Assembly: GCF_001921215.1 (NCBI RefSeq)
Contig: NZ_MSIF01000001.1
Location: 558,001-622,000, forward strand
DNA length: 64,000 nucleotides
DNA from: Actinophytocola xinjiangensis
Lineage (GTDB): Bacteria > Actinomycetota > Actinomycetes > Mycobacteriales > Pseudonocardiaceae
Direction: 5' to 3'
Within the stretch, counting starts at the first letter, position 1; the number at the start of each line of letters is the position of its first letter. The notes beneath the pieces are model-generated. The model did no database searches and was not told where the DNA came from. It was given only the letters and a program-made list of their open reading frames with translations. Positions 1 to 64,000 of this stretch are shown piece after piece. A program made the translations under genes and the position numbers.

Positions 1-279
1 AACGTCGTGCGCCGCACGGCCGGTGGCCTCACCGAGTTCCGCGTGGTTCTCGACCCGGCATTGGCCGACCCCGTCACCGGGTACCCGACGGCGCTGCGCG
101 TCCAGGTCGAGTCCACACAGGACAACCTGTCCGGCGACCTCGCCGCCGCCCTGCGGGCCGAGCTCCAGGTACGGGCGGTCGTCGAGATCGTCGGGCCGGG
201 GACGTTGCCCCGCACCACCCACAAGGCGCGGCGAGTGGTCCGCGCCACTGAGCCGGAGGTATCCCAGCGTGTCCCGTGA
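1..279 (+). CDS. C-terminal end of a phenylacetate-CoA-ligase-like AMP-forming enzyme (partial)
   Basis: Only the last 92 codons lie in the window; the gene begins upstream of base 1. The tail carries the AMP-binding C-terminal lobe pattern of PaaK-type ligases, ending in a GTLPRTTHKARRVV segment whose lysine sits where these enzymes carry the adenylation lysine. By family, it would convert an aromatic or alicyclic acid plus ATP and CoA to the acyl-CoA, in the cytoplasm. The following thiolase starts inside its last codons, so it is probably the first step of the same operon. The substrate cannot be read from this fragment. Confidence 0.72.
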   Translation, partial: NVVRRTAGGLTEFRVVLDPALADPVTGYPTALRVQVESTQDNLSGDLAAALRAELQVRAVVEIVGPGTLPRTTHKARRVVRATEPEVSQRVP

Positions 280-1447
280 CGTACTGCTGCTCGGCTCCGT
301 CCGCACGCCCAACGGGCGCTACGGCGGATCCCTGCGCGAGACCCCGGTCGTCGAACTGGCGACCCTGGCCGCGCGGGAGGCCGTCTCCCGGGCGGGCATC
401 GGCCCCGACCTGGTCGAGGAAGTCGTGCTGTCGAACTGCCGGCAGGCCGGCAACGGTCCCAACCCCGGCCGGCAGGTCGCGCTGCGCGCCGGGTTCCCCG
501 AGCGGGCACCCGCCCAGACGATCAACATGGCGTGCGCGTCCGGGCTCAAGGCCGTCCAACTGGCCTGGCGGTCGATCGCCAGCGGCGAGGCGGACATCGC
601 GGTCGCGGTGGCGGCCGAGTCGATGAGCACCATGCCCTACCTGGCGTCCGGGTCGCTGCGCTGGGGCGGGGTGCGGCGCGGCGACATCGTGCTGGCCGAC
701 GGCTGGCGCGACGGCGGCACGGACCCGGTGTGCGGGCTGAACATGGGCCAGACGGCGGAGAACATCGCGTCCCGGTACGGCATCGCGCGCGCCGACCAGG
801 ACGCGTGGTCGCTGCGCTGCCACCAGCGGGTCGCCGCCGCCTGGGAGAACGGGTACTTCGCCGGCCAGGTCGTGGACGTGCCGCTGGCCGACGGCGACGT
901 CCTCGACCGCGACGAGGGCTTCCGCACCGACACCACCGCCGAGCGTCTGGCCCGGCTCAGGCCGTCCTTCGTGGACGGTGGGACGGTGACCGCCGGCAAC
1001 GCCAGCCAGATGGCCGACGGCGCCGCCGCGGTCGTGCTGGCCAGCGCCGACGCGGTCGCCGCGCACGGGCTGACCCCGCAGGGCCGGCTGCGCTCGTTCA
1101 GCGCGGTGGGTGTGGACCCGACGGTGATGGGGGTCGGCCCGGCCTTCGCCGTGCCGAAGGCGTTGGAGCGGGCCGGGGTGTCGGCCGGGGACCTGGACCT
1201 GGTGGAGATCAACGAGGCGTTCGCCGCGCAGGTCGTGCACAACGTGCGTGAGCTGAAGCTGGACGAGGACCGGGTCAACGTCAACGGCGGCGGCATCGCG
1301 CTGGGCCACCCGACCGGGCAGAGCGGCTGCCGGCTGGTGGTCTCGCTGCTGCACGAGCTGGCCAGGCGGGACGCGACCCTCGGGGTGGCGAGCCTGTGCG
1401 TCGGCGGCGGCCAGGGTGTCGCCGCGGTGATCGAGCGGGTGGCGTGA
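269..1447 (+). CDS. Acetyl-CoA acyltransferase / thiolase
   Basis: A 392-residue thiolase, the usual length for the family. The three catalytic positions are visible: nucleophile Cys89 in NMACASG, His347 in ALGHPTG and Cys377 in LCVGGGQG, with the NEAFAAQ motif before them. It should cleave a 3-ketoacyl-CoA with CoA to shorten the chain by acetyl-CoA, or run in reverse. The GTG start at 269 was chosen because GGAGGT ends eight bases upstream and the protein begins at the conserved N-terminus; longer upstream extensions read through the ligase end and look random. It overlaps the ligase by 11 bases and its TGA overlaps the ATG of the next gene, so translation is coupled. Confidence 0.93.
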   Translation: MSRDVLLLGSVRTPNGRYGGSLRETPVVELATLAAREAVSRAGIGPDLVEEVVLSNCRQAGNGPNPGRQVALRAGFPERAPAQTINMACASGLKAVQLAWRSIASGEADIAVAVAAESMSTMPYLASGSLRWGGVRRGDIVLADGWRDGGTDPVCGLNMGQTAENIASRYGIARADQDAWSLRCHQRVAAAWENGYFAGQVVDVPLADGDVLDRDEGFRTDTTAERLARLRPSFVDGGTVTAGNASQMADGAAAVVLASADAVAAHGLTPQGRLRSFSAVGVDPTVMGVGPAFAVPKALERAGVSAGDLDLVEINEAFAAQVVHNVRELKLDEDRVNVNGGGIALGHPTGQSGCRLVVSLLHELARRDATLGVASLCVGGGQGVAAVIERVA

Positions 1448-2853
1448 TGGGCGAGCTTTCGGGTCTGCGGGTGGCGGTCGCCGGGCTCGGGCCGATGGGC
1501 CGGGGCATCGCCAGGGTGTTCGCCGAGGCCGGCGCCCAGGTGTCCGTTGTGGACGTCGACGCGGCGGCGACCGCGCGCGGGTACGAGACCCTGCTGGCGG
1601 AGGCGGATCCGCCGGTGACGGTGTCCACCGCCGCGTCGGTCACCGAGGCCGTCCGCGACGCCGACCTGTTCGTCGAGGCCGTCGTCGAGCGGTTCGACGC
1701 GAAGCTGGCGTTGCTGGCCGAGGTCCGCGCGGCCGGCAACGAGACGCTCGTCGTCGCCTCCAACACCTCGTCGCTGAGCATCGGCGAACTGGGCGTCGCC
1801 TTCGGCGACCCGGCCCGGGTGGTCGGGCTGCACTTCTTCAACCCGCCGACGAAGATGCGGCTGGTCGAGATCATCCGGGGTGCCCGTACCGACCCCGAGG
1901 TCGTCGAGCGCGCGCGGGCCTGGGTCGCCGGCCTCGGCAAGACCGCCGTGCTGTGCGCCGACTCGCCGAACTTCATCGTCAACCGGGTCTGCCGGCCGCT
2001 GTACTACGAGTCGCAGCTGCTGGTGACCCAGGGAATGACCCCCGAGGTGGTCGACGCGGCCGTCAAGGGTGCGCTCGGACACCGGATGGGGCCGCTGGAA
2101 CTGCTCGACTTCACCGGCCTGCACACCCACCTCGGCTCGTCGGAGACCGCGCTGCGCGAGTTCGGCGACCCGCGCTACCGGCCGATCCCGCTGACCCGCC
2201 AGCTGGTGCGCGCCGGCACCACCGGCCGGGCCGCCGGCCGCGGCTACTACGACTACGCCGCCGGCAAACCGAGGCAGGCGCAGGCGGCCGTGACCCGCTC
2301 CCCGGAGTCCGCGGCGGACGGTCAGGTGCACGTGTACCGGGCGGTCGACTGCACCCCGGCGGACGTGGCGGCGGTGCGTGAGCTGGCCGCCGACCGGCGG
2401 GTGGTCGTCGACTCCTCGGCCGGCGGCTGGGTCGAGCACCTGCCGCCCGGCGTCGGCTGGCTGCGGCTGCACCGCCACGGCGAGCAGACCTTCGCCGAGG
2501 TGGTGGCCGACGAGGTCGCCGGAATCGCACCGGCCTTCGACGCCGCCGACGCGCTCGGCGCCACGTCGGTACCGGTGCTCGCCCTGCCCGGCCTGGTCGT
2601 GGACCGCCTGGCACACACCATGGTCAACGAGGCGCTGACACTCGTCGAGGAGGGCACGGCCGCCGCCGCCGACGTCGACCTCGCGCTGCGGCTGGGGATG
2701 AACCACCCGGTCGGCCCGCTGGAGTACCTGCGGGACACCGGTCCGGTCGAGGTACTGGCCGGGCTGCGCGCGCTGCTCACCGGCTTCGGAGACCCCCGCT
2801 ACCGGCCGGCGCAGCTGCTGGTGCGCCAGGCCGCCGGGAGCCGCCGTGGGTGA
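1447..2853 (+). CDS. 3-hydroxyacyl-CoA dehydrogenase (two C-terminal domains)
   Basis: A 468-residue NAD-dependent 3-hydroxyacyl-CoA dehydrogenase. A Rossmann motif (AGLGPMGRG) opens the protein, the SNTSS and HFFNPPTKM segments carry the catalytic serine, histidine and asparagine, and NFIVNR plus GALGHRMGPLELLD mark the first C-terminal domain at about residues 185-280. A second, degenerate C-terminal domain with NHPVGPLEYL follows at about 380-468, as in PaaH-type proteins. It oxidises a 3-hydroxyacyl-CoA to the 3-ketoacyl-CoA used by the neighbouring thiolase. The ATG overlaps the thiolase stop. The spacer at about residues 290-375 shows no recognisable motif. Confidence 0.93.
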   Translation: MGELSGLRVAVAGLGPMGRGIARVFAEAGAQVSVVDVDAAATARGYETLLAEADPPVTVSTAASVTEAVRDADLFVEAVVERFDAKLALLAEVRAAGNETLVVASNTSSLSIGELGVAFGDPARVVGLHFFNPPTKMRLVEIIRGARTDPEVVERARAWVAGLGKTAVLCADSPNFIVNRVCRPLYYESQLLVTQGMTPEVVDAAVKGALGHRMGPLELLDFTGLHTHLGSSETALREFGDPRYRPIPLTRQLVRAGTTGRAAGRGYYDYAAGKPRQAQAAVTRSPESAADGQVHVYRAVDCTPADVAAVRELAADRRVVVDSSAGGWVEHLPPGVGWLRLHRHGEQTFAEVVADEVAGIAPAFDAADALGATSVPVLALPGLVVDRLAHTMVNEALTLVEEGTAAAADVDLALRLGMNHPVGPLEYLRDTGPVEVLAGLRALLTGFGDPRYRPAQLLVRQAAGSRRG

Positions 2854-3595
2854 GCTGACCGACGCCGTCGCCTCCGTGCGGCCCGGCGACACGGTGTGGT
2901 TGGGCAACTTCGGCGCCCAGCTGTTCGCCGTCGGCGAGGAGCTGGTCCGCGCCGGGATCCGTGACCTGCACGTCGTGGTCGCCTCCGGCGGGCTGCTGCT
3001 CGACCGGTTGATCGGCGCCGGTGCGGTGGCCGAGGCGACCTTCGCGCACTGCTGGAGTGCGGTCGGCCCGGCCCCGGCCTGGAACTTCCGCCGCGCCTGG
3101 CAGGACGGCGCGCCGATCCGGTGGCACGAGCTGCCGATGGGGGTGCTGGCCGCCGCGTTGGACGCCGCCGCGCGCGGCGTGCCGTTCGCGCCGGTGAACG
3201 TCAACGAGGACACCGGGTTCGCCACCGGCGACTGGTCAGGGGGCATGCTCGCCCGCGCCGAGTCGCCCTTCGGCGCCGCCACCGTGGTGGCGGCGCTGCC
3301 GGTGGACGTGGCGTTCGTGCACGCCGCGCTGGCCGACGCCGCCGGCGACTGCGCGTTCGGCGAACCGTCCGGGGAGGCGCTGGCCGCCGCGAGGGCGGCG
3401 CGCCGGGTCGTGGTGGTCGCCGAGCGGATCGCCCCGGCGACCGAGGTCCGCGCCGCCGGGGTCGACCTGCCGGGCCTGCTCGTCGACACCGTGGTCGCCC
3501 TGCCCGGCGCGGTCGCCCCCGACGGCGTCCCCGGGCACTACCCGAGGAACGTCGAGGCCTACGAGGCCGCCGTCGCCGCCGGGAGGCCGGCATGA
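2846..3595 (+). CDS. CoA-transferase family I subunit A, IpdA-like
   Basis: A 249-residue protein with the alpha-subunit fold of class I CoA-transferases (DLHVVVASGG near the start, FAHCWSAVGPAP in the middle). With the next gene it forms a two-subunit enzyme. Established knowledge: in steroid degradation the related IpdAB pair does not move CoA but hydrolyses a cyclic ketone ring of a CoA thioester. The beta partner here has the IpdB-type loop, so ring-opening hydrolysis is as likely as CoA transfer. The GTG start overlaps the dehydrogenase gene by eight bases and the end overlaps subunit B in ATGA. Confidence 0.82.
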   Translation: MGELTDAVASVRPGDTVWLGNFGAQLFAVGEELVRAGIRDLHVVVASGGLLLDRLIGAGAVAEATFAHCWSAVGPAPAWNFRRAWQDGAPIRWHELPMGVLAAALDAAARGVPFAPVNVNEDTGFATGDWSGGMLARAESPFGAATVVAALPVDVAFVHAALADAAGDCAFGEPSGEALAAARAARRVVVVAERIAPATEVRAAGVDLPGLLVDTVVALPGAVAPDGVPGHYPRNVEAYEAAVAAGRPA

Positions 3596-4332
3596 ATCCT
3601 GACGTGCTGGACTTCCTGGTCCGCTCCGCGCGCGAGTTCCGCCGCACCGGCTGGGTGTTCACCGGCTTCCACTGGCCGGTGCTCGCCGGTGAGGTCGCCG
3701 CGCGGCTCGACGGCGCCACCCCGACGTTCCGCCAGCTGTTCGAGGCCGGGTTCGCCACCGAGGGACCGGCCGACGACCTGCCGACCTCCACCACCGACTT
3801 CGCCGCGTTCGGTTCGGCGATCACCTGGCGGGGGAGTACCGGCGACGTGTTGGGCACCCTGGTCCGCCGCGCCGACCTGGTGGTCCTGGACGCGGCCAAC
3901 GTCGACCTCGCCGGGCGGCTCAACTCCACCGCCGTCGGTGACTACCGCGCGCCGGCGGTCCGCCTGCCCGGCGGCGGTGGCGCGCCCGACGCCGCGCACG
4001 GCGCGCGGGAGCTGCTGGTGCTCTACGGCGGCGCCGACCCCGGCCGGATCGTCCGCCAGGTCGAGCACGTCACCGCCGCGCCGTCGGTGCGTACCGCCGT
4101 GCGGTTGCTGACCCGCTGGGGCACCGTGCGGCTCGGTCCCGCGCCGCGGCTGCTGACCGCCGCGCGCGACGAGACCGTGCTGGCCGACCGGCTGCGCGCC
4201 CTGGGCGTCGGCACGACCGGCGCGATGGTGGAGAAGGCGCCGACCGACGAGGAACTGGCGGTGGCCGCCGCCGTGCTCACCGAGGCGGCGCGGCGCGGAT
4301 ACCTGGTGGCACGGGAGGCCGTACGTGGTTGA
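3592..4332 (+). CDS. CoA-transferase family I subunit B, IpdB-like
   Basis: A 246-residue beta subunit coupled to the gene before it by ATGA overlap. The glycine-rich loop LPGGGGAPDAAHGARE and the later VRQVEHVTAAPS match the IpdB pattern (PGSGGA...; F-V-x-x-V-D-F-x-T) better than ordinary CoA-transferase beta subunits. I do not see the usual glutamate motif (SENG or SEVG) that carries the covalent CoA ester in true transferases. That absence, with the pattern above, is why I lean towards an IpdAB-type beta-diketone or ring hydrolase. Its neighbours supply the rest of a beta-oxidation-like route. Confidence 0.82.
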   Translation: MNPDVLDFLVRSAREFRRTGWVFTGFHWPVLAGEVAARLDGATPTFRQLFEAGFATEGPADDLPTSTTDFAAFGSAITWRGSTGDVLGTLVRRADLVVLDAANVDLAGRLNSTAVGDYRAPAVRLPGGGGAPDAAHGARELLVLYGGADPGRIVRQVEHVTAAPSVRTAVRLLTRWGTVRLGPAPRLLTAARDETVLADRLRALGVGTTGAMVEKAPTDEELAVAAAVLTEAARRGYLVAREAVRG

Positions 4333-6352
4333 CGAACTGGACGAGCTGCGCGGCACGGTCCGCGACCTGGTCGACTCCTGGGGCCACGTCCCGACCTGTG
4401 ACGCGTGGATGCGCGGCCTGGACCGGGAGTTCACCCGCGAGCTGGCCCGCCGGGGCCTGATCGGCCTGACCTGGCCGGTGCCGCTGGGCGGCGGCCGGTC
4501 CAACCTCGCGCGCCTGGTCGTCACCGAGGAGCTGCTGCGCGCCGGTGCTCCCGTCGGCGCGCACTGGATCGCCGACCGGCAGATCGGGCCGGCGATCGTG
4601 CGCAACGGCTCACCCGAGCTGCGGGCCGCGATCCTGCCCGGCATCGCCGCCGGTGAGCTGACGTTCTGCCTGGGCATGAGCGAGACCGAGGCCGGCTCGG
4701 ACCTCGCGTCGGTGCGCACCCGCGCGGTCCGCGACGGCGACGGCTGGCGCGTGACCGGCAGCAAGATCTGGACCACCGGCGCCCACCACGCCACCCACGC
4801 CTACGTCCTGGCCCGCACCGGCGACACCGACGACAAGCACGCCGGGCTGACCGAGTTCGTCCTGGACATGGCCGCGCCCGGGGTCACCGTGCGGCCGATC
4901 GAGGACCTCGGCGGCGAGCACCACTTCAACGAGGTCCTGTTCGACCAGGTCTTCGTGCCCGGCGACCGGGTGATCGGTGCCGAGGGCGACGGCTGGCGGC
5001 AGGTCACCGAGCAGCTCTCCTTCGAACGCGGCGGGATGGAACGCGTGCTGTCGACCTACCCGCTGCTCGCCGGGCTCCTCGACCGCCCGCTCGACCGCCC
5101 GCTCGACAGCACCGCCGCCCCGGCACTCGGCGCGCTGGCCGCCCGGCTGCTGACCCTGCGCGAGCTGGCCTGCCGGGTGGCCGAGGCGATGGACGCCGGG
5201 CGTGCCCCGGCCGGTGAGGCCGCGGTGCTCAAGTACCTGGGCACCACGTTCGAACGGGACGTCGTCGACGTCGCCCGTACGGTCACCGAGGAGGTTGCGG
5301 CGCTGCGCGGCGACGGGTTCGCCGGCCTGCTCGCCCAGGCCCAGCTCGCTGCCCCCGGGTTCACCATCCGGGGCGGCACCGACGAGATGCTGCTGACCGT
5401 CGTGTCCCGCCAGGCCCCGCCGCCCGAGATCGGCGAGATCGGCCGGATGGCCGACGACGTGCTCGCCTCGGCCACCGACACGCTGGCCACCGCCGAGGAT
5501 CTCGGGTGGACGGCCGTGGGCGTGCCGGAGTCGGCCGGCGGCTCGGGCGGCGGTTTCGCCGACCTGGCCGAGCTGGTTCGCGCCGCGGCCCGGCACGCGC
5601 ACGCCGTTCCGCTGGCCGAGATCGCCGTCGCCCGCTCGCTGACCGGCACCCCGTCGGTGGCCGCCGTCGCCGAGGACCTGACGGTCACCGGCGGCCGGGT
5701 GCGTGCCGTGGCCGACGTCGGCTGGCCCGACCACCACGGCTCGGTCCTGCTGGTCGGCCGGGACGTGGCCGCCCGGGTCGACCTTTCCGAGGTCACCGTC
5801 CGGCGCTGGCGCGGTCTGGCCGGCCAGCCGCGTGCCACGCTGGACTGCGCCGGGGCCCCGGCGCAGGTCGTGGCGGTGCCCGCCGGGGACGACCCGGCCG
5901 CCCGGCTGACCGTGTTGCGGGCGCACACCGCGCTCGGGGCCGTCGAGGGCGCGTGCCGGCTCACCCGCGAGCACGTGACCAGCCGGAGGCAGTTCGGCCG
6001 CCCGCTCAACCGGTTGCAGGCGGTGGCCCACCGGCTGGCCGAGATGGAGTGCCTGCGGGTGCTGCTGGAGGTGGCCGCGTCGGCCGCCGTCGGGCTCGAA
6101 CCGGCTCGGGTGGCGGCCGCCGCCGCGCTGGTCGACCAGGTGGCCGGCACGGTCGCCCGGCTGGCCCACCAGCTGCACGGTGCGATGGGGATCACCCGGG
6201 AGAGCGCGCTGCACCGGTACACCACGCTGCTCTGGTCGACCCGCGACGAGATCGGCCCGGCCCGGCGGTGGGCCACCCGGCTGCACGGGATCACCTGCGC
6301 CGGCGAGGACACGTTGTGGCGGGCCGTCACCACCCGCCCGGAAGGACGGTGA
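4325..6352 (+). CDS. Acyl-CoA dehydrogenase, natural fusion of two ACAD subunits
   Basis: A 675-residue protein, nearly twice the normal length. Residues 1-362 are one acyl-CoA dehydrogenase unit with the flavin-contact signature GMSETEAGSDL at 118-127 and the C-terminal RGGTDEM motif at 349-355. Residues about 372-675 are a second unit with SRRQFGRPL at 553-561 and HQLHGAMGITRESALHRY at 615-632. In unit 1 the YEGT-type glutamate is replaced by RGGT. Established knowledge: actinobacterial steroid-degrading ACADs such as FadE26/27 and FadE28/29 are heterotetramers of two unlike subunits sharing FAD sites; here the two appear fused. It would dehydrogenate the acyl-CoA to an enoyl-CoA. GTG start with GGAGG six bases before it. 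Confidence 0.88.
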   Translation: MVDELDELRGTVRDLVDSWGHVPTCDAWMRGLDREFTRELARRGLIGLTWPVPLGGGRSNLARLVVTEELLRAGAPVGAHWIADRQIGPAIVRNGSPELRAAILPGIAAGELTFCLGMSETEAGSDLASVRTRAVRDGDGWRVTGSKIWTTGAHHATHAYVLARTGDTDDKHAGLTEFVLDMAAPGVTVRPIEDLGGEHHFNEVLFDQVFVPGDRVIGAEGDGWRQVTEQLSFERGGMERVLSTYPLLAGLLDRPLDRPLDSTAAPALGALAARLLTLRELACRVAEAMDAGRAPAGEAAVLKYLGTTFERDVVDVARTVTEEVAALRGDGFAGLLAQAQLAAPGFTIRGGTDEMLLTVVSRQAPPPEIGEIGRMADDVLASATDTLATAEDLGWTAVGVPESAGGSGGGFADLAELVRAAARHAHAVPLAEIAVARSLTGTPSVAAVAEDLTVTGGRVRAVADVGWPDHHGSVLLVGRDVAARVDLSEVTVRRWRGLAGQPRATLDCAGAPAQVVAVPAGDDPAARLTVLRAHTALGAVEGACRLTREHVTSRRQFGRPLNRLQAVAHRLAEMECLRVLLEVAASAAVGLEPARVAAAAALVDQVAGTVARLAHQLHGAMGITRESALHRYTTLLWSTRDEIGPARRWATRLHGITCAGEDTLWRAVTTRPEGR

Positions 6353-6357
6353 GACCG

Positions 6358-7113
6358 ATGTCCCTGGTGGAGCTGACGGAACCGGCGCCGGGCGTGCGGC
6401 TGTTGCGCCTGGCCGACCCCGAGCGCCGCAACGCGATCTCCCCGCGCCTGCAGGAGGATCTGGTGACCGCCGTCGACGCGGTCGCGCGCGACGGCGACGC
6501 CAGGGCGCTGGTGGTGACCGGGGCGGGCTCGGCGTTCTGTGCCGGCGCCGACCTGGCCGCGACCTTCGGCGACCCCGACCGGCCGGTGCACGTGCTGCGT
6601 GAGCGGCTGCGCGCGACCTATGACAGCTTCCTGCGGGTGCGCCGGCTGCGGATCCCGACGATCGCCGCCGTGCACGGTGCGGCGGTCGGCGCCGGGGTCA
6701 ACCTGGCGCTGTCGTGCGACCTGCGGGTCGCCGGGCCACGCGCGCGGTTCGGCGTCACGTTCACCCGGCTGGGCCTGCACCCTGGCGGTGGGTGCACGCA
6801 CTTCCTGGTGCGGACCCTCGGCGAGCAGCGGGCGTTGGAGCTGCTGCTCGACGGGGGGACGCTGACCGCCGACGAGGCGGCCGCGACCGGGTTGGTGCTG
6901 CGCGTGGTCGACGATCCGCTGGCCGAATCCCTCGCCATGGCAACGCGGTACGCCGCACTGGACCCGGGTCTGGCGGCCGACGTCAAGCACGCCGTGGGCA
7001 TCGCGTCGGCCGGCGCGTTCGACGCGGTGCTGGACTTCGAGGCGTGGGCCCAGGCCTCGTCGGCGACCACCCCGGCCGTGGCGGACGCGATCGCGGCGAT
7101 GGTGCGGCGATGA
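6358..7113 (+). CDS. Enoyl-CoA hydratase/isomerase family protein
   Basis: A 251-residue crotonase-fold protein. FCAGADL at about residues 60-66 and HGAAVGAGVNLALSCDLR at about 103-120 are the two oxyanion-hole regions that bind the thioester carbonyl. The usual hydratase glutamate in the second region is not obvious, while LGLHPGGGCTH carries the region of the second acid. Hydration of the enoyl-CoA made by the fused dehydrogenase is the simplest role; isomerase or another crotonase activity is possible. It starts at an ATG five bases after the dehydrogenase stop and overlaps the following SDR by ATGA. Confidence 0.9.
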   Translation: MSLVELTEPAPGVRLLRLADPERRNAISPRLQEDLVTAVDAVARDGDARALVVTGAGSAFCAGADLAATFGDPDRPVHVLRERLRATYDSFLRVRRLRIPTIAAVHGAAVGAGVNLALSCDLRVAGPRARFGVTFTRLGLHPGGGCTHFLVRTLGEQRALELLLDGGTLTADEAAATGLVLRVVDDPLAESLAMATRYAALDPGLAADVKHAVGIASAGAFDAVLDFEAWAQASSATTPAVADAIAAMVRR

Positions 7114-8006
7114 CGGGCCTGCTGGGCGGGCGGGCGGTCGTGGTCACCGGCGCCGGCCGGGGGCTGGGCGCGGCCTACGCGACCGACCTCGCCGCGCACG
7201 GCGCGTCGGTGGTGGTCAACGACATCGACCTGACCGAGGCGCGGGCGGTGGTCGAGCGGATCACCGCCGCGGGCGGCGCGGCGATCGCCAGCGGCCACGA
7301 CGTGAGCGTCCACGACGGCGCCGCCGCGCTCGTCCAGTCCTGTGTGGACGAGTTCGGCCGGCTGGACGGTCTGGTCAACAACGCCGGCCTGTACCACGAG
7401 GCGCTGCCCTGGGAGGAGAACCCGGCGGCGATCCGGCGCGCGGTGGAGGTGAACGTGCTCGGGGCCCTGTACTGCCAGGCGGCGGCGAGCGCGGTGCTGC
7501 GGGCCGGTGGCGGCGGGGCGATCGTCAACGCCTCCTCCGGTGGCATGTTCGGCTTCCCGACGGTGTCGACCTACGCCGCGACCAAGGGCGCGCTGGCCGC
7601 GCTGACCTACAGCTCCGCGCTGGACCTGGAGGACGCCGGTATCCGGGTCAACGCGATCTCGCCGATGGCGCTGACCCGGATGACCGCCAACGCCCTCGGC
7701 CGCGACCACCAGTCGTCCACAGAGGACGGACCGCCGCTGGCCGGGATCGAGGACAAACCGCCGGCGGCGGTGGCGCCGCTGGTGACCTTCCTGCTCAGCG
7801 ACCTCGCCGCCGGGATCACCGGCCAGTTCCTGCGTTTCGACGGCCGGCGGATCTCGGTGGTCACCACCGACGCGTTCGCCGACCACCCGACCGTCACCGC
7901 GCCGGCCTGGGGCCCGGCGGCCATCGCCACGGCCTTCGACGGCCCGCTCGCCCGCCACCTCCAGCCCTACGGAGTCGAACGCCGAATTGCTCCCCGTATC
8001 CGGTGA
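7110..8006 (+). CDS. Short-chain dehydrogenase/reductase (extended C-terminus)
   Basis: A 298-residue classical SDR. The cofactor loop TGAGRGLG lies near residue 13, NNAG at about 90, the active serine in NASSGG and the Tyr-Lys pair in STYAATKGAL. The VNDID segment after the second strand carries an acidic residue that favours NAD. The last 50 residues extend beyond the usual 250 and show no further motif. As the last gene of the degradation operon it probably oxidises an alcohol intermediate of the same pathway. The operon ends just after it with a strong hairpin. Confidence 0.9.
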   Translation: MTGLLGGRAVVVTGAGRGLGAAYATDLAAHGASVVVNDIDLTEARAVVERITAAGGAAIASGHDVSVHDGAAALVQSCVDEFGRLDGLVNNAGLYHEALPWEENPAAIRRAVEVNVLGALYCQAAASAVLRAGGGGAIVNASSGGMFGFPTVSTYAATKGALAALTYSSALDLEDAGIRVNAISPMALTRMTANALGRDHQSSTEDGPPLAGIEDKPPAAVAPLVTFLLSDLAAGITGQFLRFDGRRISVVTTDAFADHPTVTAPAWGPAAIATAFDGPLARHLQPYGVERRIAPRIR

Positions 8007-8035
8007 CACCCGAAAGAGTGACGATTACCGTTTTG

Positions 8036-8076
8036 CCCTCACCCTCGGCGGGTAGCCGCTCAGCTGAGGGTGAGGG
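8036..8076 (+). terminator. Strong inverted repeat after the degradation operon
   Basis: CCCTCACCCTC (8036-8046) is repeated as its exact reverse complement GAGGGTGAGGG (8066-8076), and three further pairs (one G-U) extend the stem to 14 base pairs around a 13-base loop. It lies 30 bases after the SDR stop. No T-run follows, so it is not a classical intrinsic terminator, although actinobacterial terminators often lack one. The right arm also contains the Shine-Dalgarno-like sequence of the small gene at 8087, so the same hairpin could hide that ribosome site. Confidence 0.55.
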
Positions 8077-8086
8077 GGTCATCACG

Positions 8087-8266
8087 ATGACCTGGATCAA
8101 GACCGTACTGACGCGAGTGGTGGTCGGCGAGATCGTCCACTTCACCGTGAAGGTGGCCAATCCCGAGACCAAGGTCGACCACCTGCTCGTCGTACTGGTC
8201 GTGTTCTTCGTGACCACCGCGCTGGGCGTGACGCCGGATTCGGACACCACCGGCGACCCGCGCTAG
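8087..8266 (+). CDS. Small single-pass membrane protein, unknown
   Basis: A 59-residue protein of unknown function. It has a charged amphipathic N-terminal half and one hydrophobic stretch at about residues 36-52 (HLLVVLVVFFVTTALGV), followed by a short polar tail, as in a single-pass membrane peptide. The ATG at 8087 was chosen over an in-frame GTG at 8003 because a GAGGGGG ribosome site lies about nine bases upstream, whereas the longer form would read through the hairpin. It converges on the zinc dehydrogenase, with eight bases between the two stop codons. I do not recognise a family. Confidence 0.55.
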   Translation: MTWIKTVLTRVVVGEIVHFTVKVANPETKVDHLLVVLVVFFVTTALGVTPDSDTTGDPR

Positions 8267-8274
8267 CGGGAGTC

Positions 8275-9330
8275 TCAGGGGTCGGTGAGCGAGATGACGG
8301 CCTTGATGTCGTCCGCCCCGGCGGCGAACGCCTCGGCGAACCGGTCCAGCGCGACCCGCCTGGTCACCAGCCGGGCCAGCCAGTCGACGTCGGCCTTGGC
8401 CAGCGCGTCGGCCGCCATCCGGTAGTGCTCCAGGTTCGCGTTCACCGACCCCACGATGACGTCGTTCTCCAGCACGACGTCCCGGTTGAGGGCACCGGCG
8501 TCCACCGACATCCGGTGCCCGGCGGTCGACACGCCGGTCAGGCAGGTCACGCCGTAGGGCGCCGTGTGCGCCACCGCGTCGTACACCACCTGACCGGCAC
8601 CGGTCGCCTCGATGACGATGTCCGGCCGCAGCCGGGCGGCGACCTCGGCGGCCGGCGCGTGGTGGTAGGTCGCGCCGAGTTCCTTGACCAGCAACGGTTT
8701 GCGGCCCTCGGTGACCCGGTCGAGGACGTGCACGTCCAGCTCGCACTGGGTACCGAGCAGCGCGGCCAGCAGGCCGATCGGCCCGGCGCCGGTGACCAGC
8801 ACACGCTCCGGCTCGAACCAGCCCCGCTGGCCGACCCGCAGCACCTGGTCCCACGCCTTGGCCACCACGCTCGTCGGCTCCATCAGCACGCCGACACCGG
8901 CCAGCCGGGGGTCGAGCAGTACGGCGTAGTCGACCGGCACGCACCACAGCTGGCTGCCGAACCCGTCGAGCTCCTTGATGCCGCACTCGGTGTACCGGCC
9001 GTTGCGGCACATGTCGAACTGCCCCCGCGCGCACGCCCCGCACGGCACCGGATCGGGCCGGCGCACCACCCCCACCACGAGGTCACCCTCGGTGATCTCG
9101 CCACCCGGTGGTGCCTGCAGGACCCGACCGAGTGACTCGTGCCCGATCACCAACCGCTTCCGGTCCGGAGGTGCCCACCCGTACTCGCCGTCCGCGATCT
9201 CCCGGTCCGTTCCGCACACCCCCAACGCGAGGGCCTCGACGAGGATCTCGTCGGGGCCCGGTTCGGGGTCCGGCAGCTCGGTGAGCGCCAGGGAGCCGGC
9301 ATGGCCGGGCTCGATCGTCAACGCACGCAT
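8275..9330 (-). CDS. Zinc-dependent glucose/sugar dehydrogenase-like MDR enzyme
   Basis: A 351-residue medium-chain dehydrogenase of the glucose-1-dehydrogenase type. GVCGTD holds the catalytic zinc cysteine (about residue 39), GHES carries the His-Glu pair, and PCGACARGQFDMC is the structural-zinc lobe. The nucleotide-binding loop is VTGAGPIGLLAALLG. The C-terminal half with VNANLEHY resembles the Glu_dehyd_C domain of archaeal and actinobacterial glucose dehydrogenases. It should oxidise a sugar or polyol with NAD(P). It lies 60 bases downstream of a lipoprotein gene on the same strand and is unrelated to the plus-strand operon. A short AACCG-C-CGGTT repeat touches its start. Confidence 0.86.
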   Translation of the reverse strand: MRALTIEPGHAGSLALTELPDPEPGPDEILVEALALGVCGTDREIADGEYGWAPPDRKRLVIGHESLGRVLQAPPGGEITEGDLVVGVVRRPDPVPCGACARGQFDMCRNGRYTECGIKELDGFGSQLWCVPVDYAVLLDPRLAGVGVLMEPTSVVAKAWDQVLRVGQRGWFEPERVLVTGAGPIGLLAALLGTQCELDVHVLDRVTEGRKPLLVKELGATYHHAPAAEVAARLRPDIVIEATGAGQVVYDAVAHTAPYGVTCLTGVSTAGHRMSVDAGALNRDVVLENDVIVGSVNANLEHYRMAADALAKADVDWLARLVTRRVALDRFAEAFAAGADDIKAVISLTDP

Positions 9331-9390
9331 AACCGCCGGTTACCCGCTCGCGTCGGCGTCACGCCACCCGATGGACCGCCTCGGGGAAGG

Positions 9391-9963
9391 TCAGCCGGTA
9401 CGGGTGACCGCCAGCGCGCCGCAGCTCTCGGTGAGCATGGTGCCGTTCAGCTCCGTCATGCCCTCCGCCAGCTCGCTGGTCACCTCCAAGTCGACCATGA
9501 CGTAGTTCGGCGGCTGCTCGATCCACTCCTCCTGGGTGAACACCAGCCGGCTGCCGCTGTAGGCACCGAGCAGGACGTAGCTGCCGGACTTGGCGTCCGG
9601 GTTCTCCGGCAGGGGGAAGAACTCGAACGTCATCTTCAGCGTCGACTCGTCCACCGCCTCGATGGCGAGCTTCGCGCCGGTCTCGCCCTGGGCGCAGGTG
9701 TAGGCGCCCTCCCAGGTCCCGACCAGCGCTCCCAGGTCGCCGCCGCCGTCGGGCTCATCGGGCTCACCGGGCTCGCTGGTGGTGGACTCGTCGCCGTCGG
9801 GGTCCTCGTCGGGCTCCTCGACCGTGGAGGTCTGCTCGGAGTCCCCGGTGTCGGCGCCGGGGTCGGCGACCGGCGTGCCGGTGACGGGGGCGGCGCAGGC
9901 GGTGGCGAGCAGCAGCGCCGGCACCAGGGTCGCCACCCAGCGGCGACGTGCTCTGTCGGTCAT
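9391..9963 (-). CDS. Secreted lipoprotein, unknown function
   Basis: A 190-residue predicted lipoprotein. An Arg-rich n-region, a short hydrophobic core and LLATAC place the lipidated cysteine at about residue 23. A long acidic, Asp/Glu/Pro/Ser-rich linker of some 50 residues follows, typical of actinobacterial surface proteins, then a compact domain from about residue 80 (GALVGTWEGAYTC...). That domain has two cysteines that could pair, and a beta-rich look like small lipocalin-type or DUF domains. No enzymatic motif is visible. It is divergent from dgdA, with 187 bases between them. Confidence 0.75.
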   Translation of the reverse strand: MTDRARRRWVATLVPALLLATACAAPVTGTPVADPGADTGDSEQTSTVEEPDEDPDGDESTTSEPGEPDEPDGGGDLGALVGTWEGAYTCAQGETGAKLAIEAVDESTLKMTFEFFPLPENPDAKSGSYVLLGAYSGSRLVFTQEEWIEQPPNYVMVDLEVTSELAEGMTELNGTMLTESCGALAVTRTG

Positions 9964-10111
9964 CGGTCCTGGCTCCAGGCTTCGGTGTCTCCAGTGGTCG
10001 GTGACATCCTGCCTGGTGCGCCGCCGCCGCGTTCACCACATCGGCATAATCGTCAGCGTTGGGCCGCCGCGCCCGCGCCAGCGCCACGTTGACGAGACGA
10101 TGCGGCTCTGA

Positions 10112-12144
<2,033 letters not shown>

Positions 12145-12208
12145 GGCCGGTTTCTAGCACGTGAAGGCGGGTGCCGCGCCGGGATGTGATCACCTAGAAT
12201 CCACCGCC
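12145..12208. promoter_or_regulatory. Divergent SDR/IclR intergenic region with candidate leaderless promoters
   Basis: Neither flanking ATG has a ribosome site, but each has a -10-like hexamer close in front: TAGAAT at 12195-12200 before the IclR gene and, on the minus strand, TAGAAA (12152-12157) before the SDR. Such spacing is typical of leaderless actinobacterial transcripts. An 8-base palindrome GTGATCAC (12186-12193) sits next to the plus-strand -10 and could bind the IclR protein itself. No convincing -35 hexamer is visible for either. Confidence 0.4.
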
Positions 12209-12991
12209 ATGGGTCCGGAGTCCGAAGACGGTGAGACCAGCAGCGGCATCGCCCGGGCGCTGCGGGTCGTTTTCGCCGTCGCCGAGTCGCCGGAGCCGGA
12301 CGTCGGTGTGTCCGAACTCGCACGCACCCTCGGCTACAGCAAGACCGTCGTCCACCGGATCGTGCGCACGCTCGTGGCCACCGGGTTCTTCGTGGTGGAC
12401 GAGCGGACCCGCCGCTACCGGCTGGGCCCGGGGGCGGTGAGCGTCGGGCTGGCGGCGCTGGCGCGGATGGAGGTCCCGCGCGTCGCCCAGCCGCAGATGG
12501 AGCGGCTGGTGGCCCGCACGGCCGAGACCGCGACGCTGTCGGCGCGCTACGGGGACCAGCGGATGTACCTGGCCCAGGTGCTCTCCCCGCAGGAGATCCG
12601 GATGGCCGTGCCGCTGGGCCAGCTGTTCCCGCTGCACGTCGGCGGGTCGTCGAAGGCCATTCTGGCCTCGCTGGACCCGGCCGAGCAGGCTGGCTACCTC
12701 GACCGCACGCTGACCGGAACGCTGTCGGTCACCAGCCGCGAGGAGCTCGAGGACGAACTGCGCCGGGTCCGTCGCCGGGGGTACGCGGTCAGCCGGGGCG
12801 AGCGGCAGGTCGACGCCGGTTCGGTCGCCGCGCCGGTGTTCGACGCGACCGGCCGGGTGTACGGCGCGTTGTCGATCTGCGGACCGGTCGCCCGGATCAG
12901 CGACGACAAGCTCGACGAGTACGGCGCGCTGATCATCGACGCAGCCGCCACCGTCTCAACCGGACTCGGGTACCGCCGCGTCGGCGGCTGA
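12209..12991 (+). CDS. IclR-family transcriptional regulator
   Basis: A 260-residue IclR protein. The winged helix-turn-helix covers about residues 10-70 (VGVSELARTLGYSKTVVHR is the helix-turn-helix), and the effector domain extends from about 85 with GSSKAILA and GYAVSRGERQVDAGSVAAPVFD, the ligand-pocket hallmark. IclR proteins bind small organic acids and control catabolic operons, as repressors or activators. It lies immediately before the importer and heterocycle operon starting at 13256, whose upstream region contains two inverted repeats, so that operon is its likeliest target. The ATG at 12209 is preferred over a GTG 48 bases upstream because the domain begins soon after it. Confidence 0.88.
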   Translation: MGPESEDGETSSGIARALRVVFAVAESPEPDVGVSELARTLGYSKTVVHRIVRTLVATGFFVVDERTRRYRLGPGAVSVGLAALARMEVPRVAQPQMERLVARTAETATLSARYGDQRMYLAQVLSPQEIRMAVPLGQLFPLHVGGSSKAILASLDPAEQAGYLDRTLTGTLSVTSREELEDELRRVRRRGYAVSRGERQVDAGSVAAPVFDATGRVYGALSICGPVARISDDKLDEYGALIIDAAATVSTGLGYRRVGG

Positions 12992-13152
12992 TCGTTAACA
13001 CACAAGGAATCCGCGTTACCGTCGAGTGACGCCCCTGGTCGGTCGACCGTCCACATCGCACTGAACCGGTCCAGGTGTGACCGTGCGCGCACGGTCCCCT
13101 GCGGACCGTCCGGTCATGACGAATCCACTTCGGAGCAACCTGCCGGACGGCC

Positions 13153-13228
13153 TTGACCGCTCTTCTCGTGCCGACCTAGCATACCGAAATCCGGTACGGC
13201 GTTCCGCTAAGCGATACAACTCGGAACG
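13153..13228 (+). promoter_or_regulatory. Candidate promoter and two operator repeats before the importer operon
   Basis: TTGACC (13153-13158) and TAGCAT (13177-13182) are 18 bases apart and fit a SigA-type promoter. TACCG-AAATC-CGGTA (13182-13196) is a perfect inverted repeat that starts at the last base of the -10 and lies over the expected transcription start. A second repeat, CGTTCCG (13200-13206) with CGGAACG (13222-13228), lies just downstream. Either could be the site of the IclR protein encoded 250 bases upstream. The gene itself has GGAGG nine bases before its ATG. Assignment to a protein is inference. Confidence 0.45.
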
Positions 13229-13255
13229 TCCAGGGTTTCCCGTGGAGGACACCGC

Positions 13256-14104
13256 ATGGTGAGTGCGACCCAAGCCCCATCCCCGACCGAGCCGAGGGTC
13301 GGACCGTCGCCGAAGAAGCGCGACACCGGTCCCCGTTGGTTGCTGTGGGTGACGACACCGCTGATCCTGGCCGCCCTCATCGGCGCCTGGAAGCTCTACA
13401 CGGTCGTCTTCGACATCGGCGAGCTGATCCTGCCGCCGCCGGAGATGGTGTGGACCGCGCTGGTCGACCTGCTCGGCCAGTCCATGATCTACGAGGCCAC
13501 GTACGTCACGTTCTACGAGACGATCGTCGGCTTCGGCATCGCCGTCGTCGTCGGGGTCGTGCTGGGCATCGTGCTCGGCAAGATGCGCTCGGTGGAGCGG
13601 GTGCTCTCCCCGTTCCTGGTCGCGACCCAGGTCGTGCCCAAGGTCGCGATCGTGCCGCTTCTGTTGCTGTGGTTCGGTTTCGGCCTCTCGTCCAAGATCT
13701 TCATGGCCGCGATCATCTCGTTCTTCGTGATGATGCAGAACACGATCCTTGGCATCCGCTCGATCGAACCGGGGCACCGGGACCTGATGCGCGTCATCCA
13801 GGCCCCGTGGTGGAAGCGGGTCATCTCGCTGGACATCCCGGCGGCGCTGCCCGCCGTGCTCACCGGCATCGAGCTGGGCATCGTCTTCGCCATCACCGGG
13901 GCGATCGTCGGCGAGTACCTCGGCGGCGACGAGGGCCTCGGTGCGCTGGCCACCGTCATGCTGGCCGCGCTGCGCACCGACCAGCTGTTCGCGGTCGTCA
14001 TCATCATGACCGTTCTCGGATTCCTGCTCTACGCCATCGTGGCGGGCATTCGGCGGTTCGCGATCCCCTGGCACGAGTCGTCAGGGCGTGCCACCTCCCT
14101 CTAG
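13256..14104 (+). CDS. ABC transporter permease, SsuC/TauC/ThiX type
   Basis: A 282-residue inner-membrane permease with about six hydrophobic segments: near residues 29-50, then from about 85 through the EAA-loop region to 262. The segment EPGHRDLMRVIQAPWWKRV is the cytoplasmic EAA-like loop that docks on the ATPase, and LPAVLTGIELGIVFAITGAIVGEYLG is typical of nitrate/sulfonate/taurine-type importers. With the binding protein at 14134 and the ATPase at 17381 it forms a complete importer for a small, probably aromatic or heterocyclic, nutrient. The start is an ATG with GGAGG upstream. First gene of the long catabolic array. Confidence 0.92.
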   Translation: MVSATQAPSPTEPRVGPSPKKRDTGPRWLLWVTTPLILAALIGAWKLYTVVFDIGELILPPPEMVWTALVDLLGQSMIYEATYVTFYETIVGFGIAVVVGVVLGIVLGKMRSVERVLSPFLVATQVVPKVAIVPLLLLWFGFGLSSKIFMAAIISFFVMMQNTILGIRSIEPGHRDLMRVIQAPWWKRVISLDIPAALPAVLTGIELGIVFAITGAIVGEYLGGDEGLGALATVMLAALRTDQLFAVVIIMTVLGFLLYAIVAGIRRFAIPWHESSGRATSL

Positions 14105-14133
14105 TCCCCACAGCAATCCTGGAGCAGTACACA

Positions 14134-15183
14134 ATGGATCGACGTTCTTTCCTTCGCAACAGCGGTTTGTTCGCGGTCACCACGGCGGTCGGCTCGTCGT
14201 TCGTGATGGCCTGCGCGCCCTCGACCGGCAACGACTCCGGCGACCAGAACCCCGCCGACCCGAGCCTGCGCGACCTGGCGTTCGTCACGCCGTTCCAGCA
14301 CATCATCAACTACGCCGACGTCTACGTGGCGATCCAGGAGGGCTACTTCGAGCAGGAGGGCCTGCGGATCGAGCCGATCGGCGGCAGCGGCACCGCCAGC
14401 TCGATCTCCCAGGTCTCCGCCAGCCAGGCCTTCTTCGGCAAGGCCGCCGCCGTGATCACCTGCCCGCTGATCGCCGACACCGGCGCCACCATCATCACCG
14501 TCGCCCAGGGTGACCAGAAGAGCCAGTACAGCGTCGCGTCCCTGCCGGACAAGCCGCTGACCCACCCGGAACAGTGGCAGGGCAAGACGATCGGCGTCAT
14601 CTCCAAGGGCGGCTCGACCGAACTGCTGCTCGACGCGATGTCGGTCGCCGAGGGCCTCGACCCGACCAAGGTGCGCAAGGTCGTCACCGGCGCCGACGTC
14701 GGCTCGCTGGAGTTCCTCAACCGGGGCGAGGTCGACGGCTTCATCACCTACCTCGGTTCGGAGACCGCCTTCGAGCAGCGCGGGATCGAGCTGAACTACC
14801 TCAACACCGACGACTTCGCCAAGATGCCCGGCGACTCCTACTTCGTGAAGTCCGCCGACGTGCAGAAGGAGGGCGAGTCGATCGTCGGGTTCCTGCGGGC
14901 CTCCCGCAAGGGCTACCAGTTCCTGGAGAAGTCGGAGAACCTGGACAAGGTCCTCACCGCCGTCGGCGCCTACAACGAGGTCGAGGTCAGCGACCAGGAA
15001 CTGGCCCAGCTCAAGGTCCAGGCCCAGGTTCCGTTGTGCAAGCCCGAATCCGGCGACTACCTCAGCGTCGACCTGGCGTCCTGGGAGTCGGCCGTGGAGC
15101 TGATGCGCAGGTCCGGGATCATGAAGGACACGAAGATGCCCATCGAGAACTTCGTGACCTCCGAGTTCGTGGACCAGATCTGA
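14134..15183 (+). CDS. ABC transporter substrate-binding lipoprotein (SsuA/NMT1-like)
   Basis: A 349-residue binding protein. DRRSFLRNSG near the N-terminus is a twin-arginine motif and FVMAC places a lipidated cysteine at residue 27, so it is probably exported folded by Tat and then anchored in the membrane. The mature part has the NMT1/SsuA fold: YVAIQEGYFEQEGL, GSGTASSISQVSASQAFFG and GKTIGVISKGGSTELL are its first ligand-lobe landmarks. It should deliver the substrate to the permease encoded 29 bases upstream. No family ligand can be assigned from sequence. The gene ends two bases before the start of the flavoprotein. Confidence 0.9.
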   Translation: MDRRSFLRNSGLFAVTTAVGSSFVMACAPSTGNDSGDQNPADPSLRDLAFVTPFQHIINYADVYVAIQEGYFEQEGLRIEPIGGSGTASSISQVSASQAFFGKAAAVITCPLIADTGATIITVAQGDQKSQYSVASLPDKPLTHPEQWQGKTIGVISKGGSTELLLDAMSVAEGLDPTKVRKVVTGADVGSLEFLNRGEVDGFITYLGSETAFEQRGIELNYLNTDDFAKMPGDSYFVKSADVQKEGESIVGFLRASRKGYQFLEKSENLDKVLTAVGAYNEVEVSDQELAQLKVQAQVPLCKPESGDYLSVDLASWESAVELMRRSGIMKDTKMPIENFVTSEFVDQI

Positions 15184-15184
15184 G

Positions 15185-16624
15185 TTGGGTACCACGGAGC
15201 AGGTCGACCTGCTGATCATCGGCGCCGGCACCGCCGGCCTGCCGGCGGCCATCGAGGCCGCCCGGCACGGCCTGAAGGTGACCGTGCTCGAACAGGCCGA
15301 CCAGACCGGCGGCACGCTGTGGCGGTCCTGGGCCCAGCTCTCGGCCGGCGGCACGGAACTGCAACGGGCGCGCGGCATCGACGACAGCCCGGCCCAGCAC
15401 TTCGCGGACGTGATGCGGATCAGCAAGGGCACCGCCGACCCGACGCTGGTCCGGCTGGCCGTCGAGCACGCCCCGCACACCGTGGACTGGCTGGTGTCGG
15501 CCGGGTTCGACATGGACCCGGACGCCCCGGCGATCCTCTACTTCCACGAGCCCTACTCGCTGCCGCGCACCTACTGGGGCCGGCGTGCCGGCCGCTCGGT
15601 GCTGGAGGTCCTGCTGCCGCGCTTCGAGCGGGCCTGCGAGGACGGCGCGGTCACCCTGCACCTCAACACGACCATGACCGCGCTGCGCACCGACGGCGCC
15701 AACCGGGTCGCCGGGGTCACCGCCACCGGCCCCGGCGGCGAGGTCATCGAGATCGACGCCGCGTCGGTCGTACTGACCACCGGCGGCTACTCGGGCAACG
15801 CGCGGCTGTTCCCCGAGCTGACCGGCGGCGCGCCGCTGGTCGGACCCGGCGCGCCGACCTCGACCGGCACCGGTCTGCTGGCCGCGCTCGAACTCGGCGC
15901 GAAGACCAGGGGCGGCGACCTGTTCCTGCCGACCTACGGCGGCGTGCTGCTGCCCGACAGTCCCACCAGGACGGTCCCGCTCGACGACTACCCGCAGCTC
16001 ACCCCACAGGCAAGGCCGCCGTGGGAGATCCACGTCAACGCCAGGGGCGAGCGGTTCGTCGCCGAGGACTCGGCCAGCGTCGACGTCCGGGAGACCGCCC
16101 TGCTCGACCAGCCCGACCTGCGGTTCTGGGTGGTCTACGACGAGGCCGCCCGGCGCAAGGCCCCGCCACTGCTGCCGAGCTGGACCGAGGCCGAGCTCGA
16201 CGACGCCTTCGCCACCCACCCGTCGTTCAGCCGGGCCGACACCCTGGCCGAACTGGCGGAGCTGGCCGGGGTCGACCCGGAGGGCCTGCGCACCTCGGTC
16301 GAGGAGTACAACGCGGGGGTGGCGGCCGGGAACGACCGGTTCGGCCGCGCACACCTGCCGCTGCCGATCGAGCAGCCGCCCTTCCACGCTGTGCGCAACC
16401 ACGGCTCGACCCTCAAGAGCCCGGCCGGGCTGGTCGTGGACGAGAACCTGCGGGTGGTCGGTCCGGCCGGCCCGATCGAGAACCTGTACGCCGCCGGCGA
16501 GGCGCTGGGCGGCAGCACGCTGTCGGGCAAGTCGTTCGTCAGCGGGATGAGCGTGACGCCGGCCCTGTCCTTCGGCCGGTTGCTCGGCCGGCGGCTGGCC
16601 GGCGCTGACCAGGGGAGTGTCTGA
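15185..16624 (+). CDS. FAD-binding fumarate-reductase/ketosteroid-dehydrogenase-type flavoprotein
   Basis: A 479-residue flavoprotein of the FAD_binding_2 family. The dinucleotide motif LIIGAGTAGLPAAIEAA starts at residue 10, TTGGYSGN lies mid-protein, and the C-terminal NLYAAGEALGGSTLSG closes the flavin site. Relatives reduce or dehydrogenate C-C bonds next to carbonyls (fumarate reductase, 3-ketosteroid dehydrogenase). It sits inside the importer operon, so it probably acts on the imported compound or an early product. TTG at 15185 was chosen because the FAD motif begins immediately after it and no ATG or GTG exists closer than the preceding stop. The ribosome site is weak, so coupling to the previous gene is likely. 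Confidence 0.86.
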   Translation: MGTTEQVDLLIIGAGTAGLPAAIEAARHGLKVTVLEQADQTGGTLWRSWAQLSAGGTELQRARGIDDSPAQHFADVMRISKGTADPTLVRLAVEHAPHTVDWLVSAGFDMDPDAPAILYFHEPYSLPRTYWGRRAGRSVLEVLLPRFERACEDGAVTLHLNTTMTALRTDGANRVAGVTATGPGGEVIEIDAASVVLTTGGYSGNARLFPELTGGAPLVGPGAPTSTGTGLLAALELGAKTRGGDLFLPTYGGVLLPDSPTRTVPLDDYPQLTPQARPPWEIHVNARGERFVAEDSASVDVRETALLDQPDLRFWVVYDEAARRKAPPLLPSWTEAELDDAFATHPSFSRADTLAELAELAGVDPEGLRTSVEEYNAGVAAGNDRFGRAHLPLPIEQPPFHAVRNHGSTLKSPAGLVVDENLRVVGPAGPIENLYAAGEALGGSTLSGKSFVSGMSVTPALSFGRLLGRRLAGADQGSV

Positions 16625-17391
16625 TGTGGAACCGACCCGACGTCGACTTCGTGCACACCGCCGACCTGCCGTGGGTCCTGCCCGCCGACGGCGAGTTCGG
16701 GGCCACCGGCGGCGGCCGCAAACGGGTGCTGTCCCGCGACCCCGGCGACGGCGCGGAGACCGCCGTTCACCGGATCGCCGACCGCTGCCGCGGCGTGCTG
16801 GCCGCCGAGGTCGACGCCTACGTGCTGGCCGGCGGCGGCCTGCTCAACGGCCGGCCGGTCGAGGTCAACGACTACCTGCACATCGACGCCGGCTCGGCCG
16901 TCGACCTGCGGCCCGGGGTACGCGGACTGGTGCTGTACTGCGGCTTCTGGGCCACGCCCGGCCTGACCGCCGGAGACGGCCCGGACGGGGTGAGCGTCAC
17001 CTCGACCGAGCGTCTCACCTGGACCCCGGCGACCTGGAGCGGTGAGGTCGAACTGGCGCCGGGCGCGATGCTCAAGACCCTGCGCCACGACGACCGCGCC
17101 TACATCTACCTGGCCGCGATGATGCCCGGCTGGCGCTCGGAGGCCGAGGAGTCGCACCCGGTCTACGAGGAGTCGTTCAAGATCTACGGCGACGTGCTGA
17201 TGGGCGCGCGCGGCGTGATGCGCGACGGCGCCTACTTCTTCCGCTCGCCGGACGTGTTCCACGGGCCGCTGTACTCGCGCGGCGGCACCATGTCGTTCAT
17301 CCGTTCGGACGCGGCCACCACGACCGAGTACCGAGACCCACCGCCCGGCGGCGCGTGGAACGAGTTGGCGAGGCAGGCCTATGTCGACTGA
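16624..17391 (+). CDS. Cupin-fold protein (two-domain), unknown substrate
   Basis: A 255-residue protein that looks like a bicupin: two beta-rich halves with glycine-rich turns (VLAGGGLLNGRPVEVNDYLHIDAGS and later a GDVLMGARGVM / DGAYFFRSPDVFHGPLYS pair). The second half keeps H-G-P and E residues in positions that could bind a metal. Families of this type include ChrR-like sensors and dioxygenase or isomerase enzymes. It lies between the flavoprotein (TGATG overlap) and the ABC ATPase (11-base overlap), so it is translated with the importer and probably processes the same compound. Exact reaction unknown. Confidence 0.68.
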   Translation: MWNRPDVDFVHTADLPWVLPADGEFGATGGGRKRVLSRDPGDGAETAVHRIADRCRGVLAAEVDAYVLAGGGLLNGRPVEVNDYLHIDAGSAVDLRPGVRGLVLYCGFWATPGLTAGDGPDGVSVTSTERLTWTPATWSGEVELAPGAMLKTLRHDDRAYIYLAAMMPGWRSEAEESHPVYEESFKIYGDVLMGARGVMRDGAYFFRSPDVFHGPLYSRGGTMSFIRSDAATTTEYRDPPPGGAWNELARQAYVD

Positions 17392-18241
17392 GAGCACCAC
17401 CCGGGAGAAGGCGATGACCGAGACCACCGACGACCTGCCACCACAGGCGGGCAGCGGCGAGGCGATCTCCGTGCGCGGCGTCGGCAAGACCTACGCGGCC
17501 GGCGCCGGCCCGGTGCGCGCGCTGATGCCCACCGACCTGGAGGTCGAGCCGGGCGAGTTCGTGGTGCTGCTCGGCCCGTCCGGCTGCGGCAAGACCACCC
17601 TGCTGCGGATGCTGGCCGGGCTGATCTCGCCGACCGAGGGCACCATCGAGATCGGCGGTCGCCCGCTGTTCACCGGCCGCGACGCCACCCCGGCGCGCGA
17701 CGCGCTCGGCTCGCTGGGCTTCGTGTTCCAGGCGCCGAACCTGATGCCCTGGCGCAAGGTGTGGCGCAACATCGCGCTTCCGTTGGAGGCCAAGGGAATC
17801 GGCCGGGCCGAGCGCAAGCGCCGGGCGACCGAGCTGGCGGAGCTGGTGGGACTGGGCGAGTTCCTCGACCACTACCCCAAGCAGCTCTCCGGCGGCATGC
17901 AGCAGCGGGTCGCGATCGCCCGCGCGCTCATCCACCGGCCGTCGATCCTGCTGATGGACGAGCCGTTCGGCGCGCTGGACGCGATGACCCGCGACACGAT
18001 GAACCTGCTGCTGCAGAAGCTGTGGCAGGACACCGGCAAGACCGTCGTCCTGGTCACCCACTCGATCTCCGAGGCGGTGTTCCTCGCCGACCGGGTCGTG
18101 CTCCTGTCGCACCGGCCGGGCCGCGTGCAGGACATCCTCGACGTCGACTTCCAGCGCCCGCGTGACCTGACCGTCTCCGCCGAGCCGGAGTTCGGCGACC
18201 TGGTCAGCCACCTGCGCGGACAACTCGGCGGGCAGCAGTGA
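17381..18241 (+). CDS. ABC transporter ATP-binding protein, SsuB/TauB type
   Basis: A 286-residue ATPase with all nucleotide-site motifs: Walker A GPSGCGKTT, Q-loop FQAPNLMPW, signature LSGGMQQR, Walker B ILLMDEPFGALD and the switch histidine in VTHSISEA. The FGALD form and FQAPNLMPWR place it with nitrate/sulfonate/taurine-type importers, matching the permease and binding protein upstream. The N-terminal 28 residues are an extra tail. ATG 17381 overlaps the cupin gene; an alternative ATG at 17414 with GGAGAAGG just before it would give a protein shorter by 11 residues. Its GTGA end overlaps the MmgE/PrpD gene. Confidence 0.94.
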   Translation: MSTESTTREKAMTETTDDLPPQAGSGEAISVRGVGKTYAAGAGPVRALMPTDLEVEPGEFVVLLGPSGCGKTTLLRMLAGLISPTEGTIEIGGRPLFTGRDATPARDALGSLGFVFQAPNLMPWRKVWRNIALPLEAKGIGRAERKRRATELAELVGLGEFLDHYPKQLSGGMQQRVAIARALIHRPSILLMDEPFGALDAMTRDTMNLLLQKLWQDTGKTVVLVTHSISEAVFLADRVVLLSHRPGRVQDILDVDFQRPRDLTVSAEPEFGDLVSHLRGQLGGQQ

Positions 18242-19605
18242 CAGCTGTCCCACCGACCGCCGCACTGGCCGATTTCGCCGCCGGACTGTCCTACCGGGAC
18301 CTTCCGCCGGCCGTAGTCGCCAAGGCCGGTGCGCTGCTGGTGGACTTCGTCGGCGCGGCCGTCGGCGGGGCCACCACGGCCGAGGTGGCGACGATGGTCG
18401 ACCTGGTGGCGGCCCGCGCCGGCCGGCCGGCCGCGACCGTGCTCGGCGCCGGGTTCGGCGCACCCGCGCCGGACGCGGCGTTCTGCAACGGTGCCGCCGC
18501 CGACGTGTTCGAGCACCAGGACGGCTACCGCTTCGGCGGCTTCCACCCCTCGCACACCCTGCCGGCCCTGCTGGCGGTGGCCGAGGAGACCGACGCCGAC
18601 CTGCGTGACCTGCTGGTCGCGGCGGTGGTGGCCTACGAGGTGGCCGACCGGATCGGCCGGGCCACCCACCCGCGCGCCACCCAGGCCGGCTGGTTCCCGA
18701 TCGCCGCGTCCTTCGGGGCCGCCGCCGGCTGCGCGAAGCTGCTCGGCCTGCCGGCGGAACGGATCGCCGACGCCATCGGCGCCACCGCGTTCTTCGCCCC
18801 GGCCGTGCTGATCGAGTCGATCTTCGCCGGGCCCTCGGCCAAACCGGCCTTCGCCGGGCAACTGGCCAGGGCCGGGGTCGAGGGCGCCCAGCACGCCGCC
18901 GCCGGCCTGACCGGGTGGCGGGAGGTCGTCGAGCACCCGCGCGGGCTGGTCGCCGTGCTCGGTGGCGAGCCGGTCAGCGACCTCACCGACGACCTGGGTC
19001 AGGAGTGGACGATCCTCGACGTCCACCAGAAGCGGTTCGCCGGCTGCCGGCACACCCACGGCGCCGGGCAGGCGGCCGTCGAACTGGCCGTCGAGCACGA
19101 CCTCGACCCGGCCTCGGTCACCGGCGTCGACGTCGAGACCTACGACATCGCGCTGCTGCTGGTGGACCGTCCGGTCGGGACGGATCCGTCCACCGTGGCG
19201 TGCACGCTGAGCCTGCCGTACGTGGTCGGCGCGGCGCTGGCCGACCGGGACGTCGGCGGCGCCCAGTACGACCGGGCCCGGCGCACCGACCCGGCCGTGC
19301 TGCGGGTCGCCGACCTGGTCCGGCTGCGCCCGGCCCCCGACCTGCAGGCACGCTACCCCGAGTACACCGCCACCCGGGTCACCATCACCACCGCCGACGG
19401 CGCCCGGCACACCAGGACCGTGGACGTGCCGGCCGGCGACAGCCGCGCCCCGCTGACCCGCGAGCAGCTGCTGGCCAAGTTCGGCGGCTACGTGGGCACG
19501 GCGTTCGGGGAGCGGATCGCCGCCCAGACCGCCGACCTGCTGCTCGCCCCGCCGCCGGCCTCGCCGGTGCGCCACCTGACCCGCCAGCTCGCCGCCCGAC
19601 CGTAG
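18238..19605 (+). CDS. MmgE/PrpD family protein (first copy)
   Basis: A 455-residue MmgE/PrpD protein. The N-terminal helical domain has VDFVGAAVGG, NGAAADVFEHQDGYRFGGFHPS and the second domain contains HQKRFAGCRHTHGAGQAA. Established members are 2-methylcitrate dehydratase, cis-aconitate decarboxylase and iminodisuccinate epimerase, so a dehydratase, epimerase or decarboxylase of a small polycarboxylic acid is likely. A second, clearly different member lies at 29827, so the two probably handle successive intermediates of the same pathway. The GTG start overlaps the ATPase stop; the next gene begins 13 bases after its stop. Confidence 0.88.
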   Translation: MTAVPPTAALADFAAGLSYRDLPPAVVAKAGALLVDFVGAAVGGATTAEVATMVDLVAARAGRPAATVLGAGFGAPAPDAAFCNGAAADVFEHQDGYRFGGFHPSHTLPALLAVAEETDADLRDLLVAAVVAYEVADRIGRATHPRATQAGWFPIAASFGAAAGCAKLLGLPAERIADAIGATAFFAPAVLIESIFAGPSAKPAFAGQLARAGVEGAQHAAAGLTGWREVVEHPRGLVAVLGGEPVSDLTDDLGQEWTILDVHQKRFAGCRHTHGAGQAAVELAVEHDLDPASVTGVDVETYDIALLLVDRPVGTDPSTVACTLSLPYVVGAALADRDVGGAQYDRARRTDPAVLRVADLVRLRPAPDLQARYPEYTATRVTITTADGARHTRTVDVPAGDSRAPLTREQLLAKFGGYVGTAFGERIAAQTADLLLAPPPASPVRHLTRQLAARP

Positions 19606-19618
19606 GAGACCACGCTCG

Positions 19619-20194
19619 ATGTCCGATGTAGACACCCAGATCCACACCATCACCCCGGAGCCGGTCACCGCCGAGGCGTTCGCCCCCTTCGGCGAGGTGG
19701 TGTCGCTCGACGACACCCCGAAGCTGCCGATCGACCTCTACAACGGCCTCAACGCCATCCACGGCCCGGTCGTGCTGCAGGTCGACGAGCGGCCGGAGTT
19801 CATCCTGTTCCGGGTCGGCTACCGGGGCGGCGAGATCCGCTACCTGGAACGCCACCACGGCATGACCCAGACGTTCATCCCCCTCAACGGGGACCCGTTC
19901 GTCTCGGTCGTCGCCCCGCCCGACACCCCGCTGGTCGACGGCTTCCCTGAGTTCTCCGCGATCCGCGCGTTCCTGGTGCCCGGCGACGTGATCCTCAACA
20001 TCCACCGGGGAACCTGGCACGAGCCGCCGTTCCCCACCCGTGACGGCCAGAAGTTCTTCATCACCAGCTCCCCGGGCGTCACCGGCGGCCTCCAGTCCAG
20101 CGTCGACGCCAACGGCGAGGTGCACAAGCTCGACGTCGACAAGCGCAACCCCGTGTACCGCACGGGAAAGCGCCTGCGGGTGGCGATGCCCTGA
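19619..20194 (+). CDS. Ureidoglycolate lyase family protein (AllA-like)
   Basis: A 191-residue protein of the ureidoglycolate lyase (AllA, cupin-like) family. TAEAFAPFGEVV near residue 18, ERHHGMTQTFIPL at about 80 and HRGTWHEPPFP at about 128 are the family landmarks; the HH and H-x-x-x-W-H-x-P residues line the active site. Family enzymes split ureidoglycolate into glyoxylate and urea at the end of purine or allantoin catabolism. With a molybdenum hydroxylase and a cyclic amidohydrolase nearby, a purine- or hydantoin-like route is suggested, but no allantoicase or urease gene is here, so the substrate may differ. A TAGGAG ribosome site precedes the ATG. Confidence 0.87.
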   Translation: MSDVDTQIHTITPEPVTAEAFAPFGEVVSLDDTPKLPIDLYNGLNAIHGPVVLQVDERPEFILFRVGYRGGEIRYLERHHGMTQTFIPLNGDPFVSVVAPPDTPLVDGFPEFSAIRAFLVPGDVILNIHRGTWHEPPFPTRDGQKFFITSSPGVTGGLQSSVDANGEVHKLDVDKRNPVYRTGKRLRVAMP

Positions 20195-22545
20195 TGTCGG
20201 CTCCCGCCCGGTCGGGCATCGGCGCGTCGCCGCGCAAACGCGACGGCGCCGAGCTGCTCACCGGCCGTGCCCGGTTCCTCGACGACCACCGTCCCGAGGG
20301 GCTGCTGCACGCCGCCGTGGTGCGCAGCGAGATCGCGCACGGGCGGATCCGCTCGGTCGACACCACCGCCGCGTCGGCGGCACCGGGCGTGGTGCTGGTG
20401 CTGACCGGTGAGCAGGCCGCCCGGCACGCCGGCCCGGTGCCGTACTTCATCGACCCGGCCGCCCGGGGCGGGAACCGCACCGACATCCGGTGCCTGCAGG
20501 TCGACAAGGTCGTGTACGCCGGCCAGCCGGTGGCGGCCGTGGTCGCCCACACCCGCGAGCAGGCCCAGGCCGCCGCCCGGCTGGTGCGGGTCGACCACGA
20601 GGTCCTGCCGCACGTGCTCGACGCCCACGACGCGCTCGCGCCGGACGCGCCCCGGCTCTACGACGACTGGCCGGGCAACGTCGTCATGCACAACCGCTAC
20701 GGCACCGGCGACCCGGACGCACGGCTGGCCGAGGCCGACGTGGTGGTCTCCGGGGAGGTGCGGATCGCCCGCAGCACCACCGCGCCGATCGAGCCGCGCG
20801 GCTACCTAGCGTCCTGGCAGGGCGACACGCTGACCATGCACGCCTCCTGCCAGAACCCGCACCAGCTGCGCTGGATGCTGGCCACCGCACTGGGCGTCGA
20901 CGAGGGCCACATCCGCGTGGTGACCGCCAAGATCGGCGGCTCGTTCGGCCTGAAGATGCAGGGCTACCCGGAGGAGACACTGGTCGCGCTGCTCAGCAAG
21001 CTGGCCGGCGCGCCGGTGAAATGGGTGGAGGACCGCCGCGAGACGCTGCTGGCCGGTGCCCGCGAGCAGACCCACCGCTTCCGCGTCGGCGCCCTGGCCG
21101 ACGGGCGGATCACCGGGCTGGTCAACGAGATCGTCGCCGACATCGGCGCCCTGACCGCGCAGGCGGGGTGGGCGATGCCGAACATGTCGGCCACCACCCA
21201 GCCGTCGGGCTACCGGATCCCGGACTGCCGCATCGAGCTGGACATCGTGGTCACCAACAAGCCGCCCAACAGCGCCGCGCGCGGGTTCGGCAAGGACGCC
21301 GCGCACCTGGTGATGGAACGCGCCATGGACCTGGTCGCCCGCGAGCTCGGCCTGGACCCCGCCGACGTGCGGCGCCGCAACTTCGTCCCGGCCGGCGAGT
21401 TCCCGTACCGCACCTCCACCGGCCTCAACATCGACAGCGGCGACTTCCACGGGCTGTTGGACAAGACCCTCGACACCGTCGACTACCCGGGGGTGCGCCG
21501 CCGGCAGGCCGAGCTGCGGGAGCACGGGCGGTACCTGGGCGTCGGGCTCGGGTTCGAGCTGACCCCGGAGTCCTCCGACAGTCCCGGCACGTTCGTCTCC
21601 GGCTTCGACACCACGACCGTGCGGATGAGCGTCACCGGCATGGTCACCGTGCTCACCGGCGTCACCTCACCCGGGGGCGGCAACGACACCGGCATCGCCC
21701 AGATCGTGGCCGACGAGCTGGGGATCCCGCTGGCCTGGGTGGAGCTGGTGCAGGGCGACACCGACCGCTGCCCCAACGGTTTCGGCAACTTCAGCGGCCG
21801 CAGCATGGTCGTCGGCGGCGGGTCGGCGACGCTGGCCGCGCGGGACGTGCGGGCCAAGCTGGTGGCGGTCGGGCGGCTGCTGCTGGGCGCCGGCGAGGTC
21901 GAGGTGCGTGCGGGCATGGTGTGCGGCGACGGCCGCGAGCTCCCGGTCCCCGAGGTCGCCCGCGCCCTGCTGACCAGGGCGTTCGCCATCGGCGACATCG
22001 AGCCGGTGCTGGAGTCGACCCGCGCCTACAAGCCGGGCAACATCAACCACGTCCCGGACGAGTTCGGCCGCATCCAGCCCTATCCGACCTACTCCTCCAG
22101 CCTGCACGCCGCCGTGGTCGACGTGGACGCCGAGACCGGGAAGGTCACGCTGCTGGACTACGTGATGGCCCACGACTGCGGCACGATGATCAACCCCGCG
22201 CTGGTCGAGGGTCAGGCCAGGGGAGCGGTGGCGATGGGCCTGGGCAGCGCGCTGTCCGAGCAGCTGCGCTTCGACGCCGACGGTCGTCTGCTCAGTGACC
22301 GGTTCAAGTCCTACCTGGTGCCCCGCGCCGGTGACCTGCCGCTGCTGCGGATGGTCCACCAGGTCACGCCGAGCCCGTTCACCATGCACGGCAACAAGGG
22401 CGCCGGTGAGGCCGGTGTCGGCGGCGCCCAGGCGGCGGTCGCCAACGCCGTCGAGGACGCCCTGGCCCCCTTCGGCGTCACCGTGCGGAGCCTGCCGCTG
22501 ACCCCACCGGCCGTCCTGGCCCTGATCGACGAGGTACGGCCATGA
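20194..22545 (+). CDS. Molybdenum hydroxylase, molybdopterin-binding large subunit
   Basis: A 783-residue xanthine-dehydrogenase-family large subunit. The N-terminal AldOxdase a/b hammerhead (RARFLDDHRPEGLLHAAVVRS) leads into the molybdopterin domains, with KIGGSFGLKMQ, NSAARGFGKDAAH, GGGNDTGIAQI and, near the end, GNKGAGEAGVGG carrying the catalytic glutamate. The AYRCSFR loop of CO dehydrogenase form I is absent, so it is a general heterocycle or aldehyde hydroxylase. It inserts a water-derived oxygen next to a ring nitrogen or into a carbonyl. The three subunit genes overlap by four bases each in the order L-M-S; no molybdenum-insertion chaperone (XdhC/CoxF) gene is seen nearby. Confidence 0.92.
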   Translation: MSAPARSGIGASPRKRDGAELLTGRARFLDDHRPEGLLHAAVVRSEIAHGRIRSVDTTAASAAPGVVLVLTGEQAARHAGPVPYFIDPAARGGNRTDIRCLQVDKVVYAGQPVAAVVAHTREQAQAAARLVRVDHEVLPHVLDAHDALAPDAPRLYDDWPGNVVMHNRYGTGDPDARLAEADVVVSGEVRIARSTTAPIEPRGYLASWQGDTLTMHASCQNPHQLRWMLATALGVDEGHIRVVTAKIGGSFGLKMQGYPEETLVALLSKLAGAPVKWVEDRRETLLAGAREQTHRFRVGALADGRITGLVNEIVADIGALTAQAGWAMPNMSATTQPSGYRIPDCRIELDIVVTNKPPNSAARGFGKDAAHLVMERAMDLVARELGLDPADVRRRNFVPAGEFPYRTSTGLNIDSGDFHGLLDKTLDTVDYPGVRRRQAELREHGRYLGVGLGFELTPESSDSPGTFVSGFDTTTVRMSVTGMVTVLTGVTSPGGGNDTGIAQIVADELGIPLAWVELVQGDTDRCPNGFGNFSGRSMVVGGGSATLAARDVRAKLVAVGRLLLGAGEVEVRAGMVCGDGRELPVPEVARALLTRAFAIGDIEPVLESTRAYKPGNINHVPDEFGRIQPYPTYSSSLHAAVVDVDAETGKVTLLDYVMAHDCGTMINPALVEGQARGAVAMGLGSALSEQLRFDADGRLLSDRFKSYLVPRAGDLPLLRMVHQVTPSPFTMHGNKGAGEAGVGGAQAAVANAVEDALAPFGVTVRSLPLTPPAVLALIDEVRP

Positions 22546-23354
22546 GGTTCACCCGCCCACCGGACCTCGACGGCGTGACCACGGCGCTGGCCGGCGGCGA
22601 CGCGCTGGTCGTCGGCGGCGGCACGATGGTCGTCCCGGAGCTGACCCACGGCAGGGTCGACCCGCCGGCCGTGGTCGACCTGTCCCACGCCGGGCTCGAC
22701 GGGCTGACCCGCGCCGGCGGCTGGGTGGTCGGCGCGATGGTGACCTACACGGCCCTGGAACGCGCGGACGTGCCGCTGCTGTCCCGGGTGGCGCGCGGCA
22801 TCACCGGCGGCCCGCAGATCCGCAACCGGGGCACGGCCGGCGGTTCGGCGAGCTACGCCAACCCGTCCTCGGACGTGCCGGCCTGCCTGGTCGCGCTGGA
22901 CGCGCGGCTGCGGCTGGCGTCGGTCAGGGGCGTGCGCGAGGTCGCGGCGGCCGAGTTCTTCCTCGGTGCGTTCCGGACCGTGCGCGAGCCGGACGAGGTG
23001 CTCACCGAGATCCTCCTGTCCGATGTGGATGGAAAGATCGGCTATCTGAAGTTCAAACTTGTCGAGGGCAGCTGGCCGATCGTCACCGCGGCGACGGTGG
23101 CCAGGCCGACCGCGGTGCGGGTGGTCCTCGGCGGTGCGGCTGCCGTGCCGGTGGCGGTGGAGTTGGACCCGCCACCGGCCGGTACCACCGACCCCGCCTG
23201 GCGCGCGCACGTCGCGTCGGTGGTGGAGCGGGGGATCGACGAGGCCGGCGGCGGGTGGGACGACGTGCTCGCGCCGGGTGGCTACCGGCGGCGGATCGCC
23301 CCGGTCATCGCGGCGCGCTCGGTGGCCGACGCGCTCGGGGAGGTAACGGCATGA
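22542..23354 (+). CDS. Molybdenum hydroxylase, FAD-binding medium subunit
   Basis: A 270-residue FAD subunit (CoxM-like). The first flavin loop is VVGGGTMVVPEL at about residues 23-34, and the second, IRNRGTAGGSASYANPSSDVP, is at about 94-114; both bind the pyrophosphate of FAD. The C-terminal CO_deh_flav_C domain is present but short (ERGIDEAGGGWDD...GYRRRIAPVIAARSV). The subunit carries electrons from the iron-sulfur clusters to the final acceptor. It overlaps the large-subunit gene and the small-subunit gene by ATGA, so the three are made in equal amounts. Confidence 0.92.
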   Translation: MRFTRPPDLDGVTTALAGGDALVVGGGTMVVPELTHGRVDPPAVVDLSHAGLDGLTRAGGWVVGAMVTYTALERADVPLLSRVARGITGGPQIRNRGTAGGSASYANPSSDVPACLVALDARLRLASVRGVREVAAAEFFLGAFRTVREPDEVLTEILLSDVDGKIGYLKFKLVEGSWPIVTAATVARPTAVRVVLGGAAAVPVAVELDPPPAGTTDPAWRAHVASVVERGIDEAGGGWDDVLAPGGYRRRIAPVIAARSVADALGEVTA

Positions 23355-23815
23355 CGACCGTCCGGCTGACCGTCAACGGGGTCCAGCGCGAGATCGACGT
23401 GGCCCCGGGAACCCTGCTGGTGCACGCGATCCGTGAACAGGTCGGGCTCACCGGCACACACGTGGGCTGTCTGACCGGCGACTGCGGGGCCTGCACGGTG
23501 GTGGTCGACGGCGCCACCACCAAGTCCTGCTCGGTGCTGGCGCACAGCGCCGACGGCGCGACCGTGGAGACCGTCGAGTCGCTGGCCGACGGCGAGGAAC
23601 TGCACCCGGTCCAGCGGGCGTTCTGGGACGAGTTCGGCTTCCAGTGCGGCTTCTGCCTGCCCGGCATGCTGCTCACCGCCAAGGAGCTGATCGAGTCCAC
23701 ACCGGACCCCGACGACGCGGACATCCACCGCGCGATCAACGGGAACCTGTGCCGCTGCACGGGGTACAACACGATCGTCGCGGCCGTGCGCCGCGCGGCC
23801 AAGGAGGCGTCGTGA
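23351..23815 (+). CDS. Molybdenum hydroxylase, [2Fe-2S] small subunit
   Basis: A 154-residue iron-sulfur subunit. Cys40, Cys45, Cys48 and Cys60 form the plant-ferredoxin-type cluster site (GCLTGDCGACTV), and Cys99, Cys102, Cys134 and Cys136 (QCGFC and LCRCTGY) form the second cluster next to the pterin. All eight ligands are present and the length is typical. It passes electrons from molybdenum to FAD. The ATG at 23351 is fixed by the ATGA overlap and by the protein beginning directly with the ferredoxin fold; earlier in-frame starts would extend it with arginine-rich nonsense. Confidence 0.94.
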   Translation: MTTVRLTVNGVQREIDVAPGTLLVHAIREQVGLTGTHVGCLTGDCGACTVVVDGATTKSCSVLAHSADGATVETVESLADGEELHPVQRAFWDEFGFQCGFCLPGMLLTAKELIESTPDPDDADIHRAINGNLCRCTGYNTIVAAVRRAAKEAS

Positions 23816-24255
23816 CCACAGTGGACCCAGCAGCGGACCCAGCAGCGGACCCGGTGGCTCTCGTCGAGGACTACCTCGCCTGCGTCGGCGCCGGCCGCCG
23901 CGCCGACGCGTCCCGGTACCTCGCCCCGGACGCCGAGCTGGTCTTCCCCGGCGGCCGGCGCTACCGCGGCCTGGACGAGCTGGCCGCCGGCTCGACCGGC
24001 CGGTACCGGTTCGTCGACAAGCACCGCGACACCTACGAGTCGCTGTCCACCCCGGACGGCGCGGTGGTGTACTCGCTGGGCCGGCTGTTCGGCGAGAACA
24101 CCTACGGCGTGCACTTCACCAACGTGCGCTACGTCGACCGGTTCCGGCTGCGCGACGGGCTGATCGTCGAGCAGTGGGTGTGGAACGACCTGGCCGAGAC
24201 CGGCGTGCTCGACGCGGCCACGCCCGCGGAGTTGGTCGCGGAGTTCCGTCCGTGA
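23812..24255 (+). CDS. SnoaL/NTF2-like protein
   Basis: A 147-residue small protein with the SnoaL/NTF2 alpha+beta cone fold: a first helix (VEDYLACVGAGRRADASRYL), PDAELVFPGGRRYRGLDEL and a final sheet FRLRDGLIVEQWVWNDLAET. Such proteins are often isomerases, hydrolases or ligand holders. Its N-terminus has a small tandem repeat of the tripeptide-plus-one unit DPAA. The GTG start overlaps the small-subunit stop and its TGA overlaps the reductase start. Conserved acid residues for chemistry are not obvious, so the role is uncertain; substrate binding in the same pathway is the safest reading. Confidence 0.78.
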   Translation: MTTVDPAADPAADPVALVEDYLACVGAGRRADASRYLAPDAELVFPGGRRYRGLDELAAGSTGRYRFVDKHRDTYESLSTPDGAVVYSLGRLFGENTYGVHFTNVRYVDRFRLRDGLIVEQWVWNDLAETGVLDAATPAELVAEFRP

Positions 24256-26192
24256 CGGCCTACCCCCGGGTGTTCTCCCCGGTCGAGCTGGGTGGGATCA
24301 CCCTGCGCAACCGGGTGTTCGTCTCGGCCCACACCACCAACTTCGGCACCGACTTCCTGCCGACCGACCGGCACGTCGCCTACCACGCCGAACGCGCCAG
24401 GGGCGGCGCCGGGCTGATCATCACCGAGCCGCTGCGGGTGCACCCGACGAGCCTGGGCCGTGCCGGCGGGCTGGCCGCCGACCCGGCCGCCCTGCCCGGC
24501 CTGACCAGGATCACCACCGCCGTCCGCGAGCAGGGCGCGGCGGTGTTCACCCAGCTCACGCACGCCGGCCGGCACAGCGAGAACGTCTTCCGCCGCTCGG
24601 CGGCCTGGGGGCCCAGCCCGCGCCGCTGGACGGCGTCGGGCGCGGTGCCGCACGCGATGAGCCGCCGCGACCTGGCGCAGGTGCGCGAGGCCTACGCCGA
24701 CGCCGCGCGGCTGGCGGTGCTCGCCGGCTTCCAGGGCGTGGAGATCCACTTCGGTCACGGTCACCTGCTGCACCAGTTCATCTCGCCGCTGGCCAACGAC
24801 CGTGCCGACGACTACGGCGGCAGCGAGACCAACCGGCTGCGTTTCCCGCTGGAGGTGCTCGACGCGGTCCTGGACGCGGTCGGCGACCAGGTGGTCGTCG
24901 GCGTCCGGCTCAGCGCCGACGAGCTGGTGGCCGGCGGGCAGGACCTGGACACCGGCCGGCGGATCGCCGCCCTGCTGGACGGCACCCGACCGATCGGGTT
25001 CCTCAACGTCTCGGTCGCCTCCTACACCGTGCCCTCGATCGGCCACCACGTCGCCGACCTGAGCGAGGGCCACACCCCGTACCTGAACGAGATCCTCGCC
25101 GTGGCAAGGGAATGCGCGCGGGTCCCGGTGCTCGCCGCGTGCCGGTTCGTCGACCTGGCCGACGCCGAACGCGGCCTGGACACCGGACTGCTGGCCGCCA
25201 TCGCGATGACCCGCGCACACATCGCCGACCCGGCGCTGCTGGCCAAGGCACGGGCTGGCGAGGAGCACCGGATCCGCCCGTGCGTGTCGTGCAACTTCTG
25301 CATCGGCGAGATCGCCGGCCACCGGCCGATGACCTGCATGGTCAACCCGCGTGTCGGCCGGGAGGCGCAGTGGCCGGAACACCCCGGCAGCGCCGAGACT
25401 CCCGGCCGGGTGCTGGTCGTCGGCGGCGGCCCGGCCGGGCTGGAGACGGCCAGGCTGGCCGCCGAACGCGGGCACGCCGTGGAGGTGTGGGAGCGCGCGG
25501 AGGAGCCGGGCGGCCAGGTACTCACCGGTCGTCGGGGGGTCGGGCGGCGAGACCTGGACCGCCTGCGGGTGCATCAGCAGCGCCGGCTCGCCGAGCTGTC
25601 GGTGCCGGTGCGCACCGGCCGCACGGCCACCGGCGACGCCGTGCTCGCCGAGGGTCCGGACGTCGTCGTCCTGGCCACCGGCGCCCGGCACCGGCCCCGA
25701 CGCGTCCCCGGCTGGGGCCGGGCGCTGACCGTCCACGACGTCCTGGCCGGACGGACCTGGACCGACGCCACCGTGCTGGTGCTCGACGACGACGGCGGCT
25801 GGACCGCAGCCTCGGTCGCCGAGACGATCGCCGCCGGCGGCGGCACGGTGCACCTGGTGTCCCCGGCCGGCACGCCGCTGTGGGGCGTCACCGAGTACAG
25901 CCGGATGACCGCCGTGGAACGCCTGCGCGCCAACGGGGTCCAGCTCTGGACCGCCGCGGGTGCGGAGATCGACGGCCCGGTAGCGCGGATCACCAGCACG
26001 CTGGTGGACACCGTCACGACCGTCACCGGCGTGACCGACGTGGTCGCGCTCGACCCGCCGGCCGCCCAGGACGACCTGGCCACCCCGCTCACCGACGCCG
26101 GCCTGACCGTGCACGTCGTCGGCGACGCGGTGGCCCCCAGAACCCTGCTGGAGGCCATGGCCGAGGCACACGCCCTCGGCCGGGCGCTCTGA
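24252..26192 (+). CDS. Old-yellow-enzyme / 4Fe-4S / FAD-NAD(P) fusion reductase
   Basis: A 646-residue protein of the 2,4-dienoyl-CoA reductase / trimethylamine dehydrogenase type. Residues 1-335 form an FMN barrel (VEIHFGHGHLLHQFISPLANDRADDYGGS). Cys344, Cys347, Cys350 and Cys362 bind a 4Fe-4S cluster. A pyridine-nucleotide flavin domain begins with VLVVGGGPAGLETARLAAE near 387. Electrons flow from NAD(P)H through FAD and the cluster to FMN, which reduces a C=C bond or demethylates an amine. Following a molybdenum hydroxylase, reduction of an oxidised ring is the attractive role, as in 6-hydroxynicotinate reduction (analogy only). GTG start in a four-base overlap. Confidence 0.9.
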   Translation: MTAYPRVFSPVELGGITLRNRVFVSAHTTNFGTDFLPTDRHVAYHAERARGGAGLIITEPLRVHPTSLGRAGGLAADPAALPGLTRITTAVREQGAAVFTQLTHAGRHSENVFRRSAAWGPSPRRWTASGAVPHAMSRRDLAQVREAYADAARLAVLAGFQGVEIHFGHGHLLHQFISPLANDRADDYGGSETNRLRFPLEVLDAVLDAVGDQVVVGVRLSADELVAGGQDLDTGRRIAALLDGTRPIGFLNVSVASYTVPSIGHHVADLSEGHTPYLNEILAVARECARVPVLAACRFVDLADAERGLDTGLLAAIAMTRAHIADPALLAKARAGEEHRIRPCVSCNFCIGEIAGHRPMTCMVNPRVGREAQWPEHPGSAETPGRVLVVGGGPAGLETARLAAERGHAVEVWERAEEPGGQVLTGRRGVGRRDLDRLRVHQQRRLAELSVPVRTGRTATGDAVLAEGPDVVVLATGARHRPRRVPGWGRALTVHDVLAGRTWTDATVLVLDDDGGWTAASVAETIAAGGGTVHLVSPAGTPLWGVTEYSRMTAVERLRANGVQLWTAAGAEIDGPVARITSTLVDTVTTVTGVTDVVALDPPAAQDDLATPLTDAGLTVHVVGDAVAPRTLLEAMAEAHALGRAL

Positions 26193-26211
26193 GAACGGAG
26201 AGGAGATTCCC

Positions 26212-26565
26212 ATGGCGCGCAAGCTCGTGCTGCTGACCTACAACATCAAGCCCGGGGTACCGCTGGAGGAGTACGCGGAGTACACCCGCTCGGTCGACTA
26301 CCCGGTCTTCCGCCGCAACCCGGGGATCCAGAACTACGCCAACTACGTCGTGCGGCGCAACGCCCGTGGCCAGGAGTGGTTCAAACACTTCGACCTGATG
26401 TTCGTCGACGACCTGGACGCCTTCCACGCCGAGGGCAAGCTCCACCACGGCGACCCGGCCGTGCTCGAGCACGCCGCCGGCTGGCGGGACAAGTGGGGCG
26501 CCGACCCCGACAGCGGCTGGCGGACCGACGTGAACATCACCTATGCGGACGAGATCTGGGGGTGA
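26212..26565 (+). CDS. Small dimeric alpha/beta-barrel protein (HapK/EthD-like)
   Basis: A 117-residue protein with a ferredoxin-like alpha+beta pattern: strand LVLLTYNIKPG, helix LEEYAEYTRSVDYPVFRRN, strand NYANYVVRR, then FKHFDLMFVDDLDAFHAE. This resembles the REDY/HapK and EthD families, which make dimeric barrels and bind hydrophobic ligands or act as monooxygenases or cyclases. No metal site is evident. A strong GGAGAGGAG ribosome site precedes the ATG. It lies between the reductase and the MFS frame, so it belongs to the catabolic array. Its exact role is unknown. Confidence 0.75.
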   Translation: MARKLVLLTYNIKPGVPLEEYAEYTRSVDYPVFRRNPGIQNYANYVVRRNARGQEWFKHFDLMFVDDLDAFHAEGKLHHGDPAVLEHAAGWRDKWGADPDSGWRTDVNITYADEIWG

Positions 26566-28997
26566 GGGCGACCACCCGAGGGGTGGTCACGCTCGCCGTA
26601 CTGATCGGTGCCGCCTACATGTTCCCGCTGTACCTGGCGGGGGCGGTCGGGGTGGCGGTGCGGGCCGACCTGGAGATCTCCGGGACCCAGCTCGGCGCGG
26701 TGGTGTCGACGTTCTTCGCCGTCGGGGCGGTGCTGCTGCCCTTCGGCGGCCGGATCGTCGACGGCATGGGGCCACGGACCTCGGCCAGGATCGCGATCGC
26801 CGGGGCGGCGGTGTGCCTGGCCGCGGTCGCGGTGCTCGGCGGGACCTACCCCGGGCTGCTGGTCGCGATGGCCGTCGGCGGGATCGGTTCGACGGTGGCC
26901 GCGCCGGTCGGCGGGATGCTGATCGCCCGGGCGGTGCCGCCGGGCCGCCGGCCGCTGGCCTTCGCGATGGAGCGCTCCTCGATCCCGGCGGCGACGCTGC
27001 TCGCCGGCGCGGCCGTGCCGACGCTGGCGGCGGTGGTGCACTGGCGGGTGGTGTTCGCGATCGCCTCGGTCCTGGTCGCCGGCATCCTGCTGCTGCCGAT
27101 CCCCCAGCTGTCCACACCGGACACCCGGGCGCCGCAGGCGCCACTGCGACCGCTGGCCCCGCTGCTGCTGGTGGTGGTGATGTTCCTGCTCGCCTCGGCG
27201 GCGGCGTTCGGGCTGAGCACGTTCTTCGTCGGCTACGGCGTCCACCTGGGACTGGCGGAGGGCACGGCCGGGGTGGTGCTCGCGGTGGCCAGCGCGGCCA
27301 CCATCGGCGTGCGGATGACGTTGGGGCTGCTCGGGATCCGGGTACCCGGCCGGGTGACCTCGGCGACGCTGCTGCTGGCCGGGGCGTTCGGGTTCGTGCT
27401 GCTGGCGGTGCCCTCACCGGCCGCCGCGCTGGCCGGCGCGCTGCTGGGCGGCGCGGCCGGCTGGGGCTGGACGGGGGTGGTGGGCCTGGCGGTGGTGCAG
27501 TCCCATCCGGACGCTCCCGGCGCGTCGACCGCGCTGGTGCAGGCGGGTGGTTGTGCGGGCGGGATCGCCGGTCCGCTGCTGGTCGGCGCGCTGGCCGAAC
27601 GGTGGGGCTACCCGGCGGGCTGGCTCGCGTTGGCGGGGCTCGCGTTGGTCGCGGGGATCGTCGCGGCGGCCAACTCCGGCATCTGGCGATGGGTATCACA
27701 CGGGGTGGCCTCGTCCGAGGTTGACCTTGTCACCGGCCCCAGCTTAACCTCTGAGCGGACCGGCGTTAGCTATATCGGAACAACGATGGAGGGGGGCGCG
27801 GTGCAGGACGGACCGCTCACCGGGGTACGGGTGCTGGACGTCTCGACGATCCTCGCCGGCCCGCTGTGCTGCCGGATCCTCGGCGACCACGGTGCCGACG
27901 TGATCAAGATCGAGCACCCGGAGGCCGGTGACGGCATGCGCGGGCACGGCCAGGCCAAGGACGGCCTTCCGCTGTGGTGGAAGGAGATCTCCCGCAACAA
28001 GCGGGCCGTCGGCCTCAAGCTGTCCACACCGGACGGTGCGGACCTGTTGCTGCGCCTGGCCGCCACCGCGGACGTGCTGGTGGAGAACTTCCGCCCGGGA
28101 ACCCTGGAACGCTGGGGGATCGGCCCGGACCGGCTGCACGAGGTCAACCCCGGCCTGGTGATCGTGCGGGTCACCGGCTTCGGCCAGACCGGGCCCTACG
28201 CCGGCCGCGCCGGGTTCGGCACGCTGGCCGAGGCGATGAGCGGCTTCGCCCACCTCACCGGCGAGGCCGACGGCCCGCCGACCCTGCCCGCCTTCGGCCT
28301 GGCCGACAGCATCTGCGGCATCGCCGCCGCCTCGGCCACCTCGATGGCGCTCTACGCCCGCGAACGCAACGGCGGGCGCGGCGAGATCATCGACATCAAC
28401 CTGCTCGAACCGATCATGGACGCCGTCGGCCCCGGTGCCACCGTCTACCAACAACTCGGCATCGTGGGGGAGCGGCACGGCAACCGCTCCACCAACAACG
28501 CCCCGCGCAACACCTACCGCACCAGCGACGGCCGCTGGGTCGCGGTGTCCACCAGCGCCCAGCGCATCGCCGAGCGGGTACTGGAACTCGTCGGCCACCC
28601 CGAGGTGATCACCGAGCCGTGGTTCGCCACCGGCGCCGGTCGCGCCGAGCACGCCGACCTGCTCGACGGCCACGTCGGCGACTGGATCGCCGCCAGGACC
28701 GAGGCCGAGGTGACCGCCGCGTTCGAGGCGGCCGGTGCGGCCGTCGCCCCCGTCTACAGCGCCCGCGACCTCGTCGAGGACGAGCACGTGCGCGCCACCG
28801 GCATGCTCACCACCGTCCCCGACCCCGACTTCGGCCCACTGCTCATGCACAACGTGATGTGGCGCAGCACCGGCGCCCCCGGCCGGATCCGGTTCACCGG
28901 CCGCGCCCTGGGCGCCGACACCGACGACGTTCTGACCGAACTCGGCGTCCAGGCCGACGAACTGGCGCGGCTGCGCGCGGACAAGGTCGTGGCCTGA
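26562..28997 (+). CDS. MFS transporter frame running without a stop into a CaiB/BaiF CoA-transferase
   Basis: From GTG 26562 the frame stays open for 811 codons. Codons 1-385 encode a complete MFS permease of about 12 membrane helices (GGRIVDGMGPRTSARI is the loop 2-3 motif). Codons from 414 encode a CaiB/BaiF CoA-transferase. The join (about codons 386-413) is serine-, threonine- and glycine-rich, AT-richer, contains a TTA codon and looks like ordinary intergenic DNA. Either the MFS stop has been lost and a fusion protein is made by read-through, or the transferase is made separately from its own start (listed next). The start overlaps the previous TGA. I see no frameshift that would restore a stop. 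Confidence 0.6.
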   Translation: MRATTRGVVTLAVLIGAAYMFPLYLAGAVGVAVRADLEISGTQLGAVVSTFFAVGAVLLPFGGRIVDGMGPRTSARIAIAGAAVCLAAVAVLGGTYPGLLVAMAVGGIGSTVAAPVGGMLIARAVPPGRRPLAFAMERSSIPAATLLAGAAVPTLAAVVHWRVVFAIASVLVAGILLLPIPQLSTPDTRAPQAPLRPLAPLLLVVVMFLLASAAAFGLSTFFVGYGVHLGLAEGTAGVVLAVASAATIGVRMTLGLLGIRVPGRVTSATLLLAGAFGFVLLAVPSPAAALAGALLGGAAGWGWTGVVGLAVVQSHPDAPGASTALVQAGGCAGGIAGPLLVGALAERWGYPAGWLALAGLALVAGIVAAANSGIWRWVSHGVASSEVDLVTGPSLTSERTGVSYIGTTMEGGAVQDGPLTGVRVLDVSTILAGPLCCRILGDHGADVIKIEHPEAGDGMRGHGQAKDGLPLWWKEISRNKRAVGLKLSTPDGADLLLRLAATADVLVENFRPGTLERWGIGPDRLHEVNPGLVIVRVTGFGQTGPYAGRAGFGTLAEAMSGFAHLTGEADGPPTLPAFGLADSICGIAAASATSMALYARERNGGRGEIIDINLLEPIMDAVGPGATVYQQLGIVGERHGNRSTNNAPRNTYRTSDGRWVAVSTSAQRIAERVLELVGHPEVITEPWFATGAGRAEHADLLDGHVGDWIAARTEAEVTAAFEAAGAAVAPVYSARDLVEDEHVRATGMLTTVPDPDFGPLLMHNVMWRSTGAPGRIRFTGRALGADTDDVLTELGVQADELARLRADKVVA
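27721..27792 (+). promoter_or_regulatory. Candidate internal promoter and ribosome site inside the MFS/CaiB frame
   Basis: Bases 27721-27792 are AT-richer than their surroundings. TTGACC at 27721-27726 followed by TTAACC (27744-27749, 17-base spacer) fits a promoter; an alternative -10 is TAGCTATAT (27767-27775). GGAGGGGGG at 27788-27796 then sits eight bases or fewer before GTG 27801. These features suggest that the CoA-transferase and the genes behind it can be expressed separately from the importer operon. Not tested. Confidence 0.4.
27801..28997 (+). CDS. CaiB/BaiF family CoA-transferase (own start)
   Basis: From GTG 27801, which has GGAGGGGG just before it, a 398-residue class III CoA-transferase is read. 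LTGVRVLDVSTILAGPLCCRILGD is the interlocking N-terminus, VENFRPG and GFGQTGPYAGR are family marks, and Asp169 in LADSICG is the catalytic aspartate at the same number as in formyl-CoA transferase. It would pass CoA from a donor thioester to an acid made in the pathway, preparing it for the CitE-like lyase at 32734. It shares its frame with the MFS listed above, which is unusual; the start choice rests on the ribosome site and family N-terminus. Confidence 0.85.
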   Translation: MQDGPLTGVRVLDVSTILAGPLCCRILGDHGADVIKIEHPEAGDGMRGHGQAKDGLPLWWKEISRNKRAVGLKLSTPDGADLLLRLAATADVLVENFRPGTLERWGIGPDRLHEVNPGLVIVRVTGFGQTGPYAGRAGFGTLAEAMSGFAHLTGEADGPPTLPAFGLADSICGIAAASATSMALYARERNGGRGEIIDINLLEPIMDAVGPGATVYQQLGIVGERHGNRSTNNAPRNTYRTSDGRWVAVSTSAQRIAERVLELVGHPEVITEPWFATGAGRAEHADLLDGHVGDWIAARTEAEVTAAFEAAGAAVAPVYSARDLVEDEHVRATGMLTTVPDPDFGPLLMHNVMWRSTGAPGRIRFTGRALGADTDDVLTELGVQADELARLRADKVVA

Positions 28998-29830
28998 TGA
29001 CCGCAACGATCACCAGGACCCTGCTCGACGCGGTCGCCGCCGGGCTGACCGTGCACGACCTCGGCCGCCCGCTGACCGTCGGCATGCCGCAGTCGCCCAA
29101 CCACCCCGCCTACTGGCACGCGCTGCCCCGCCGGCACGGCGACATGGTGCGCGCCGACGGCGGCTCGGCCGCCAACGACATGATCACCATGGGCACCCAC
29201 GTCGGCACGCACATCGACGCCTTCGCCCACGTCTCCCACGACGGCCGGCTGCTCGACGGCTCGGACGCCGTCGCCGCCGGCCGGGGCGGCAAGTTCGTCG
29301 AACTCGGCGCGCACACCATCGCGCCGATGGTCCGCCGGGGCGTCCTGCTGGACGTGCCGGCCACCCTGGGCACCCCGCAGGGCTGCCCGGCCGGCTACGA
29401 GATCACCCCCGACGACCTCGCCCGCACCGAGAAGAACCAGGGCACCCCGGTCCGCGACGGGGACGTCGTGCTGATCCGCAGCGGCTGGGGCCGGCTGTTC
29501 GCCGACCCGAACCCGTTGACCTACCAGGGAAAGGACACCGGCGTGCCCGGTGTCGGCGCCGAGGGCGCCACCTGGCTCGCCGACCGGGGCGTGCACGCCG
29601 CCGGCGCCGACACCATCGCCTTCGAACGGCTCGCGCCCGGCAACGGCCACGCGGTGTTACCCGCGCACCGGGTCCTGCTGGTGGAACGCGGCGTCTACAT
29701 CATCGAGGCGCTCGACCTGGAAGGCGTCGCGGCCGCCGGCGTGCACGAGTTCCTGTTCGTGCTCTCCCCGCTGCCGCTGTTCGGCGCGACCGGCTCCCCG
29801 GCCCGCCCGCTGGCGGTGGTCGGCGCATGA
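28997..29830 (+). CDS. Putative metal-dependent cyclase/hydrolase (kynurenine-formamidase fold), copy 1
   Basis: A 277-residue protein of the cyclase family (PF04199). The metal site motif GTHVGTHIDAFAH supplies His68, His72, Asp74 and His78. The family includes kynurenine formamidase and isatin hydrolase, that is, hydrolysis of an amide or lactam. Here it probably opens or deacylates a heterocycle-derived intermediate. Codon 221 is a TTA leucine codon (29657-29659), rare in this window. ATG overlaps the CaiB stop and the end overlaps the second MmgE/PrpD gene, so translation is coupled. Confidence 0.88.
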   Translation: MTATITRTLLDAVAAGLTVHDLGRPLTVGMPQSPNHPAYWHALPRRHGDMVRADGGSAANDMITMGTHVGTHIDAFAHVSHDGRLLDGSDAVAAGRGGKFVELGAHTIAPMVRRGVLLDVPATLGTPQGCPAGYEITPDDLARTEKNQGTPVRDGDVVLIRSGWGRLFADPNPLTYQGKDTGVPGVGAEGATWLADRGVHAAGADTIAFERLAPGNGHAVLPAHRVLLVERGVYIIEALDLEGVAAAGVHEFLFVLSPLPLFGATGSPARPLAVVGA

Positions 29831-31275
29831 CCACCGTGGACACCCCGACCCTCGCCGAGCGGCTGGCGGCCTTCGCGGCCACCACCCTCGCCGACGGGCC
29901 GCCGCCCGAGGTCGTGGCCAGCGTGCGCCAGCGGGTCCTGGACGTGCTCGGGCTCTGCGTCGCCGCGCGGGGCCTGCCGACCAGCGCGGCCATCGCCGGG
30001 CACGTCGCCGAGCAGGGCGGCACCGCGCAGGCCAGCGCGGTCGGCCTCACCGACCGGGTGCCGGCCGCGAGCGCCGCGTTCGTCAACGGCGTCCTGGCCC
30101 ACTCCCTCGACTACGACGACACCCACCTGCCGTCCGTGGTGCACCCCAGCGCGGCGGTCGTGCCGGCGGCGCTGGCCGCCGGGGAGGCCGCCGGGGCCAG
30201 CGGCCGGGACACCGTCGCGGCCATCGCCGTCGGCCTGGAGATCGCCGTACGCCTGGGCATGGCCGGCTACGACAGCGAACTGGGCAACTCCGTCTACTTC
30301 GAACACGGCCAGCACGCCACCTCCATCTGCGGTGCCATGGGCGCGGCCGCCGCCAGCGCGCTGCTGTTCGGCCTCGACGAACCCGGCGTGCTGCACGCGC
30401 TGGGCGTGACCGCGTCGTTCGCGTCCGGGGTGATCGAGGCCAACCGCACCGGCGGCACCGTCAAGCGGCTGCACTGCGGGTGGGCCGCCCAGTCCGGGGT
30501 CACCGCCGCCGGCCTGGTGCGCCGGGGGTTCACCGGCCCACCGACCGTCCTGGAGGGCCGGTTCGGTTTCTTCCAGGCGTTCCTGCGCGACCAGACCGAC
30601 CTCGACCAGGTCACCGACGGGCTCGGTACCGAGTGGTCGGTGCCCGGGATCTTCTTCAAGCCCTACCCGGCCAACCACTTCACCCACACCGCCATCGACG
30701 CCGGGCTGGCGCTGCGCGCCGACGGCGTGCCGGTCGACCCGGCGCGGCTCGCGTCCATCGAACTGCGGGTGCCGGCCGCGGTCATCCGCACCATCGGCCA
30801 GCCGATCGAGGTCAAGCGCGCCCCGGCGACCGGTTACCAGGCCCAGTTCTCCGGCCCCTACGCCGTGGTCACCGGGCTGCTCGGCGGCTCGGGCCTGGGC
30901 GCCGGCCTGGCCGACTACACCGACGCGTTGGCCACCGACCCGCTGCGCCGCGCGCTGATGGCCAAGGTCGACGTCGTGCCCGACGACCGGTGCGACGCGA
31001 TCTTCCCCTACCAGTTCCCGGCCGTCGTGGTCGTGCGGGACACCGACGGTCGCGAGTGGACGGCCGAGGTGCTCGCCAACCGGGGCGGCCCGCGACGGCC
31101 GCTGTCCGAGGAGGAACTGGGCACCAAGTTCACCGACAACGTGGCCGGCCGGCTCACCCCGGCCACCGCGGCGACGATCAGGGACCTGGTCGCCACCCTG
31201 GACACCCTGCCCGACCTCGGTGCCGTGCTGCGCCCCCTCACCCGCCTTGAGTCCACAGGAGCCGATGATGACTGA
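29827..31275 (+). CDS. MmgE/PrpD family protein (second copy)
   Basis: A 482-residue MmgE/PrpD protein, only distantly similar to the copy at 18238. NGVLAHSLDYDDTHLPSVVHPSAAVVPAALA is the classic N-terminal active-site region, and KRLHCGWAAQSGVTAA and FKPYPANHFTHTAIDA match dehydratase or decarboxylase members better than the first copy does. It likely dehydrates, epimerises or decarboxylates a tricarboxylate-like acid. It is coupled in both directions: ATGA with the cyclase and an overlap of its last bases with the amidohydrolase start. Confidence 0.9.
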   Translation: MTTVDTPTLAERLAAFAATTLADGPPPEVVASVRQRVLDVLGLCVAARGLPTSAAIAGHVAEQGGTAQASAVGLTDRVPAASAAFVNGVLAHSLDYDDTHLPSVVHPSAAVVPAALAAGEAAGASGRDTVAAIAVGLEIAVRLGMAGYDSELGNSVYFEHGQHATSICGAMGAAAASALLFGLDEPGVLHALGVTASFASGVIEANRTGGTVKRLHCGWAAQSGVTAAGLVRRGFTGPPTVLEGRFGFFQAFLRDQTDLDQVTDGLGTEWSVPGIFFKPYPANHFTHTAIDAGLALRADGVPVDPARLASIELRVPAAVIRTIGQPIEVKRAPATGYQAQFSGPYAVVTGLLGGSGLGAGLADYTDALATDPLRRALMAKVDVVPDDRCDAIFPYQFPAVVVVRDTDGREWTAEVLANRGGPRRPLSEEELGTKFTDNVAGRLTPATAATIRDLVATLDTLPDLGAVLRPLTRLESTGADDD

Positions 31276-32737
31276 ACAACTGGACCTGCTCGTCAGGAAC
31301 GTCCGCGTCGTCCGCCACGACCGGCCCGAGCCCGAGCGCGCCGACCTCGGCGTGCGTGACGGCACGATCGTGCGGGTGGCCCCCGGCCTCGACCCGGCCG
31401 GCGCCACGCGGGTCGTCGACGGCGGCGGCAAGCTCGCCTTCCCCGGTGTCGTCGACGCCCACCAGCACTGGGGCATCTACAACCCGCTGCCCGTCGACGC
31501 CGGCACCGAGAGCCGGGCCTGCGCCCAGGGCGGGGTCACCTCCGCGCTGAACTACATGCGCACCGGCCAGTACTACCTCAACCGGGGCGGTGCCTACCGG
31601 GAGGTGTTCCCCGAGGTGCTGGCCGAGACCGCCGGCCGGTCCTACGTCGACTACGCCTACCACCTGGCGCCGATGATGCGTGAGCACATCGAGGAGATCC
31701 CCGAACTGGTCAGCGAGCACGGCGTGACCTCGTTCAAGGTGTTCATGTTCTACGGCAGCCACGGCCTGCACGGCCGCTCCGCCGACCAGAACTCGTTCCT
31801 GATGATCCCCGAGGGCGAGCGTTACGACTACGCGCACTTCGAGTTCGTGATGCGTGGCATCCAGGCCGCGCGTGAGCGGTTCCCGGAGCTGGCCGACGAG
31901 ATCTCGTTGTCGCTGCACTGCGAGACCGCCGAGATCATGACCGCCTACACCAAGCTCGTCGAGCAGGACGGCACGCTCACCGGCCTGGCCGCCTACAGCG
32001 CCGCCCGCCCGCAGCACTCCGAGGGCCTCGCGGTCTCGATCGCCTCCTACCTCGCGCACGAGACCGGCCTGCCGACGATCAACCTGCTGCACCTGTCCTC
32101 GGCCAAGGCGATGGACGCGGCGCTGCGGATGGCGACGGCCTTCCCGCACATCCGGTTCCGCCGCGAGGTCACCGTCGGGCACCTGCTGGCCGACATCGAC
32201 ACCGCGTCCGGGATCGGCGCCAAGGTCAACCCGCCGATCCGCCCGCGCGAGGACGTCGAGGCGCTGTGGGGCCACGTGCTCGCCGGTGAGGTCGACTGGG
32301 TGGTCTCCGACCACGCGTGCTGCCGCGACGAGCAGAAGTTCGGCGACCCGCGCGAGGACGTCTTCCTCGCCAAGTCCGGCTTCGGTGGCGCCGAGTACTT
32401 GCTGCCCGGCCTGGTCACCGAGGGCACCAGGCGCGGCCTGCCGCCCGGTGAGATCGCCCGGCTGACCGCGTGGAACCCCGCCGAGCGCTTCGGCCTGCGG
32501 ACCAAGGGCGCGCTGGGCGTCGGCTTCGACGCCGACATCGCGCTGGTCGACCCGGACACCACCTGGACCGTGCGCGCCGCCGACTCCGAGTCCACCCAGG
32601 AGTACACCCCGTTCGAGGGCTTCTCGATGACCGCGGCGGTCACCGACACGTTCGTCCGGGGCCACCAGGTGTTGGCCGCCGGCAAGGTCACCGGTGAGCC
32701 CGTCGGGCAGTACCTGCGGCGGCCGACCGGCGTATGA
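31268..32737 (+). CDS. Dihydropyrimidinase/allantoinase-like cyclic amidohydrolase
   Basis: A 489-residue amidohydrolase. The binuclear metal ligands are readable: His65 and His67 (DAHQH), a carboxylatable Lys157 in SFKVFM, His217 (LHCE), His275 (LLHLSS) and Asp348 (SDHACC). Members hydrolyse cyclic amides such as hydantoins, dihydropyrimidines, allantoin or ring enamides. Following the molybdenum hydroxylase and the reductase, it would open the reduced ring. ATG 31268 (spaced six bases from AGGAG) is preferred to ATG 31265. It overlaps the end of the MmgE/PrpD gene and is coupled to the CitE-like gene. Confidence 0.9.
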   Translation: MTEQLDLLVRNVRVVRHDRPEPERADLGVRDGTIVRVAPGLDPAGATRVVDGGGKLAFPGVVDAHQHWGIYNPLPVDAGTESRACAQGGVTSALNYMRTGQYYLNRGGAYREVFPEVLAETAGRSYVDYAYHLAPMMREHIEEIPELVSEHGVTSFKVFMFYGSHGLHGRSADQNSFLMIPEGERYDYAHFEFVMRGIQAARERFPELADEISLSLHCETAEIMTAYTKLVEQDGTLTGLAAYSAARPQHSEGLAVSIASYLAHETGLPTINLLHLSSAKAMDAALRMATAFPHIRFRREVTVGHLLADIDTASGIGAKVNPPIRPREDVEALWGHVLAGEVDWVVSDHACCRDEQKFGDPREDVFLAKSGFGGAEYLLPGLVTEGTRRGLPPGEIARLTAWNPAERFGLRTKGALGVGFDADIALVDPDTTWTVRAADSESTQEYTPFEGFSMTAAVTDTFVRGHQVLAAGKVTGEPVGQYLRRPTGV

Positions 32738-33534
32738 CCCCCCGCAGCTACCTCTACGTCCCCGGTGACCAGCCGGACAAGCTGGCCGGCGCCGGGCGGC
32801 GTGGCGCCGACGCGCTGATCGTCGACCTGGAGGACTCGGTCGCGCCGGGTCGCCGCCCGGCGGCCCGGTCCACAGTGGCCGAGCACCTCACCGGCGCCGT
32901 GGCGTGGGTGCGGATCAACGCCGACACCGCCGCCGAGGACCTCGCGGCGATCGCCGGCCGGCCGGGTCTGGCCGGGGTCGTCGTGCCCAAGGCCGAACCG
33001 GAGCTGCTGGCGGAGGTCGACGCGCTGCTGTCGGGCCACCCGGACCTGCCGGTGCTGGCGCTGCTGGAGACCGCCAGGGCGCTGCGTCGGCTGGACGAGG
33101 TCGCGGGGGCGCCCCGGGTGGTGCGCCTGGGTATCGGCGAGGCCGACCTGGCCGGCGAGCTGAACCTGCGGCCCGGCCCCGACCGTGAGGAGCTGTGGCC
33201 GATCCGGTCGGCGGTCGTCGTCGCCTCGGCGGCGGCCGGTCTGCTGCCGCCGGTCGGTCCGGTCGACACCTCGGTCCGTGACCTGTCCGCGCTGCGGCGC
33301 ACCACCGAACTGTTGCTGCGTCAGGGTTTCCGTGCCAGGACGGCGATCAGTCCGACCCAGCTGGCGACGATCAACGAGGTTTTCACGCCCACCGAGCAGG
33401 AGGTGGCCGCCGCGCGGGACGCGGTGGCCCGCCTGGCGGCCGCACCCTCCGGCGTCGCCCTGGACGCGCGGGGTCGGATGCTCGACCCGGCCGTGGTCCG
33501 CGCCGCCAACGAGGTTCTAGGCCGCGCCCGCTGA
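32734..33534 (+). CDS. CitE-like (HpcH/HpaI family) acyl-CoA lyase
   Basis: A 266-residue CitE-like TIM-barrel protein. RSYLYVPGDQPDK opens it, DALIVDLEDSVAP carries the magnesium-binding acid pair, WVRINA supplies the arginine, and LALLETARAL with RLGIGEADLAGEL completes the site. Family enzymes cleave or hydrolyse malyl-, citramalyl- or citryl-type CoA thioesters. It is the last gene of the catabolic array and would give central metabolites from the CoA thioester made by the CaiB protein. Its end overlaps the convergent EI24 gene by 18 bases. Confidence 0.9.
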   Translation: MTPRSYLYVPGDQPDKLAGAGRRGADALIVDLEDSVAPGRRPAARSTVAEHLTGAVAWVRINADTAAEDLAAIAGRPGLAGVVVPKAEPELLAEVDALLSGHPDLPVLALLETARALRRLDEVAGAPRVVRLGIGEADLAGELNLRPGPDREELWPIRSAVVVASAAAGLLPPVGPVDTSVRDLSALRRTTELLLRQGFRARTAISPTQLATINEVFTPTEQEVAAARDAVARLAAAPSGVALDARGRMLDPAVVRAANEVLGRAR

Positions 33535-34281
33535 CACGGCGTTGGCCTCCGGCAGGACCTCCCGGGCGATCAGCACGCCGCCGACGAACGCCACCGGCAT
33601 CACGATGATCGCGGCGAACGGGATCAGGCACAGCAGCGTGGTCGTCAGCCCGAGCCCGAGGGCCAGGCCGCGCCGGGTGCGCAGCAGCTTGCGGCCCTGG
33701 GTGAGGTCCAGGCCATGACGGTAGAACGACACCGCCGCCAGCTCCAGCGCCAGGAACCACGCGGTCACCAGCATCAGCAGGACCGGCACCACCGTCTGAC
33801 CCAGGACCGGGATGAACCCGGCGATCAGCAGCGGGATCGTGAACAGCAGCGACCGCAGCACGAGTGCGAGACCGTCGCGTAACCCCAGCCACAGCAACCG
33901 TCCGCCGGACAGCTCGACGCGCCCCGGCGGGTCACCGAGGCCCTCGGCGACCTTCTCGGCGATGGACTCGTAGAACGGGCCGCCGATGGCGAGGGTCAGC
34001 GCCATGAAGCTGATCATGCCGATCACCAGCGACGCCGCGACCAGCGTGACCCCGACCAGGACCCGCACGACCGCCCGCAGACCGCTGGCCCAGTCGTCGG
34101 CGAACGGTGTGACCAGCGCGGCCAGGTCGTCGATCCGCAGGATCAGCGCCACCATGCCGCCGAGCAGCAGCAACGCGGTCAGTACCGCGGGCGCCGCGCC
34201 CAGCAGCAGCAGTCGGGGTGACCGGAGCATGATGCCCAGTCCCTGGCCGAAAAATCGGACACCAGTCATGAAATCTCGCAC
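33517..34281 (-). CDS. EI24 domain membrane protein (CysZ-like)
   Basis: A 254-residue integral membrane protein with about five hydrophobic segments and the EI24/CysZ loop pattern GGPFYESIAEKVAEGLGDPPG. CysZ members carry sulfate; the role of actinobacterial EI24 proteins is unknown. I chose GTG 34281 because relatives start with MRDF and GAAAG-like bases lie before it; ATG 34269 is the alternative and an upstream extension to 34332 looks spurious. The gene contains a TTA codon at 33880-33882. It is unrelated to the catabolic genes on the plus strand. Confidence 0.82.
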   Translation of the reverse strand: MRDFMTGVRFFGQGLGIMLRSPRLLLLGAAPAVLTALLLLGGMVALILRIDDLAALVTPFADDWASGLRAVVRVLVGVTLVAASLVIGMISFMALTLAIGGPFYESIAEKVAEGLGDPPGRVELSGGRLLWLGLRDGLALVLRSLLFTIPLLIAGFIPVLGQTVVPVLLMLVTAWFLALELAAVSFYRHGLDLTQGRKLLRTRRGLALGLGLTTTLLCLIPFAAIIVMPVAFVGGVLIAREVLPEANAVSAGAA

Positions 34282-34793
34282 GGGGAACTTTCTACCAGTA
34301 TGGCGCCTGGGCCAGGGCGGCGGAGCACCCACGGTGTCCGGTTCGGATCGGTGCGGGCCGGAGTGGCATTCCTATAAATGAGGGCCGGGCTTACTTCGAA
34401 TGGGCCAGCGACCCTTTTCGTGCATTTGGCGTACTTTCCCGTGGTTAACATGAAGAACTTTTTGGTTTGGTATGTGTTTCACCTCACGTCGACTTACTTT
34501 GTTGGCGCGACGTGGCCCTCGTTGTCCCAGGATGTTGATCGATCAACCAAGAATGGATGCCGGTGCGATAGGGCAAATGGATGAATTGGAGCGTCTGTTC
34601 AGCCCCAGGTGTTGCATGGTGGGCCTTGTTGCCACACTTCTTGCGGCATGGTAAAACGTGCAGCGCAATCCGCGCCGAGACATGGTGCGCTGTATTTGGG
34701 TGGCTGAAGGAGAACGTCGGCGATGAGGCGATCCGCCCCTTCGAAGGATCAACCATGCTTACCGACTGAGGTCGGTTTGGGGGAATCGGCGCG
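34282..34793. other. AT-richer intergenic region before the biosynthetic cluster
   Basis: Some 510 bases without a convincing gene. From about 34371 to 34700 the sequence is visibly richer in A and T than the rest of the window. It contains TATAAA (34373-34378), a perfect palindrome at 34534-34547 and a small hairpin ACCGAC-TGAG-GTCGGT (34761-34776) just before the ribosome site of the first cluster gene. Several short open frames exist, among them a 25-codon one at 34577-34654 ending in AAW and a 62-codon one at 34581-34769. Their third-codon positions lack the strong GC bias seen in real genes here and their ribosome sites are weak, so I do not call them. Confidence 0.6.
34534..34547. promoter_or_regulatory. 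Perfect 14-base palindrome, candidate operator
   Basis: GTTGATCGATCAAC reads identically on both strands. It lies about 250 bases upstream of the first biosynthetic gene (34794), inside the AT-richer region, and also upstream of the divergent EI24 gene. Its symmetry and place suggest a dimeric regulator site. No regulator gene is encoded in the cluster, so the binding protein would lie elsewhere. A 14-base perfect palindrome is rare by chance in a region this size, but chance cannot be excluded. Confidence 0.4.
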
Positions 34794-36104
34794 GTGAACG
34801 TCGTTACCCAGCGCTACCTTGCCGCCTGTTCGGACCATGACTCCGGTCTACGGCATGCCGCACGTGATCTCGCTCTGCCGGAGGTGTATCGGACCTCCTA
34901 CGGCGGACTCCAGCTCGACCGGCCGATGCTGGCCCCCGAGTCGGAGATCACCGGGTTCGGCGCGTCCCTGGTTGACCTGTTCGACCTCCTGGTCTCGTTG
35001 CCCGCCCGGGTGAGCGGCGGCGACCTACGCGGATACTGCGCCAGGCTCGGCATGGACGACCGCCTCGCGGACCTGGCGTGCCGTGGCGACCGACACGACC
35101 TTCCGGTGTACGCCCGCGCGGACGCCTACCACGACGGCAACGGATTCCAGCTCCTTGAGCTGAACGTCGGCAGCGAACTGGGCGGCATCGACACGGCCCA
35201 GGTCAACCGCGCCTTCCTCCAGGTCCCCGCGTTCGCCGACTTCGCCGAGCGACACGACCTGCGTCACCTGGACACCCTGCCCAGAACCGCGCGCGCCCTG
35301 CGCACGGCGGCCCGGGAGGTCACCTCCGGCGAACCGGTGATCGCGCTGATCGAGAGCAACGGTGGTCTCGCCGCCCACCAGCACGTCTTCGTCGCCATCC
35401 AGGAGGCGATGGCCGGACTCGGCATCGTCCTGCTGCTCGGTGAGCTGGACGAACTGGGTGAACGCGCCGGCAAGGTCACCCTGCGCGGCACCCCGGTCGA
35501 CGTCATCCTGCGGTACTTCGTCGCCGGCGAACTCGTCGACGACCCGGCCGGGCAGCGCGTCCTGGACCTGGTGCTCCGAGCGCGGGACACCGTGCTGTTC
35601 GCCCCGCTCAGCGCCGCGGCCTTCGCCAGCAAGGGCAGCCTCGCGATGCTGCACGAGCCCGACGTCGCCGGCACGCTCTCGGCCGGGGAACGCGCGTTGG
35701 TCGACCGGATCGTGCCGTGGACACGCCTGCTCGCCGGCGCCGACCCCGAGCTGGTCGAACGCTGTCGCGACGAACGCGAAGAACTGGTCCTCAAGCCGGG
35801 AATCGGCTACGGCGGTGTCGGCACCGTCGTCGGTCACGAGGTGTCCGACGAGGAATGGCACCACGCACTCGCCGAACGGACCACCGGCGACCACGTCGTC
35901 CAGCGACGGGTCCGCCCGGCCACCGAGTCCGTGATGGACGCGGACACCGGCGCCATCGACGAGTGGGTCGCCAACTGGGGGATCTTCGTCGACGCCGACG
36001 GGTACGCCGGCGGTTTCGTGCGGGCACTGCGGCCCGAGCACGGTGCTGTCGTGTCCTATTCGAACAAGGGCACCCGGGGCACCTGCGTCTTCACCGCGCC
36101 CTAG
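34794..36104 (+). CDS. ATP-grasp-like ligase, glutathionylspermidine-synthase-like C-terminus
   Basis: A 436-residue protein, first gene of the cluster. The C-terminal half has LVLKPGIGYGGVGTVVG, a glycine-rich ATP loop, and GDHVVQRRVRP, followed by NWGIFVDADGYAGGFVRAL, the arrangement seen in glutathionylspermidine-synthase-like and other circularly arranged ATP-grasp proteins. Earlier, FQLLELNVGSELGGID could be part of the substrate or metal site. It probably activates a carboxylate with ATP and joins it to an amine. The GTG start has GGGGGA nine bases upstream. I cannot name the family exactly. Confidence 0.66.
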   Translation: MNVVTQRYLAACSDHDSGLRHAARDLALPEVYRTSYGGLQLDRPMLAPESEITGFGASLVDLFDLLVSLPARVSGGDLRGYCARLGMDDRLADLACRGDRHDLPVYARADAYHDGNGFQLLELNVGSELGGIDTAQVNRAFLQVPAFADFAERHDLRHLDTLPRTARALRTAAREVTSGEPVIALIESNGGLAAHQHVFVAIQEAMAGLGIVLLLGELDELGERAGKVTLRGTPVDVILRYFVAGELVDDPAGQRVLDLVLRARDTVLFAPLSAAAFASKGSLAMLHEPDVAGTLSAGERALVDRIVPWTRLLAGADPELVERCRDEREELVLKPGIGYGGVGTVVGHEVSDEEWHHALAERTTGDHVVQRRVRPATESVMDADTGAIDEWVANWGIFVDADGYAGGFVRALRPEHGAVVSYSNKGTRGTCVFTAP

Positions 36105-36194
36105 CCCAGATCCGCCAAACAGCACCGAGACACCCCTCCGAAGCGTGCCCCTCGTCGGGCCGTCTTCGGCTGCTCGCGGAAGGGAGCTGTGTCC

Positions 36195-37454
36195 ATGGCA
36201 GATTCGCCGACCGGCGACACCCGTGCACACGTCGTCGTCATCAACCGATGGCGTGAGCACTACGCCGAGTACGCCGGCTATCTCGACCACCAGACACACC
36301 GCGTGACCTACATCAGCACCTCGGTCGGCCTCGGCTCGGTGCCGGACACGGCGGCCGACGTGGTCCTGGTCGAGGCCACCGACGATCTCGACGAGGCCCG
36401 CGCCGCGCTCGCCGAGCTGGTGCGCCGGCACGGCCGGCCACATCGGATCGTCGCGCTCAAGGAGGACGACCTCCTGGTCGGGGCACAGCTGCGCGCCGAC
36501 CACGACGTGCCGGGCGACCGGCCGGCCGACCTGGTCCGCTTCCGCGACAAGTTCCTGATGTGCCAGGCGATCGAGGCCGCCGGAGGGCCGGTGCCGCGGT
36601 TCGCCGCTGTGGACGGTCCCGCCGGGATCCTCGACCTGGCCGACCGGGCCGGCTGGCCGCTGGTGCTCAAACCGAGGGTGGGCAGCTCCAGCGCCGGCGT
36701 GGTGCTGCTGACCGGGCTGTCCGACGTCGCCGAGCTGGCGCCGTTCACCGAGCCGATGATGGTCCAGGCGTTCAACCCGCATCCGATCCACCACGTCGAC
36801 GGCGTCTTCACCGGCACCGGGCTCGACCGGTGGCGGGTGTCGCGGTACGTCAACACCTGTCTCGGTTTCCGCGAGGGCACCGTGCTCGGCTCGGTCGAGG
36901 AGGACGACCCGGAGGTCGTCGCGGCCGTCGGGGCGGCGGCCGCCGCGTTCCTCGGCGCGCTCACCGACGCCCCCGTCCCGTTCCATCTCGAGGTCTTCGT
37001 CGAACGCGGCCCCACCGGGGTCTCCTGCTCGTTCCTGGAGGTCGGGGCCCGCGTCGGCGGCGCGGAGATCCCGTTCATCTGGCGTGACCTGCACGGCTGG
37101 GACCTGATGCGCGTCGCCTTCGACCTGCAGATGCGTGCCACGCCGCGACCGCCGGGCCGGGAGACCGGCGAGGCCGGCGGCTGGCTGCTGGTCCCGGCCC
37201 CCGCCACCCGACCGTGCGTGATCACCGAGGCGACCCCGATGGTCGGCCGGGAACCCGGCCCGTACGCCGAGGTCCTGCTCAGCCCGGGGGAGGTGCTGCC
37301 CGACGCCGACGCCTACTACGAGCACGTCGGCGGCCGGTTCCGCTTCCGCGGCCGGACCACCGCCGACGTCGAGGCCGCCCTGATGGCCACCGCGGCCGAG
37401 TTCCGGGTGCACGCCGAGCCCACCACCGCACACCTCCAGGAGATGACCCGATGA
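36195..37454 (+). CDS. ATP-grasp amino-acid ligase
   Basis: A 419-residue ATP-grasp protein. RDKFLMCQAIEAAGGPVPRF starts the ATP-grasp core near residue 115, WPLVLKPRVGSSSAGVV is the lysine-glycine ATP loop, and SFLEVGARVGG carries the metal-binding acid and asparagine-like position. This layout matches ligases that make amide bonds between amino acids or acids and amines. ATG 36195 was chosen over GTG 36189 because GGAAGGGAG is eight bases away. Its stop overlaps the dioxygenase ATG. With the genes at 34794 and 44581 the cluster encodes three such enzymes, so several amide bonds are probably formed. Confidence 0.85.
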   Translation: MADSPTGDTRAHVVVINRWREHYAEYAGYLDHQTHRVTYISTSVGLGSVPDTAADVVLVEATDDLDEARAALAELVRRHGRPHRIVALKEDDLLVGAQLRADHDVPGDRPADLVRFRDKFLMCQAIEAAGGPVPRFAAVDGPAGILDLADRAGWPLVLKPRVGSSSAGVVLLTGLSDVAELAPFTEPMMVQAFNPHPIHHVDGVFTGTGLDRWRVSRYVNTCLGFREGTVLGSVEEDDPEVVAAVGAAAAAFLGALTDAPVPFHLEVFVERGPTGVSCSFLEVGARVGGAEIPFIWRDLHGWDLMRVAFDLQMRATPRPPGRETGEAGGWLLVPAPATRPCVITEATPMVGREPGPYAEVLLSPGEVLPDADAYYEHVGGRFRFRGRTTADVEAALMATAAEFRVHAEPTTAHLQEMTR

Positions 37455-38167
37455 GGGACTACAACGAACAGATCCTCTCGGGCGACGGTGTCGACGACTA
37501 CGCCCGCTACATGCGCACCGACACGCTGCTGTCGTTGCAGCGCGGCCCGGACGAGGTGATCCACCGCGACGAGCTGCTGTTCCAGGTGGTGCACCAGTCC
37601 AGCGAGCTGTGGCTCAAGCTGGTGTGCTCGGAACTGTGCGAGGCCGCGGTCAAGGTGCGCGACGGTGACCCGGTGGCCGCGGCCGGCCTGCTGGCCCGCT
37701 CCTCGCTGGGCATCCACCTGGTGACCGAGCAGCTGGAGATGTTCCGGTTCCTGTCCCCGTGGGACTTCCAGACCATCCGGACCGTGCTCGGCCACGGTTC
37801 CGGTGCGGACTCGCCGGGGTGGCGCTCGGTGCAGCGCGCCGGCCGCGACCTCGAACGTGCCTTCCACGACTTCGTCGACACGCGCGGCCTGGACATCGCC
37901 GGCCTGTACCGCGAGGGCCAGGGCAGCCGGGAGCACCAGCTGGCCGAGGCGATGATCGAGTGGGACGAGCGGGTGTCGCTGTGGCGCGTGCGGCACTACA
38001 AGATCGCCACCAGGGTCAACGGCAACCAGACGGTCGGCACCCAGGGGACTCCGGTGGACACCCTGGCCAAGCTGATCGAGTACAAGTTCTTCCCCGAGCT
38101 GTGGGCGGTGCGTACCGAACTGACCTCCAGCGGCCCGATGGGTGACTACCACCTGGCCAGGTCATGA
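37451..38167 (+). CDS. Tryptophan 2,3-dioxygenase family haem protein
   Basis: A 238-residue, slightly short member of the tryptophan 2,3-dioxygenase family. HRDELLFQVVHQSSELWLK holds the distal His48, PWDFQTIR ends in Arg110 that would bind the carboxylate, and LWRVRHYK holds His182, the haem ligand. The usual GPSSGFQS loop is replaced by GHGSGADSPGW, and GTGGS by VGTQGT, so substrate position or product may differ. The normal reaction is L-tryptophan plus oxygen to N-formylkynurenine. It overlaps both neighbours by ATGA and is followed by a second superfamily member at 39294. Confidence 0.87.
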   Translation: MRDYNEQILSGDGVDDYARYMRTDTLLSLQRGPDEVIHRDELLFQVVHQSSELWLKLVCSELCEAAVKVRDGDPVAAAGLLARSSLGIHLVTEQLEMFRFLSPWDFQTIRTVLGHGSGADSPGWRSVQRAGRDLERAFHDFVDTRGLDIAGLYREGQGSREHQLAEAMIEWDERVSLWRVRHYKIATRVNGNQTVGTQGTPVDTLAKLIEYKFFPELWAVRTELTSSGPMGDYHLARS

Positions 38168-39312
38168 CCCCCGAGGACTTCCGCGCGCGTTTCCCGTCGC
38201 TGGGCCGCCGGACCCACCTGGCCAGTTGCAGCCTCGGCGCACGGTCGGTCGACCTCGACGACGCGCTGCACCGGATGCTGGAGGACATGGCCTCCGGCGG
38301 TGCCCCGTGGCAGCTGTTCGAGGAACAGGTCGCCGGGGCCCGTGACCGGTTCGCGGCGCTGATCGGTGCGCGCCCCGACCAGGTCGCCGTCCTGCCCGAC
38401 GCGTCGACCGGGGCGTACCAGGTGGCCTCCACACTGGACTGGACGGGGCGGCCGGGGATTCTCGGCAGCACCCAGGAGTTCCCGTCGATCGCGCACGTCT
38501 GGCTGGCGCAGCGGTCACGGGGGGCGGAGGTCTCGCTGACCGAGGACCCCCACGACCTCGCCGGGATGATCGACGAACGCACCCGGCTGGTGTCGGTGCC
38601 GCTGATCACCTACCAGAGTGCCCGGCGCTCCCCGGTGGAGCAGCTGACGGCGCAGGCGCACGCGATGGGCGCCCGCGTGTTCGTCGACGCCTACCAGGCC
38701 GGTGCCGCCGGGGCGGTCGACGTCCGCGAGCTCGGCTGCGACTACCTGGTCATGGGCACGATGAAGTACCTGCTCGGCCTGCCCGGCCTGGCGTTCCTGT
38801 ACGTGCGGGAACCGGAGCGGACCGACCTGCCGCCCAGCCTCACCGGGTGGTTCGGTCGTACCGACCCGTTCGCCTTCGACCCGACGGCACTGGACTTCGC
38901 GGCCAGCGCCGACCGGTTCCGTGCCGGCACGCCGTCGGTGCCGGCGGCCTACGCCGCGGACGCCGGCCTGCGCCTGATGGGTCTGCTCGACCCGTACGCG
39001 GTACGCGAACACGTCCACGACCTGACAGACCTCGCGATCGAGCGGTTGACCGCCGCGGGTGAGCGGGTCCAGGCCGCCGCGAGGAAGAGTCGCGGAGCCC
39101 ACATCGGCCTGTACGACGCCGATCCGGCGGCCCTGGGCGCCGCGCTGGCGCAGCGTGGTGTCGCGGTCGCGCCGCGCGGCCAGGTCGTGCGGATCTCCCT
39201 GCACTACTACAACAACGCCGAGGACGTCGCCGCGCTGTGCGACGCGCTGGCCGAGCTGCGAGGGGCGGCTCGGGCGACTGACGAAGAGGTCCTATGTGCA
39301 CCCACGAGCTGA
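38164..39312 (+). CDS. Class V PLP-dependent enzyme (aminotransferase/kynureninase-like)
   Basis: A 382-residue class V (fold type I) PLP protein. PDASTGAYQ binds the phosphate, Asp175 in VFVDAYQ pairs with the pyridine nitrogen, and Lys201 in VMGTMKYLLG is the expected Schiff-base lysine. Class V contains kynureninases, cysteine desulfurases and serine-type aminotransferases. It is not a textbook kynureninase by motif, but its position between two tryptophan-dioxygenase-family genes makes a kynurenine-type substrate attractive. The ATG overlaps the dioxygenase stop, and the following gene begins 19 bases before its stop. Confidence 0.82.
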   Translation: MTPEDFRARFPSLGRRTHLASCSLGARSVDLDDALHRMLEDMASGGAPWQLFEEQVAGARDRFAALIGARPDQVAVLPDASTGAYQVASTLDWTGRPGILGSTQEFPSIAHVWLAQRSRGAEVSLTEDPHDLAGMIDERTRLVSVPLITYQSARRSPVEQLTAQAHAMGARVFVDAYQAGAAGAVDVRELGCDYLVMGTMKYLLGLPGLAFLYVREPERTDLPPSLTGWFGRTDPFAFDPTALDFAASADRFRAGTPSVPAAYAADAGLRLMGLLDPYAVREHVHDLTDLAIERLTAAGERVQAAARKSRGAHIGLYDADPAALGAALAQRGVAVAPRGQVVRISLHYYNNAEDVAALCDALAELRGAARATDEEVLCAPTS

Positions 39313-40535
39313 GGCACTGGTTACGCAGTCCACAGCTGCGCACCTTTCCCTTCGACCAGGTGGTCCGACACTTCCACGAGGTCGGCAAACACTTCGTCGC
39401 GGCTGAGCTGCTCGACCTGCTCGCCAGGGCGCGCCAGCTGCTGCCGTCCCTGCCGGGTCCGTGGCCGCAGCTGCGGACGCTGGCGTCCTTCCTCGACACG
39501 GCGTTGGACAAGCCGGACGGACGGTACGACTACGGCACCTACCTGGGACTCTCGCTGCTCCAGGTGCCCCATGTGGACGATCCGGTCGAACAGGCCCCGT
39601 TCGCCAGGACCCGCTGCGACCGGCTGAGCGCACAGCTGCTGGCCGACGCGCTGGCCTTCGAACTGGTCGCCGCCGAGGAGGGCGCGACGCTGCTGCCCGC
39701 GATGCGCCCGGCCCCGGACCTGGTCACCAAACGGCACAAACACGGTCTGCGGGTGCTGCGGCCGATCCTGGTGCGGATGAACCTCGAACGCGCGCTGACC
39801 GGCACCGCGCCCGAGGAACTGGCACGGCAGGCGGCCGACGCGGTCCACGCCGACATGTCGATGACCGAGCAGCGGGCGATCCAGCTCAGCGTGCTGCCGG
39901 TGTACACCGCGCACGACGAGTACCTGTTCCTGCGCGTGCTGCAGACGTTCGAGACGACGTTCGCGCTGCTGGCCGTCCAGCTGCGGGCGGTGATCGCCGC
40001 GTTCGCCGAACGGCGGGTCGACGAGGCGGTGCACTTCCTGTCGGTGTCGGCCACCGCGCTGTCCGAGTCCGCGCCGCTGTTCTCGATGCTGGCCACCATG
40101 CAGGTCGAGTCGTTCCGCACCTTCCGGCAGTTCACCGAGGGCGCGAGCGCGATCCAGTCCACCAGCTACAAGATCCTCGAGTCGCTGTGCCGCCGGCCGG
40201 ACGAGGACCGGCTCGACTCACCCGCCTACCACTCCGTGCCTCCGGTGCGTCAGCGGGTGCTCGACGGACAGGCCACCCTGGACGACGCCTACCGGGAGGC
40301 CGTCGACTCCGGCGACCTCGACCCGCGCGACCACGACCGGCTCGCCGAGGCCATGTCCTCCTTCGCGCACGGGCTGCTGCGCTGGCGCAACACCCACTAC
40401 CGCCTGGCGGTGCGGATGCTCGGCGAGGCGTCGGGCACCGGCTACACCCAGGGCACGCCCTACCTGAACGCGGTGCGGGACATCCCGGTGTTCCGCACCG
40501 TCACGGACACCGAGAACACCGCGAGGACGTCATGA
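39294..40535 (+). CDS. Second tryptophan-dioxygenase-superfamily haem protein (long form)
   Basis: A 413-residue protein whose C-terminal 230 residues follow the haem-dependent aromatic oxygenase pattern: HDEYLFLRVLQTFE at 208-220, FRQFTEGASAIQSTSYKILE at 277-296, and the haem ligand His368 in WRNTHYRLAVRMLG before GTGYTQGTPYL. The distal histidine of tryptophan dioxygenase is Leu216 here, so the reaction probably differs; the superfamily includes PrnB and aromatic-ring hydroxylases. The N-terminal 190 residues are an extra helical part. Codon 10 is TTA (39321-39323), the hallmark of bldA-type control in streptomycetes. It overlaps the PLP gene by 19 bases and the monooxygenase by ATGA. Confidence 0.75.
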   Translation: MCTHELRHWLRSPQLRTFPFDQVVRHFHEVGKHFVAAELLDLLARARQLLPSLPGPWPQLRTLASFLDTALDKPDGRYDYGTYLGLSLLQVPHVDDPVEQAPFARTRCDRLSAQLLADALAFELVAAEEGATLLPAMRPAPDLVTKRHKHGLRVLRPILVRMNLERALTGTAPEELARQAADAVHADMSMTEQRAIQLSVLPVYTAHDEYLFLRVLQTFETTFALLAVQLRAVIAAFAERRVDEAVHFLSVSATALSESAPLFSMLATMQVESFRTFRQFTEGASAIQSTSYKILESLCRRPDEDRLDSPAYHSVPPVRQRVLDGQATLDDAYREAVDSGDLDPRDHDRLAEAMSSFAHGLLRWRNTHYRLAVRMLGEASGTGYTQGTPYLNAVRDIPVFRTVTDTENTARTS

Positions 40536-42148
40536 CAGAGTTCACCGGCCAGGTGGGAATCGTCGGTGCCGGGCCGGTCGGCCTGATCGCCGCCCTGCGA
40601 CTGGCCGACGCCGGCGTGTCCAGCGTCCTGCTGGACGTCAAACCGGAACTGCTCCGGCAGGGGTCCAAGGCCTGCCTCATCCAGGGTGACGTGCTGGAGA
40701 TCCTGGACAGGGCCGGCTGCGCGGCGCCGATCGCCGAGGAGGGGGTGACCTGGACCGTCGCCCGCACCTACGTGCGGAACAAGGTGATGCGCACGACCAC
40801 CTACCCGCACGGCCCCGGCTTCGGCCCGTTCGTGAACATCTCCCAGTACCGCATCGAGCAGGTGCTCGCCGACGCGGTCGCCGCCAACCCCCGCTGTGAC
40901 CTCAGATGGGGTCAGGAGGTCGTCGGCGTCGACCAGGACGACGACTCGGTCTCCGTGCGGGTGCGGGACTCCGGGACGGAGGCGGAGAACACGCTGCGGT
41001 TCGAGTACCTGGTGGCCGCCGACGGCGTGCGGAGCCGGATGCGTGAGCTGATGGGCGCGGACTGGACCGGCTACACCCACGCCGACCGGTTCCTGATCAC
41101 CGACATCAAGGCGAAACTGCCGCTGGCCAAGGAACGACACTTCCACTACGACCCGTCCTTCAACCCGGGCCGCCAGCTCGTGATGCACCCCCAGCCCGAC
41201 GACATCTGGCGGATCGACTGGCAGTTGCCGCCCAACGCCGACGTGGACGCCGAACGCGCCGACGGCCGGTTCGACGAGCGGGTCCGCGCGGTCATCGGAG
41301 ACATTCCCTACGAGGTGGACTGGGTCAGTACCTACCGCTTCCACCAGCGGGTCGTGGCCAGGCTGCGGATGGGCCGGGTGCTGTTCGCCGGCGACGCGGC
41401 GCACTCGTTGCCACCTTACGGCTCACGCGGGATGAACAGCGGTATCCAGGACGCCGACAACCTCGCCTGGAAACTCGGCGCCGTCCTCGGTGGACAGGCC
41501 GACGAGGAACTGCTGGAGACCTACCACACCGAGCGCTACGCGGCGGCCAAGGAGAACCTGCGGGTCACCGAGGCGACGATCCGGTTCATGGTGCCGCCCA
41601 ACCGGCTGCGCCGCTGGACGAGGGCCGTCCTGCTCGCCTTCTCGCACACCCTCGGCCTGGCCCGCGACCGGGTCAACAGCGGCCGGATGGCCGAGCCCTA
41701 CGTCTACGACGACTCGGCGATCGTCCAGCCACAGAACGGAAACCCGCTGCTCGGCGCGTTCGCCCCGGACGCCGTCGCCCGGGTCGAGGGCCGGGCGACC
41801 CGCCTGCGCACGCTGCTCAACCGGACGGGTTTCACGGCGTTGTGCGTCGCCAGCGACGCCACCCGAATCGCCGAACTGGCCCAGCGGGTGAAGGCCATCC
41901 AGGACGACGACCAGGTGCTGGTCGTGGTCCTGGCGAGTGGGGTCAGCGGGTTGGACGAGCCGGACGGGGCCATCGTCGCCGACGTCGACCCGTCGGTGGT
42001 CGAGCTCTACGGCGAAGGCTGGTGGCTGGTCCGCCCCGACGGCCACCTCGCCGCCCGGGGCGCGGTCACCGACGACCCCGCCGACGCACTGCGGTTCGGG
42101 CTCGGCCGCCCCACCCAGCCCGCACTCCTGCTGAAGGGAACCCCATGA
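40532..42148 (+). CDS. FAD-dependent aromatic hydroxylase (class A monooxygenase)
   Basis: A 538-residue flavin monooxygenase. GIVGAGPVGLIAALRLADAG from residue 9 is the FAD loop, Asp164-Gly165 (AADGVRSRM) the second motif, and Gly287-Asp288 in FAGDAAHSLPPYGSRGMNSG the third. The C-terminal 130 residues form the thioredoxin-like extension seen in MhpA, PgaE and related hydroxylases. It would hydroxylate an aromatic ring ortho to a phenol or amine with NAD(P)H and oxygen, for example a kynurenine-like or anthranilate-like ring. Coupled at both ends by ATGA overlaps. Confidence 0.92.
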   Translation: MTEFTGQVGIVGAGPVGLIAALRLADAGVSSVLLDVKPELLRQGSKACLIQGDVLEILDRAGCAAPIAEEGVTWTVARTYVRNKVMRTTTYPHGPGFGPFVNISQYRIEQVLADAVAANPRCDLRWGQEVVGVDQDDDSVSVRVRDSGTEAENTLRFEYLVAADGVRSRMRELMGADWTGYTHADRFLITDIKAKLPLAKERHFHYDPSFNPGRQLVMHPQPDDIWRIDWQLPPNADVDAERADGRFDERVRAVIGDIPYEVDWVSTYRFHQRVVARLRMGRVLFAGDAAHSLPPYGSRGMNSGIQDADNLAWKLGAVLGGQADEELLETYHTERYAAAKENLRVTEATIRFMVPPNRLRRWTRAVLLAFSHTLGLARDRVNSGRMAEPYVYDDSAIVQPQNGNPLLGAFAPDAVARVEGRATRLRTLLNRTGFTALCVASDATRIAELAQRVKAIQDDDQVLVVVLASGVSGLDEPDGAIVADVDPSVVELYGEGWWLVRPDGHLAARGAVTDDPADALRFGLGRPTQPALLLKGTP

Positions 42149-43092
42149 CCACCGCACCGCCGTACGCCTGGCAGAACGGCCGCATCGTCGCGTGGGACGA
42201 CTGCGTCGTCCACGCCCGCAGCCAGGGCGCGTTCTGGGGCGCGAACGTGTTCGAGGGGGTGCGGGCCTACCTCAACGCCGACGACGGACGGTCCTACACC
42301 TTCCGCGTGCGCGACCACCTCGCGCGGCTGCGCCGGTCGATGAAGAGCCTGCACATGGAGATCGACCACACCGACGACGAACTGGCCCAGGCGTGCTCGG
42401 ACCTGGTGCTGGCCAACGACCTGGGCGTCGACGTGCATGTGTGCGTCGTGGCCTACTTCGACACCGGCCCCAACTTCGACCCGCTGGCGCACACGACCGA
42501 CACCGGCGTGCACATCACCTCCACCGTGGTGCCGCGGTCGCCGGCCTACGAGCGCGGTGTGGCGGCGACCGTGTCGTCCTGGCGGCGGATCAGCGACGAC
42601 GCGATGCCGCCGAGGATCAAGGCGGGCGCGAACTACCACAACAGCCGGCTCGCCCAGCACGAGGCGAAGCGCAACGGCTACGACACCACGTTGCTGCTCA
42701 ACCAGCGCGGCACGGTCTCCGAGGCCCCCGGCTCGTGCGTGGTGATGGTCCGCGACGGCCAGATCATCACCCCGCCCGGCACCAGCGGCGTGCTGGAGGG
42801 CATCACCGTCGCCACGATGGCCGACCTGGCCGCCGAGCACCTCGGCAAGACCGTGCACCGCAGGGAGATCGATCGCACCGAGCTGTACGCGGCCGACGAA
42901 CTGTTCCTGTGCGGCACGATGACCGAGCTGCTGCCGATCACCAGCGTCGACCGGATCCCGGTCGGCGACGGCGTCCGAGGTCCGGTCACCCACGCGTTGC
43001 AGGAGCGCTACGACGAGGTCGTGCGCAACCGGGTCCCCCGGCCGGACTGGTGCACGCCGGTCGAGCCGGCGCGGGCGGAGGTGCCGGCATGA
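42145..43092 (+). CDS. Class IV aminotransferase (branched-chain/D-amino-acid type)
   Basis: A 315-residue class IV PLP enzyme. FWGANVFEGVRAYLN is the N-terminal landmark, Lys159 in PPRIKAGANYHNSRLA is the PLP lysine, and Glu193 in TVSEAPGS is the ring-nitrogen acid. In branched-chain enzymes the last motif is usually SEGSGEN; here APGS replaces GSGE, so the carboxylate pocket is altered. It may transaminate an unusual amino acid or act as a lyase. GAAGGG is a good ribosome site. ATGA overlaps with both neighbours keep it inside the cluster operon. Confidence 0.89.
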   Translation: MTTAPPYAWQNGRIVAWDDCVVHARSQGAFWGANVFEGVRAYLNADDGRSYTFRVRDHLARLRRSMKSLHMEIDHTDDELAQACSDLVLANDLGVDVHVCVVAYFDTGPNFDPLAHTTDTGVHITSTVVPRSPAYERGVAATVSSWRRISDDAMPPRIKAGANYHNSRLAQHEAKRNGYDTTLLLNQRGTVSEAPGSCVVMVRDGQIITPPGTSGVLEGITVATMADLAAEHLGKTVHRREIDRTELYAADELFLCGTMTELLPITSVDRIPVGDGVRGPVTHALQERYDEVVRNRVPRPDWCTPVEPARAEVPA

Positions 43093-43865
43093 GTCACCTG
43101 TTGACCGAGTTGGCGGCCGCGCTGCGTGGCGGCGCGGTCGAGGTCGTCGACCTGACCGCGCCGCTGTCCGAGGACACCCCGATCATCGGCCTGCCGCCCG
43201 AACGTGGCCAGCCGTGGGCCTTCGCCCGCGAGGTGATCAGCAACTACGACGAGGCCGGCCCGACGGTCTACTGGAACAACATCCGCCTCTCCGAGCACAC
43301 CGGCACGCACTTCGACGCGCCAGTGCACTGGTTGTCCGGCAAGGGATCCCAGGACGTCTCCCAGGTCCCACCCGGCCGGCTCGTCGGTCAGGCGGCCGTG
43401 CTCGACCTGCGGGAGCAGGTCGCGCGGGACCCCGACTTCCTGCTGCGCCGCGAGCACGTCGAGGCCTGGATCGCCGAACACGGCCCGTTGCCGGAGAACG
43501 GCTGGCTGCTGTACCGCACGGGGTGGGACGAGCGCGCGGGCGACCCGGCGCGGTTCCTCAACGACCGGCACACGCCCGGCGTCGCCGAGGACTGCGCGCG
43601 CTGGCTGGCCGAACAGACCCCGCTGTTGGGCATCGGCGTGGAGACCGTCGGCACCGACGCCGGCCTCGCCGGCGACTTCGAACAGCCCTACCCGTGCCAC
43701 TGGTTCTTCCACGGTGCCGGCAAGTACGGCCTGACCCAGTTGCGCAACCTGGGTGAGCTGCCCCCGACCGGTGCGATCGTGATCGCCGGCCCGCTGCCGA
43801 TCGTCGGCGGATCGGGCAGCCCGACGCGCGTACTGGCACTCGTGGAGCGACATGCGGGGACCTGA
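43089..43865 (+). CDS. Kynurenine-formamidase-like metal-dependent hydrolase, copy 2
   Basis: A 258-residue PF04199 protein. The metal residues are His70, His74, Asp76 and His80 in EHTGTHFDAPVHW. The same fold in bacteria gives kynurenine formamidase, which removes the formyl group from N-formylkynurenine, the product of tryptophan dioxygenase. The presence of both in one operon is good circumstantial evidence for that step. Sequence differs clearly from the copy at 28997. It ends the first transcriptional block; a palindrome starts at the base after its stop. Confidence 0.88.
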   Translation: MSHLLTELAAALRGGAVEVVDLTAPLSEDTPIIGLPPERGQPWAFAREVISNYDEAGPTVYWNNIRLSEHTGTHFDAPVHWLSGKGSQDVSQVPPGRLVGQAAVLDLREQVARDPDFLLRREHVEAWIAEHGPLPENGWLLYRTGWDERAGDPARFLNDRHTPGVAEDCARWLAEQTPLLGIGVETVGTDAGLAGDFEQPYPCHWFFHGAGKYGLTQLRNLGELPPTGAIVIAGPLPIVGGSGSPTRVLALVERHAGT

Positions 43866-43892
43866 CAGGCGATCGCCTGGGGCCGCTAGGGT
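43862..43892 (+). promoter_or_regulatory. Candidate promoter with a perfect palindromic operator between its boxes
   Basis: CAGGCGATCGCCTG (43866-43879) is a perfect 14-base palindrome directly after the stop of the hydrolase gene. CTGACA (43862-43867) and TAGGGT (43887-43892) on either side are 19 bases apart and resemble -35 and -10 boxes, so a protein bound to the palindrome would block RNA polymerase. It lies about 100 bases before the FMN reductase gene and could drive the reductase, ligase and exporter genes separately. As RNA it would be a short hairpin, so a terminator is the alternative. Confidence 0.4.
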
Positions 43893-43980
43893 CGCTGCGA
43901 CGCGCGGCCGATCCGGGACCGTCCGGTCCTGCCCCCGCTGACCTCAGAACACACCGAACACCAAGGAGTTTCGACCACCG

Positions 43981-44553
43981 ATGGCACCCCGCCTGCACAT
44001 TCTCATCGCCAGCACGCGTCCGCAGCGCTCCGGTGCGGCTGTCGCCGACTGGATCACCGCTGTCGCCAAGGACAGCGGCCTGTTCGACGTACACCTGGTG
44101 GATCTCGCCGATTTCGCCCTGCCGCTGCTCGACGAGCCCAACCACCCGTCCGAGCGGGAGTACACCCAGGAGCACACCCACCGGTGGAGTGCCTCGGTCG
44201 AGTCCGCGGACGCGTTCGTCTTCGTCGCGCCCGAGTACAACTACGGGATCAACGCCGCGTTGAAGAACGCGATCGACTACCTGTTCTTCGAGTGGCAGTA
44301 CAAGCCGGTCGGCTTCGTCAGCTACGGCAACACCTCCGCCGGGCTGCGCGCGCAGCAGATGACCAAGCAGGTGATCACCACGCTGAAGATGGTGCCGGTC
44401 AACGAAAGCGTCGCCATCCACTTCATCGGCACCCACATCGACGAGCAGGGCCGGTTCACCGCCACCGACGCGATGGCCGGTGCGGCCGACGCCATGCTGA
44501 CCGAGCTGCGCAAGCTCGCCGACGCCCTGACGCCCCTGCGCGCCAAGGACTGA
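43981..44553 (+). CDS. NADPH-dependent FMN reductase family protein
   Basis: A 190-residue flavodoxin-like reductase. ILIASTRPQRSG is the phosphate-binding loop for FMN, PEYNYGINAALKNAIDYL is the family signature, and SYGNTSAGLRAQQM lies near the third loop. It reduces free FMN or quinones with NAD(P)H and would supply reduced flavin or remove quinoid products in the cluster. An AAGGAG site lies 12 bases before the ATG, farther than usual. A 115-base gap separates it from the preceding gene, where a possible promoter and operator lie. Confidence 0.92.
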   Translation: MAPRLHILIASTRPQRSGAAVADWITAVAKDSGLFDVHLVDLADFALPLLDEPNHPSEREYTQEHTHRWSASVESADAFVFVAPEYNYGINAALKNAIDYLFFEWQYKPVGFVSYGNTSAGLRAQQMTKQVITTLKMVPVNESVAIHFIGTHIDEQGRFTATDAMAGAADAMLTELRKLADALTPLRAKD

Positions 44554-44580
44554 CCCAACACCGCGACGGAGGGCCCGACA

Positions 44581-45798
44581 GTGGATGAGATCGTCGTGGT
44601 CGGCAGCGGCGGACAGCCGTACCGGGAGTACGCCTTCGAGGCGCTCGCCGGTCGGTTCCGCGTGTCGGCGCTGCTGGCCGCCGAACCCACCTGGCAGCGG
44701 CCCTACCTGGCCGAGTGGGCCGTGGCCGACCTCGGGAACGAGGTCGGCGTCGTCGAGGCGTTGTCCACGTTGACCGGGCGTGGTGCCGGAGTCCTGACCT
44801 GGGACGAGACCGCGCTGGAGATGACGGCCGCCGCGGCGGAGAAGTTGTCCCTGCGGCACATGTCCCGTGCCGGCGCGGCCCACTGCCGGGACAAGCACGA
44901 CACCCGGCGGCTGTTGGCCGAGGCGGGGCTGAACCCGGTTCGGCACGCACTGGTGCACACCCCGGACGAGGCCGTGCGCTGGGCGAGCGGTGTCGGGTTC
45001 CCCGTGGTGGTGAAGCCGCGGGCGCTGGCCGGCAGTATCGGCGTCGCGTTCGCCCAGGACGCCGACGCGGTGCGGGCGGCGTTCACGCTCGCGGAGAACG
45101 CCGAGTTCGCGACCCTGCCGACGGGTCACGGCGTGCTCGTCGAGGAGTACCTGGACGGGCCCGAGATCAGCGTCGACAGCGTCGTCGACGACGGTGTGGT
45201 CACCTGCGTCCAGGTCGCCCGCAAACGCCTGGGCTTCGACCCGTACTTCGAGGAGGTCGGGCACCTGGTCGCGCCGTGGACCGACGAGCCGTGGGCCGAC
45301 GAGGTCCGCGAACTCGTCGTGGCCGCGCACACCGCGCTCGGGGTCGACCTCGGCGTGACCCACGCGGAGGTCCGGCTGACCGCGCGCGGGCCACGCCTGG
45401 TCGAGCTCAACGGACGACTCGGCGGGGACCTGATCCCCTACGTCGGGGTCCTGGCCGGTGGCACGGACCTCGTGGTCGCCGCCGCCGAGCTGGCGCTGGG
45501 CCACCGGCCGAGGGTCTCGCCGGACCTGGAGCGCTGCGCCGAGGTGCGGTTCGTGTACCCGCCGCACGACAGTGTGGTCCGCGAGGTCGACCTTGGCGCG
45601 GCGGCGGCGGTCCCGGGGATCGCGCACACCACCGCGCTGGTCGCGCCGGGAGCCACCCTGCGGCTTCCTCCCCGTCAGGTCATTCCCCGGCTGGCCGCGC
45701 TGGTGGCCACGGGAGCGGGGCAGGCCGAGTGCGCGGTGGCGCTGGACGCCGCCGAGGCCGCGGTGGTCAGCACGGTCGACCCGCTGGTGGACGCCTGA
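44581..45798 (+). CDS. ATP-grasp ligase (L-amino-acid ligase/carbamoyl-phosphate-type)
   Basis: A 405-residue ATP-grasp protein of the L-amino-acid-ligase type. CRDKHDTRRLLAEAGLNPV opens the ATP-grasp domain near residue 101, FPVVVKPRALAGSIGVAFA is the ATP loop, HGVLVEEYLDGPEISVDSV follows, and LVELNGRLGGDLIPY holds the metal-binding Glu and Asn. Such enzymes join two amino acids through an acyl phosphate. The GTG start has GGAGGG seven bases upstream. It precedes the exporter gene with no gap, so its product is probably what the exporter removes. Confidence 0.88.
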   Translation: MDEIVVVGSGGQPYREYAFEALAGRFRVSALLAAEPTWQRPYLAEWAVADLGNEVGVVEALSTLTGRGAGVLTWDETALEMTAAAAEKLSLRHMSRAGAAHCRDKHDTRRLLAEAGLNPVRHALVHTPDEAVRWASGVGFPVVVKPRALAGSIGVAFAQDADAVRAAFTLAENAEFATLPTGHGVLVEEYLDGPEISVDSVVDDGVVTCVQVARKRLGFDPYFEEVGHLVAPWTDEPWADEVRELVVAAHTALGVDLGVTHAEVRLTARGPRLVELNGRLGGDLIPYVGVLAGGTDLVVAAAELALGHRPRVSPDLERCAEVRFVYPPHDSVVREVDLGAAAAVPGIAHTTALVAPGATLRLPPRQVIPRLAALVATGAGQAECAVALDAAEAAVVSTVDPLVDA

Positions 45799-45799
45799 G

Positions 45800-47017
45800 A
45801 TGCGTCCGGTCAACGCCCTCATCGCGACCCACGGACTGTCCTCGTTCGGGCTGGGGCTCGTGTTCCCCTACACCGCGATCTATCTGGCCGACCAGCCGGC
45901 GGTGGGGACCACGGGCGTCGCGATGTTCTACGCGTGCACCGGCGGGGCGAACGTCGTGGTCGCGCTGCTGCTGAGCGCTCACGTGATCCGGTTGCCGAAG
46001 GTCACCCTCGGCGTGCTCGGCACCGTGCTGTGGTTCGCGGGCTACCTGCTGCTGCCCGCCGCGGCGGCGCCGCCGGTCGTGGCGCTGGCCGCGCTGATGA
46101 TCGGCGCCGGCCAGGGCTGCTTCATGGCCGCCATCATCCCGTTGGTCAACGCGCTGGTGACGGCCCAGGAACGACGGTCGGTGTTCGCCCGCCGGTACGC
46201 GGTGTTGAACGTGACCCTGGCGCTGGGCTCGCTGGCGGCGGGCGTGCTGACCCTCGTGCTGCCCAGAACGGTCATCCCGTGGTTCTTCGTGGCGAACGCC
46301 GTGGGCATCCTGCCGATGACGCTCGCCATCGTCGTGGCCGGCCGGCACCTGCCGCCCGAGGAGGACGACAAGGACACCGGCGAGGGCGGGAAGTCAGGCG
46401 GTACCCTGCCGGCGCTCGGGCTGTGGAAGCTGGCGATGCCGGCGGCGGCGTTCCAGCTCGCCGTCTACCTGTTCGGGTACAGCCAGTTCGAGGCCACCGC
46501 GCCGCTGGTGACCGAGAAGCTGATGGGGATGGAACTGGTCACCATCTCGATCATGCTGGTGCTCAACGTCCTGGTGATCGTCGTCGGTCAGCGGCCGATC
46601 ACCCGGCTGCTGGAGAAGCATCCGGAGACGACCGGTCTGCGGTGGACGGTGATCGCCTGGGTCACCGGGTTCCTCGTGGCGGGGGTGTGTGCCTTCGGGC
46701 CCACCGAGGTGAAGTTCGCCGGCCTGCTGGTGTACGCGGCGTTGTTCGCGCTCGGCGAGTGCGCCTACTCGTGCTCGTTCCACCCGTGGCTGATCTCGAT
46801 GGTCCCCGACCACGAGTTGACCAGGGCCAACGCCCTGGTCAACTCGATGATGGGGATCGGCAACTTCACCGGCCCGTCGATCGGCGTCGCGCTCGTGCTG
46901 ACCGGCGACACCAGCGTGGTCTGGTTCGGGCTGGCGGCTTCCTGCACCGCGGTGATGGTGTTGGTCGGGTTGCTGGCCCGGCGGCGGCCGGCCGCCACGG
47001 CGACCCTCCCGGCCTGA
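45800..47017 (+). CDS. MFS exporter
   Basis: A 405-residue major-facilitator transporter with about 12 hydrophobic segments and a central charged loop at about residues 180-205 (PPEEDDKDTGEGGKSGG). It resembles drug- and metabolite-efflux proteins, and its position at the end of the cluster fits export of the product or self-resistance. The ATG lies one base after the ligase stop. Its stop is five bases from the end of the convergent molybdenum hydroxylase gene. Confidence 0.9.
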   Translation: MRPVNALIATHGLSSFGLGLVFPYTAIYLADQPAVGTTGVAMFYACTGGANVVVALLLSAHVIRLPKVTLGVLGTVLWFAGYLLLPAAAAPPVVALAALMIGAGQGCFMAAIIPLVNALVTAQERRSVFARRYAVLNVTLALGSLAAGVLTLVLPRTVIPWFFVANAVGILPMTLAIVVAGRHLPPEEDDKDTGEGGKSGGTLPALGLWKLAMPAAAFQLAVYLFGYSQFEATAPLVTEKLMGMELVTISIMLVLNVLVIVVGQRPITRLLEKHPETTGLRWTVIAWVTGFLVAGVCAFGPTEVKFAGLLVYAALFALGECAYSCSFHPWLISMVPDHELTRANALVNSMMGIGNFTGPSIGVALVLTGDTSVVWFGLAASCTAVMVLVGLLARRRPAATATLPA

Positions 47018-47022
47018 CCGGC

Positions 47023-50000
47023 TCAGGCCGGGGCTCCCAGGTCGACCTCGCAGGCGCGGCGGACCTCCTGCACGGTGGCCGGGGCGTCCAGCCGGAACAG
47101 CCCGTCGAGGCCGCGTTCGACCCGGGAGGCGCGTACCGCGTCCTTGACCGCGAGGAACACGCTGGTGGCCAGGACCAGCGGCGGCTCACCGACCTCCTTG
47201 GCGGACAACACATCCGTCGGGTTGTCCGGCACCTCGGGAGCCAGGTCCCGGGGGAACAGGTGGGTGTTGAACACCAGCGGGATGGTGGTGACCGCCGGCG
47301 GCTTGTACCGCCAGGTGTTGACCGTGTTCAGCCGGCCCTCGGCCTGCTCACCCGGCGGCTGGAACACCAGGTCCTCGGTGAGCACGTACCCGATGCCCTG
47401 GACGAACGCGCCCTCCACCTGGCCGATGTCCAGCGCCGGGTTGAGACTCCAGCCGATGTCGTAGGCGATGTCGGTGCGCAGCACCTTCACCTCACCGGTG
47501 AGCACGTCGACCTCGACCGTCGAGCACGCGGCCGAGTAGGTGAAGTCAGGGAAGGCGTCGACCGCGCCGCCCGGGAGGGCCCGGCGGTCGACCTCGATCC
47601 CGGGGATGTCGCGCTGCTGGTCCATCGGCTTGAAGGTCAGCGCCGGCACCGGGTTCTCCCCACCGGGGATCCGCGCGCTGAACGACACCACCAGGTCGAC
47701 CCGCTGCTGGTAGGCGACCTGGACCAGGTTCTGCCAGATCAGCCTGGTGGTGCCGGTGATGGGGTTGGTCAGCGGCGTCGCCCAGCCCTGCTTGCCGTAG
47801 TTCCAGAAGTCGATCTGGTTGGCACAGCACCAGTCAGGGCCCTTCTCCGCCAGCATCCGGTGGCCGAACTCGGTGAGCCGGCCCCGCAGCTGCTCGCAGG
47901 CCCGCTTCACCGCCTCGGCGCTGTAGTTGGTGCCGGTCGAGGCGCCGGTACTGGTCGGGTTGGGGGTCACGGCGGTGTTCGGTCCACTGACCCGCAACAG
48001 GTCGAACGGCACGTTCAGCACGTAGGAGGCGACCTGCTCGACGCGGGTGGTCAGACCCTGCCCCATCTCGACGCCGCCCTGGTGGATGACCACGCTCCCG
48101 TCACCGGCGTACACCGCCAGGTGCGCGACCGCCTGTTCGAGCTGGAGCAGGTTGTAGCCGGAGCCGTACTTGACCGGCATCATCGCGATCCCGCGCTTGC
48201 GCCACCGGTTGCGCCGGTTGAACTCGGTCACCTCGGCGCGCTGGGTGTCGTAGTCGCACAGCCGGCGAAGGTAGGACCAGACCTCGCGCATGTAGCAGTA
48301 GGTCAGTGCCTGGCCGAACGGGGTCACGTCGCCGCGCCGGTACAGGTTGGCCTCGCGGACCTCGGTCGGGTCGAGCCCGGCGGCGTGGGCGGCGTCGTCG
48401 ACCGCGTTCTCGATGATCAGCTTGCCCTGGATGTCGCCGAACGCGCGGAAGGCGGTACTCGGCGCCTTGTTGGTCCGCAGGACGTCGATCTGGCTGCGGA
48501 AGTTGTCGATCCGGTAGGCGTTGTCGGTGCGCAGTTGCAGGCAGTTGGCGACGACGAACGAGCAGTCGTAGAACGCGCCGCCGTCGGCCAACATCACCGC
48601 GTCCAGCCCGTGCAGCAGCTTGGTCCTCGGGTCGATGGCCACCTGGTAGCCACCGTGCACGGCGTGCCGCTTGCCGATCAGACCGGTGTCCGCGTCGCGC
48701 GGCATCACCAGGCGCACCGGGCGGCGCAGCGCGTTGGCCGCCACCAGCGCCGGCCCGACCACGAACCGGGTCTGCTCGGTCTTGCCGCCGTACCCGCCGC
48801 CGACCTGCGGCACGTCCACCTGGACCCGGTGGTACTCCACGCCCAGTGCCATCGCGGCGGTCTGGTGCATCTCCATCGGGCTCTGGGTCGATGGCACGAT
48901 CCGCCAGCGGTCGCCGTCGAGCGGTTCGACCACACAGGACTGGGTCTCCAGGTAGAAGTGGGCCTGGCCGCCGGTGGACTGGGTGTTGCCGACCACGACG
49001 CACTCGACCCCGTCGACGACCTTGGTCGTGCGGCTGGGTTCCCGTTCCAGCGGCGCCCGCTTCTCGGTCCAGCCGAGGTCGCTGCCCGGGCGGGTGATCC
49101 GCCAGATGTGGGAGTTGAAGTTGGCGGTCGTCGGGTAGTCGGGGAAGACCGAGCCGAGTTCGATGGCCTGCTCGACGGTCAGCACCGGCCGGCGCCACTC
49201 CTGCGGCCACTCGCGGACCTCGGTGTAGCCGAGGCAGTGGTCGGCGACGTAGCCGGCGATCGTCTGGGCCTCCTGCTCGCCGCCGGCCAGGACCAGCGCG
49301 ATCGCCTGCCCGACGTAGCTGACCCGGCGCACCGCCAGCAGCGGCTGGTCACCGCCCATGCCCTGGTGGTTGATCCCGTGCTCGGGCACCTGCTCGTGGG
49401 TGACCAGGTCGACGAAGCCGGGGAAGCGGCCGGCGAGGTGGGCGACCAGCTCACCGCGCTCGACCGGTCCGCCGTCGGTGCCGGGCAGCCGGAAGTGGTA
49501 GTTGGCCAGCGCCACACCGCTCTGCACGAACGCGGCGTTGACCGTGCGGGCGGGTACCGGGGTCTCGTGGGTGTAGGTGACCTGCCCGGTGGCCTGGTAG
49601 AAGGCCATCAGCTTGATGTAGGGCTGGGAGACCGGCGCCTTCCAGTCCTGGATCCGGTAGGTCTGCTCGCCCCCGCTGGTCGGCCAGTGGCCCCAGCTGC
49701 TGACGCCGGCCGAGCGCTCCTGCTCGGGCACCTCGTTCGGCGCGACCCTGAGCAGGGTGTTGACCAGCGCCTTGTACAGGAACGAGGTCGCCAGCTGGAC
49801 GCGGTACTCGTCGGTGACGCCCTCCCACGGCACGGTCCGCATCCGGTCGTGCCAGCACTCCAGCTCGTCGGTGACCTCCGCGCGCAGGATGGCGGCCAGC
49901 CGGCCGAACTCGCCCAGCGTGACCGTGGACCCGCGCAGCGCGGCCTCGGTACGGGTCGGGCGCCACGGGTAGGGCGCGATGCCGCCGAGGACGATGACCG

Positions 50001-51495
50001 CCTCGTCCACGGTGGTGCCGGTCAGCCGCAGTCGGGTGGTGGCGTTGACCAGGGTGTGGGCGTTGATGTCGCGCAGCGCGACCTTCTGCGCGAAGACCGT
50101 GGTCGACGGCGCGGGCAGCAGCGGGAGGTGGTAGGTGAGCAGGATCAGCCCGTCCAGCCAGGTGTGGTCGTCGGCGACCCGTTCGACCAGCCGGCCCAGC
50201 GGCAGCCGTTCGGGGGCGTCGTCGCCGGTGGCCCAGCGCACGGTGACCTCGGCGTCCACCGCGACCAGCGCGGTGAGCAGGTCGGAGGGGAACGGCTCGC
50301 CGTCCTCGATGTGGTCGAGCACCAGCATGGTGTTGCCGGCGAGGGTGGCGGCGTTGCGCACGATGGTGCCGGCGGTGCGGCGGGCCATGAACCACAGCGC
50401 GCCGACACCGGTGTCCTCGTCGAGGTCGCGGGTCTGGCGCACGTCGTCGAGCAGGTCGATCAGCTCGGCGTAGGTGGTGCCGCCGCCGACGTCGGCCCAG
50501 CCGTCGCGCACGGAGATGTCGCGCAGCTCGGGGACCAGTTGCACGTCGATGAGCACCTCGGCGGCGCGGACCTCCTCCGGGTAGACGCCGTAGGAGGTGT
50601 TGCCGTTGACCAGGCGGGTGCGTTCGCCGGGGAACTCGCGCAGCAGCGCCACCAGCTCGTCGAGCGTGGTCGGGCGCGCCCACACCCGGCCGCCGACCCG
50701 TAGCCGGTTGCCCGACGGGGTGGGCGCGCCGCCGGGCGGCAGCGGGATCCTGGGACGGGCGGCGGGTTTCACGGCGGCGAGTGCCTCCTCGGGCAGGCAC
50801 TTCATCCGCCTGCGCTCGTCCTCGGCGGTCCAGTCGCTGGCGAAGGTCTCCAGGCCGGTGAGGATCGGCCGGTAGCCGGTGCAGCGGCACAGGTTGCCGT
50901 CGAGGGCGTCCTCGATCTCACGCTTGGTCGGCTCGGGGCGGTTGGCCAGCAGCGCGCACATGTTCATCACGAAGCCGGTGGTGCAGTAGCCGCACTGGGT
51001 GCCGTTGTTCATCGCCAGCCGGTGCGCGACGGGGTTCATGCCGTCGGTGTCGCCGGTGCCCGGGGCGCCGAGGGCCTGGTCGGTCTCGGTGCGGGCGGTG
51101 GCCAGCTCCCGGCTGGCGGCCGTGGCCGCCTGCGCCTCGCGGAGGGTGGCGTAGGTGGCGGCGGCGCGGGAGTAGGTCAGCTGGTGGGTGAGGTGTTCGG
51201 GCGCCGGCCGGACGGTCTGGCCGGTGCCCTCGACGGTGGTCACGGCCAGGCCGTCGAGGGAGCAGACCGGGCGCAGGCAGGAGTTGATCGAGCGGTGGGC
51301 CAGCTCACCGGTGTCCGGGTCGCGGGAGGTCAGGATCACCGTGCACGCGCCGCAGCCGCCCTGCCCGCAGCCCTTCTTGGCGCCGGTGAGGCCGACGCCG
51401 GGGGAGCGGAGGTGGTCGATCAGCAACAGGTCCGGCGACGGGTCCTCCACGGTGACCGGTTCGCCGTTGAGCAGGAAGGTGACGGAGGCGTTCAC
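47023..51495 (-). CDS. Single-chain molybdenum hydroxylase (xanthine-dehydrogenase-like, three modules fused)
   Basis: A 1490-residue protein with the order [2Fe-2S]-FAD-molybdopterin, as in animal xanthine and aldehyde oxidases and unlike the three-subunit enzyme at 20194. GCGQGGCGACTV, INSCLRPVCSLDG, TQCGYCTTGF and LCRCTGYRPI carry the eight cluster cysteines; about 60 extra residues lie between the two cluster domains. In the molybdopterin part, GGVEMGQGL, TAFRAFGDIQ and SAKEVGEPP (catalytic glutamate) match. The FAD-domain loops (NGNTSYG, TLAGNTM) are atypical. It may oxidise a purine, aldehyde or heterocycle. GTG start without ribosome site; a promoter close upstream suggests a leaderless message. 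Confidence 0.9.
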   Translation of the reverse strand: MNASVTFLLNGEPVTVEDPSPDLLLIDHLRSPGVGLTGAKKGCGQGGCGACTVILTSRDPDTGELAHRSINSCLRPVCSLDGLAVTTVEGTGQTVRPAPEHLTHQLTYSRAAATYATLREAQAATAASRELATARTETDQALGAPGTGDTDGMNPVAHRLAMNNGTQCGYCTTGFVMNMCALLANRPEPTKREIEDALDGNLCRCTGYRPILTGLETFASDWTAEDERRRMKCLPEEALAAVKPAARPRIPLPPGGAPTPSGNRLRVGGRVWARPTTLDELVALLREFPGERTRLVNGNTSYGVYPEEVRAAEVLIDVQLVPELRDISVRDGWADVGGGTTYAELIDLLDDVRQTRDLDEDTGVGALWFMARRTAGTIVRNAATLAGNTMLVLDHIEDGEPFPSDLLTALVAVDAEVTVRWATGDDAPERLPLGRLVERVADDHTWLDGLILLTYHLPLLPAPSTTVFAQKVALRDINAHTLVNATTRLRLTGTTVDEAVIVLGGIAPYPWRPTRTEAALRGSTVTLGEFGRLAAILRAEVTDELECWHDRMRTVPWEGVTDEYRVQLATSFLYKALVNTLLRVAPNEVPEQERSAGVSSWGHWPTSGGEQTYRIQDWKAPVSQPYIKLMAFYQATGQVTYTHETPVPARTVNAAFVQSGVALANYHFRLPGTDGGPVERGELVAHLAGRFPGFVDLVTHEQVPEHGINHQGMGGDQPLLAVRRVSYVGQAIALVLAGGEQEAQTIAGYVADHCLGYTEVREWPQEWRRPVLTVEQAIELGSVFPDYPTTANFNSHIWRITRPGSDLGWTEKRAPLEREPSRTTKVVDGVECVVVGNTQSTGGQAHFYLETQSCVVEPLDGDRWRIVPSTQSPMEMHQTAAMALGVEYHRVQVDVPQVGGGYGGKTEQTRFVVGPALVAANALRRPVRLVMPRDADTGLIGKRHAVHGGYQVAIDPRTKLLHGLDAVMLADGGAFYDCSFVVANCLQLRTDNAYRIDNFRSQIDVLRTNKAPSTAFRAFGDIQGKLIIENAVDDAAHAAGLDPTEVREANLYRRGDVTPFGQALTYCYMREVWSYLRRLCDYDTQRAEVTEFNRRNRWRKRGIAMMPVKYGSGYNLLQLEQAVAHLAVYAGDGSVVIHQGGVEMGQGLTTRVEQVASYVLNVPFDLLRVSGPNTAVTPNPTSTGASTGTNYSAEAVKRACEQLRGRLTEFGHRMLAEKGPDWCCANQIDFWNYGKQGWATPLTNPITGTTRLIWQNLVQVAYQQRVDLVVSFSARIPGGENPVPALTFKPMDQQRDIPGIEVDRRALPGGAVDAFPDFTYSAACSTVEVDVLTGEVKVLRTDIAYDIGWSLNPALDIGQVEGAFVQGIGYVLTEDLVFQPPGEQAEGRLNTVNTWRYKPPAVTTIPLVFNTHLFPRDLAPEVPDNPTDVLSAKEVGEPPLVLATSVFLAVKDAVRASRVERGLDGLFRLDAPATVQEVRRACEVDLGAPA

Positions 51496-51503
51496 GGTCG
51501 TTC

Positions 51504-51531
51504 AAGTTATTCAGGACCGCGTTTTTGTCCA
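51504..51531 (-). promoter_or_regulatory. Candidate leaderless promoter of the single-chain molybdenum hydroxylase
   Basis: On the minus strand TGGACA (51526-51531) and TAACTT (51504-51509) are separated by 16 bases. The -10 hexamer ends eight bases before the GTG start codon and no Shine-Dalgarno sequence is present, so transcription would begin at or very near the start codon. This independent promoter means the gene need not be co-transcribed with the GntR gene 214 bases upstream. No other clear signal is seen in the intergenic region 51496-51709. Confidence 0.42.
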
Positions 51532-51709
51532 CCATCGTGGGGTACGGAATCCGGCCCTGACCTGCACGGAAGGTGATGTGCACCCGATCGGACGCGTGCG
51601 AGTCCAGCCGATGCGGGAATTGACGCCGGGAATTCACCGCGCTGCGCGACGACGATTGTGTCTCCCGGCCACAGGTCACCGTATCGACGGAACTCGAACG
51701 GGATTCGGG

Positions 51710-52459
51710 TCAGCCGCCGCCGGTTCGTCGCCTGGCGGCCCGGGGGCGGCTGGCCGGCTCGTCCTCGGGCACGAAGTAGTGCGGGTAGCGCTGCTCGAAG
51801 GCCTCCAGGTGGTCCAGGACCAGCCGCAGGTGGCGGACCAGCTCGAACTCGGCGGTCCGGCGTTCGCCGCTCAGCGCGCTCTCCACGATCCGCGCGTGCT
51901 GGCCGATCAGGTCCTCGATCACCTCGGGCTCGGGCAGGCTCAGCATCCGGACCCGGTCCATGTGCGCCTTGGCCGACTGCACGATCGACCAGACCCGCCG
52001 GTGGCCGGCGATCTCCAGCAGGGTGCGGTGCAGGTCCTCGTCGAGCTCGAACCAGCGGCGCAGGTCGTGTTCGGCGGCCGCGGCCCGCTGGTCGTCGAGC
52101 AGCGCGCGCAGCGCGGCGGCGTCGGCCTCGGTCGCCCGGCCGGCGACCTCGGGCAGCGAGGCCACCTCCAGCGCCTCGCGGATGAACTGCGCCTCGCGCA
52201 CGTCGCGCGGGTCGATCCGGGACACGAACGTGCCCAGTTGCGGCACGATCTCCACCAGCCCGTCGTCGGCCAGCCGGATCAGCGCCTCGCGCACCGGCGT
52301 GCGGCTCACGCCGTACTGGTCGGCTAACTCGTTCTCCGAGAGCGCCTGGCCGGGAACCAGGTCCAGCCCCACCACCGCCTGGCGCACCAGTGCGTAGACC
52401 TGTGCGCGCACACTCGGCCCCCGGGACACGCCGCCCCGCCGAATGACCTGCCTCGTCAT
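51710..52459 (-). CDS. GntR-family regulator with FCD ligand domain
   Basis: A 249-residue FadR-type GntR regulator. The winged helix at about residues 18-85 contains LSENELADQYGVSRTPVREAL, the recognition region, and the FCD domain from about 95 has D-x-x-x-H and later histidines that bind a metal (DEDLHRTLLE, HARIVESALSG, RHLRLVLDHL). FCD proteins sense sugar acids or carboxylates and usually repress. Codon 45 is a TTA leucine (plus-strand 52325-52327). It is divergent from the sugar-type locus and a near-palindromic site lies between them; the same site recurs before 61246, so it probably controls both. GAAGGGGAC is its ribosome site. Confidence 0.9.
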   Translation of the reverse strand: MTRQVIRRGGVSRGPSVRAQVYALVRQAVVGLDLVPGQALSENELADQYGVSRTPVREALIRLADDGLVEIVPQLGTFVSRIDPRDVREAQFIREALEVASLPEVAGRATEADAAALRALLDDQRAAAAEHDLRRWFELDEDLHRTLLEIAGHRRVWSIVQSAKAHMDRVRMLSLPEPEVIEDLIGQHARIVESALSGERRTAEFELVRHLRLVLDHLEAFEQRYPHYFVPEDEPASRPRAARRRTGGG

Positions 52460-52527
52460 GTGTCCCCTTCGTCCGGCTCGCTCGGTGGCTCAGTATGCCG
52501 GGCGCGTCCGGAAACCCTGTCTAAGGT

Positions 52528-52541
52528 ACTAGTATACCAGT
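52528..52541. promoter_or_regulatory. GntR-type operator between the regulator and the binding-protein gene
   Basis: ACTAGTATACCAGT is a 14-base palindrome with one mismatched pair. Its core fits the FadR/GntR pattern T-N-GT-N(2)-AC-N-A. The same half-site ACTAGTA occurs as a perfect palindrome at 61223-61238. The site contains TATACT on the minus strand, a possible -10 of the GntR gene, and lies just upstream of TTGACA for the plus-strand genes, so binding could control both directions. Confidence 0.6.
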
Positions 52542-52552
52542 CGGCGGCCTGG

Positions 52553-52592
52553 TTGACAGGAGGTCAATTAAATGGTTTTACTACGGCCATGA
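52553..52592 (+). promoter_or_regulatory. Promoter and 6-codon leader frame before the binding-protein gene
   Basis: TTGACA (52553-52558) is a perfect -35 box; TTTACT (52577-52582) 18 bases later could be the -10, which would make the message start at the ATG at 52589. In conflict with that, AGGAGGT (52559-52565) sits six bases before ATG 52572, which opens a 6-codon frame MVLLRP including TTA and CTA codons; its TGA (52590-52592) overlaps the ATG of the next gene. TAAATGGTTTTA (52569-52580) resembles the site at 63334. Which of these is used cannot be told from sequence. Confidence 0.4.
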
Positions 52593-53704
52593 CGGTGCTC
52601 CTCCGAGGTCTGTGCTGGGACCATCCGCGGTGCGTCCGCCCGATGGCCGCGGCCACCGAGGCCTACCGCCGCGTGCGGCCCGACGTCCGGCTCGAGTGGA
52701 GCGCCCGCCCGCTCGCGCAGTTCAACGACCAGCCGGTGGACCAGATCGCCGCCGAGTACGACCTGATCTTCGTCGACCACCCGACCGTCGGTTCGGTCGC
52801 CGGGGCGAAGTCGTTGGTACCACTGGACACCGTGCTCGACGCGGACGTGCTGGCCGGCATCGCCGCCCGCTCGGTCGGCGGCTCGCACGACTCCTACCGG
52901 TGGGACTGCCACCTGTGGGCCCTTGGCGTCGACGCCGCCTGTCAGGTCGCCGCCTACCGCGCCGACCGGCTGCCCGGCGACGTCCCCACGACCTGGGACG
53001 AGGTGTTCGCCCTCGCCCGCGCCGTCCCCGGCTCGGTCGCGCTCCCGCTCTACCCGAGCGACGCGATCTGCACGCTGTTCTCGCTGTCGGCCGGCGCCGC
53101 CCTGGCGGCGGGGGAGGAGCCGGTCTGGCTCAATCGGGACGGCGCCGACCTGCTGGTGGAACTGGCCGGCCTGGTCGACCCCAGCTGCTACGGAACCAAC
53201 CCGCCGACCCTGCTCGACGCGATGGCCGGCGGCCCGGCCGGTGGAGGAATCGCTTACGTGCCCATGATCTTCGGCTACGCCAACCTGTCCCGGCCGCCGC
53301 TGCGGTTCGCCGACGTGCCCGGAGTGGACGGTCGCCCGCGCGGCGCCGTGCTCGGCGGCGCCGGGCTCGCGGTCTCCCCGTCCAGCGAGCACGTCGCCGA
53401 GGCCGCCGCGTTCGCCGCGTGGTGCCTGCGCACCGACACCCAGCGCGAGGTGCTGCTGCCCGTCGGCGGCCAGCCCGCCGACCGCGCCGTGTGGGACGAC
53501 CCCACCGCCGACGCGCTGACCAACGGCTTCCTCTCGGGCACCCGCGCCACGATGGACGCCGCCTTCGTCCGACCACGCGAACCCGGCTGGCCGGAGTTCC
53601 AGCGCGACGCCGGCCGGATGCTGGTCGACCTGCTGCGCACCGGCACGACCGGTCACCAGGTCGTCTCCGAGCTGACCGCCCTCGCGGATCGGGCGAGCGC
53701 ATGA
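52589..53704 (+). CDS. Signal-less solute-binding-protein-like protein
   Basis: A 371-residue family 1 solute-binding-fold protein beginning MTVLLRGLCWDHPRCVRPM with no signal peptide or lipobox, so it should stay in the cytoplasm. The fold is shown by YDLIFVDHPTVG, PTTWDEVFALARA and the later GGAGLAVSPSSEHVAEAAAFAAWCL region. Such proteins next to CoA-transferases may act as ligand carriers or sensors rather than in import; no permease gene adjoins. ATG 52589 has no ribosome site of its own and is either leaderless or coupled to the tiny leader frame. Overlaps the CoA-transferase by ATGA. Confidence 0.8.
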   Translation: MTVLLRGLCWDHPRCVRPMAAATEAYRRVRPDVRLEWSARPLAQFNDQPVDQIAAEYDLIFVDHPTVGSVAGAKSLVPLDTVLDADVLAGIAARSVGGSHDSYRWDCHLWALGVDAACQVAAYRADRLPGDVPTTWDEVFALARAVPGSVALPLYPSDAICTLFSLSAGAALAAGEEPVWLNRDGADLLVELAGLVDPSCYGTNPPTLLDAMAGGPAGGGIAYVPMIFGYANLSRPPLRFADVPGVDGRPRGAVLGGAGLAVSPSSEHVAEAAAFAAWCLRTDTQREVLLPVGGQPADRAVWDDPTADALTNGFLSGTRATMDAAFVRPREPGWPEFQRDAGRMLVDLLRTGTTGHQVVSELTALADRASA

Positions 53705-55449
53705 CCGGGCCCTGGGTCGCCGACACCGACGCGCTGGTCGCGGGCATCGCCGACGGGACGCGGCTGAGCGTCAGCGGTTTCCACTTCACCCGCTCCCCGG
53801 TCGCCGCGCTGCGCGCGCTGGTCGCCACCGGCGTGCGTGACCTGCACTACATCGCCTGGGGTGGTGGGCTCCCGCTGGAGCTGCTGCTGGGCCACGACGC
53901 GGTCTCCCGCGCGACGCTGTGCTTCGCCAGCCTCGACGTGCTCGGCCCGGCCCCCCGGTTCCGCCGCGCGGTCGAGTCCGGCGAGCTGGAACTCTCGGAG
54001 TGGACGGCGCTGGGCATCATCAACGGTTTCCGCGCGGCCGGCGAGAACCTGGCGCAGGAGGTGCTCCAGGAGCCGGCCGGGTCCTCGCTCACCGAGGGCT
54101 TCAGCCGCCCGGTCGACGCGCTGTTCGACTCCGGCGCGGCGCCGCTGCGCGCGGTGCCGGCGCTGCCGGTGGACGTGCTGCTGCTGCACGCCCAGCGCGC
54201 CGACGAGGACGGCAACGTGGAGATCGCCGGGGCGCGCGGGCTGGACATGTCGGCGATCTTCGCCGCGCGGAAGGTCTACGTGACCGTCGAGGAACGGGTC
54301 GCCAGGGGCGAACTCGGGGCGCCACGGTCGTTCGTACTGCCGCGCACGTTCGTCAGCCGGGTCGCGCTCGCCCCGCTCGGCGCCTACCCGACCTCGTGCC
54401 TGCCGCACTACTCGGCCGACTTCCGTGCCCTGCGGTCCATCGTGGACGTCAAGGCCGGGCCGCTGCCCGACGCCGCGCTGACCCCGCGGCCGGCGCGCGC
54501 CACGGCCATCACCCGCCGCGCGTCGCTGCCGGCGGCCGCGGTCGCGGCGGCGTTCACCCCGGTCGCCGAGCCCGCCGTGACCTACACCACCGACGAGCTG
54601 ATCGTGTGCGTGATCGCCAGGACCATCGACGAGAACAGCATCTGCTCGGTCGGCTCGGCCAGCCCGCTGCCCACCGCGGCCTACCTGCTGGCCAAGCACC
54701 TGTGGTACCCGCGCCTGCTGCTGATGTCCCACAACGGCGGCCTGGTCGACCCGCCGGTGCGGCCGCTGTCGCTGTCCTGCTCGGAGTTCCTCGACCACCA
54801 CCTGGCGATCGCGCACACCGGCGGCGACGAGACCTACCACTGGTACTACCAGCGGGGCCTGATCACCCACGAGGTCGTCGGCGCCGCCCAGGTGGACGCG
54901 ACCGGCGCCACCAACAACCTCTGGGTGTCCAAACAGGACGGAACGCCGGTGCGGCTGCCCGGTCAGGGCGGCATGGCCGACGTGGCCAACCTGCACGCCA
55001 ACTTCATGATCTACCTGCCCCGGCAGAGCACCCGCAACCTGGTCGAGAAGGCCGGCACGGTCAGCGCCCGCCGCGCCTGGCACGACCCCGACCAGCGTCG
55101 CCGCTACGGCCTGCGCCCCGGCGCGACCAGGGTCGTCACCGACCTCGGGGTGTTCGGCTACGACACCGGGCGCGGCCTGCTCACCCTGCGCAGCCTCCAC
55201 CCCGGCGTCGACCTCGCCGAACTGCGCGAGCGGACCGGCTTCGAGGTGCTGCTCGACGACGACCTCACCACCACCGAGCCGCCGACCCCGGCCGAGCTCA
55301 CCGCGCTGCGCATGGTGGTCGACCCCCTCGGGGTCCGCCGCCTGGACATGGTCGGCTCCCTCGACCGCCAGCGCCTCATCGACGAGCTCCTCGACACCGA
55401 GGAGCGAACCATGGACGACCTTCTTGACACCGGAGCGGAGCTGCGATGA
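53701..55449 (+). CDS. Class I CoA-transferase, A and B subunits fused
   Basis: A 582-residue protein combining both CoA-transferase subunits. Residues 1 to about 280 resemble subunit A (IAWGGGLPLELLLGHDAV, VDVLLLHAQRADEDGNVEI), and about 285 to 582 resemble subunit B (TYTTDELIVCVIARTID, LPGQGGMADVANL, TRVVTDLGVFGYD). The fused form is known for some succinyl- or acetate-type transferases. It probably activates a carboxylic acid made by this locus. It overlaps the binding protein and the CaiB gene by four bases each. Confidence 0.84.
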   Translation: MTGPWVADTDALVAGIADGTRLSVSGFHFTRSPVAALRALVATGVRDLHYIAWGGGLPLELLLGHDAVSRATLCFASLDVLGPAPRFRRAVESGELELSEWTALGIINGFRAAGENLAQEVLQEPAGSSLTEGFSRPVDALFDSGAAPLRAVPALPVDVLLLHAQRADEDGNVEIAGARGLDMSAIFAARKVYVTVEERVARGELGAPRSFVLPRTFVSRVALAPLGAYPTSCLPHYSADFRALRSIVDVKAGPLPDAALTPRPARATAITRRASLPAAAVAAAFTPVAEPAVTYTTDELIVCVIARTIDENSICSVGSASPLPTAAYLLAKHLWYPRLLLMSHNGGLVDPPVRPLSLSCSEFLDHHLAIAHTGGDETYHWYYQRGLITHEVVGAAQVDATGATNNLWVSKQDGTPVRLPGQGGMADVANLHANFMIYLPRQSTRNLVEKAGTVSARRAWHDPDQRRRYGLRPGATRVVTDLGVFGYDTGRGLLTLRSLHPGVDLAELRERTGFEVLLDDDLTTTEPPTPAELTALRMVVDPLGVRRLDMVGSLDRQRLIDELLDTEERTMDDLLDTGAELR

Positions 55450-56591
55450 CCAACCCAGACGGCGGACCGTTGTCCCATGTGCGGGTGCTCGACTTCACCC
55501 AGTTGCTACAGGGCCCGCTGGCCACCCAGATCCTGGGTGACCTCGGCGCCGACGTGGTGAAGGTGGAGAAGCCGGGCGGCGAGTGGATGCGCTTCTGGGG
55601 AATCCTGGCCAGCGCCACCGACGGCGAGATGGACAGCTTCCTCGCCTTCAACCGCAACAAGCGCAGCGTCGCCGCCGACCTCAAGGACAGCTCGGTGCGT
55701 GACCGGCTGCTGGCCCTGGCGTCGGAGGTCGACGTCGTGGTCGAGAACTTCCGGCCGGGCGTGATGGACCGGCTCGGCCTGGGCTACGACGACTTCGCCA
55801 CGATCAACCCGGAGATCATCTACGCCTCCTCCAGCGGCTACGGCCAGGACGGCCCCTACCGCGACCGGCCGGGCCAGGACCTGCTGGTGCAGGCGCTGGC
55901 CGGCACGTTGCAGCTCACCGGCCGCGACGGCGACCCGCCGACCCCGTGCGGCATCGGGATCAGCGACGAGTACACCGGTCTGCACCTGGTGATCGCCATC
56001 CTGTCCGCGTTGTCGCACCGGCAGGCCACCGGCCGGGGCCAGCGGGTCGCGGTGGACCTGTTCTCCTGCACGGTCGCCGCCCAGCAGCAGGAGCTGACCG
56101 TGTTCCTCAACCACGGCGACCCGATGCCCCGCGCCAAGGAGAACGTCGGCCACGTCGGCGCCACCGCGCCGTTCGGCACCTACCCGACGGCCGACGGGCA
56201 CCTGGCGCTGGCGATGATGCCCTGCCCGGACCTCGGCCGGATCCTGGGCGTGGACTGGCTCGACGAGTACGACACCAACGAGAAGATGTTCGCCAGCCGC
56301 GACGAGATCCACCGCCGGCTCGCCACGCACTTCGCCACCGACACCACCGGCAACTGGCTGGCGCTGCTCGACCAGCACGACGTGTGGTGCGCGCCCGTGC
56401 AGGACTACCCGGCGCTGGAGCGCGACCCGCAGGTCGAGCACGCGAAACTGCTGTGGACGGTCCCGCTCGGTGAGGACGAGGGCACCTTCCGCACGGTCGG
56501 CTCGCCGTTCACCTTCTCCCGCACCCCACCGAGCCTGCGCCGGGGGGTGCCGCGCGCCGGCCAGCACACCGCGGAGGTGCTGGGTGGCTGA
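55446..56591 (+). CDS. CaiB/BaiF family CoA-transferase
   Basis: A 381-residue class III CoA-transferase. LSHVRVLDFTQLLQGPLATQILGDLGADVVKVE opens the interlocked fold (quoted in part), VVENFRPGVMDRLGLGYDD and GYGQDGPYRDRPGQDLL are family marks, and Asp174 in GISDEYTG is the catalytic residue. A second CoA-activating enzyme right after the fused class I transferase is unusual and suggests two acids are handled. Its end overlaps the aldose-epimerase-like gene by eight bases. Confidence 0.9.
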   Translation: MTNPDGGPLSHVRVLDFTQLLQGPLATQILGDLGADVVKVEKPGGEWMRFWGILASATDGEMDSFLAFNRNKRSVAADLKDSSVRDRLLALASEVDVVVENFRPGVMDRLGLGYDDFATINPEIIYASSSGYGQDGPYRDRPGQDLLVQALAGTLQLTGRDGDPPTPCGIGISDEYTGLHLVIAILSALSHRQATGRGQRVAVDLFSCTVAAQQQELTVFLNHGDPMPRAKENVGHVGATAPFGTYPTADGHLALAMMPCPDLGRILGVDWLDEYDTNEKMFASRDEIHRRLATHFATDTTGNWLALLDQHDVWCAPVQDYPALERDPQVEHAKLLWTVPLGEDEGTFRTVGSPFTFSRTPPSLRRGVPRAGQHTAEVLGG

Positions 56592-57630
56592 GTGGGTCGA
56601 CCTGCCCCGGGGGTGGCGCGGCCTGGCGCTGCGCACCCCGGAGGTCGAGGTGGTGCTGCTGCCGGAGAAGGGCTGCGACCTCTACTCCTGGACCGACCGC
56701 GAGTCCGGTGTGGACGTCCTGTTCAAGACCCCGTGGGGCCTGCCGCCGCGCGGCCCGGCCGCGCTGCCGCCCGGCTCGGAGAGCGCCTGGCTGGAGCGCT
56801 ACCCCGGTGGCTGGCAGGTGCTGTGCCCCAACGGCGGCGCCGAGACCGACGCGCCCGGCACCCGCTGGGGCTTCCACGGCGAGGCGTGCCTGGTGCCGTG
56901 GGACCTGGTCGGGCACGGCCCCGGCTTCGCCGAGCTGACCGTGCGGCTGCACCACGCGCCGCTGCGGCTGCGCCGGCGGGTGAGCCTGGAGGGCCGGCTG
57001 CTGACCGTCGAGGAGTCGGTCACCAACACCTCGCCCGACGAGGTCGAGCTGATGTGGAGCCACCACCCGGCGTTCGGCGCGCCGCTGGTCGGCCCGGAGA
57101 CGGTGATCACCACCGGCGCGAGCACCGTGGTGGCCGACGACGAGGCGCCGGGCACGGTGCTCGCCCCGGGCAGCCGGCACACCTGGCCGGTGGCGTCCAC
57201 GGCGGACGGCCAGGAGGTCGACCTGTCGCGGATCCCGGACGGGCCGACCGCTCAGCTCGCCTACCTGACCGACTTCGCCGACGACGCCGGCTGGTTCGCC
57301 ATCACCAACCCGAGCCTGGGCCTGGGCGTCGGGATGCGCTGGCCCACCGAGGTCCTCGGGCACGCCTGGCTGTGGCAGGAGCTGGGCGCCACCCCCGGCT
57401 ACCCGTGGTGGCGCGAGGCCTACGTGTGCGCGGTGGAGCCGGCGACGACCTTCCCCGGCCAGGGCGTGGCGAAGGCCAGGAGCAAGGGCGCGAGCCTGCT
57501 GCGGCTGGGCGGCGGTGAGTCCCGGGACGTGGTGCTGGAGGCGGTGCTGTTCCGCACCACCGCCGGGGTGCGGGGTATCGGCCCCCGTGGTCAGGTGGAG
57601 ACCGGTCTGCCGGAAGGAGCGGAACAGTGA
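56584..57630 (+). CDS. Aldose-1-epimerase-like protein
   Basis: A 348-residue galactose-mutarotase-fold protein. LPEKGCDLYSWTDRESGVDVLFKTPWG near the start, GFHGEACLVPW in the middle (a histidine in the mutarotase position), SHHPAFG with paired histidines, and the late EPATTFPG with a glutamate match the epimerase catalytic layout. It would interconvert sugar anomers or bind a sugar lactone. Its presence is the first clear sign that this locus handles a carbohydrate. GTG start overlaps CaiB; the end overlaps the SDR by GTGA. Confidence 0.84.
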   Translation: MAEWVDLPRGWRGLALRTPEVEVVLLPEKGCDLYSWTDRESGVDVLFKTPWGLPPRGPAALPPGSESAWLERYPGGWQVLCPNGGAETDAPGTRWGFHGEACLVPWDLVGHGPGFAELTVRLHHAPLRLRRRVSLEGRLLTVEESVTNTSPDEVELMWSHHPAFGAPLVGPETVITTGASTVVADDEAPGTVLAPGSRHTWPVASTADGQEVDLSRIPDGPTAQLAYLTDFADDAGWFAITNPSLGLGVGMRWPTEVLGHAWLWQELGATPGYPWWREAYVCAVEPATTFPGQGVAKARSKGASLLRLGGGESRDVVLEAVLFRTTAGVRGIGPRGQVETGLPEGAEQ

Positions 57631-58400
57631 CACAACGGTTCACGGACAAGGTCGCGGTGGTCACCGGTGCCGGGGCTGGCATCGGCGCGGCGGTGGCGCG
57701 GCGACTGGCGGCCGAGGGCGCCCGGGTCGCGGTGTTCGACCGGGACCTGCCGGCGGCGCGGGAGACCGCGCGGGTCGCCGGCGGTGGCGCGGAGGCGTTC
57801 GAGGTGGACGTGAGCGCGCCGGCCGGCGTGCGGGACGCGATGGCCGAGGTGGTCGAGCGGTTCGGCGGGATCGACGTGCTGGTCAACGTGGCCGGCGTGG
57901 TCCGCTACGGCGAGGTGCCCGACTTCTCCGAGCAGGACTGGGACCTGGTCATCGGCACCAACCTCACCGGCACGTTCCTCACCACCAAGTACGCGATCCC
58001 GGCGATGCGGGCCAGGGGCGGCGGCTCGATCGTGACGTTCGCCTCCGCGCAGGCCTTCGCCAGTCAGCCGCTGGTCGCGGCCTACTCGGCGTCCAAGGGC
58101 GCGGTGGTGTCGATGACCAGGACGCTGGCCCTGGACCACGCCAAGGACAACATCCGGGTCAACTGCGTGTGCCCCGGCTCGGTGGAGACCCCGATGCTCC
58201 AGTACGGCGCGGAGCTGCTCGACGAGCGCGACCCGAAGGAGACCATGCGCGACTGGGGCGGCCAGCACCCGATCGGCCGGCTCATCCAGCCCGAGGACGT
58301 GGCCACCGTGGTGGCGTTCCTGGCCAGCGACGACGCCTCGGTGATCACCGGTGCCTCGCACCTGGTCGACGGCGGCCTGCTCGCCCGCCTCGGCGTCTGA
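57627..58400 (+). CDS. Short-chain dehydrogenase/reductase, sugar type (paralogue A)
   Basis: A 257-residue SDR. TGAGAGIG is the cofactor loop, NVAG follows, FASAQAF holds the serine and YSASKGA the Tyr-Lys pair, and CPGSVETPML is very close to the SDR at 61246, so the two are paralogues on either side of the exported protein gene. Probable NAD-dependent oxidation of a sugar or lactone precursor. GGAAGGAG precedes the GTG start. A 46-base gap separates it from the exported protein gene. Confidence 0.93.
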   Translation: MTQRFTDKVAVVTGAGAGIGAAVARRLAAEGARVAVFDRDLPAARETARVAGGGAEAFEVDVSAPAGVRDAMAEVVERFGGIDVLVNVAGVVRYGEVPDFSEQDWDLVIGTNLTGTFLTTKYAIPAMRARGGGSIVTFASAQAFASQPLVAAYSASKGAVVSMTRTLALDHAKDNIRVNCVCPGSVETPMLQYGAELLDERDPKETMRDWGGQHPIGRLIQPEDVATVVAFLASDDASVITGASHLVDGGLLARLGV

Positions 58401-58446
58401 GTTCTTTCCTGCTGTCAACTCTGTGCGCAACGAAGCGAGGGAGACC

Positions 58447-61197
58447 ATGACACACACGAATCCGTTACGCCGCCGCAGTTTCCTGCTCGCGGGCGGCGGC
58501 GTCGCGGCCGGGCTGGCGATCGGCCTGCCCGGCCTCGCCGCCGCTGATCCGGACACCGACCCAGGCCGCGACGAGAACGCCGGTGAGAACGTCGAGGCCG
58601 CGCTCTACTACCGGTTGCTGCTGCTGCACACCCGCTGGGCGGAGACCCTCTGGGACGAGGCCACCGGGCACTACCCGTCGCAGGACTTCTACTTCCTCAA
58701 CGTCCTGGGCAACGCCGTGCTGGTCAGCCAGGGCGACTACGACGCGGACCTGGCCGGGGTCGAGCGGGACGTGCTGGCCGACCACACGATCCGCACCATC
58801 CGCCACTTCGCCGCCACCAACTTCTGGGCCACCGGCTCGACCTGGGGCGATGGCGGCTACGAGTGGGGCGGGCGGATCTTCTGGGACGGCACCTTCGAGT
58901 CCTACTTCGTCGCCGCCGCCCGGCTGCTGTGGGACCGGCTCGACCAGTCCACACGGGACAACGTGGACGCGATCGCGATCGGCGGCGCGGAGTACGTCGT
59001 GGGTCTGGGGACCGCCGAGGACCCGCGCAGCGGCGGCTGGTCGTCCAACGGCCTGGCCGGCGGCTACCGGGGCGACTCCAAGATCGAGGAGATGGGCGCG
59101 AAGTCGATGCCCATCGCCACGGGCCTGGCCCACCACGGCGACCACCCCAACGCCGGCGCGTGGCGGGAGTGGCTGACCCGGTGGCTGTCCAACATGACCG
59201 GCCTGCCCTCGGCCGACCGGAACAACCACACCCTGCTCGAGGGCCGGCCGGTGTCGGAGTGGAACACCGCGCAGAACCTGTACGAGGGCCACGTGGTGGA
59301 GAACCACGAGAGCTACGCGCCGATGTACCAGCAGTCGACCGGCGCCTACCCCGGTCGCAACGCGGTCCACTTCCTGATCGCCGGCCAGCCGCTGCCGGAC
59401 GTGTTCACCCACCAGCCCAACGCCGAGGGCCTGTGGCGCACGTTGACGGCCCTGGGCAACCGCGCCGGCCTGTCCTCCCACCCCATGGTCAACGACCGCT
59501 ACCACCTCTACGGCCGGGACGTGCTGCCGTTGACCTGGCGGCGGATGGGGCAGGCCGACCCGGTGGTCGCCCGCTCCGAGCGGATGCTGATCGAGCACCT
59601 GGAGCCCTATCTGGCCCACCCGCCGGAGAACCGGCTGACGAAATTCAGCGGGGAGCCCAAGTACGAGCCGGAGGCCCGCGCCGAGGTGGCGATGGCCTAC
59701 CTGCTGCACCTGTGGCGCGACCGCCTGCACGGCGACGTCCACCCGGTCAGTGAGGCGCGGTACTGGGCCGAGGTCGCTGGCGTGACCGACTACGGCGCGG
59801 ACCTGGGCATGGTGGGCCACCAGTCGGCGGCGGCGCTGGCGATCGCGGTGACCAAGGCCAACTACGTGAAGTTCGCGTTCGTGCCCGAGCACGACGACTG
59901 GCTGTTCGACGTGACCGGCCGCGCCCCGGCGTTCCTGCCGTCGACGACCCTGGCCGTCACCGGCCGCACGGTCACCACCTACGACCAGGACACCGACGGC
60001 TTCGCCGCCTCGGCCACCACCCTGCGGTTCGCGGGTGGCTTCGCCGGGTTCGCGACGCTGCCCACCGGGGCCGTGGTGTACGCGACCACCGGTCTGGCGG
60101 CCGAGGAGGGCGCGCTGCGGCTGCACTCGCTGGACATGCCGGGCGTCCCCGGTCTGGACGGCGACCGCGTCTTCCACGGTGAGGGCGGCGCGGTGACCCT
60201 GCGGGCCGACGGCGGCGACGGCGGCGTGGACGAGGTGGCCTTCCCCGGGCCGGTGACCGGGCGGTACGTCCGCATGCTGGGCGGGCGGTCGGGCAGCCAG
60301 TACGGGTACTCGCTGTGGCGCTTCGAGGTGTTCGGGCCCGGCTCGGACACCGACCTGGCGCGGGGTCGGCCGACCACGGCGTCCTCGTTCGACCCGGCGT
60401 TCCCGCCGGAGCTGGCGACCGACGGCGACCCGGCGACGCGCTGGGCGGTGGCCCGGGCGCAGCGTCCCCGCCCGGACAGCTGGCTGGCGGTCGACCTCGG
60501 CGCGGAGCACGAGCTGGACCGGGCGCTGCTGAGCTGGGACCCGGCCTTCGGGGCCGAGTACCGCGTTCAGGTGTCCTCCGACGGGGTGACCTGGCGGGAC
60601 GCGGTGAGCGTCCCGTCGGCGCACACCTTCGCCGGCGGCTGGGTGAACGTGGAGGACCGGGCGGGGTTCGTGGTGCGCGGTGGCGAGAACCCGATCCGGG
60701 TGACCGGCACGTCGGTGACCCTGTCGGCCGGTGCGCCGGCCCCGGTGGTCGTGGCGGGTTACCCGGCCCAGCGCGCGGCCAGGACCCGGGAGCTGGCCGG
60801 CGCGCCCGCGCCGTCGGCCGACGTACCGGGCGTCGCGGCGGCGCTGGCCGACGACCACCTGGCGGTGTTCAACCTGACCGGCGCCGCGGTGACGGCCGCC
60901 GTCCGTGTTCCGGGCCGGCGGCTTTTTCCCGGTACCCAGGCGATCGCCGCCGACCACACCGTCCGCATCGGACTGGACGCGGCGTCGTCGGCGGTGCTGC
61001 CGGCGGTGTTCGAGCTGTCGACGCGGGGCGGTGGGCCGGTGCGGTTGACCGCGACGGTGGCCGGCCGGGAGAGCGTCGAGCTGACCAACGAGGGCCGGCG
61101 GGTCGCGGTCGTCGTGCTGCGTCGCCTGGACGACGGGCGGGAGCGGACGGTGCCGGTCCGGCCGGGCACACGCGAGGTGGTCCGCTTCGGACGGTGA
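58447..61197 (+). CDS. Tat-exported protein with discoidin (F5/8) carbohydrate-binding domain
   Basis: A 916-residue secreted protein. RRRSFLLAGGG with a hydrophobic core and AAA cleavage region near residue 33 is a twin-arginine signal. Residues about 50-470 are a helical, tryptophan-rich region with glycosidase/lyase-like features (HPMVNDRYHLYGRDVLPLTW) but no family I can name. Residues about 640-760 form a discoidin-type domain (DLARGRPTTASSFDPAF, ATDGDPATRWA, LAVDLGAEHELDRALL) that binds carbohydrate. Codon 7 is TTA (58465-58467). It may degrade a glycan outside the cell and feed sugars to the locus. GAGGGAGA precedes the ATG. Confidence 0.82.
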   Translation: MTHTNPLRRRSFLLAGGGVAAGLAIGLPGLAAADPDTDPGRDENAGENVEAALYYRLLLLHTRWAETLWDEATGHYPSQDFYFLNVLGNAVLVSQGDYDADLAGVERDVLADHTIRTIRHFAATNFWATGSTWGDGGYEWGGRIFWDGTFESYFVAAARLLWDRLDQSTRDNVDAIAIGGAEYVVGLGTAEDPRSGGWSSNGLAGGYRGDSKIEEMGAKSMPIATGLAHHGDHPNAGAWREWLTRWLSNMTGLPSADRNNHTLLEGRPVSEWNTAQNLYEGHVVENHESYAPMYQQSTGAYPGRNAVHFLIAGQPLPDVFTHQPNAEGLWRTLTALGNRAGLSSHPMVNDRYHLYGRDVLPLTWRRMGQADPVVARSERMLIEHLEPYLAHPPENRLTKFSGEPKYEPEARAEVAMAYLLHLWRDRLHGDVHPVSEARYWAEVAGVTDYGADLGMVGHQSAAALAIAVTKANYVKFAFVPEHDDWLFDVTGRAPAFLPSTTLAVTGRTVTTYDQDTDGFAASATTLRFAGGFAGFATLPTGAVVYATTGLAAEEGALRLHSLDMPGVPGLDGDRVFHGEGGAVTLRADGGDGGVDEVAFPGPVTGRYVRMLGGRSGSQYGYSLWRFEVFGPGSDTDLARGRPTTASSFDPAFPPELATDGDPATRWAVARAQRPRPDSWLAVDLGAEHELDRALLSWDPAFGAEYRVQVSSDGVTWRDAVSVPSAHTFAGGWVNVEDRAGFVVRGGENPIRVTGTSVTLSAGAPAPVVVAGYPAQRAARTRELAGAPAPSADVPGVAAALADDHLAVFNLTGAAVTAAVRVPGRRLFPGTQAIAADHTVRIGLDAASSAVLPAVFELSTRGGGPVRLTATVAGRESVELTNEGRRVAVVVLRRLDDGRERTVPVRPGTREVVRFGR

Positions 61198-61222
61198 CGG
61201 AACAGGTCGGTTGATGGTGAGG

Positions 61223-61238
61223 CACTAGTATACTAGTG
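61223..61238. promoter_or_regulatory. Perfect GntR-type operator before the SDR/dehydratase operon
   Basis: CACTAGTATACTAGTG is a perfect 16-base palindrome whose core TAGTATACTA fits the FadR/GntR pattern. TATACT (61229-61234) inside it is an almost ideal -10 box, and the SDR start lies about 12 bases later, so a bound repressor would cover the promoter. It shares its half-site with 52528-52541, next to the GntR gene. This is the best-supported regulatory site in the window. Confidence 0.68.
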
Positions 61239-61245
61239 TTGAAGT

Positions 61246-62031
61246 GTGGAGCGAGAGTTCGTGGACAAGGTCGTACTGGTCACCGGGGGTAGTTCGGGGG
61301 TGGGGCGCGCCGCCGTGGAGCGGTTCGCCTCATCGGGTGCCTCGGTGACGTTCTGTGGGCACGATCCCGAGCAGGTCGCGGCTGTCGCCGACGAACTGCG
61401 GGGAGCGGGGCACGACGTCACCGGGGTGGTCGCCGACGTGCGCGACCACGACCAGGTGCGCGACCTCGTCGCCGGGGTCGGACCGCTGGACACGGTGGTC
61501 TGCTCGGCCGGCATCCAGCGGTACGGCACCGTCGAGGAGACCGGCGAACGGCTGTGGGACGAGGTCATCGACGTCAACCTCAAGGGTGTCTACCTCACCT
61601 GCCACCACGCCGTGCCCCAACTGCGGGCGCGCGGCGGCGGGTCCATCGTGACCATCGCCTCGGTCCAGGCCTTCGCCACCCAGACCGGGGTCGCCGCCTA
61701 CGCCACGTCCAAGGGTGGGATCGTCGCGCTGACCAGGGCGATCGCCGTCGACCATGCCGCAGAGGGCATCCGGGCCAACGTCGTGTGCCCCGGCTCGGTC
61801 GACACCCCGATGCTGCGCTGGGCCGCCGACCGCTTCGCCGGCGACCGCGACCCCGACGACCTGGTCCGCGAGTGGGGGGCGAGCCATCCGCTCGGCCGGG
61901 CCGCGCGGCCCGAGGAGGTCGCCGAGGTGGTGGCCTTCCTCGCCTCCGACCGCGCCTCCTTCGTCACCGGTGCCGAGTACCGGGTGGACGGCGGCCTGCT
62001 GTCCACCCTGCCCGTGGCACTGCCGGAGTGA
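61246..62031 (+). CDS. Short-chain dehydrogenase/reductase, sugar type (paralogue B)
   Basis: A 261-residue [11 protein letters not shown] is the cofactor loop, CSAGIQ replaces NNAG, IASVQAF holds the serine, YATSKGG the Tyr-Lys pair and [10 protein letters not shown] the loop after it. It resembles the SDR at 57627 over its whole C-terminal half. GTG 61246 is used; GTG 61261 is a possible alternative. There is no ribosome site, and the -10 inside the operator is so near that the message is probably leaderless. Likely partner of the following dehydratase in sugar-acid breakdown. Confidence 0.9.
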
Positions 62032-62044
62032 GGGGGAGTACCGC

Positions 62045-63304
62045 ATGAAGATCGTCGACCTGAGGGCCACCACCGTCGCCATGCCGCTGGAGGCGCCGCT
62101 GCGGCACGCCAACGGCGCGCACTGGGGCCGGTTCGTCCGCACCATCGTCGAGGTCGAGACCGACGAGGGGATCGTCGGCATCGGCGAGATGGGTGGCGGG
62201 GGCCAGAGCGCGCAGGCCGCGTTCGCCGCCCTCAAGCCCTACCTCGTCGGGCACGACCCGTTCCGCGTCGAGGAGTTGCGGTTCAAGCTCGCCAACCCGA
62301 CCTCCTCGCTGTACAACAACCGCACCCAGCTGCTCGCGGCCGTCGAGTTCGCCTGCCTGGACATCGCCGGCAAGGCGCTGGGCTGTCCGGTGCACACGCT
62401 GTTGGGCGGCAAGGTCCGCGACGAGGTGGAGTTCGCCAGCTACCTGTTCTTCCGCTACCCGGACGCCGGGACCGGCCGGGGCGAGGTCCGCACGGTCGAC
62501 CAGCTCGTCGAGCACGCGCTGGAGCTCAAGCGGGAGCACGGTTTCCGCAGCCACAAGCTCAAGGGCGGGGTGTTCCCGCCGGACCACGAGCTGCGTGCCT
62601 ACCGGGAGCTGGCCAAGGCCCTGCCCGGGGACACCTTCCGCTACGACCCCAACGCCGCGTTGCCGATGGAGGAGGCCATCCGTTTCGGCCGTGCCATCGA
62701 GGACCTGGACAACGACTACCTCGAGGACCCGACGTGGGGACTCAACGGGATGCGCCAGGTGCGCGACGCGGTGCGCATTCCCTTGGCCACCAACACGATC
62801 GTGGTGAACTTCGAACAGCTGGCGACCAACGTGCGGGATCCCGCGGTGGACGTCGTGCTGCTGGACACCACGTTCTGGGGCGGGATCCGCGCCTGCGTGA
62901 AGGCGGCGGGGGTGTGCGAGACCTTCCAGATCGGGGTGGCCGTGCACTCCTCGGGCGAGCTGGGCATCCAGCTCGCCACGATGCTGCACCTGGGTGCGGT
63001 GGTGCCCAACCTCACGTTGGCCGCCGACGCGCACTACCACCACCTGGTCGACGACGTGATCGTCGGCGGCAAGCTGTCGTACCGGGACGGCCGGATCGCC
63101 GTGCCGGACGGTCCTGGGCTGGGTGTCAGCCTCGACCGTGACAAGCTCGCCAGGTATGCCGAGCTGTACCAACGGCTCGGCGACTACCCCTATGACCGTG
63201 ACCCCGGCCGTCCGGACTGGTTCGCCATGGTGCCGAACCAGTCGTGGGCCGATCCGGAAGACGCCGCATCCGGGCTTGCCCGCCCCGGCGGCGCGACAGG
63301 TTGA
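62045..63304 (+). CDS. Enolase-superfamily sugar-acid dehydratase (glucarate-dehydratase-like)
   Basis: A 419-residue enolase-superfamily protein. HKLKGG gives Lys171 and Lys173, the metal ligands are Asp201 (YDPNAA), Glu227 (LEDP) and Asn250 (ATNT), and His301 in AVHSSGELG is the second base. This K-x-K plus His arrangement is that of glucarate or galactarate dehydratase. It would dehydrate a sugar diacid to a keto-deoxy acid. Substrate identity is not certain, because this family has many specificities. GAGGGGGA precedes the ATG. The last 50 residues are a polar tail. Confidence 0.9.
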
Positions 63305-63333
63305 CTACCGCGCGTTTATTGCCAGGATGTAGG

Positions 63334-63345
63334 TAAACCGTTTTA
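63334..63345. promoter_or_regulatory. LacI-like near-palindrome before the sugar-binding lipoprotein
   Basis: TAAACCGTTTTA is palindromic in 10 of 12 positions with a central CG, resembling LacI/GalR-family operators. It lies 33 bases before the binding-protein start, in the only AT-rich stretch between 63305 and 63377. TAAATGGTTTTA at 52569-52580 differs in only two positions. A LacI gene is not in the window. Treat as a candidate only. Confidence 0.35.
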
Positions 63346-63377
63346 ATAACCGCGGGCGGACGGACGAGGAGGTCCAC

Positions 63378-64000
63378 ATGAGAATGACCAGATTGCTGCC
63401 GGCCGCGTTGGCGATGGCCCTCGTGGCGGTGGGGTGCTCCACCCCCGGCGACGACTCCGGGGCGCTGAAGCTCGGCTACGTGGTGAACTTCGGCTCCCAC
63501 GAGTGGTACCAGAACGTCATCCAGGGCGCGGAGGACGCGGCCAAGGACGAGGGCTACGACTTCGACTGGGCGGACGCCAACGTGGATCTGTCGAAGCAGA
63601 TCACGCAGGCCGAGAACATGCTCACCCAGGGCGTGGACGTCCTGATGATGTCGCCGGTCGACCCGGAAGGCCTGTCCAGCGTGATGAGCCAGGCGGCCGA
63701 GAACAACGTCCCGGTGGTGACCGAGTCCAACACGGTCCCCGGCGCGGAGACCGCCGTCGGCATCGAGAACCTGGAAGCGGCCAAGCAACTCGGCCAGTGG
63801 GCCGGTGACTACATCACCAACACCTTGAAGACCAAGGCGAAGGTGCTCATCGTCGGGCTGCCGACCCAGGTGGACACCCGGGACCGCACGGCCGGCTTCA
63901 AGGAGGGCCTGGCCGCCAGCGGCGCGGACTTCGAGATCGTCCAGGAGGTCAACGGCGGCGGTCTGAAGGACCAGGCGCTCAAGGTGTCCGCGGACGCGAT
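63378..64000 (+). CDS. Sugar ABC transporter substrate-binding lipoprotein (partial, runs off the window)
   Basis: 207 complete codons are visible before the window ends. MRMTRLLPAALAMALVAVGC is a lipoprotein signal with the lipidated cysteine at residue 20. The mature part has the ribose-binding (periplasmic-binding-protein 4) pattern: LKLGYVVNFGSHEWYQNVIQGAEDAAKD, GVDVLMMSPVDPEGLSSV, AENNVPVVTESNTV and KAKVLIVGLPTQVDTRDRTAGF (quoted in short parts). It should bind a pentose, hexose or related sugar for an importer whose other genes lie beyond the window. AGGAGGT ends four bases before ATG 63378; a second ATG two codons later is also possible. Confidence 0.9.
   Translation, partial: MRMTRLLPAALAMALVAVGCSTPGDDSGALKLGYVVNFGSHEWYQNVIQGAEDAAKDEGYDFDWADANVDLSKQITQAENMLTQGVDVLMMSPVDPEGLSSVMSQAAENNVPVVTESNTVPGAETAVGIENLEAAKQLGQWAGDYITNTLKTKAKVLIVGLPTQVDTRDRTAGFKEGLAASGADFEIVQEVNGGGLKDQALKVSADA

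What the first reader, a model, noticed from the sequence alone, without database searches (positions are those of the whole stretch)
34794..47017. Unrecognised biosynthetic cluster: tryptophan/kynurenine chemistry plus three ATP-grasp ligases
Seen: eleven co-directional genes, most overlapping, encoding three ATP-grasp-type ligases, two tryptophan-dioxygenase-superfamily proteins, a class V PLP enzyme, an aromatic hydroxylase, a class IV aminotransferase, a kynurenine-formamidase-like hydrolase, an FMN reductase and an MFS exporter. Known: TDO and formamidase turn tryptophan into kynurenine, and ATP-grasp ligases make amide bonds. Inferred: the cluster makes a hydroxylated kynurenine- or anthranilate-derived peptide-like metabolite. 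I know of no cluster with this gene set.
Basis: partly seen in the sequence, partly recalled or inferred. Interest (0 to 1): 0.86.

Follow-up and report, generated by a model that had tools for sequence, protein, structure and literature searches.

The report
Tryptophan-to-arylglycine peptide gene cluster
A large-genome actinobacterium carries an eleven-gene cluster, shared with scattered relatives, that probably turns tryptophan by way of isatin into an unusual ring-bearing amino acid and joins it into a small peptide; the compound and the route appear to be undescribed.

Summary
In detail: eleven same-strand genes at 34794-47017, six of ten junctions overlapping. One gene changes the chemistry. 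The "formamidase-like" H belongs with isatin hydrolases (5nnb, E 3.5e-73; formamidase 4co9, 0.003). In 13 of 14 H-paralogue loci examined a thiamine-diphosphate enzyme lies beside it, three also with anthranilate-degradation families, as expected for isatin breakdown. This cluster gives no hit to those enzymes; instead a class IV aminotransferase (G) adjoins H. G occurs in 8 of 13 loci holding C-D-E-F-H; all 8 hold ATP-grasp genes or remnants (one a different ligase); the 5 without G gave no hit to six ATP-grasp queries. I propose that two TDO-superfamily proteins (C, E) oxidise tryptophan, kynureninase-like D releases isatin, F hydroxylates, H opens the ring, G makes a (hydroxy)-2-aminophenylglycine, and ligases A, B, J build a peptide exported by K. 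The cluster type is well supported, the isatin step likely, the full route inferred (0.45). Against: C and E are below the TDO cut-off, C keeps TDO-like residues, H lacks the published isatin-hydrolase signature. No match was seen in ten open-access paper searches; MIBiG and antiSMASH were unavailable.

The parts
34794..36104 (+). gene A: circularly permuted, glutathione-synthetase-fold ATP-grasp ligase (436 aa)
   Evidence: PF04174 E 0.0091 (below cut-off); AlphaFold model (pLDDT 73.9, 6 sequences) against PDB: human glutathione synthetase 8fbz E 3.9e-15, also glutathionylspermidine synthetase and YgiC; orthologues 49-69% identical in 5 loci
36195..37454 (+). gene B: ATP-grasp ligase (419 aa)
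   Evidence: NCBIfam ATP-grasp models, best 1.6e-07, no Pfam hit at 0.01; J matches its orthologue at about 30% in L028 and L041
37451..38167 (+). gene C: short TDO-superfamily haem oxygenase (238 aa)
   Evidence: PF03301 74.7 bits (longer reading frame); XcTDO 2nw7 E 1.3e-25; F44, H48, H182 invariant in 14 rows, R110 in at least 90%
38164..39312 (+). gene D: kynureninase-like class V PLP enzyme (382 aa)
   Evidence: PF00266 E 4.9e-32; kynureninase 1qz9 E 1.1e-26; GWFG motif and PLP lysine kept
39294..40535 (+). gene E: long TDO-superfamily haem protein with extra helical N-terminal part (413 aa)
   Evidence: PF03301 61.8 bits; model pLDDT 87.1 matches TDO, then more weakly IDO1 and PrnB; H368 and R278 invariant, distal His replaced by invariant Leu216 in 17 rows
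40532..42148 (+). gene F: FAD aromatic hydroxylase (538 aa)
   Evidence: PF01494 E 9.9e-71; NF006002 522 bits, over its cut-off 416; both on the longer reading frame
42145..43092 (+). gene G: class IV aminotransferase, IlvE-like (315 aa)
   Evidence: PF01063 E 1.2e-46; TIGR01122 245.8 bits against cut-off 245.55
43089..43865 (+). gene H: isatin-hydrolase-like cyclic amidohydrolase (258 aa)
   Evidence: isatin hydrolase 5nnb E 3.5e-73, 50% identical; formamidase 4co9 E 0.003; metal and catalytic residues kept
43981..44553 (+). gene I: NADPH-dependent FMN reductase / azoreductase-like (190 aa)
   Evidence: PF03358 E 4.5e-38; 1t0i E 1.2e-18
44581..45798 (+). gene J: L-amino-acid-ligase-type ATP-grasp (405 aa)
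   Evidence: PF13535 E 1.8e-18; L-amino acid ligase 3vot E 5.9e-21
45800..47017 (+). gene K: MFS exporter (405 aa; start at ATG 45800)
   Evidence: PF07690 E 6.5e-26 (longer frame); orthologues 60-68% in L028, L029, L038, L042

Best explanation
The cluster makes and exports a small amide or peptide around a tryptophan-derived arylglycine. Proposed steps: (1) C oxygenates the indole of L-Trp and E adds a second oxygen, giving 3-hydroxy-2-oxindolyl-alanine (inferred); (2) D, a kynureninase relative, cleaves the side chain between C-beta and ring C3, giving isatin + alanine (inferred; C11H12N2O4 = C8H5NO2 + C3H7NO2 balances exactly); (3) F hydroxylates the aromatic ring, before or after ring opening (family-based; position unknown); (4) H hydrolyses the (hydroxy)isatin to isatinate, an aryl-glyoxylate (supported by homology, conserved catalytic residues and paralogue context); (5) G transaminates that alpha-keto acid to (hydroxy)-2-aminophenylglycine (supported by gene co-occurrence, not by assay); (6) ATP-grasp ligases A, B and J couple it to other amino acids (family-based), I supplies reduced flavin or a reductive step, K exports. 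My odds: biosynthetic, ligase-built product 0.9; H opens an isatin-type ring 0.65; the whole route as written 0.45.
For: H matches isatin hydrolases at 46-50% identity; the characterised ones are 51-59% identical to one another (PMC6117287, passages). The metal motif HTGTHFDAPVHW and the residues matching LaIHA His79, Asp193 and His207 are invariant in 11 aligned cluster proteins (equivalences counted by me from the alignment) and in 29 aligned paralogues. H paralogues (53-65% identical) have a TPP enzyme beside them in 13 of 14 loci fetched (10 one-piece, 1 partial with a small called ORF between, 2 split; exception L142). L134, L140 and L141 also carry a benzoate-type CoA-ligase family and a salicylyl-CoA-hydroxylase/oxidoreductase-like family (both named from L134 and both below their curated cut-offs); the same families lie by the genome's own TDO locus L130. 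Three TPP queries gave no hit in L028-L043, L150 or the window. G is adjacent to H in 8 of 13 C-D-E-F-H loci; all 8 hold ATP-grasp genes or remnants, including Nonomuraea gerenzanensis, whose ligase is only 27.7% identical to J; 0 of 5 loci without G hit six ATP-grasp queries at E 0.01. C and E are short where TDO has alphaF/alphaG: Arg-to-His spacing 72 and 90 against 120 in the genome's own TDO and 83 from the residue numbers given for the 2-oxindole-forming MarE. A C-like gene is near E in 37 of 45 E loci looked at (13 of 16, 20 of 25, 4 of 4), two of them inside NRPS clusters on Streptomyces plasmids.
Against: C keeps a TDO-like GTQG loop, not MarE's SLGGR, and the main TDO active-site residues, so it may be an ordinary dioxygenase. 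H lacks the published signature: GLTQ for GLQC/GLAS, and V60 where LaIHA has Trp59. GLTQ is also in 17 of 29 paralogues and close forms in the other 12, so it does not by itself point away from isatin, but Val for Trp59 is special to this clade (12 of 12 against 0 of 29). No paralogue has been assayed here, so their role in isatin breakdown is itself an inference. The same fold can also do C-C hydrolysis (PMC10470551, passages). D has Gln where the two kynureninase-type sequences compared have His, and Arg after GWFG. D-like genes were found in 9 of 33 genomes with an H paralogue; only in G175 is one within 10 kb of H (in G138 far off on the same contig, in 7 on other contigs). In the H tree the five loci without G group together with weak support (0.446), so the G / ligase association may reflect few independent events. 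The C-E-D'-O-methyltransferase operons are not explained by isatin alone.
Confidence: 0.45

Rival explanations
1. Kynurenine/anthranilate route: C (with or without E) makes N-formylkynurenine, H deformylates it, D cleaves to anthranilate or hydroxyanthranilate, E and F hydroxylate, and the ligases activate the anthranilate or kynurenine.
For: C keeps the TDO active-site residues Phe44, His48, Arg110 and His182 and a GT loop; D's best solved relative is a kynureninase; H shares the metal motif with bacterial formamidase (PMC6117287).
Against: H is far nearer isatin hydrolase than formamidase (3.5e-73 against 0.003) and lacks the formamidase I(L/I)E motif. The route gives G no obvious substrate next to H. 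C and E fall below the TDO cut-off, though so does the genome's own TDO.
Confidence: 0.28
2. H opens a different ring: F first oxidises the aromatic unit and H hydrolyses the resulting cyclic amide or cyclic diketone (C-N or C-C hydrolysis), with G acting on that keto acid.
For: F and H orthologues occur together in 13 of 13 loci that have either, among L028-L043, L150 and the window (a 24% F-like hit in L037 is left out). The isatin-hydrolase fold also includes a dihydrophloroglucinol C-C hydrolase (PMC10470551, passages). The H pocket has changed (V60 for Trp59; Trp after the catalytic His in 11 of 11 aligned cluster proteins).
Against: Paralogues with a TPP enzyme and anthranilate-type genes point to isatin. 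The Ile and Leu that PMC10470551 names as substrate-recognition residues of isatin hydrolase appear kept (PIIGLPP).
Confidence: 0.17
3. A catabolic operon for tryptophan or another aromatic compound, with the ATP-grasp genes as chance neighbours.
For: The enzymes of the C-H part resemble degradation enzymes; flanking window genes include types such as MmgE/PrpD, amidohydrolase and HpcH aldolase.
Against: A, B and J flank the C-H unit in the same order in several genera; the genome has a separate TDO locus and a separate H-paralogue + TPP locus; none of the eleven cluster genes belongs to the anthranilate-CoA families seen elsewhere.
Confidence: 0.06

Closest known systems
MarE (maremycin 2-oxindole-forming haem monooxygenase)
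   Same: TDO superfamily; short where TDO has alphaF/alphaG, by residue spacing; haem His, distal His and Arg kept in C
   Different: C has TDO-like GTQG in place of SLGGR; E lacks the distal His; the cluster has two such proteins; no activity known
Isatin hydrolase (Labrenzia IHA/IHB, Ralstonia IHA)
   Same: metal motif, matching Asp-His-His residues, 46-50% identity
   Different: Val for Trp59 and GLTQ for GLQC/GLAS; sits in a biosynthetic cluster beside an aminotransferase
Kynurenine pathway (TDO, formamidase, kynureninase), including its use in antibiotics such as actinomycin (recalled)
   Same: homologous enzymes for tryptophan oxidation and side-chain removal
   Different: two diverged TDO-like proteins, diverged class V enzyme, isatin-hydrolase-like rather than formamidase-like hydrolase, no NRPS in the cluster
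ATP-grasp dipeptide antibiotics (bacilysin BacD; BL00235-type L-amino-acid ligases)
   Same: J is of this ligase type; MFS exporter beside it
   Different: three unlike ATP-grasp ligases and an aromatic amino-acid module
PrnB (pyrrolnitrin) and IDO1
   Same: E's model aligns over most of its length with PrnB 2v7i and IDO1, but weakly (E about 8e-3) and with large rmsd
   Different: sequence identity about 14-15%; TDO is the better-scoring match

Membership tests
Tryptophan 2,3-dioxygenase (TIGR03036 equivalog) | score over curated cut-off 390.7 bits | tested here: not met
   C 113.1, E 64.1 bits; the genome's own TDO scores 274.8, also below
Tryptophan 2,3-dioxygenase | proximal haem His, distal His, substrate Arg | tested here: inconclusive
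   C: H182 and H48 invariant, R110 nearly so (Gln in L043) in 14 rows; E: H368 and R278 kept, distal His -> Leu216 in 17 of 17 rows
MarE-type 2-oxindole monooxygenase | no alphaF/alphaG insertion | tested here: met
   Arg-His spacing 72 (C) and 90 (E) against 120 in own TDO; MarE 83 from numbering in PMC11904535. By spacing only; C was not modelled
MarE-type 2-oxindole monooxygenase | DATG / SLGGR active-site loops | tested here: not met
   C has HGSG / GTQGT, E has EGASA / GTGYT in the window proteins
Isatin hydrolase | HxG[T/A]HxDxPxH metal motif and His79/His207/Asp193 | tested here: met
   invariant in 11 of 11 aligned cluster proteins; L038 is left out, its frame breaks before the last part
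Isatin hydrolase | aromatic pocket WxW/FxW and GLQC/GLAS signature | tested here: not met
   VxW in 12 of 12 and GLTQ in 11 of 11 readable cluster proteins
Kynurenine formamidase (KynB) | I(L/I)E motif; TIGR03035 cut-off 223.05 | tested here: not met
   GLTQ at that place; 27 bits
Kynureninase (TIGR01814) | hit to the equivalog model | tested here: not met
   absent from D's 15 families at E 0.01; Pfam KYNU_C 19 bits against 27; the relative D' in L043 reaches 74 bits against 246.4
ATP-grasp ligase | ATP-grasp domain or fold in A, B and J | tested here: met
   J Pfam; A by fold; B only weakly by profile
Branched-chain aminotransferase (TIGR01122) | score over cut-off 245.55 | tested here: met
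   G 245.8 bits, barely over; PRK06606 268.5 against 279, not met
Any cluster with known product (MIBiG) | matching characterised cluster | not testable with these tools
   MIBiG/antiSMASH not available; no match in the rows listed by paper searches

The most novel reading that the evidence does not exclude
A new biosynthetic route in which tryptophan is stripped of its alanine side chain by paired TDO-like oxygenases and a retro-aldolase of the kynureninase family to give isatin, and isatin is then opened and transaminated to a (hydroxylated) 2-aminophenylglycine, a new type of arylglycine building block for ATP-grasp peptides. The C-D-E core would be a portable isatin-forming cassette reused in several other cluster types.
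Probability: 0.4. Interest if true: 0.78.

Novelty: new variant of a known kind. Interest (0 to 1): 0.62.

Why it matters
If right, it gives an enzymatic path from tryptophan to isatin and a further path to arylglycines that uses no 4-hydroxymandelate or polyketide precursor (those known routes are recalled). It also offers E, a TDO-superfamily protein without the distal His, as a test case for what decides mono- against dioxygenation, a question that the MarE paper leaves open. The conserved C-D-E cassette is a genome-mining handle for other uncharacterised loci, including ones with NRPS genes and with nitric oxide synthase.

Tried and rejected
Formamidase reading of H: put second on scores and motif. 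D-like genes beside H paralogues as support for D making isatin: looked for in 33 genomes, within 10 kb of H in 1 only (G175), so not used. F's nearest paralogues in five same-genus genomes (41-47% by blastp): they sit near a gene that by eye looks metallo-beta-lactamase-like, which did not name F's substrate. Viral contigs: no relative of E. The VIA-align library was not available. A profile search for ATP-grasp proteins printed unreadable output and is not used; the tblastn part of that call is. The hydrazine-forming haem family (PMC12154649, passages) was considered and dropped: no link found.

Slips: and 86 gene K was translated one base out of frame; K results come only. Genes in fetched loci were called by my own codon-position script, so small genes may be missed. 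B is not found in L032 and its A and J are only fragments; B, D and H of L038 are broken in frame and C of L089 was not called; no letters were put back. Rows dropped before counts: a 24% F-like hit in L037; L038 from the H alignment.
Full report
WHAT IS THERE. Eleven + strand genes, A to K, fill 34794-47017. They are bounded by a reverse-strand EI24-type gene (33517-34332) upstream and a reverse-strand fused molybdenum hydroxylase (47023-51495) downstream. Six of the ten junctions overlap. The genome is 9.5 Mb in 72 contigs. None of the five same-genus genomes has a close relative of E (best 1.8e-5), so the cluster looks like an island rather than genus heritage; its G+C (71.1%) is near that of its flanks (73.1 and 72.0%).

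THE ENZYMES. C and E are both TDO superfamily but score well under the TDO equivalog cut-off (113 and 64 against 390.7 bits); the genome's own full-length TDO, at 274.8, is under it too. C keeps the haem ligand His182, distal His48 and, with an exception in L043, Arg110 (14 rows). E keeps the haem His368 and Arg278 but has an invariant Leu216 where TDO has its distal His (17 rows), and carries about 190 further residues that the model shows as helical (pLDDT 87.1). Its best solved matches are TDOs; IDO1 and PrnB align over more of the chain but weakly and at high rmsd. Both are short between Arg and His (72 and 90 residues; 120 in the genome's own TDO), as MarE is (83, from Arg118 and His201 in PMC11904535; I read its abstract, part 1 of its results and sections 8 and 10). 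D is nearest kynureninase among solved proteins and keeps GWFG and the PLP lysine, but has Gln where the two kynureninase-type sequences compared have His. F is a FAD hydroxylase, G an IlvE-like class IV aminotransferase just over one cut-off and just under another. A, weak by profile, has the fold of glutathione synthetases. J is an L-amino-acid-ligase relative.

H IS THE KEY. H is 50, 48 and 46% identical to three isatin hydrolases with solved structures. From the abstract and passages of PMC6117287: isatin hydrolases share HxG[T/A]HxDxPxH, an Asp-His-His set, a WxW/FxW pocket and GLQC/GLAS; formamidase has I(L/I)E. H keeps the first two, has VxW and GLTQ, and has no formamidase motif. GLTQ is in 17 of 29 aligned paralogues and close forms in the other 12, while all 29 keep Trp at the place of Trp59. 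So GLTQ looks like an actinobacterial form, whereas Val for Trp59 marks the cluster's own clade (12 of 12) and would fit a larger, substituted ring (inference). I then fetched 14 H-paralogue loci (of 35 non-cluster matches, the genome's own second copy among them): 10 have a one-piece TPP enzyme next to H, one a partial copy nearby (L137), two a split TPP enzyme (L136, L138), one none (L142). L134, L140 and L141 also carry CoA-ligase and FAD-monooxygenase/flavin-reductase fusion families like those of 2-aminobenzoyl-CoA degradation (the L134 members score below their curated cut-offs; pathway name recalled), and the same families lie beside the genome's own TDO locus (L130). The simplest reading is isatin -> isatinate -> decarboxylation -> anthranilate; it is an inference, not an assay. 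In our cluster the three TPP queries find nothing and an aminotransferase adjoins H instead.

COMPARATIVE ANATOMY. Fifteen named loci came from one scan of bacterial genomes, one from a related genome (L043), four from plasmid records (one of them, Nonomuraea gerenzanensis, is a chromosome-size record). C-D-E-F-H occur together in 13: the window, L028, L029, L030, L031, L032, L033, L035, L036, L038, L041, L042 and L150. G is in 8 of these (window, L028 Kutzneria sp. 744, L029 Streptomyces antnestii, L032 Actinacidiphila cocklensis, L038 Saccharomonospora, L041 Cellulomonas MAG, L042 Geodermatophilus, L150 Nonomuraea). A, B and J are present, whole or in part, in six of the eight (L041 is cut by its contig end; L038 has frame breaks in B, D and H), present as fragments of A and J in L032, and in L150 there is instead one ATP-grasp protein, 27.7% identical to J and without a hit to A or B. 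The five without G (L030, L031, L033, L035, L036) give no hit to six ATP-grasp queries at E 0.01; ATP-grasp genes too distant for these queries are not excluded. So the C-H unit travels with more than one kind of ligase, which is what an amino-acid-making unit should do. A C-like gene is near E in 37 of 45 E loci looked at. Other loci carry C-D-E without F, G or H (L037), E alone (L034 with two LAL-type ATP-grasps nearby, L039, L040), C-E-D'-O-methyltransferase (11 loci complete in my gene calls: L043, L081-L084, L086-L088, L090-L092, of one unnamed genus, perhaps Micromonospora), C-D-E with nitric oxide synthase (L094, L095 and Micromonospora zamorensis L153; 3 of the 8 C-D-E trios L037, L075, L093-L097, L153) and C-E inside NRPS clusters (L151, L152). 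E relatives at E 1e-30 occur in 3 of 396 genomes sampled over the phylum and 24 of 397 in the order, own genome included.

PROPOSED ROUTE. Trp -> (C, E) 3-hydroxy-2-oxindolylalanine -> (D) isatin + alanine -> (F) hydroxyisatin -> (H) hydroxyisatinate -> (G) 2-amino-hydroxyphenylglycine -> (A, B, J) peptide -> (K) export. Shown: gene content, families, conservation, co-occurrence. Supported by homology and context: H on isatin, G on a keto acid, ligation. Inferred only: the order and products of C, E and D; the place of F's hydroxyl; the final structure. That kynureninase can do retro-aldol cleavage of a gamma-alcohol analogue is recalled, not looked up.

RIVALS AND DOUBTS. C's TDO-like loop and residues leave the kynurenine route open. 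H's fold can act on other rings (passages of PMC10470551). The G / ligase association may rest on few evolutionary events (the five loci without G group in the H tree, support 0.446). D-like genes are not generally near H paralogues. The C-E-D'-O-methyltransferase operon is not explained.

LITERATURE. Ten searches of an open-access full-text library showed, in the rows listed, no paper describing this gene set or isatin-to-arylglycine biosynthesis; 'aminophenylglycine' with 'natural product' gave 0 papers. Some lists were capped (25 of 39, 20 of 151, 25 of 12,197, 15 of 56), and one search's TDO phrase could not match because of a comma. Subscription papers and MIBiG were not covered, so 'undescribed' means only this.

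VERDICT. Interest 0.62.

Noticed in passing
L094:8161-9333, L095:8257-9249, L153:4389-5648: Nitric oxide synthase oxygenase genes near C-D-E trios (one in Micromonospora zamorensis, two in an unnamed genus); in L153 also a globin-reductase gene. Hints at a nitrogen-oxide step in a sister pathway.
   Followed up: partly
L151:989-27040, L152:991-26998: C-E pair inside an NRPS cluster with sulfotransferase, penicillin acylase and acyl-CoA dehydrogenases on large linear Streptomyces plasmids.
   Followed up: partly
L043, L081-L084, L086-L088, L090-L092: A four-gene operon C-E-D'-O-methyltransferase recurs in one unnamed genus (perhaps Micromonospora), mostly with differing neighbours; function unknown.
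   Followed up: partly
L044:10584-11750: Second E-like TDO-superfamily gene of the same genome, beside an O-methyltransferase-like gene and, by eye, ketosynthase-like genes.
   Followed up: no
window 47023-51495: 1490-aa protein fusing the iron-sulfur, FAD and molybdenum domains of a xanthine-dehydrogenase-type hydroxylase in one chain.
   Followed up: no
L034:11300-16797: Kutzneria buriramensis: E orthologue near two LAL-type ATP-grasps, a B12 radical SAM enzyme and an acyl-CoA dehydrogenase-like gene; a different ATP-grasp locus with E.
   Followed up: no
L142:473-1642 and 8494-9279: A D-like class V enzyme (35%) lies about 7 kb from an H paralogue without a TPP enzyme, near genes that by eye look like TRAP transporters.
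   Followed up: partly
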